Below are positions 1 through 28,885 of a DNA stretch of 28,885 nucleotides, one piece after another. A program made the position numbers and the translations under genes. Below the pieces are notes generated by a model. The model was not told the DNA's origin. It saw only the letters and a program-made list of their open reading frames with translations, and made no database searches. Numbering within the stretch: position 1 is the stretch's first letter; each line of letters opens with the position of its first letter. Origin of the DNA: Gracilaria domingensis (Eukaryota > Rhodophyta > Florideophyceae > Gracilariales > Gracilariaceae); NCBI GenBank assembly GCA_022539475.1, contig VCMS01000273.1:1-28885 (forward strand), read 5' to 3'.

Positions 1-2
1 AA

Positions 3-2663
3 AGCAATCCCGTGCTCGACTCAAGCAAGCGGGGGGAACGAGCTGAACACGTACTGGACCTGGTACACTCTGATATATCGGGTCCAGTGAACGTGAAGTC
101 CTTGGGAGGCTCGCACTACTTTGTCACATTCATCGATGACCACAGCCGCTACTGCTTCTTGTACATGCTCAAGACGAAGGATGAGGTGTTCGGGATGTTC
201 ATCAAGTGGCTCAGGTTTGTGGAGAACCAGATGGGCAGGAAAGTGTTAACCATCACCGCTCGCAAGAGTGTGTTGCGTGCATTACGCACTGACAATGGTG
301 GTGAGTACTTGTCCAATCGGTTCTCCGAAAAGCTTGAGCAGTACGGTATTGAGCATCAGCGAACTGTGCCTTATAATCCACAGCAGAACGGGCTTGCCGA
401 GAGGTTCAATCGCACACTCATGGACTTGGTCAGGTCAATATTGCATCACAAGAATGTGCCAAAAAGCTTTTGGGCTGAGGCTCTGAATGTTTCTGTGTAT
501 GTGCGCAACAGAGTGACCTGCAAAGCGCTTCCGAGTGACGTGACTCCGTTTGAGCTGTGGCATGGACAGAAGCCTGATCTGAGCAATCTGCGTGTGTTTG
601 GTAGCCGTTGCTGGTACAAGGTGGTTGATCACAAGTTGAAGAAGCTGGAAGAGCGTGCAGTGGAAGCCATCTTCATTGGGTACACTTCAGGCTCCCACGG
701 GTACAAGTTGTGGGACAGCCAGAAGAAGAAGGTGATTGTGTCACGAGATGTGAGGTTTGACGAGTGCTCTGCAACTGAAAGTGACGAGCACTCTGAACAC
801 GAGGACTATGCGGATATCGACTTGGTCGACAAGTCGGTATCTGCTGAAGCCCCAACCTCCGACACATCCGCCGATCATTCTGAAGATGATCCTTCTGCAC
901 CAGCTTCTCATGAGAGTACCACGAATGCCAGTACGGATGAAGACACCACACCAGTTCCACAAGATGAGCCGGAAGTGACAGAGACGCAGCCCCTTCGTAG
1001 ATCCACACGTCAGAGAAAGACGCCATCCTCGTGGTGGCGTGGTGCCAGTGCTTTCCTTACAGCCAGTGATGATACTCCTTCGTCGTACGGTGACGCAGTG
1101 TCACGTCCTGATTCCGAAGCTTGGAAGAAGGCGATGAAGAGTGAGTACGAGTCATTGATGGAGCATGACACATGGGATCTAGTGCCAAGGCCAGCAGACA
1201 GCAACGTGATTTCGTCCAAGTGGGTGTATGTACAGAAGTATGAGGCTTCGTCATCTGGTGAACCGACAGTGCGTTACAAGGCTCGTGTAGTTGCAAGAGG
1301 CTTCCTGCAGATCGAGGGTGTGGACTTCTCAGAGACATTTGCACCTGTGGTGAAGTTCACATCCATCAGAATGATCCTGTCAGTGACTGCCGTACGAGAC
1401 TTCCACTTGCACCAGATGGATGTGAAGACTGCCTTTCTGAACGGTGACCTTGACGAGACAGTGTACATGGAGCAGCCAATGGGATTCACACAGCAGGGAA
1501 AGGAGGACTTGGTGTGCCGACTGAAGAAAGCGATCTATGGGCTTAGACAAGCACCAAGACAGTGGCACGCCAAGATATACGCCTTCCTTGTTGGTGAAAT
1601 GCACCTCAAGCCGAATGACGCAGACGAGTGTGTCTACACCGGGATCATACTGGGTTTCTTGGTTATCATTGCTCTGTATGTTGACGACTTGCTGATTGCG
1701 AGTCCGAGCATGAAAACCGTGGAACGTGTGAAGGCAGAGCTGTCAAGTCGTTTCCGCATGAAGGACCTCAAAGAAGCTCGCATGGTTCTTGGATTTGAAA
1801 TCCATCGAGACAGAACCAAGCGAGAGCTGTACTTGACTCAGTCAGCGTACACGAACAAGGTCCTGGAGCGATTTGGCATGCAGCTGCCGAAACCCGTTGA
1901 CACTCCTATGGAGTGCGGTGTGGACTTGTCTGTTGAGGAGGAAGTGCTCACGCATGTACCGTATCGTCAGGCGATTGGCTGCCTCATGTATCTGTCTGTG
2001 GGAACTCGTCCAGACATCTCATATGCTGTGGCTAAGCTGGCCAAGTATGTTGAGAAGCCGGGAAACACTCACTGGAAGGCGGTCAAGCGTGTTCTTCGCT
2101 ACCTCAATGGCACTACCACGTTCGGGTTGACGTATGGCTCCAGCACCGATTTGCAACTGCACGGCTATGTGGACTCTGACTGGGCTGGCGATGTTGCCAA
2201 CCGCAAGTCCACTAGTGGATACTTGTTCATGATGTGCGGTGGTGCTGTGTCGTGGTCTTCTCGTCAACAGGAGGTAGTTGCTCTGTCGAGTGCAGAGGCT
2301 GAGTACGTGAGCTTGTGCTCTGGCACCAAGGAGGCGATCTGGCTTAGGCGACTTTGGAACGGCATTGGCAGTGTGATTGGTATGGAAGCAGACGGGTCTG
2401 TGAAGCTGCTGGTTGAACCCACTCCCATGTATGTTGACAACCAGGGCAGCATTGACCTTGCTCGAAATGGAGTGGTGAACAGGCGAACCAAGCACATTGA
2501 CATTCGGTTCCACTTCACTCGAGAAGCTCTGCAGGCCAAGTCGATTGTGCTGTTCTACTGCCCGACGGATTCCATGGTTGCCGACATGCTGAATAAGCCA
2601 CTTGCGCGAGTGAAGCACGAGAAGTTCCGCGAAGCCGGTGGTGTGATCCACATAGAAGTTTGA
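3..2663 (+). CDS. Copia Pol polyprotein: integrase, RVT_2 reverse transcriptase, RNase H (5' truncated)
   Basis: The frame is open to the window edge, so no true start is visible; the numbering here counts from the GTG at 12. The integrase core shows D21 (HSDISGP), D94 (TDNGGEY) and E130 (NGLAERFNR), a DD35E triad. It is followed by the copia GKKP/GYR-like segment and an acidic Ser/Thr-rich linker (about 250-330). The RT domain has the DVKTAFLNGDL block and the YVDD catalytic box at 556-559. RNase H has D721, E762 and D809 as likely metal ligands, in DSDWAGD, SSAEAEY and VDNQGS. It ends with the family-typical NKPLARVKHEKFREAGG. No internal stops or frameshifts are seen, unlike nearly everything else in the window, so the protein may still be functional. 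In this family the product copies the element RNA in cytoplasmic particles and integrates the cDNA. Confidence 0.95.
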   Translation, partial: SNPVLDSSKRGERAEHVLDLVHSDISGPVNVKSLGGSHYFVTFIDDHSRYCFLYMLKTKDEVFGMFIKWLRFVENQMGRKVLTITARKSVLRALRTDNGGEYLSNRFSEKLEQYGIEHQRTVPYNPQQNGLAERFNRTLMDLVRSILHHKNVPKSFWAEALNVSVYVRNRVTCKALPSDVTPFELWHGQKPDLSNLRVFGSRCWYKVVDHKLKKLEERAVEAIFIGYTSGSHGYKLWDSQKKKVIVSRDVRFDECSATESDEHSEHEDYADIDLVDKSVSAEAPTSDTSADHSEDDPSAPASHESTTNASTDEDTTPVPQDEPEVTETQPLRRSTRQRKTPSSWWRGASAFLTASDDTPSSYGDAVSRPDSEAWKKAMKSEYESLMEHDTWDLVPRPADSNVISSKWVYVQKYEASSSGEPTVRYKARVVARGFLQIEGVDFSETFAPVVKFTSIRMILSVTAVRDFHLHQMDVKTAFLNGDLDETVYMEQPMGFTQQGKEDLVCRLKKAIYGLRQAPRQWHAKIYAFLVGEMHLKPNDADECVYTGIILGFLVIIALYVDDLLIASPSMKTVERVKAELSSRFRMKDLKEARMVLGFEIHRDRTKRELYLTQSAYTNKVLERFGMQLPKPVDTPMECGVDLSVEEEVLTHVPYRQAIGCLMYLSVGTRPDISYAVAKLAKYVEKPGNTHWKAVKRVLRYLNGTTTFGLTYGSSTDLQLHGYVDSDWAGDVANRKSTSGYLFMMCGGAVSWSSRQQEVVALSSAEAEYVSLCSGTKEAIWLRRLWNGIGSVIGMEADGSVKLLVEPTPMYVDNQGSIDLARNGVVNRRTKHIDIRFHFTREALQAKSIVLFYCPTDSMVADMLNKPLARVKHEKFREAGGVIHIEV

Positions 2664-2673
2664 AGTCAGTGAC

Positions 2674-2683
2674 AGAGGGGGGG
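2674..2683 (+). other. Polypurine tract of Copia A
   Basis: The uninterrupted purine run AGAGGGGGGG lies 10 bp after the pol stop and directly before the LTR terminal TG. This is where the plus-strand primer of an LTR retrotransposon is expected. Confidence 0.85.
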
Positions 2684-2724
2684 TGTTGGATGTTCACCCT
2701 GCGCTGTCACTGAAAACCAAAAGT

Positions 2725-2862
2725 GCTGGGGAGCATGGGCTGTTTTGGAGGGTGCCGTTGGAAAAGCGCATATGCGCCTCTGCGCAAACTCAACGTGAAA
2801 CGGGCTTGTGATTGGCTACTGCAAATGGTCATATGCATTGTGGTTGGTACAAGTGTTGTGGC
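2725..2862 (+). repeat. Dispersed module with GCGCATATGCGC palindrome, copy 1
   Basis: This stretch resembles 5229-5370 at roughly 70% by eye. Shared blocks include GGGGAGCATGGG, AAAAGCGCATATGCGCCTCT and GATTGGCTACTGCAAATG. It is absent from the related solo LTR at 4006-4998, so it is either a lineage-specific part of this LTR or an inserted repeat. The 12-bp palindrome GCGCATATGCGC is identical in both copies. Confidence 0.7.
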
Positions 2863-3356
2863 GCTAATGGGTTGTTTCCGGGGTACACGTGTGTAGCTAA
2901 TACATTGGGCATGCTGTACATGATGCACAGGGTACACACGTATGTACGTGGACATGTAGGACAGCTTCATGTGACTTTGGCACTATGGTGAAGAGTAGAT
3001 GCGCTGTCAAGAGGTTTACACTGTGGTATTGTTGGTGACGTAGGACTTGGAGTGAGTTTGTGGTGACGTGTTGGTTGGTGAGCTTGTACGTAACTGTTAT
3101 GGTGGCGTGTACGGATTACAGTGTGTTGGCACTATGTGAATCTGTGCATGGTCATGGTTATGTGTAGGCACGTAACTTGATGTGCACGGTTGTGCACTGT
3201 TGTGCGTTGTTGTGCTTTGTTGTTGTAAGCTGTCATGATAGTGTGGCAGTGTTACCATGTTATGTTAGAAGATGATTGGTAGTATTGGGTGTCTCTAGCT
3301 AGTGGTTTAGGTATTGCTTGGAGTTGGAGTTGTGCGATGGTTGCGCAAAGTAGTTC

Positions 3357-3363
3357 TATATAA
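3357..3363 (+). promoter_or_regulatory. TATA box of the Copia A LTR
   Basis: TATATAA lies about 110 bp before the LTR end. The equivalent position in the inverted solo LTR is also TATA-like (complement of 4118-4126). Its conservation between the two LTRs makes it the likely Pol II promoter in the 3' LTR copy. Confidence 0.6.
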
Positions 3364-3469
3364 GCGGTGACTCGAGCACCTCCAAGTAAAATCCGTGCCA
3401 GAGCTGGCGAACTTCCCTTCATTCCCCTATCCTTTCTTCAACCTTCCCTTTCAGCTTCAACCTCTATCA

Positions 3470-4005
3470 TGTACGGGAGGAGTCACGCTACCCACAGCGC
3501 ACTCGTCGTGCACCACGCAGATGGTTCATGTCTGATTCCGCAACCTCAGCTGGAGTCCAGGTCACTACAAGTGATGAACCAACACTCAAGGAAGCAATGT
3601 CCGCAACGCCTACGGAACAAAGCTTGTGGCGCGCTGCTATTGAGGAAGAGCTGGCATCTCTTGAGTCGAAGAACACCTGGAAGGTTGACCATTCTCCCGC
3701 GCAGCAACCACTTCCTACACACATTGTATTGAAAGTAACACGTAATGCCGATGGGTCTGTGGATGGCTTCTAGACTCGAGTTGTCGCTGGTGGTAATCAC
3801 CAAACCTTCGGGGAGAACTACATGGACACATATGCTCCAGTGGTTTCATTTAGTTTGGTGCGGTTCTTTCTCTACCTGACGCTGTGCTTGCAGATGTTTG
3901 TGGCACAAGTCGATATGAACACTGCCTTCCTCAATGGCGACCTCGAGGAAGAAGTGTGGGTCATGTCACCGCGTGGTGTTCTTGGTCTTGGCTCACGGTG
4001 CTACA
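3470..4005 (+). pseudogene. Copia element B, reverse transcriptase region, part 1
   Basis: A second copia pol frame starts exactly where the LTR of A ends. It reads RTRRAPRWF, then the EAM..PTEQSLWRAAIEEEL motif that precedes RVT_2, then AGGNHQ, TYAPVVS and DMNTAFLNGDLEEEVW. It is broken by a TAG at 3771-3773 inside the expected TRVVAGG region. It stops at 4005, where the inverted solo LTR begins, and resumes in the same frame after 5003. The N-terminal half (gag, protease, integrase) is not here and should lie left of element A. It cannot encode a working protein. Confidence 0.9.
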
Positions 4006-4998
4006 TGTTAGAGGTTATAGCTGGGATCAGAAAGTTGACATGAGGAAGGATGGGGGGATGCAAGGGAAGTTCGCCAGCTCTGGCTCAGATTTACTTGGAG
4101 GTGCTTGAGTCACAACCTATATAGCACTTCTTCGCTACTCCATCATGGGACTCCAACTCTGACCAACATGCAACTCACTAACCAGAGACACTCAATACTA
4201 CCAATCATCTACAGACATAACATGGTAACAGTGCCAAACTGCTTACAACAGCAGTGCACAACAACGCACAACAGTGTACAACAGTGCACAACAATTCAGT
4301 ACACTACTGCACAGCAGTGCACAACAATGCACAACAATGCACACCAATGTAGTAGCCATGCACGTCCCTGACAGTGTACCGACACATTTCTACAGCACAC
4401 CACGAGCACCACACATCAACGCAGTCAACAATATGACAGCTCACCATAGTAACACGACCATGCATACACACAATGCAACACCTCACCATCATGACCAGCC
4501 ATGCTTACGGAACATCACATCACACTTCACGTGTTGCTGGCACGCTGTAATCTGTACACCACACCGTAGAGTGTACGTGCCAGATACCCAAGTCCCACAT
4601 CATCAACAAGTACCTGTAAACCACATGACGTCAGTCACTTAGCTGCAACATGTTCCATTCATCCATACACACACATTTGCATGTAGCACAACTCAAACAT
4701 GGTGTAAACTTCACAACACTGACAGTGCTGCCACCTGTACCTTGTGTGCACATACATAGCCTTCAACCCTGTACTTCATGACCACTGTACAACCTGTCAT
4801 CGTTGTACCTTGTGGTCATCCCAGCTGAACGATAGCGTTCCAGTGTAGCCATAAACGTTCAACCCATACTGAGTATACCACACAGCAACGTAGTATACCA
4901 AACAGAACAACATCAATCTCGGTTTCACGTATCAAGGTACCATTCTAGACTCCACACATCTCAACTGCTTGATGTCAGTGACAGCATGACTTCCAACA
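4006..4998 (-). repeat. Inverted solo LTR (993 bp) inserted in Copia B
   Basis: Read on the minus strand it starts TGTTGGAAGTC and ends CTCTAACA, the terminal TG..CA of a copia LTR, and it is homologous to the 3' LTR of A in the opposite orientation. It is flanked by a perfect 5-bp target duplication CTACA at 4001-4005 and 4999-5003. Removing the LTR and one CTACA rejoins the RT frame of Copia B without a frame change. No internal element sequence is present, so it is a solo LTR left by LTR-LTR recombination. A TATA-like sequence lies at 4118-4126. ORFs inside it are repeat-driven and not genes. Confidence 0.93.
4245..4347. repeat. GTGCACAACA-type short tandem repeat inside the solo LTR
   Basis: Imperfect units of about 9-10 bp (GTGCACAACA, ATGCACAACA, GTGTACAACA) repeat roughly ten times. 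The equivalent part of the Copia A LTR (about 3182-3230, complementary strand) has only about four units, so the array has expanded or contracted since the two LTRs diverged. Confidence 0.75.
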
Positions 4999-5232
4999 CT
5001 ACAAGCTTCAAAAGGCAATGTATGGATTAAAGCAAGCCCCTCTAGCATGGCATACCAAGTTCACACGAGATCTACAGTCCATTGGCTTCCAGGAACTACC
5101 GAGTGCCCCATGCGTGTTTCGGAGGGCTAGCGAGCATAATGGATACTGATACATCCTTGTGTACGTCGATGACTTGCTCATCTTCACGCCCTCTGCCAAA
5201 GAACGATCTGGGATCTTGGAGGAGCTCAAGCG
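4999..5232 (+). pseudogene. Copia element B, reverse transcriptase region, part 2
   Basis: Continuation of Copia B after the solo LTR. It shows KLQKAMYGLKQAPLAWH, the core RVT_2 block, and later LVYVDDLLIFTP with the YVDD catalytic box. A TGA stop lies just before the YVDD block (5148-5150). Homology ends abruptly at about 5230, after ILEELK, where the GCGCATATGCGC module begins. The rest of RT and RNase H is missing. Confidence 0.9.
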
Positions 5233-5370
5233 GGGGAGCATGGGCACTTTTGGGCACCCTCGTGCGAAAAGCGCATATGCGCCTCTCCGCAAACCCAACG
5301 TGATACTGCAATATGATTGGCTACTGCAAATGCGTGTATGCAACGTAGTTTGGACAAGTGGTTCTGGCTG
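5229..5370 (+). repeat. Dispersed module with GCGCATATGCGC palindrome, copy 2
   Basis: Related to 2725-2862 (see that entry). Here it starts exactly at the point where the RT of Copia B is cut off. The sequence after 5370 no longer matches the Copia A LTR. Confidence 0.7.
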
Positions 5371-5883
5371 TATGGGCCAGGAGTGGCGGATGGCACAAGT
5401 GGTGCTCTGTGATTGGCTGGAGTCTGCTAGTGTTGGCCACTTATGCAGTAGCTGAGAATGTGCAAATACAGGCTTCACTTGGCGGTTTTTGCAAGATGTG
5501 CGATTCTAGGCTATTGCGAAGGGTTTTGGAGCGAATGTGCGATTCTGAGCTGCGCGAGTGGGTTTGATGCGCCGGATTGAAAATGTTGAATTTTTGGGGC
5601 TACTAATGGATCATGGAATCGGCATTGGATTCGGCGCAGTTTGATTTAGTTGTTTTGAATTCGTATTGTGATTTGCGCGCACTTTCGTTGTCAAGGTGTA
5701 CACTTTGACAGCGTGTGCTGTTATGTCGCATGCAGCGACGGCGGCGGTGCGCGGTTAGTACTAGTAGGTTGCGATCGTCCCCGTTCAATAAACTCGGTCG
5801 AGGGTGGCCTACCCCCTTTACTTGTTCTACTCTTCTTGTTTGTCTCTTTGTTACTTCCCTTTCTCAAACCTGCGCGCCTTGCG
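5371..5883. other. No gene; possible LTR-like tail with AATAAA
   Basis: No protein similarity is seen on either strand. The phrase GATGTGCGATTCT / AATGTGCGATTCT occurs twice near 5493 and 5532. An AATAAA at 5787-5792, followed by a C/T-rich stretch, looks like the transcription end of a plus-strand LTR, possibly of a second LTR family that begins with the module at 5229. No second LTR boundary could be fixed. Confidence 0.3.
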
Positions 5884-6666
5884 TTATGCTGCAAGTGCAT
5901 GTGTGCCACAAGAATCATCCGAATCATTACCATCTCGATGATGTGTGATAGAGGAGGTACCATGAGACTTGTTGGAACCTCTTTCCTTTCCTTTCTTGCG
6001 ACTGCGACTGCGAGCAGTAGTCATGTGACGTGCATTATACTCATCAATGAAGGTGGTAGCCACATACTCCCAGGTCAACTCAGAGATCTCCTTGGTACGT
6101 AATACAGCAGCCGTGGACGCCAGTGAGTTCTGCGGATCAATAGAAGCAAACAAAATTGGAGCTTTGTGAGATTCAGGAGTGGCAGCATCCTTGCCCATAC
6201 GATCCAACTGCGAGAACAGAGCCGTCAATTGGTCAACGTATTCGGACATGTTCTGCCCATTGTATGTCATACGGAATAGTTGGGTCTGAACGGCAATCCT
6301 AGAAACCGTGCGATTCGAAGCATAGCGTGCATCCAGCAACTTGATCATCTTTGCCGGATCGTCATCCACGTCCATAACCACACGTAAAGGAGCATCACCA
6401 AATGCACAGATGATGATTCCGCAAGCCTTCTCGCGTTTGGATAACGTGCGAATGGCATCAACAGAGGATCCCTGACCATCATTAGCGGTCGTCTCAGTTG
6501 AAATAGACTGCTCAGCATCAGTGTAAACCACATTCCAAACACCTTTGATGCGACAGGCGGCACGAAGTCGGTGCCTCCAGAGTGCGTAGTCCTCACCACG
6601 CTTACCATGGAAGCGAGTAATCTTCACACAAGAGTTGGTATTCGCTTCCTCTTCGGAATCAGACAT
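5884..6666 (-). CDS. Copia-type Gag (antisense relic, 260 aa)
   Basis: The protein has the copia Gag signature near its N-terminus (RFHGKRGEDYALWRHRLRAA), a central LDARYASNRTVSRIAVQTQL helix region, then MSEYVDQLTALFSQLDRMG and EISELTWEYVATTFIDEY, as in UBN2/Retrotran_gag families. A basic tail (SRSRKKGKERGSNK) follows, then the frame stops at CGTHALAA without a complete CCHC knuckle. Gag forms the particle shell and binds element RNA. No protease or integrase follows on this strand, and upstream there is only about 80 bp before the unrelated repeat at 6748. It is a detached fragment, from an element inserted in the opposite direction to A and B. Confidence 0.82.
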   Translation of the reverse strand: MSDSEEEANTNSCVKITRFHGKRGEDYALWRHRLRAACRIKGVWNVVYTDAEQSISTETTANDGQGSSVDAIRTLSKREKACGIIICAFGDAPLRVVMDVDDDPAKMIKLLDARYASNRTVSRIAVQTQLFRMTYNGQNMSEYVDQLTALFSQLDRMGKDAATPESHKAPILFASIDPQNSLASTAAVLRTKEISELTWEYVATTFIDEYNARHMTTARSRSRKKGKERGSNKSHGTSSITHHRDGNDSDDSCGTHALAA

Positions 6667-6747
6667 GACAAAAGACGCTGAGAAACACAGTCAGAATCGG
6701 AAAGACAGGTAGTAACCAAGCCAAAAAAAGTATACAAACAGCTCGGA

Positions 6748-6942
6748 AGTGTACATCTTATCAAGAATCTGCGCCAACCTGTTATAAAAGTCTCCTCACC
6801 CGGCGCCCTGCTGCGAGATTTCTTAATTCTCAAATTCCCGTCCTGATCTCTTTTGTTGGAAAATGTCAGCCAAGCGTGCTCTGGATACGAGTACTGACGA
6901 TGATACAGACAATTAAAATGTTCTTCGTACGCATTCAATAGT
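6748..6942 (+). repeat. 195-bp direct repeat, copy 1 (promoter plus first codons of a gene)
   Basis: More than 90% identical by eye to 9081-9274. It contains a TATA box (6783-6790), a 5' leader, an ATG at 6863 and the start of a reading frame, MSAKRALDTSTDDDTDN, closed by TAA at 6914-6916. It abuts an antisense integrase scrap on its right and the antisense gag leader on its left, so both ends look like insertion or recombination junctions. Confidence 0.85.
6783..6790 (+). promoter_or_regulatory. TATA box of repeat copy 1
   Basis: TATAAAAG lies 73 bp before the ATG at 6863. In the second copy of this repeat the same position reads TTCTAGCAG, so the TATA box is present in only one of the two copies. 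Confidence 0.5.
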
Positions 6943-7150
6943 AAATAGCATTTGAAAATCCTGTCTCAATATCAACTACGTGGAGAACAGGGTGCTTCGT
7001 TCTAAGATCAATAATGTACATCAAGTCTAATGTGACCTTGTTGTAAAGAACAATGCGGTCTGGGTGAGTGTTAACTCGCATTCGAAGGGCTTGGTGCGGA
7101 TTGTTCGGCAAGTGTCACAGGAATCTGCGATCTTCTGCAGTGGTTTACAC
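6935..7150 (-). pseudogene. Retrotransposon integrase fragment
   Basis: On the minus strand, one frame reads KIADSCDTCRTIRTKPFE, resembling the end of a HHCC/H2C2 zinc motif. After a frame change it continues with NKVTLDLMYIIDL and HPVLHVVDIETGFSNA. The spacing and wording (xDLMxI, PVLHxVDxxTxF) fit the first catalytic Asp region of an LTR-retroelement integrase of a type different from Copia A. It ends at the border of the 195-bp repeat. Further frames upstream, 7150-8240, gave only doubtful hints. This family assignment is by eye from a short stretch. Confidence 0.5.
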
Positions 7151-9080
7151 GTGTGATTGTTTCTCTGATGTAGCTTGGGACGCCTCAGAGATTGAGGAGT
7201 CGTAGGGGAATTTTTCAGGTGGCTTTAGTGGATCTCTATTTAGCGTTCTACCAGACTCTTCAATATAGTTTTATTTGTGCCGTACGACTGAAATCAGTTG
7301 TCCGGCACTGATTTCATTGGTGAGCACCACTATAACTTAGTTGAATAATCATCTAATTACATTGTAATGAACTACGAGTTCTAGTGGTATGTGAACCTGT
7401 TCGAAATCCAGTGATACGCTAAGTCCTTGATTTGAAATTTTCCACTGTCAGCCTGGAAACAGTTGACGTCTATTACTCGCGAGAAGGGTAAGAGAACAAG
7501 TTAGATCAAGTTCTGGTTGAATCAAGAAACCTTTTCTTCATAGCAGACGAAAGTAGAATAATGTGTCCATGCGACTCTGGTCACAACTCGTGACAGTGCT
7601 TCTCTTCTAGCAAAAGCGTTGTCTCATCAGCAGTTGTGCTGCTGTTCAGAGCGAACGAACTTGAATCTCCGTACATATCTTCTGTTGGTGACCATACTGC
7701 CGCTAAACGTTTTTCTGGATCAGAATTCTTGCAACAACTCAGCTCGTATAGAATCCTTAGAACGGAGTTCATGTCAAAGCTTGTCGGATGAACTAAAACG
7801 AATAGAAACCCGAGGGTAACTCATCTAGTGCTCCTCGGATAATACCAAAATGCCGCAAAGAAAGAAAACCAGTTGCAAATTAAATTTCTGAGCTCCAACG
7901 AATATAACACCCTTCGAAGATATAGTTCAGGTATAGATCGTACTATCGAGAGAGGCTTAATAGACAAGCTAGCAAGCGAAATGTGATATCCAAAATGGTC
8001 CTGAACAATTCAACTGCAAACCGGCTTCATTGGATGTTGGTGAGCAGAAATGAACAACTTGTTTTTCAATGAAAATACGATATTGGCCAGAGGAAGCCAA
8101 TTACTTTCTCTTCCACGAACAAGGACACCAATCCCACTTTGATTTAATACAAGCGTAAATCTAGAGGACCACCAATGGCTAACGAAGACGACGTTGGAAT
8201 AGACCCTGGATTTGAAAATGAGAAGTTCAACATTCAATGCGAATCCGATAATGAATCAGTCCTTCGCATAGAACCGGCGCATGAGGAGGATAAGAATTAG
8301 AAGTGTGGACGTCATTTCTGACCAAACGACGCCGGTAGTGACAAACCCAAAATAAAAACAAGAATTACTCGAGAGTACCAGTGTAAACGGCAACAGAGGT
8401 CAACGTATCTCCGTGATATATGCGATGAAGGGAACCAAAGTAGCAAAGCCCGTAGCCAACCTCAGTTGATGAATGGCGAACAGGAGAAAGAGCAACGGAC
8501 CAAATACCAAGATAACACTAGGCACTACCCACGTTCGTGCAGAGAACGGGGTGATGAGGATAGTAGCAAAAGTAGCAACGTGCAAAGCGAACCCAATTGG
8601 CGGCAGCACACAGCAACTTCGAAAGGAAATGCGGGAGGTCGGGCCGCCAGTAAAGAAGATAGTGAAAGAAGAAGTTGGTGGCAAGGTGGCACCAACTGTT
8701 CTAAAGGGTAGTGGGGGCGCCAAAGTAAGAAAGGTTGGTGACGACGGAAGGTGAGGAAGAAAGGCGAAAGAGGCATTGATCGGGGGGAGTCGTCGAGAGG
8801 GGGAAGCTGTCGGCCCGAGTTGGTTTTGTGACTAACACTACAACTCGGCGGTTTATGTAGAAAACACAACCTGACATTTATTCTGGTGTTGCATGTTCTC
8901 TATATTCTACACCTCGGAAGAACTGAATATATTTCCATGACGTTTTTCTGAAGTGGGTATATGACAGTTCATCCATGTTGGGATGTTCTCTGACCCCATT
9001 ACGAGCCATGATGTGTATTTCCTCTGCACAATAATGGTACCCGGGGATCGGCGAATGTCACACTGGAGCTTTAGCTATTT
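7151..9080. other. Long stretch with no supportable gene
   Basis: No recognisable protein was found on either strand. It may hold more of the decayed retroelement whose integrase scrap lies at 6935-7150. A minus-strand frame at 8400-8723 (107 aa) is hydrophobic enough to suggest membrane segments, and an overlapping plus-strand frame at 8473-8754 is Lys/Arg-rich. Neither has family similarity that I recognise, and each is the expected shadow of the other, so I call neither a gene. Confidence 0.4.
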
Positions 9081-9274
9081 GTATACATCTTTTCAAAAAT
9101 CTGCGCCAACCTGTTCTAGCAGTCTCCTCACCCGGCGCCCTGCTGCGAGATTTCTTAATTCTCAAATTCCCGTCCTGATCTCTTTTGTTGGGAAATGTCA
9201 TCCAAGCGTGCTCTGGATACGATTACTGACGATGATACAGACAATTAAAATGTTCTCCGTACGCATTCAACAGA
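9081..9274 (+). repeat. 195-bp direct repeat, copy 2
   Basis: Direct repeat of 6748-6942. It carries ATG at 9195 and MSSKRALDTITDDDTDN, closed by a TAA (9246-9248) at the same codon as copy 1. It leads in the same reading frame into the ORF at 9276. The TATA box of copy 1 is not conserved here. Confidence 0.85.
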
Positions 9275-9275
9275 G

Positions 9276-9773
9276 ATGGAACGTGAATCTGAAGAGGTCG
9301 ATAGCGATGCCGTCGCAGCGGAGAAAGCCAAGACAGACTCTGCTAACGATATCGGGGAAAGAGTTGAGGCCGGAATCGCGGGCTTTGAGTTCGTCCTGTA
9401 TCGCCTGTTGTCCGGTGAAGCGAGAGAGGCTGTTGACCTTTATCAAGGTGTACAGTCTTCGCCTGCTTTGATCGTGGCTATCCTAGGTTTCGGGCTGATG
9501 CTCGCCGCGTTAGCGCGATGCTCTTCGTGCCGCGCTGCCGTGGTGATCAGGGTGCGCCTGGTGGCGCACGACACTGTCAGTAGCACCGACCTTCCCTCAA
9601 TCAAGAAGCAGGAGACGAGTGACGACGCATCGAGCAGGAACGGAGAGGGAGCATCAGGCCAGTCCATCGCAGCTCGAGTAACTTCCGCTGAGAACTCGGA
9701 TTACCATTTTGCCTCGCAGCTTTTTCTTCGTCATGAATTTGCTTTTGCCTTGCGAATAAACGTGTTCAGCTAA
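9276..9773 (+). CDS. Uncharacterised protein, 165 aa, one probable membrane segment
   Basis: I do not recognise a family. The N-terminus is acidic and helical (MERESEEVDSDAVAAEKAKT); a hydrophobic segment at about 64-80 (ALIVAILGFGLMLAALA) is followed by CSSCRAA and a polar Ser-rich tail. An AATAAA at 9755-9760 overlaps the last codons, which is unusual and suggests the real coding end may be earlier, or that this is a decayed copy. The frame is continuous with the 17-codon reading frame of the preceding repeat except for one TAA, so the original gene may have started at ATG 9195. It could be a pseudogene or a two-cistron leftover. Confidence 0.4.
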   Translation: MERESEEVDSDAVAAEKAKTDSANDIGERVEAGIAGFEFVLYRLLSGEAREAVDLYQGVQSSPALIVAILGFGLMLAALARCSSCRAAVVIRVRLVAHDTVSSTDLPSIKKQETSDDASSRNGEGASGQSIAARVTSAENSDYHFASQLFLRHEFAFALRINVFS

Positions 9774-10368
9774 TGTCTATTACTGCAATTCGTAGCAGAG
9801 TCTGGTTTCGCGTGCGGGTGCAAGGCCACAAGAGGCACGGCACACAGTCCCTTCATAGCATCGTGTAGCATCTCTAGCAGTATCACACGTCTCTCGTTTT
9901 AGCCACGCACGGTACGCCTCCCTACGCACCGTACCGCGCGGCGAACGTCTGTCTCTTGCAGATGCTAGTTTTTGGCGAGGGTCGTCCAGAATGCGGCAAG
10001 GGTCGTCCAGTAAATTTTTTGAAAAAATATCGAGATCAATTATTTCAAAATTTGAAGATAATTGCTTGGGTCGTCCAGAATCGCTGTGCAGTAAATACTG
10101 GCGGGTTTTCCACTCGTGCTAGTTCTTTAGTCGAGGGCTACCTGAACGGTATTTCGCGAAGTCTAGGTTCAGTTTCCATTAAGGTGCACATTACACGATA
10201 AATTCTGCGGAATGATACCCTGCAACGCATGGAATACTGTTGCTAGTACAGATGATCCCCATTATGAAACCATACCGTTTTATTCGTATCTATTCTTCTA
10301 TCGACCGCTTTTGCTAACCACTACTTCGCTATATTACATGTACCATTTCCTCATGATGGAGCGGGTGT
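9774..10368. other. Gene-free stretch with three copies of GGGTCGTCCAG
   Basis: GGGTCGTCCAG occurs at about 9978, 10000 and 10069, in the same orientation, around an A/T-rich palindromic patch (10014-10062, with AATTTTTTGAAAAAAT and an imperfect AATTATTTCAAAATTTGAAGATAATT-like dyad). No coding frame is convincing. Confidence 0.5.
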
Positions 10369-10521
10369 AGGTGCAGTCTGCGGCAGATGCCGCAGAGGGC
10401 GGTATCGGTAGAACAAATACGCACTCCGAGAGGATGAGGCGCGGAGCGTCTCATCCTCTCCGTTCCTCATGTAGGGAACCATGCCCAGATGCATGGTTCC
10501 CTACTTGAGGAACCTGCACCT
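10369..10521. repeat. Clover-leaf: three hairpins inside an outer stem
   Basis: An outer 8-bp stem (AGGTGCAG 10369-10376 with CTGCACCT 10514-10521) encloses three hairpins. H1 at 10377-10396 has a perfect 9-bp stem and 2-nt loop. H2 at 10428-10460 has a perfect 11-bp stem (GAGAGGATGAG / CTCATCCTCTC) and an 11-nt loop. H3 at 10462-10513 has a 23-bp stem with one mismatch and a 6-nt loop. All pairings were checked base by base. The layout resembles a multi-branched terminal or foldback structure more than a protein-coding remnant. Confidence 0.85.
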
Positions 10522-10554
10522 GCAACTCGTGAGCTACGTCCGCACCAAAAGTCA

Positions 10555-10898
10555 TTTACCTGTATACGCAAGCAGAAAGTATCCATAAGTTAGTCAATTC
10601 TCCGTTGGATGCATTTGAAATGCGATGGAACCTACCATTGATAAAACAAAACAGAAACGTTGAGCTAGAAAAGTCGAGGGACCTAGTAACCCGCAAAAGG
10701 AAGAAGAAGAAGGAAAGGGATCGGTTAGATTACCAGCCCACCATCATCGTAAAGCGCGAAAGGGGTCGAAGCGAGAACTCACAAGCAAGGACACCAAGAA
10801 TGCCCATGCAGCAAACATACCGCAAGATGCGATAAACGAAAGAGCAGCCTATGTCCCAACCAAGCACCAGAATCTCCTATCCCGAACAGTCAGACATC
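10555..10898 (+). repeat. Tandem duplication copy 1 (344 bp, period 373)
   Basis: About 93-95% identical by eye to 10928-11271 with no net length change. It holds a 76-codon frame (10605-10835) rich in Lys/Arg (TRKRKKKKERDR), which is also open in copy 2. Nothing about this peptide suggests a known protein. Confidence 0.9.
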
Positions 10899-10927
10899 GA
10901 TCTTGAGAGACGAAATGAAATTGGTGG

Positions 10928-11271
10928 TTTACCTATGTACGCAAGCAGAAATTATCCATAAGCTAGTCAATTCTCCGTTGGATACATTTGAAATGCGAAG
11001 GAACGTACCATTGATAAAACAAAACAGAAACGTTGCGCTCGAAAAGTCGAGGGACCTAGTAACTCGCAAAAGGAAGAAGAAGAAGGAAAGGGATCGGTTA
11101 GGTTACCAGCCCACCATCATCGTAAAGCGCGAAAGGTGTCGAAGCGAGAACTCACAAGCAAGGACACCAAGAATGCCCATGCAGCAAACATACCGCAAGA
11201 TGCGATAAACGAGAAAGCAGCCTATGTCCCAACCAAGTACCAGAATCGCCTATCCCGAACAGCCAGAGATC
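10928..11271 (+). repeat. Tandem duplication copy 2
   Basis: Second copy, separated from the first by 29 bp. The basic frame is longer here (10903-11208) because the spacer is also open. Most differences between the copies are single substitutions, so the duplication is fairly recent. Confidence 0.9.
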
Positions 11272-11299
11272 CAAGATCGCCAAGAAACCAACTTGGTTT

Positions 11300-11384
11300 G
11301 TTGCGCAGTAGGCTCTAGCTTCTCGCGTCTTGCGCTACTTTTGAAAAGTAGCGCAAGAGGCGAAGATAGAGCCTATGGCGCAAC
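11300..11384. repeat. Imperfect long hairpin, about 41-bp arms
   Basis: Arms start GTTGCGC and end GCGCAAC and meet at ACTTTTGAAAAGT. The inner 15 bp (CTTGCGCTACTTTT..) pair perfectly; the outer part has a 2-nt bulge and a few mismatches. It follows the tandem duplication by 28 bp. Confidence 0.85.
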
Positions 11385-11439
11385 GAAATGAACCATTGTT
11401 CGCGTACTTACAGTCGTCGCTTTGGGTTACCGGGTTCCC

Positions 11440-11499
11440 GTTTTCACCCTTCAACTCGTTCTATATCTTAGACAAATAGAAGAAGTTGAGGGTGAAAAC
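11440..11499. repeat. Imperfect hairpin, about 24-bp arms
   Basis: Left arm GTTTTCACCCTTCAACTCG.. pairs with right arm ..GAAGTTGAGGGTGAAAAC around an 11-12 nt loop, with one single-base bulge. Confidence 0.8.
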
Positions 11500-11649
11500 T
11501 TATTTCCTGCCGTTTGCATGTCGCAGAGCGCGAAGAAACGTGGTGAGGATTGGTTAGTTTAGAGCAAAGATACGTGGAAGGATATGGAAGAACGTACGAA
11601 TAGACTGCACGGAATACATCCATGAGATACGGATGATGTCCGCTTTATG

Positions 11650-11676
11650 GCGTTCTACTCCGGCGGAGTAGAACGC
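11650..11676. repeat. Perfect 13-bp hairpin with 1-nt spacer
   Basis: GCGTTCTACTCCG (11650-11662) and CGGAGTAGAACGC (11664-11676) are exact complements with a single G between them. Confidence 0.85.
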
Positions 11677-11914
11677 ACGACGGTAACGGTATGTCGGACG
11701 CCGGAGGCGCGGCGGCGGCGGCGGAGGGAAGAGATTTATTTTTCTGTGCGAGATTGGACAGGTGTACAGCATACAACGTTGCGAAACCACAGGTTTATAA
11801 CCAGTGGTAGATAATACGAGAAGTACACCCTTGTGTTGAGGTCGACGTGTACCTACGTTCCTTTTTGAACGAAAGCACGTGATTTAAACTCAAAACATAT
11901 TCTCGGTTCTCAGC

Positions 11915-14156
11915 ATGACGTCGATCTTGACTGTCGCTCGACCTCCTTCTCCCTTCTTACAACCATTTCTTGCAGTCTTTGTCGTCGTTTCTCGTTCATT
12001 TCTTCTTCCCATGGTCTACTACTGTACACACAAGAAGCGTGGGTGCCCCTTCGTTACTCGCCGAGGAGTCTTATGTCTTCAACAGCATGTCAACCATTGC
12101 CCGTTTCGTCTGAAAGCAGCGCTGGAAGACGACAATAGCCGGCCCATTCGGAGAAGCAATCGTCTCAAGCTTTCCGCGCCCGCGCCCGCATCTTCCGAAA
12201 CGGTCACTGCCCCTTGTCGCCTTCCCGAGCCTCCAGTGTCCGAGGACATCGTCGACCCCACTCCGTGCGCCCCTCCCATTCCGGACACTTCGCATTGTGT
12301 TTCTCCTTCCCCGGGTCCCGCGTCATTAGAGCGAGAACACGGAAGCAGTTCCCGCCCAGTGCCTTCTGAGAAGGCCCTCCGTGATTTGCATATGGATTAT
12401 CTCACGGTTTGTCTGGCTTCAGTAGCTTCCAACCTTGGTCATCGTGAGGCAGACGAGCTAATTGGGCTACTTCGGGACCCGCGATTCTCGCAAAAGCGAT
12501 TCAACCAGACCATAACAAGTTCCAAGCGCTGTACAGAACTGAAGAACGCCATTTTCGAACGATACGCCTCAAAGGACGGTTTCAATCGCAGAACTGTCTC
12601 GCCAGAAGGATGTAAGTTCAGCGCCACCCTCTACACGAGAGACCCCGTTCAGACACTTGTTAAACAGCTCCAGTTGGCTAACAACGAGAACACATTCTTC
12701 CACCCTATACCTAAGACCCACTCCACGAAAATATCTCACCCCATGTCCGGCTCTCTCGCAAGAGACGCCACCTCAAAACTTAAAGAAGTAGTGAGGGGCT
12801 CTTTGGATAGTAGAATAGCGTGGTACTCCCAAGAAATAAGTTAAAGGGAATCTTTCGTAGGTCATCTGCAGGTATGCACCGATAAGTCTTCAACAACTCT
12901 AAAGAAAACATCGGTTACTGCTTATCCTCTTCACCTCATCTTTCTCAACTTCTCCGACGAGCTACGACGTAAGCGCATCCGTGATGACCTCACAGTAGGG
13001 GCATACTTTCCTACAACACTAGTACAGTTTTTCGCATCTGAACTTCAGATGCGAAAAACTGTACTTGAAGCAGACGCAATCACACTCCTCTCTAGGAAGC
13101 CTCTACGCGATTCCAGGATTCACATCCTCCAAGAATCTTTTCGTCAAATCTTGTAGCAAATTCTAAATCTAATGCAAAAAGGTTTTCATTTCATCGGCGA
13201 AGACGCACTATATCGAGTGTGCCTTTTTCTGCAAGTTTTTGTGCGGATATTCTGAGGCTAAGGACATTCTGTCTACTCTTCATGGGACCAAAACGCAAAG
13301 CCCTTGTCGTAGATGCAAAGCCCCTCCCTCATCTTTATGCAGTAATGTTCTTTCTCAAAACCACAGTAAAAGGGTCAGAAAGAAATACTCAGTTATTCTC
13401 GAATATGCAAAGAAAGGCGAGGGAGAAAGAAGTTTAGGTCGTGCAAGGGAGAGGAGATTTAAGTCGGATACTCTCATGCGTTCTAATTCCATATCTCTTA
13501 TTCTGTCGTGCATCAAAACCTCCTTGACCGTAAGATTCATCCAGGGGTTATTTCCATGCAGTCTGTTCGGAACAAGGAGAGCTCTCTTTGAACAGTTACG
13601 CAACTTGCATCTCGGCATATTGAAACCGATTAATACTCCAGAAATCGAGAGACTGTTGTCAGAGACCCTAAGCACTGCAATAGAATCATCCGCGTCACGT
13701 TCATTTCGAACGATACGTACTCAAATCCAGAACTTTACAAACGCAAATCTATCCCCCGTGCAATGCAACTTTTCTGCCAGATGTTTGCATATAGATTTGT
13801 TTACGCCGAAGAAAGGCAGGTTACTGAATGGAACCTTCATTAAGGCAGATCTCCTTCGAATGATGGATGCCAAAACATACAAAGACATTGAAATGTTTTT
13901 GTTTTCATGATGGAATTCTTTGAAATCTGATAGCGAGCGCAGGACACGGCCCCAATCAGAACAATTTTCTCTCAGTACTCGGACGTCGCTTGGACTACTT
14001 ATAGGTTCAAGGTTCAATCGTAGCCCATGGTGTAGTGAAAGCTCTATTTCGTCTCTAAGGTGGCAGATTGAAGCCTTTAAATGCTCCTCGACAAAGTGGT
14101 CCGCAGCAATTCATAGCTTTGGAATTGGAACTCTGAAGTTTTATCACGGCTCTTAA
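11915..14156 (+). pseudogene. Plavaka-like DNA transposase (decayed)
   Basis: The first open frame (11915-12844, 309 aa) has an N-terminal zinc-finger-like segment (CPFVTRRGVLCLQQHVNHC), typical of Plavaka-type transposons, then a Pro/Ser-rich linker. After a TAA (12842-12844) the same frame carries HLQVCTDKSST..TAYPLHLIFLNFSDELRRKR and VGAYFPT, the core of the transposase with the aspartate before a lysine/threonine pair. After a TAG (13154-13156) it reads KGFHFIGEDALYRVCLFLQVF, then a frameshift near 13235 moves to CGYSEAKDILSTLHG and SPCRRCKAPP. A TGA at 13908 precedes a last similar block near 14100-14154. Nonsense codons and the frameshift rule out function. Family assignment is from motif order by eye. 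No terminal inverted repeats were found. Confidence 0.7.
13021..13065. repeat. Perfect 22-bp palindrome inside the transposase frame
   Basis: AGTACAGTTTTTCGCATCTG plus AA (13021-13042) is followed after one base by its exact complement (13044-13065). The palindrome translates in the transposase frame as part of VQFFASELQMRKTVL. It is far too long and perfect for a chance event in coding sequence. Confidence 0.9.
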
Positions 14157-14994
14157 CAGAAGAAGAACTAACACCATTGGCAGCATTTTACGGTATCTCT
14201 ACAACACGTCGATTTATGTCTTCTCTTGTAATGTTCTTGACAGGCCTTGTTAATGGGAGCTGAAGCGATACGATTTCAATATTGGAACTATTGTCATGTG
14301 CTACGAGCCCAAGCACGCCGGGCTGAAGGGTTCTCATGACTACCATCTGTTTTGCTTTTACCTACGACTCTTTTCGCGTTTTCCTTCCATAGAGTTTCAA
14401 ACTGAATGAATTTAGCACATAGGAGCTGCTACAGCCCCCGTTCTCTAAACCTGTGAGGATCATGTAGCAGTTAGCTTATCATGATTCCATTTAGTTCTTT
14501 TTAGTGTTCCGCAGAGATATCCACTACCACTATAATTCGGGGATTCTATGGTCGTTGAAGGCCTTCATTGCTGTTTACCCGCCCGTCGTAACGAACCAAT
14601 TAAATTCAGATATTAACATAAAACGCCAGAGCTAGTGCGCTCATGCTAGACGGTATTACTTCATCTAAATCATCGGTAGAATTTGTATATTCACCGGAAA
14701 CAATGGTGGCGAGTATTTTAAGTAGCTACTAACTCTCGTTACTCTGTTTTTCTGCAGCTCATCCCGGCGCATTACCACTTTCGTGCGTGCGACTGTCGAG
14801 GCGCTTTCGTAGTTCGTCACCTTTCTGCATTGAGCAGTGTAAATAGTGTCGTGTGTCAGTACGTACACAACTTGTAGCAAACGCGTGGTCGTCAGTTTTT
14901 TTACTAGGTCAGCATCAATTGGATACGAAAAATAGCTGAGTCTTGTCTGATGAATGTATATTGTGCTTGCAAAAAAAGGACTGTCAGTATTGCA
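14157..14994. other. No gene or repeat recognised
   Basis: All frames are short and show no family features. There is a short 8-bp dyad (CTGCTACA / TGTAGCAG, about 14425-14470). This stretch may hold the 3' part of the transposon, but no terminal repeat marks an end. Confidence 0.4.
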
Positions 14995-15070
14995 TCAAAC
15001 TGTGTTTTGGGAGGTGTCGAAAGGCTGAAAAATGGTTTTAAAATGTGTCCGCGAGCAGGGGTTTTAGTGG
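14995..15070 (+). repeat. Degenerate outlying unit of the palindrome array
   Basis: GTGTTTTGGGAGGT at 15002-15015 is also found at 15269-15282 and, inverted, at 15653-15666. It is followed by GAAAAATGGTTTTAAAATGTGTCCGCGAGCAGGGG, which recalls the array linker (GAAAAATGTGCGATTTTATGCCCGCGGGC) with several changes. This suggests that the array once extended to the left. Confidence 0.5.
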
Positions 15071-15183
15071 ATCTAGACTGATGCGAGTAATGTGTGCGCT
15101 CTCGAATTGTGCCTTTTAAGCGCTCATAATACTCGAGATATACTCTCATTTATGTACAGCCGGCGTTGTCTGTACAGCCCTTT

Positions 15184-15236
15184 TACCTCCCGCCCATCCA
15201 CGTGGCCAGCACTGTCCACGTGTTGGCGGGCGGGTA
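15184..15236. repeat. Imperfect palindrome P0
   Basis: TACCTCCCGCCCATCCACGTGG pairs with TCCACGTGTTGGCGGGCGGGTA across a 9-nt loop with a few mismatches. It lies 33 bp outside the left arm of the large inverted repeat. Confidence 0.75.
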
Positions 15237-15312
15237 CACCGTAATGAGTGCGGGAAGTGTCGAGGAAGGTGTTTTGGGAGGTCTTGGCATGGTGCCTAAA
15301 TGTAGCCAGAAA

Positions 15313-15397
15313 GTGCCCGCGGCCGTGGGGGGGGGGGGGGGTTGGTTGTGTTAGGGTGGCTACCCTAACACAGCCGGACCCCCCCGTCCGCGGGCAC
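15313..15397. repeat. Palindrome P1
   Basis: Starts GTGCCCGCGG and ends CCGCGGGCAC. The core is GTGTTAGGGTGGCTACCCTAACAC with two central mismatches. The left arm holds a run of 15 G (15327-15341) against 7 C on the right, so the G run has slipped. Confidence 0.85.
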
Positions 15398-15432
15398 GTT
15401 TTGGCTGGTTTTTTAAAAAATGTGCTTTTTTA

Positions 15433-15506
15433 TGCCCGAGGGTGGGGGGGTCCGGTCGTGTTAGGGTAGCTACCCTAACACGACCGGACCCCCCCGCCCG
15501 CGGGCA
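15433..15506. repeat. Palindrome P2 (best copy)
   Basis: Thirty-seven-base arms with no spacer. The inner 26 bp on each side (15444-15469 with 15470-15495) are perfectly complementary, centred on GTAGCTAC, and the outer 11 bp have two mismatches. The core reads TTAGGGTAGCTACCCTAA. Confidence 0.92.
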
Positions 15507-15542
15507 CGTTTTGGCCGATTTTTTGAAAAATGTGCGATTTTA

Positions 15543-15621
15543 TGCCCGCGGGCGGGGGGGTCCGGTCGTGTTAGGGTACCTACCCTAACAGGACCGACCC
15601 CCCCCCCCCTGCCCGCGGGCA
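15543..15621. repeat. Palindrome P3
   Basis: Starts TGCCCGCGGGCGGGGGGG and ends CCCGCGGGCA. The core is GTTAGGGTACCTACCCTAAC. It begins 110 bp after P2 begins and shares with it the linker CGTTTTGGCCGATTTTTTGA, so P2-linker-P3 is a tandem array. Confidence 0.9.
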
Positions 15622-15698
15622 CGTTTTCGCCACATTCTGGTAGCGTCCACAGACCTCCCAAAACACACACCGCACGCAACGCCGTCCAAAACGTAATC

Positions 15699-15772
15699 TG
15701 CCCGCGGGCAGGGTGGTCAAGTTGTGTTAGGGTAGAGACCCTAACACAACTTGACCTCGTCCGCTGCCAGTA
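15699..15772. repeat. Palindrome P4
   Basis: Core stem of 19 perfect base pairs, GGTCAAGTTGTGTTAGGGT (15715-15733) with its complement at 15738-15756, around AGAG. Outer parts (TGCCCGCGGGCA and GTCCGCTGCCAG) pair partly. It shares the GTGTTAGGGT core with P1-P3 but has a different flank, so it is a diverged member outside the large inverted repeat. Confidence 0.85.
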
Positions 15773-16186
15773 CATCAGAATGACATTATGACATGTCTGA
15801 CGAGGCCCGTCTGCAACGACCCGTCTCCAGCAAACCTCCTTCCGCAGGCAAGGCAAAGTGGTGGAAGTTTCACCACTTTGGCTTGTGCTCCTACCAACCC
15901 TACACGCCTCGCTTCCCCGCCCTCACTTTGTACAGAACAAAAACTCGCTCTTTGTTTGTTTCGCACCGCCCTGAATTTCTCGCGAGTGCACCCACTCAAC
16001 GCCCGCAGTCGTCCCGTCGTCCGTCGCGCGTGCTTCGCCGCAGCCTTCATCGCCGCCACCTCGCATGAGCGTAAATCACTGCTCAATGCTTCCGAAGCAT
16101 GGAAGCATGGGAGTCCCATAAACGCCCATCAACTCCTCTTCAGTGAAGGAACCGTTGCAGGGCGGGGAGGAACAGCATACGGATGA

Positions 16187-17460
16187 CCAGTATCGTCATT
16201 GCATATTGCCGCCTTGAAGGAAACCATGGATGTCGTGGACAAGCTACAGCCGCACGGCACCGAAGTGCCTGAATCAACCAAAGATAAAAACGAAGCGTCG
16301 CGTATTGCCGCTCGGTGCGGACAGAGAGACAATTTGAACAAGCTGTTGCAGCCCAGCGCAGACGCGCACTCTGCAACCGAAGATGGATGGAGTGCATTGC
16401 ATTTTTTCGCCATGAACGGGCACATGTGCGTTGTGAACGAGCTGCAGCACGTCGTTGACGTCCAGAGTGCAACGATAGCTGATGGGAATGTATTGCATTT
16501 TGCTACCTCGAGTGAACACCTGAACGTTGTGAGAGATCTATTTCAGCGCGGCTTGAAACCAGATGCTGCGACCAATGCTGGTCAGAATGCGGTGCATATT
16601 GTCGCCCGAAACGGGCACATTGAAATGGTGAAGGAGCTGCTGCATCGCGGCGCGGACGTGCACAGTGCAGATCACGACGGTAAGAATGCGTTGCATCATG
16701 CTGCCAGCGATGGAAACATAGAGATTAGGAAGGTTTTGCTGTAATTTGGTGTCGACTTGCACAGCGCAGACAGCTTCGGTCGGAAAGTGCTGCATCATGA
16801 TGCCGCATACGGACAGATTGAGATGGTGAAGGATCTGTTGCAGCACGGCTCGGACCTGCATGGCCTAGAGAACTATCGTCACAATGCACTGCATTTGAGC
16901 GCGGTGAAAGGGCACGTTGAGGTGTAGAAGGAGCTGCTGTTGTCGCGTGGCGCCGACTTGTACAGCATAGACAAGTACGATCGGAATGCGTTGCATCTGA
17001 GGGCGACGTATGGACACTTGGAGGTGATGAACGAGCTTCTGCAGCACAGTGTCGCACAGCGCAGACGATCTCGGAATGCGTCGCATCATGCCGCCCGATA
17101 CGGACACATGGAGGTGGTTAAGGTTGACGTGCACAGCGCAGACACTTTGGTCGAAATGTGTTGCTTATGCCACCCAAAACGGACACTTTGAGGTGGTAAA
17201 GAAGCTGCTGTAGCCCGGCGCCGACTTGCACAGTTCAGACAACCATGGTCGGAATGCGTTGCATCTGACCGCGATGGACGGACACATAGAGATTAAAAAG
17301 GAAATTCTGGAGCGCGGCGCCGACGTGAACAGTGCAGACATCTACGGTAGCAATGCTTTTCATCTAGGCGCGATGAAGGGACACGTTGAGATGGTGAAGA
17401 AGCGGTTGCTGCAGTGCGGCTCCAATTTGCACTGTGCGGACAACTACGGTTCAAGGCATT
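16187..17460 (+). pseudogene. Ankyrin-repeat protein pseudogene, about 13 repeats
   Basis: About thirteen 33-residue ankyrin repeats of the form GADLHSAD..GRNALHLAA..GHIEMVKELL run through the region. The frame is interrupted by TAA (16742-16744), TAG (16925-16927), a frameshift between about 17135 and 17165, and TAG (17211-17213). Repeats 10 and 11 are partly deleted. The frame may begin further upstream: 15788-16186 is open in the same frame with a single TGA at 16184-16186, but that part shows no ankyrin motif and encodes a Pro/Ser/Arg-rich stretch. Ankyrin stacks are protein-binding scaffolds; the partner cannot be told. The last repeat ends about 20 bp before the HECT relic. Confidence 0.88.
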
Positions 17461-17479
17461 GGATCATGTGTAACTTATC

Positions 17480-19307
17480 CTTTCACCTTACAAGCTATCG
17501 GCGACTGGTTTAGTGCCATCTTTTGCATCGGTTATTGCGGTCTTGAAGCATCTGCACTGGGTATCGGAGAAACTAAGTTTTTGTTCGACTTCTGTGGGCG
17601 CAAGCACTGTTGCATCTTCTACTGCTAAGGTGACTAGAAAGTTCTATGATTCTATTGCGTTGTGTGGATGGATTGTGTCCCTGTGCTGCTTCACAGTAGC
17701 GAGAGAATCGTCATTTCCAATCCCGTTTAATATCAAAAGACCTCTGTTTCAGTCAACTTCTCTGGGCGTTTCGCAAGCGCTTCATTTGTTGCAGACGCGT
17801 AATGAAATGTCAGGGGTTGCGAGTAACAGATCTTCTCGACACCAGCGTGAAAGCGAAACAAGGAAAGGGCGTATTCGACGTCAAAAGGTTCGAATCTATC
17901 GCGACCGAATCGTCGAATCGGCGATCAAGGTGATGAACATGTATTGCCCTCATGGTACAGTGCTAGAGGTCGAATACATCAACGAGGATGGAGCAGGATT
18001 GGAACCTACTCTTTAGTTTTACACTCTTACCTCGAAAGAAATTCAGATGGTAGATCTGAAGCTTTGGAGAAGTAGCAGTTCGCAGACAATCAAAACGAAG
18101 GCAGAATCGGAAACGGCAACACACTTCATTCATCATATTCGAGATAATGTTCACGTCCCAGTTCGTCAGTCCTCTACACGACGAAGAAGTCGAAGGCAAT
18201 CTAACACGAAACCGACAGTCGCAGTTCAGAGCGAGCCTCCAAGCTACGTAGTGCCTACTGGGACAGGATTTCTCCCTTCAGGCCTAACAGTAACGATTAG
18301 TGAAGCCGAGAAATCTGCGGCTTCGAAGACTTCCTCTTTGTTCCAATTCATTGGTCGTCCTCTGGGTAAGGCTGTTATTGACGGTCGCTTGCTGGATATG
18401 AGGTTTTAGAACACTTTCTCGGAACTTCTCCCGGCATACTGTCGAGTAATATTCGACAGCTGTGCGCCCTCACGTTCAGATTCATCAGGCTCGTCATCCA
18501 TCCTAGAAAGTAGATTCGGAAGCAACAAACGAGACAGCTTGGCGATCGAGATATAGATCGAAAGAAGGTGTGGCAGAGATACATTAGCGAGAAATCGGCT
18601 ATGAAACTGTTGGATAATGTTGACCATCAACTCGCTGTTTCGCTGCAATCAATTATAAGAATGGTGGGTGACAATGAAGGCGATTCGATACCAGCCCTTT
18701 GTCTGACATTTGTTTTGCCCGGTGATGATTCGATAGAACTTGTGAAAGGCGGAAGCAATATTGAAGTGAATGAGCAGAATGCTGAAGAGTTCGTGAGAAG
18801 AGTGACATACCATGTGCTTTTTGGAGGTGTGTATCAGCAAGCTGAAGCGCTTTTGAGAGGCTTGGGTGAGCTAATTGATATCACGAGTCTTTTAGTGTTC
18901 CGAAGCGCTGAACTTGAGTTGTTGTTCTGCGGTCCGCCATATGAGAAGTGGACTATGAACTTTTTGGTTCATTCTACGCGATGTGATCATGGATTAAGCC
19001 ACGAGAGCGCTGCGGTGAAGTACTTCCTACAACTTCTAACAGAATTGGATGAAGAAGATCAACAGCGTTTCATCCAATTTACTACTGGCTCTCCAGCTCT
19101 TCCTCTGGGGGGGCTGAGCAAATTGCATCCCAGTCTAACAATTGTGCGACGTACCCCGGAAAGCGGGCACTCTCCGGACCAGTGTTTGCAACCGTGATGA
19201 CTTGCACGAATTATTTCAAACTCCCGGAGTATAGTTCTTATGAGATTGCGAAGAAGCAGGTGCTTTACGCTGTTCGTGAAGGACAGAGGTCGTTCCATCT
19301 TTCGTAG
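17480..19307 (+). pseudogene. HECT E3 ubiquitin ligase, UPL3/UFD4/TRIP12 class (decayed C-terminal half)
   Basis: From about 17510 the frame matches the region before the HECT domain of this class: IPFNIKRPLFQSTSLGVSQA, then VRIYRDRIVESAIKVMNMY and NEDGAGLEPTL. A TAG at 18014-18016 stands where Glu is expected before FYTL. After that come FQFIGRPLGKAVIDGRLLD, a TAG at 18407-18409, a frame change, and a TAG at 18511-18513. The long frame 18568-19197 contains LCLTFVLPGDDSIELVKGG, CDHGLSHESAAVKYFLQLL and [16 protein letters not shown] one-base loss near 19190 throws the frame off just before the catalytic block [15 protein letters not shown]. The catalytic Cys codon is at 19203-19205, and the family-typical C-terminus SFHLS ends at 19307. 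In an intact enzyme this Cys carries ubiquitin in thioester form. Confidence 0.9.
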
Positions 19308-19389
19308 AATTTTTCGTAAGTTAACGCTAGTCAACGGGCAAAGGGCCGGCAAAGAGTAAAGCTTTTTTCTGCTTACAAAAGTTGGTTTA

Positions 19390-20202
19390 CCGAGCACAGT
19401 ATACAGCGGGACTGACTGGGAGTGCTTCCAAGGACTTTGACTTCCTTCGTTCAACCAGCACGTCTATATTTGAAACTTTCTCAGTTACTGTTAGCTTTCC
19501 GCTAAGTACGGCTCCTTCCATTGAGGCAAGGTACATTTGCTGGGTAAAGCCAACCGCTGCGGCCGGCGTGCGGAACAGAAAGAACGTGAGCAGCAGCAGC
19601 GTCACACTGTAGATCAGCCGTTCGTGTAGAGCCTCACGCGCGCTTCTCTCTCTCGACAACGCGCACGCCAACGCGCTTCACGCGGAGGTGGCAGACAAAA
19701 AGCCTGACACTACAGGCACAGCGGGGAACAGCAGCGGCACGCAGGCGGCACACAGACGCGGGTCAGTGGTCGCGCTATACAGCGGCCACAACACAAGGAA
19801 AGCCGGCCCGCAACTGATGTGGATGATCTTCCTCGTCGTGCGCGAGAAAACCAGCCCAAGCGCTGTTACCCGTTGCCAGACGCCCAGCTACAGCGTGATG
19901 GCGCCGACGATCGCCAGCGTGAGCTGCGCGTCGCACGACGCGTCAGCGAGCGCCGGCAGCATGAGCGCGTGCTTCGCGCCGCGCTGCAGGCAGGCGCGGC
20001 TTGCGGAGCGGCGGGGAATGAGCGCGATGCGATGGAGAGCGTGCGTGGCGGCGTGGAAACGGCCGGTCAGAAACGACGGAAGCGGCGAGAGGAAGCACGT
20101 CGCCCTCATGGCGGACGGCCGCGCGCACACCGTGAGGGTGCGACGCGGCGAGCGACAACGGCGCGGCGTCGGCAGATGTTGGCGGACTGCGGAGGTCTGC
20201 AC
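19390..20202 (-). pseudogene. Phytol/farnesol kinase-like membrane protein (decayed)
   Basis: One minus-strand frame runs through the region with only two stops, TAG at 19888-19890 and TGA at 19678-19680. It reads AQLTLAIVGAITL (membrane span), then LGVWQRVTALGLVFSRTTRK, then IIHISCGPAFLVLWPLYS, which matches the RKxxHxxxGxxFxxxWPLFS block of VTE5-type phytol kinases. Next come ALSRERSAREALHERLIYSV and TLLLLTFFLFRT, matching the SREG..ELLKGPL..Y and following span. Similarity fades after that. These enzymes phosphorylate phytol or farnesol in the plastid envelope for tocopherol synthesis and chlorophyll phytol reuse. The relic is GC-rich compared with its flanks. Confidence 0.7.
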
Positions 20203-20219
20203 CTGAATCGGCAGCTGCG

Positions 20220-20790
20220 ATCATTGCCAATATTCAGCTGGAGGAGGCGTCGCGACTCGCCTCCGTGCCAAGTGAGCCACAGGCTGGGGCCGCTACCGCT
20301 GTGTATGCCTGCGCGAATACACGCGTCACGTGCCACGTGCACGGCGGCGTCGTCGGTGAGAGTCTTTCATACCGCGTCCTGTGCTGCGCGGTCTTCTTCG
20401 ACGAGTTGGGCGGCGCGCGATGCAGTCGGATGGCGCCGACGGCGTGTTTCTCGCCGGATTTTCGCTTGACAGCGACGGGTTCTGGCCATACAACCGTCAG
20501 ATTGTGGAGTGCGGAGGCGCAGTTGCCGAAGCTTTCCTTGGTCGGTCATCGCGATTGAGTGCTGGCGTTGGCATTTTCTACCGAGGGGAGTCGATTGGAT
20601 TCTGCTTCGAAGGACGGTCGGGTGTGGATCTGAGACGTTGAGAAAGGAACTGGTGAGAGCTTGGCTTCCCATCGCAAATGGGTGACGGATTTGTGTTTGA
20701 AGCCGTATCATTTGGATGAACGATGTTGTTTGGTGGTGCGTCTGTGTTCTGCAAAGTGGAATATAGTCTGTTCGCTTTGGAAACTAAGCT
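20220..20790 (+). pseudogene. Notchless (NLE/Rsa4) WD40 protein fragment
   Basis: The plus-strand frame has one WD40 blade ACFSPDFRLTATGSGHTTVR / LW, then LVGHRD-stop-VLALAF, then SASKDGRVWI-stop-DVEKG and HRKWVTDLCLKPYHLDERC. The HK+W+T.LxWxPxHLxxxC insert is characteristic of Notchless, the assembly factor of the 60S ribosomal subunit. Both stops (20556-20558 and 20631-20633) are TGA at positions where this family has Trp, i.e. TGG to TGA. Upstream text from 20220 (NIQLEEASRLASVPSEPQA) may be a remnant of the NLE domain but is unclear. After about 20720 the frame changes and decays. Confidence 0.75.
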
Positions 20791-20899
20791 AGTTTTGGAG
20801 CTATTTGGGGCGCGCGAGGGGGTGGCAGAGGCTGGCACTCAAAAAATTAAGAAATTTTGGAATATTAAATTCCATTTCGCGCAGTTTAGTTCTTGGGTC

Positions 20900-22350
20900 T
20901 CCTAGTTTTTGTAGAGGTTCTACTTCGCCGCACCACCCCATTCACTCTTTTCCGCGACCCTCTCTCAAAACTGCACTCGTGCTAGTTTGCGTTTCCATTT
21001 TCCTCTGAGTTGCAACAAAAATCACAACTCATCCCACCTCAATCATCCCAACGTTCCTTCCCATCCAAACCGCAATCACTCTTTACTCATTTTTCGCCGA
21101 TCCTGCGTTCGGATCCTTCCTCTTCGTCTCCCCAAAAGCTTTTCTGTAGAAGTACGGGTAGCAACCCTCCCCAATTCCGTACACCCGCGTCGCCCAAAAA
21201 CAGCTTCCCATTCCTCCCCATCCTTTTCTCCTTATGCGCCGCCTGATTTCGTTGGGCCGTTCGCAGTTTCATGCCCTACGTAAAAACCCAGTCAAGACCG
21301 GAGCCCCGATTGCCTCCTTTGGCACCTCTTCCATCACCATCCTCTTCTCCTTACGCCTCTTCGTCAGACGGCTCTTCCGGTGCCCAAAACTACCAGCCTT
21401 CGCCTTCGTTGTCAAAAAGGACTCCTTCTGTGCCGCAACCCTTCCCGCACTTCCCATATCTGTCCTTCCTTCTACATCAAATTTCAACATCCTTTCCTCC
21501 ACCAACCCTTGTCTTGTGCAGAACACTTTCACCGCCTTCTCCAGCACGTCTATCACGTTTCTAAGGACAATAAGCTTCTCTTGCGCAACTCATCTAGGCC
21601 TCCTGGCGCACATTATAGTACACCATACACGTTTTATCTCATCTCCATCTCTTAAACGAACAAAAAGCTGCGCAAGATTAATATCTTCTCAACCGTAGGC
21701 TCACTATCAGCCCCACTCAGCAGCACACCGCCCATTTCAATCATAATATTCACAATCAAATAGTAAAAGTACAATCCATAACATTGCCAGCCTTGCTTTT
21801 ATCTTTATCACCAAATACATCTTTGTGCCTTTTTCTCCGCAAACTGTTTTCAATCTTTAACGTCCTTTAAAGCATGGATATTTTGCCATTTTTTATAACC
21901 ACCTCCACCTTCCATTTTACCTACGTCTACGCTTAACCATCATTTGTCCTTTTCTTCGCGCATATACAGTCTTTATCTGCCAAGTACTTGTTGTTTGACA
22001 TCCGAACGGCCTTTTCAATGGCGTCAAAGGTACCTCTCTCCCATCCAATGACGTATGACGATCATTGTCTTTACCGTATTCGTTAGACGTCATTAAAACC
22101 CGGGCTCTTACTAGATCAAAGAAATCAATGCGGTACCGTGCAAGCAAGGAGTGTTAAGCTATTCGGCCTTCTGAGCTCGTGGCACACTTTCTTTTGTTCA
22201 CCTAAATTCGTCCCATTCCTCTTATCGAAGTTCTCATCGGACGATCTTCTGTACAAACCCCCATCTTTCACTATTTAACGCCAACTAATTATCTTCCTAC
22301 AATATCATTAAATAGTTTTTTTAACTACCTTGCCTTGACCCGGATTAATC
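20900..22350. other. Pyrimidine-rich stretch with Ser/Pro-rich frames
   Basis: The plus strand is strongly C/T-rich. Two adjoining pieces in one frame (21010-21246 and 21271-21564) encode Ser/Pro-rich peptides such as LPPLAPLPSPSSSPYASSSD, separated by one stop, while the overlapping frame 21234-21698 is also open. Such frames are expected by chance in C/T-rich DNA. It could be the N-terminal disordered part of a decayed protein, but no domain supports this. Confidence 0.35.
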
Positions 22351-23335
22351 TCCCATCGAAGATTGAGAAAACGTTAAAGTCGCTCTCAATGATTCACAGT
22401 TCTCTTTCAAGTTGTGGAGGGCAGCGCCGCTTCTTTTCAATGGTCGTTGTTTCTCAGCATGCCATGCAATAAGTTGTTAATCGTTGTTGTGGAACATGCG
22501 TCAGTGACAAGATCGTTAGAGGCATGGGTTGCGGATGTTGATTGGTGGTCGAGCGTGGACAATGAGTGCTAATGACGAAATGGAGAGGATTGCAAAGCAG
22601 AAATGTTTCGCTGTGCTCCTAGGCATCTGTGAACTATTTCAGGCGATACATTATATACTCTGTTCTACAGCTGAATGAAAACTCCTTTCGTGCCGCTATG
22701 AACGGTTTTTGATAGAGTTGGTTGTTTTTGTGTTGCTAGTAGACGTTTACTCGCAGAGATTCAAATGCAAGTGAGAAGGACGATGCAAAGAGCAACAGAT
22801 GGTTTTCGTTTTGTGTAGCAAAGAGATAGTCTACATGTGGTGCACTGCGGGACGTCAGTAGTACGACGGGGACGAGCTACTCTGTGCTTGCTCTCCTGAA
22901 AAGCACGGCGAGCACAATGGCTCGGATGTTGTATGGCAGTTAAAAGTGGAGAGTCATAGTTTAACTACTGGTTTGAACGGTTGAAATCAAACTCAAGTAC
23001 GCTTATAAGGTTGAAGATCTCGAGCACTGGCGTCTTTTCAAAATCACGGAGAAGAACTCGCATGAGCGTGGAGTCACCATTGCGCACGGCCAACGTTGGT
23101 GCTTTTCACTTGTCAAATGAGCGCGAGAGCGAAATGTACTTGCACGCACCGACGCGCACGTGTATACATTTTGTACTGAGAAGGGGCCGAAAGATAGGCG
23201 GTACAGCAACGCAACGTGCGCGCCACCAGCACAGCGCCGCTGTGGGCTCGGCAACAATCGATCAAACAACCCCCATTCCCTGGTAGAAAATTGCCAAAAG
23301 TTTCGATGTTCAGAAGGTTGTGATGTTTAACCAAA
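22351..23335. other. No gene recognised
   Basis: Frames are short and overlapping on both strands and show no motif. Confidence 0.4.
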
Positions 23336-23653
23336 GTGGTGCATAGGTGCTCCATAGGTGTTTATTTAATTCCGAGGAACATAAATTATGATTTTAGGTG
23401 GTGGTTAGGTTGTCGGCGTATGCCAGGTGTCCATTGCTGCAACAGCTTGTACGAGATTAACAGCTCGTATCGCCAGAACTGGCCACCCGGCATGCTCATG
23501 TCACCTAAGCGTTACAAGCAGCTCCAGGGCAGTGATGATCGGTACCTGAAGTTCTTTGCCGGACGTGACTCTGTCAGTTGGTGCGAGAAGTTAGCCGTAC
23601 GATCGCCAGTGGCTCCGGCTCGAAATTCGGGGCTCACTAGAGTTCTTTGCTGA
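23336..23653 (+). CDS. Hypothetical ORF, 105 aa
   Basis: The central part (MPGVHCCNSLYEINSSYRQN, then WPPGMLMSPKRYKQLQGSDD) has the varied composition of a folded protein, with paired Cys and no low complexity, and its codon use looks ordinary. I recognise no family. It lies 160 bp before the first open part of the Ser/Pro-TM-vWA gene on the same strand and might be a broken N-terminal piece of it, but no joining frame or splice site is evident. Confidence 0.3.
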   Translation: MVHRCSIGVYLIPRNINYDFRWWLGCRRMPGVHCCNSLYEINSSYRQNWPPGMLMSPKRYKQLQGSDDRYLKFFAGRDSVSWCEKLAVRSPVAPARNSGLTRVLC

Positions 23654-23810
23654 GCTCGAGCTCTACTCCGAGCTTTCTAACATTCTTTACCCTGGTCTGT
23701 CAACATCAACCGAGCTTGGGTGCATGACCAGCAGGGATTGTTACTACGAGTGTTAGCAGCCTTCCGAGCTTAACTTCTGTTCCGAGCTGAAGTGCCTCGT
23801 CGCGGGGATT

Positions 23811-26800
23811 GTGACTCGGACAGTTAGCAGCCTACCGTCTCCTTCTCTTAGCCTCTCCGCCCCGACTATTCCAGGGGTGATTCCCAGCCATGGTTTGCCT
23901 ATTAGCCAGAATGGAGCGTTGGGCTCTGTTGCTCCATCTGCATCAGTTGTGCCAACGGGTTCTATACTCTCGATTGTGTTAGCTTCTTCATCTACGTCAT
24001 TCAGAAGCCTCTGCTGCCCCATCTGCATCAGTTGTGCCAACGAGTTCTATATTCTCGAATGGGTTAGCTTCTCCATCTACATCATTTGGAAGCGTTTCCT
24101 TTGTTGCCTTATCTGCATCAGTTGTGCCAACGAGTTCTATATTCTCGAACAGGTTAGCTTCTCCATCTACGTCATTCGGAAGCGTCTCTGGGTCGTTTTT
24201 GTCGATTAGCTTCTCACCCCCAAGCCCTACCGCAGAACTTAGTAGTGATACAGGAGTTAGTCCTAGTGAAGGGCTTGGTTCTGCTGCCGTCTCAGGTTCT
24301 TTTCTGTCCCCAAGTGTATCTTTTTTGGATGGATTAGCGTCTGCATCTTCATCGTTCGGGTTTACTTCCGGATCTGTCATATCACCAAGTTCCTTGCTCT
24401 CTACACCAAGTGTAGAACCCAGTATTACTCCCGTGTTGGGTGCTGTAATATCTGCAAGTGTGAGCGGAGCAAGTCTGTCTGCCGGTATGTCCGGGTCCTT
24501 TTTGCGGCCGAGCTCCTCGCATTCGGGTGATCCTCTGTCTCCATCTGCGTCGCCTGGAATTGTATCAGGATCGCTTGTCTCCCCGGGTGTATCTGTGTCG
24601 ACAAGTTTCAGTATTGGTCTACCCACGTCTGGAAGCACTTTAGGAAGCTTGAGCTTTTCTCCAAGCTTTTCTCAGTCCAGTCCTTCTGGAGTAGTTCCCA
24701 GTCTTTCTGTGGAACCAAGTACAAGCTCACTGACAAGCCCGGGAATGTTTGTGAGTCCGAGTGATTCACTAACATCACCCGGTGCGTCAGGATCTCTCGT
24801 ATTACCGAGTTCTTCAGTATTGAACGGGATTGCTTCTGCTTCAGTGTCATTTGGGATTGTACCCGGATCATTCGTTTCGCCAAGTACCTCGTTTGTAAGC
24901 CCAACAGTGGAACCGAGTATTGTTTCAGGGTCGAGCCCGGGGATTTCAGTCAGTGAGAGCGTCGCTCTTGGTTTTGCTGCAGTCTCTGGTTCTCTTTCTC
25001 CAAGCTCGTCGTTTTCTGGCAGTTTGGGTAGCATATCTCCTTCGCATGGAATCGTTACGGCGGAACTAAGTGTCTTGCCAAGTGTCTCCGCTGCAAGCGG
25101 GAAAGAAGTGGTAGCGAGCCCAACTATGGAACCCATTGGCAGTGTCGGCCTGAGTCCTGTGGCTTCAGTGAGTTTGGATGTCCCTACTCTTTCAGGTTCA
25201 CTTGTGTCGCCGAGCAGTTCGTTTTCGGATGATGTGCTGTTGCCATCTTCATCTCCTGGAATTGTTTCAGGGGTCCCGTTTTCTCCCAGTTTGTCCGAAT
25301 CGACAAGTTTTAGTAGTGGATCACCTTCGTTTGGAAGCATAACGGGAGCAATAAGTTTGTCCCCGAGCTTAGCTCTGTCAAGTGCATCTGGAGTGGTTCC
25401 TAGTCTCACTCTGGAACCAAGCAATAGTGCAGTAGCAGGCCCAGATATGTCACCAAGTCCAAACTTGATGTCAGTCAGTGCATCAGGACCCTCTTTGCCC
25501 CCGACCTCTCCGTCTTTCACCGCTTCGGAGGTGGATAACTTTGCTTCGCCGAGTGCAAGTGCTGTGAGGGAATCTTTTTCCCCTAGTCCAAGTTTGGACG
25601 GGGTTGAGCCAGTTCTATTGTCACCTAGTGAAGGTGTTGATTCAGAACAACTTTCGGGGTCCAATCCTGCGACAAGTGTGGACGAAACCTCTTCGACAGT
25701 TGTTTTGAGTCCAAGTGTATTCCATCCCCGATAGTGCGACAAAGCCACCTGTCGAAGAAGAGTCACCGACTACGTCTCTGGTGAGCCTTGAACCATGGGT
25801 ACCATCAGTGAGTCCTTCGCCTAATGGAACTGCACTTGGGGTTGATCCCGCTGGCGAATCAGGCAACGATGATGGTAGTTCTCCACGTTTCATATCTCCC
25901 GTTATAGGGAGTGACAGTGGTAACGCCGACTCAGGTCGGGATAGCTCCAGAGGTGGAGGATCTTTTCCTGGAGGCATTGGTGGTATGAGCGGCATAGCAG
26001 TAGGTTCTCTTGTTGTCGTTCTAGTTGTTGGCGTCGTGGTTTACAGATCTTGTGCAGTATTTCCGGACTTTAGAAAAGCCCCGGTCTCATCGCCTTCAGA
26101 GAGTTCGAACCATGAAGGTATTCTGATGTCGAGCAGGATAAGCTTTGAGTCAGATGATGATGACGATGACGACTCACCATGGGCCCAAGTGTGGCGAAGT
26201 GCATCCGAACTGTCGGACTCAGTAGTGGAAATGGGGCAGGAAGCTGCTGCCGCGGTAGGGGGACAGTTTGCTGGCCTTATGAGGCCTGGTGCGGCACGTG
26301 TGCGTCCTCCTCAAGTGATAACCAGGCTAGCTGTCCCTGGGATGTGTTTGGCGTTGAGTCAGTTGTATCCTGATTCTACGGGATCAGACGCTACTTCCTC
26401 AACGTCAGCCCACTCTTCTGACCCCCCTTCCTTCCCGTCTCTAGGAGCATCATCTTCATCCCAAGAGCGATCAAACTCGGAACTAGGGGCTGAACTCCCA
26501 CAGCAAGGGAAAAGGGGAGCTGCCGTGGCGGAGAAGCCGAGACTGGATCTTTTGTTCGTTTTCGACTCATCAGGTGCCCTCTCGTGGAGAGATTATCGTA
26601 GACTGAAGGAGATCCTTTCTACTCCTGGAGGTGTGATTGACAATGTACAAAAGCAAGTTCACGACGGATCTCGGGTTGGATTTTTGGAGTATGCGTATGA
26701 CTCCGTGGTTGTTTCTGAGCTCGACAGGGATCTCGATGCCGTTAGGAGACGAATTCTGAGTTCATTCCAAGGCGATGCAAATAACTGGGACACTAACGAC

Positions 26801-27534
26801 ATGTATATATACGAAGTCGGAGATAAAATGTGGGGAAATGCGTTGAGAAAGGTGGACAGCTTGGTTAATGATCCTGAAAAGAACAACGATATTCATACAA
26901 TAAGTGAGGGTGACATCGAAGAGCCACCAACTGTGCAAGCAACAGAAGTACCACCAGCAATGAATGGGATGTGTAGGGAAGCCCATCTGGCCTTGAAATG
27001 GTCCAGGTATGAAATAATACCACCGGCCGCGAACAAGCACATTCAGACACAACTGTTGAACGCTCGAAGACTCCGGCGTGTCGTCTTGATAAATGCGGGA
27101 GAATTGACCAAAGGTGGTGCAGGTGGTCAAGGATTGAAGTCTGCTTTCAAAGAGAAAATGGAAATGGAGAAGCTAGGAATACGTGTTGTTACAATTGGTA
27201 TTGGAGAGGGCCAGGACCCTGAGCTTGCGAAGCTAGGGACTGGGAGTCGTCTTTGAGCGCTTCTTCGGTTGCTGATGTCGTTACTTTAGTGCCGAAACTT
27301 GTTGAAATGATTGTAAGGTCGGATTATCGGTTTGACGGTCAAGTATTGCGAAGCGCACCGGTAATTAGGAAACGAATGAAGAAGTCCAGGGAAAAAGCCA
27401 AGGAAAAGAGGAAGCAGGTGTATAATGCTCTTCGTTTGAAGAACAATGCCGCCGACAAAAACATTCGGAAAGGAATATCCAGGAGGGCTAGCGAGCTTCC
27501 TCCTTGGTTCACTGATAGCGATAATATTGACTAA
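23811..27534 (+). CDS. Ser/Pro-repeat, single-span membrane protein with vWA-like domain (frame-disrupted)
   Basis: Four open pieces on the same strand make one gene-like unit: 23811 to about 24005, about 24005-25734, about 25700-27256 and about 27240-27534. They change frame at about 24005 (a 5-bp length difference between tandem repeats), about 25700-25730 and about 27240. Order: a Ser/Pro/Gly-rich repetitive segment of about 600 residues; a membrane span GIAVGSLVVVLVVGVVVY (25991-26044); an Asp-rich run SDDDDDDDS; a linker; a vWA-like domain (about 26540-27330) starting LDLLFVFDSSGALS, with VGFLEYAYDSVV and LGIRVVTIGIGEGQDPELAKL; and a Lys/Arg-rich C-terminal tail. The metal site is degenerate: DSSGA for DxSxS, and VVLINAGE where TDG is usual. 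The Ser-rich part is probably extracellular and the vWA part cytoplasmic, judging by charge. No family name is known to me. The true start is uncertain. Confidence 0.65.
23936..24195 (+). repeat. Three tandem units of 85-90 bp in the Ser-rich coding region
   Basis: Units start ATCTGCATCAGTTGTGCCAA at 23936, 24021 and 24111. Unit 2 is 90 bp; unit 1 is 85 bp. That 5-bp difference produces the first frame change in the gene. Each unit encodes SASVVPTSSIFSN.LASPST. Confidence 0.88.
24292..25482 (+). repeat. Five protein-level Ser/Pro repeats of two length classes
   Basis: Units each begin SGS(F/L) and have lengths 66, 99, 66, 69 and 97 residues. Shared elements in order: SGSLVSPSSS, then a short loop, (S)PGIVSG or FGIVPG, then (S/T)(V/L/M)EPS, then SPG.SVS. 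The 97-99 residue units carry an extra block (STSFS.G.P..GS..G..SLSPS) absent from the 66-69 residue units. Antisense frames are also open here (24672-25766) as a by-product of the TCA/AGT-rich codons. Confidence 0.85.
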
Positions 27535-27970
27535 ACAACTTAGCTCGCGGTCTCAATTAGTGTAGCCGTAACATTCAAAACATGCCTAAACTTATCTAAC
27601 CAATATCAAAAAACATAAAGCAAACACTATGTCTAAACTTGCATTTTTTCAACACGACCAACGGTCATGACGATTGTCTTCACCACTAGTTCGATCATTT
27701 CTTACGCACCGGAGGCACCCTCATTGACTCAATGCTGTTGGCAGCCTGACACACTATCAACAAAGGGATGAACGCCTTAAAAGGAAAAAAGAATCTCCGA
27801 GGCCAGAAATTGTGGGGAGCAAGAGTTTTGCACCGTAGTATGTTTATTGGAAACATTGCAGGTAGTCAGAATCCCTTATTCGCTTACAAGATGCTAAGCT
27901 AATGTCATGCGACTCATGTCCTGTTGGGGTTTCACTCTAATTGGTCAAAACTTCAATGGATAGTTGGCAG
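27535..27970. other. Spacer between two converging genes
   Basis: A/T-richer stretch with no coding frame. It lies between the stop of the vWA gene (plus) and the stop of the ATP-grasp gene (minus), so it should hold both 3' ends. No clear AATAAA is seen for either. Confidence 0.5.
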
Positions 27971-28759
27971 CTAGCAAAAAGGATGACTGGAGCTCGGGAA
28001 GAAAAATGGTCGCTCGCTACCTTGGATTGACGGGGTAATCGGAACTTTGCAACTGTCCATAATCTTCTTGATTTCCATGACTGCCTCCTCCGTGCTGTGT
28101 TCGCTGACAACGATAATTTCCGCCATAAAGTGGGGAATACCGTCTTCCGGCCACAAACCTTATCTCCTTTATGCTTCAGATAAGCAATCTTCAGCACCAA
28201 CTTGCTTTGCCTAGCAAATGCTAGCCAGTCGTCATCGTTTATAACACCAGAATATGGAACATTGATAGCAGACTCTGCCATAAACTTGAGCGGCTCCTTC
28301 GGGATAAGCGGTCGTATAGGAATCTTTAAAGCGGTCATGCAGTGCTCCTCAACCAAGTCTATCCCCCATGCCAACAGGTTTGCATCGCGAACAGAGACAC
28401 CGCCCATTCTAGCATTAACCTCAATTAGACGGGGACCACGTTTGGTATACCGCAATTCTACGTGAAAACAGCCGTTTCGGAAGCCCAAAGCCAGGGTACT
28501 GTCAATGGCCAGCTTGACGATTTCTGTCTGTTTCGTCTCCGGATAGGATGAAGGACAGTTGGTGCCTGTTTCTTGAAAATATGGCTCCCAGCAAGCCCAG
28601 TTATCCGAACCTTAGCATAGACAACAGTGCCTTCAGAAAGTAAAATATCCACATCGAACTCGTCTCCGTCATAATATTCCTCAACTACCATTTCTGTTCC
28701 CTGAGCCAGATAGTATCCTCCTCGACATCAATGTACCCAACAGTTTCTCATATGATGCA

Positions 28760-28831
<72 letters not shown>

Positions 28832-28885
28832 TCGTGAACAGATTCGGCACGTGTCAACGCCCATCGAGGCAGCGCCAAACACAGG
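27971..28885 (-). pseudogene. ATP-grasp ligase, carnosine-synthase-like (frame-disrupted, runs off window)
   Basis: Read on the minus strand from the right edge: VFGAASMGV (ATP-grasp lysine-proximal block), a 70-base C run, YLAQGTEMVVEEYYDGDEFDVDILLSEG, a frame change near 28600, GTNCPSSYPETK, then GCFHVELRYTKRGPRLIEVN and ARMGGVSVRDANL, the metal-binding end of the ATP-grasp fold (E..N.R.GG). A second frame change near 28150 leads to GPEDGIPHFMAEIIVVSE and the C-terminus, ending at 27971. The NARMGG and VRD features resemble carnosine synthase (CARNS1) and similar peptide-bond-forming ATP-grasp enzymes. The frameshifts look like single-base losses. It may be a pseudogene, or an intact gene hit by sequence errors around the homopolymer. 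Confidence 0.82.
28760..28829. repeat. Poly-G run of 70 bases
   Basis: Seventy consecutive G on the plus strand, inside the ATP-grasp reading region. It would encode a polyproline insert in the middle of a conserved domain, which no ATP-grasp enzyme has. It is either a recent microsatellite expansion or a sequencing or assembly artefact. Confidence 0.95.

Follow-up and report, generated by a model that had tools for sequence, protein, structure and literature searches.

A palindrome array as a built-in part of a high-copy Plavaka-type DNA transposon in a likely red algal host

The array of long palindromes in the window (the whole 28,885-nucleotide stretch of DNA analysed here) is a built-in part of a high-copy DNA transposon of the Plavaka type, which is related to CACTA elements, and no mobile element in its own right. 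In all 33 loci that we read, it lies next to transposase sequence and to the start of a predicted accessory gene, here called M. The earlier note on this DNA had proposed a genome search for the repeat unit, and the perfect core GTTAGGGTN0-6ACCCTAAC has 1497 genome matches compared with 1 for the control. Since these are spread over many contigs, a local assembly error does not explain the array.

Anatomy of the array

The anatomy of the array is strongly supported. The palindrome cluster is genuine and lies where it had been placed: the cores of P1, P2 and P3 start at 15350, 15460 and 15570, with a spacing of 110 nt in both steps, and the core of P4 starts at 15726 (Table 1). A palindrome search confirmed both the 26 perfect pairs per arm without a loop that had been claimed for P2 and the 19 claimed for P4, and P1 to P4 do share the half-site GTGTTAGGGT, with a different outer stem in P4. 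The inverted repeat said to enclose the array exists, but its arms measure 74 nt at 77% complementarity instead of the 54-60 bp given in the earlier note. Each unit of the array consists of a 74-bp palindrome, boxes and G-runs included, and a 36-bp linker; the palindrome runs in the order GCCCGCGGGC box, G-run, variable stem, half-site and 4-nt centre, followed by the mirror image. In 3 of the 137 palindromes of the loci read (L037:1459, L039:1820 and L040:1637), the arms pair over 37 bp on each side of the centre with no break. As read from the sequence, the arms of P0 are CCCGCC plus CACGTG around a 12-nt centre.

In total, the window contains 10 palindromes with arms of at least 10 and loops of at most 8, compared with 1, 0, 0, 0 and 0 in five base shuffles. 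When 15260-15770 was folded as RNA, an energy of -378 kcal/mol was obtained (z = -23.7), which none of 100 shuffles equalled, and 15269-15666 formed a single long, near-continuous stem.

Table 1. Positions in the window of the array, its host element and the adjoining genes.
Feature	Position	Strand	Remarks
Plavaka-type element, subfamily I-A	9946..20738	+	left terminus CGTCTGTCTCTTGCAG (9946-9961); broken at 20738 by one end of an inverted I-B element
Three direct repeats GGGTCGTCC near the left end	9979..10076	+	at 9979, 10000 and 10068
Transposase region	11888..13907	+	frames 11888-12841 and 13173-13907
Perfect 22-bp-arm palindrome inside the transposase gene	13021..13065		immediately preceding sequence copied in inverse orientation
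Start of predicted accessory gene M	14904..15149	-	81-aa frame, probably truncated; reads away from the array
P0	15189..15230		imperfect palindrome between the M start and the array; two CACGTG motifs
Left outer inverted-repeat arm	15269..15342		from inverted-repeat comparison
P1	15347..15372		11-bp arms, loop 4, centre GGCT
Linker 1	15397..15432	+	sets the array direction
P2	15444..15495		centre AGCT
Linker 2	15507..15542	+	
P3	15569..15590		10-bp arms, loop 2, centre ACCT
Right outer inverted-repeat arm	15593..15666		pairs with 15269-15342
P4	15715..15756		4-nt loop
Start of captured carnosine-synthase-like frame	15793..15842	+	36 nt after P4; similarity to the window stops at 15842
Part of the inverted neighbouring I-B element	20739..28759	-	right terminus CGTCTGTGTTCTGCAAAG at 20739

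The host element

The left boundary of the host element at 9946 is common to the repeat copies and matches the end of a second copy on the same contig (C273). Its terminal motif gave 301+264 genome matches and the control none. The element termini have the form CGTCTGT...ACAGACG, which was seen in all ten end pairs fetched; in the 77.9-Mb genome, 565 left and 576 right ends were counted at up to 3 mismatches, with 0 for the reversed control. A 2-bp target duplication was observed in 8 of the 10 end pairs fetched, at C8:197779 and at the C64 copy, and not at the C22 copy, giving 10 of 13. Target duplications, which the earlier note had proposed to look for around each copy, are therefore present at the ends of the element, and none was found at the array itself.

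The 588-aa homologous transposase frame in the copy L027 matched the Pfam Plavaka profile (E = 4.1e-18, 66.1 bits, cut-off 26.3), while this profile had no match in the window's own transposase pieces nor in the C-terminal family II frame. By eye, and unaligned to the catalytic residues, SPCHRCKAP was noted in L027 and KFHLLDHL in a family II frame as candidate C(2)C and H(3-4)H motifs. Among the candidates scored, one relative of the transposase frame was found, a protein with 42% identity. By its predicted transposase the element is a Plavaka, with a terminal lineage of its own. In the window and C8 copies, 4.8-5.5 kb separate the array from the left end. As the half-site was not found in the 600 bp tested at each element end, a role shared with the transposition ends is not supported; the sole motif common to the array and the left end is the A/T-rich stretch ATTTTTTGAAAAA.

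Further features were noted along the contig. The left part of the element holds more long palindromes (10430-10515, 11302-11382 and 11650-11676) as well as a 373-bp repeat in two tandem copies (10555-11271). Where the palindrome near 11650 stands, I-B and C8 carry another one, and L027 lacks most of the palindrome at 11302. Ankyrin-repeat and HECT-domain frames at 16199-19197, also within the I-A element, are possibly captured host genes. Outside it, an 883-aa frame at 12-2663 (+) is what we take to be a Copia-like polyprotein, and two 190-bp direct repeats (6749-6938 and 9081-9270), 95% identical and 2.1 kb apart, might be the ends of another element. The run of 70 G at 28760-28829, beside a 3015-base N gap (C273:28886-31900), is possibly an assembly artefact. 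We also considered C273 as one 33-kb element whose inverted ends measure 10.8 kb, but rejected this, since the contig reads better as two facing I-A copies with a partial I-B copy and the N gap between them.

Copies and families

The copy comparison covers one genome and related copies. A first search scored 40 of 604 candidates, of which the 20 best besides the window (L009-L028) were read and the last 19 left out. Another 12 loci (L035-L046), picked regardless of their flanks, came from 17 core-pattern clusters listed. Together with the window, these 33 loci comprise 13 of subfamily I-A (window-like), 8 of I-B, 4 other members of family I and 8 of family II. The start of the captured gene adjoins the array in 22 of the 33. 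In L037 and L046, which have one truncated transposase junction in common, the transposase piece amounts to 83 bp only.

Both families keep the array beside M, on different sides. In family II, as exemplified by the 10.3-kb copy C8:197779-208117, transposase, array and M follow one another in one direction; in family I, M starts at the opposite edge of the array and is read in the reverse direction. The array is not simply inverted between the families, as was considered at one point, because the linkers run the same way as the transposase in 31 of 33 loci, whichever side M lies on. Flipped arrangements also occur: in L046 the linker runs against both flanks (L046:1002-1471), and L037:1277-2275 carries two arrays facing each other.

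The 33 loci contain 113 perfect cores, or 3.4 each, which corresponds to about 440 arrays genome-wide, a rough figure from a biased sample. The number of units varies, with up to 9 cores in L036. By a hand count among the listed perfect matches, all eight end pairs at most 15 kb apart on C2-C9 enclose an array. Of three end pairs 20-23 kb apart, one does (C8:278212); among the same matches, C5:513073-535972 and C6:458664-480015 showed no perfect core. The 6.4-kb element at C6:443019-449396 (L039) has its array about 540 bp from the right end and a shorter cargo side.

These copies also bear on what kind of element the array belongs to. Foldback transposons such as Tetris have inverted arms with tandem repeats, and the outer inverted arms around the tandem repeats give the array the same appearance. 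Several loci initially matched 15229-15666 only, and on these matches we at one time favoured a foldback transposon or MITE in its own right, inserted within the element. This idea was dropped when those loci turned out to be family II Plavaka elements, and it now seems very improbable: among the 33 loci no array lacks Plavaka flanks, the 2-bp duplications sit at the element ends, and the array is not a mobile unit, with no ends or target duplication of its own seen. The mobile unit is the surrounding Plavaka element, so that of the proposals in the earlier note the foldback transposon falls away, while its remark that this is not an ordinary MITE agrees with an internal module of a Plavaka element. 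The hairpin shape and the TTAGGG-containing core suggested a replication hairpin, of the rolling-circle or another kind, or a site resembling a telomere, but this is very improbable given a Plavaka transposase and ends of the cut-and-paste type, with 2-bp duplications; exact tandem TTAGGG x4 and TTTAGGG x4 gave 0 matches in the assembly.

Evolution of the palindrome arms

In the loci read, 137 core sites with at most 2 substitutions were collected, and the 136 with a 4-nt centre reduce to 41 distinct palindromes. Positions 3-12 are paired in 37-41 of the 41, and the half-site is nearly fixed. The two-sided arm changes described in the earlier note were recovered here, as six outer stem positions (13 and 15 to 19) show two Watson-Crick types each; its alternative of a single copy lacking compensatory change is at odds with the many copies and the changes on both arms. 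Pairing is poor at positions 18 and 19 (14 and 16 of 41), partly because the arms are offset by 1 nt. Altogether, 639 of 738 cells are paired, compared with a mean of 612 and a maximum of 634 in 1000 re-pairings, in which relatedness is not controlled. A one-sided mismatch in P4 is found in 11 of 13 I-A loci. The apparent conservation of the core is inflated because the palindromes were collected by the core, which is answered only partly by the count of box-to-box spans, where 120 of 122 contain the core and the remaining 2 are linkers.

The palindrome inside the transposase gene bears on how such stems may form. It is present in 12 of 13 I-A loci and in none of the 8 I-B loci; all 8 I-B loci and the C8 copy have plain sequence at this site, and L013 has neither form. 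On the evidence of its sequence, this palindrome arose by snap-back copying. Another insertion, which opens with 9 nt copied in inverse orientation, occurs in 10 of 13 I-A and 0 of 8 I-B loci. The centre ACCT is also found as AGGT: family I has 24 ACCT and 2 AGGT, six family II loci have 1 and 7, and L037 plus L046 have 4 and 3. In the portions of PMC8794818 and PMC8604942 consulted, template switching is described as a known source of new perfect stems, of paired changes and of inverted spacers, all of which it also predicts. The algal array resembles such stems in all three respects and differs from them in its tandem units within a high-copy transposon family.

Repeated regeneration of the palindromes, one of the two possibilities that had been raised for the matched arms, is well supported by these patterns, and template switching is a possible source of the matched arms that needs no selection on pairing. 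Given the snap-back palindrome and the centres in both orientations, the paired changes here are not proof of selection on pairing.

Genes beside the array

With its 81-aa frame, M may be dead in the window. No Pfam family was matched by M at the curated cut-off and no relative was found in a protein search, so a DNA-binding role for M would be a guess. About 0.9 kb beside the array (14146-15075) has no match in family II, yet the array is kept next to the M start. The captured carnosine-synthase-like frame begins right of the array in many family I copies and continues in subfamily I-B as a 442-aa ATP-grasp frame, whose nearest proteins, for the L027 copy, are from Agarophyton chilense (82%) and Gracilariopsis chorda (77%), which suggests a gracilariacean red alga as the host. 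The neighbouring I-B element carries at 24034-28488 a serine-rich and VWA-domain protein on the + strand and an ATP-grasp (carnosine-synthase-like) frame on the - strand.

Possible function and alternatives

The reading that we prefer, with a probability of roughly 0.4, is that the array is a cluster of dyad-symmetric putative protein-binding sites by the M start, which would control M and possibly also the movement of the element. A dimeric protein encoded by the element or the host would bind each dyad, and symmetric sites would act in either orientation. Such indifference to orientation would explain why M can adjoin either flank of the array, the left one in family I and the right one in family II, and would also fit the captured gene on the far side of the array in many family I copies. 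Template switching in the form of snap-back copying, together with unequal exchange between units, would make and repair the matched arms, with selection holding mainly the half-site. This reading was chosen because the half-site is fixed while the centre is free and the outer stem drifts, because the array is constantly next to M on either side and is present where the adjoining 0.9 kb differs between families, and because the stem-loops of the soybean element Tgmt* offer the nearest analogue.

The main and strongest rival, itself quite possible at less than even odds, is a passenger satellite, that is, a functionless array born in the element, with unequal exchange changing its size and template switching, in the course of replication or gap repair, preserving the match between its arms. 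It would explain the snap-back palindrome, the second insertion, the inverted centres and the variable unit number, and perfect stems and inverted spacers are known products of template switching. The outer stem and the centre vary far more than the half-site, and in all 33 loci the array has kept its place next to the M start despite differing neighbours, although neither point weighs strongly against a satellite. An unlikely role at the RNA level would be that the transcribed array forms a long hairpin ending or shielding transcripts, or feeding small RNAs. The near-continuous stem and its z-score are in line with this, as is the family II transposase open frame, which reaches its stop inside the first palindrome, but the half-site is conserved in its sequence, for which pairing by itself gives no reason, and the 19 weak Rfam microRNA matches (E<=0.1) in 9900-20800 include none at the gathering score.

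Comparison with known elements

In the sections of PMC12730594 available to us, Plavaka is grouped with CACTA/EnSpm and described with a target site duplication of 2 or 3 bp, termini TGT..ACA or CATCA..TGATG, and a transposase in which a C(2)C and an H(3-4)H motif precede the final catalytic E. The algal element shares the transposase family and the 2-bp duplications with the fungal Plavaka of the CMCT clade covered there. In contrast, its ends are CGTCTGT..ACAGACG, in which TGT..ACA sits 4 nt inside, and it further differs in its likely red algal host, its internal palindrome array and its captured carnosine-synthase-like gene.

The soybean CACTA element Tgmt* carries, according to the part of PMC2613891 consulted, 14 stem-loops described as domains for TNPA-like binding, in arrays within 159 and 732 bp of the element ends. 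A short motif in direct and inverted copies, many stem-loops, a large element and, following the same portions of PMC12730594, a related transposase clade are common to both systems. However, the Tgmt* arrays are subterminal, whereas the algal array lies about 5 kb inside, with its half-site not found at the tested ends. By analogy, the array is best read as a likely counterpart of the CACTA stem-loop arrays, but an internal one. Among the open-licence papers listed in a literature search, none was, by its title, on red algal Plavaka elements or on such palindromes in rhodophyte transposons.

Taken further, and only tentatively, an internal, orientation-indifferent control array of perfect palindromes may belong to the regular make-up of a red algal Plavaka lineage that has a distinct terminal signature. 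Its dyads would be renewed by snap-back copying, so that a mutational process and not selection on pairing would preserve several hundred arrays, each serving the adjoining own or captured gene.

Significance

About 1500 related palindromes in alignable transposon copies within one genome provide a natural test bed for distinguishing paired stem changes due to selection on structure from those due to template switching. Plavaka, a group with few descriptions of its ends and control sites, also gains a likely red algal branch, and this algal Plavaka carries captured host genes beside a ready-made array that may control them.
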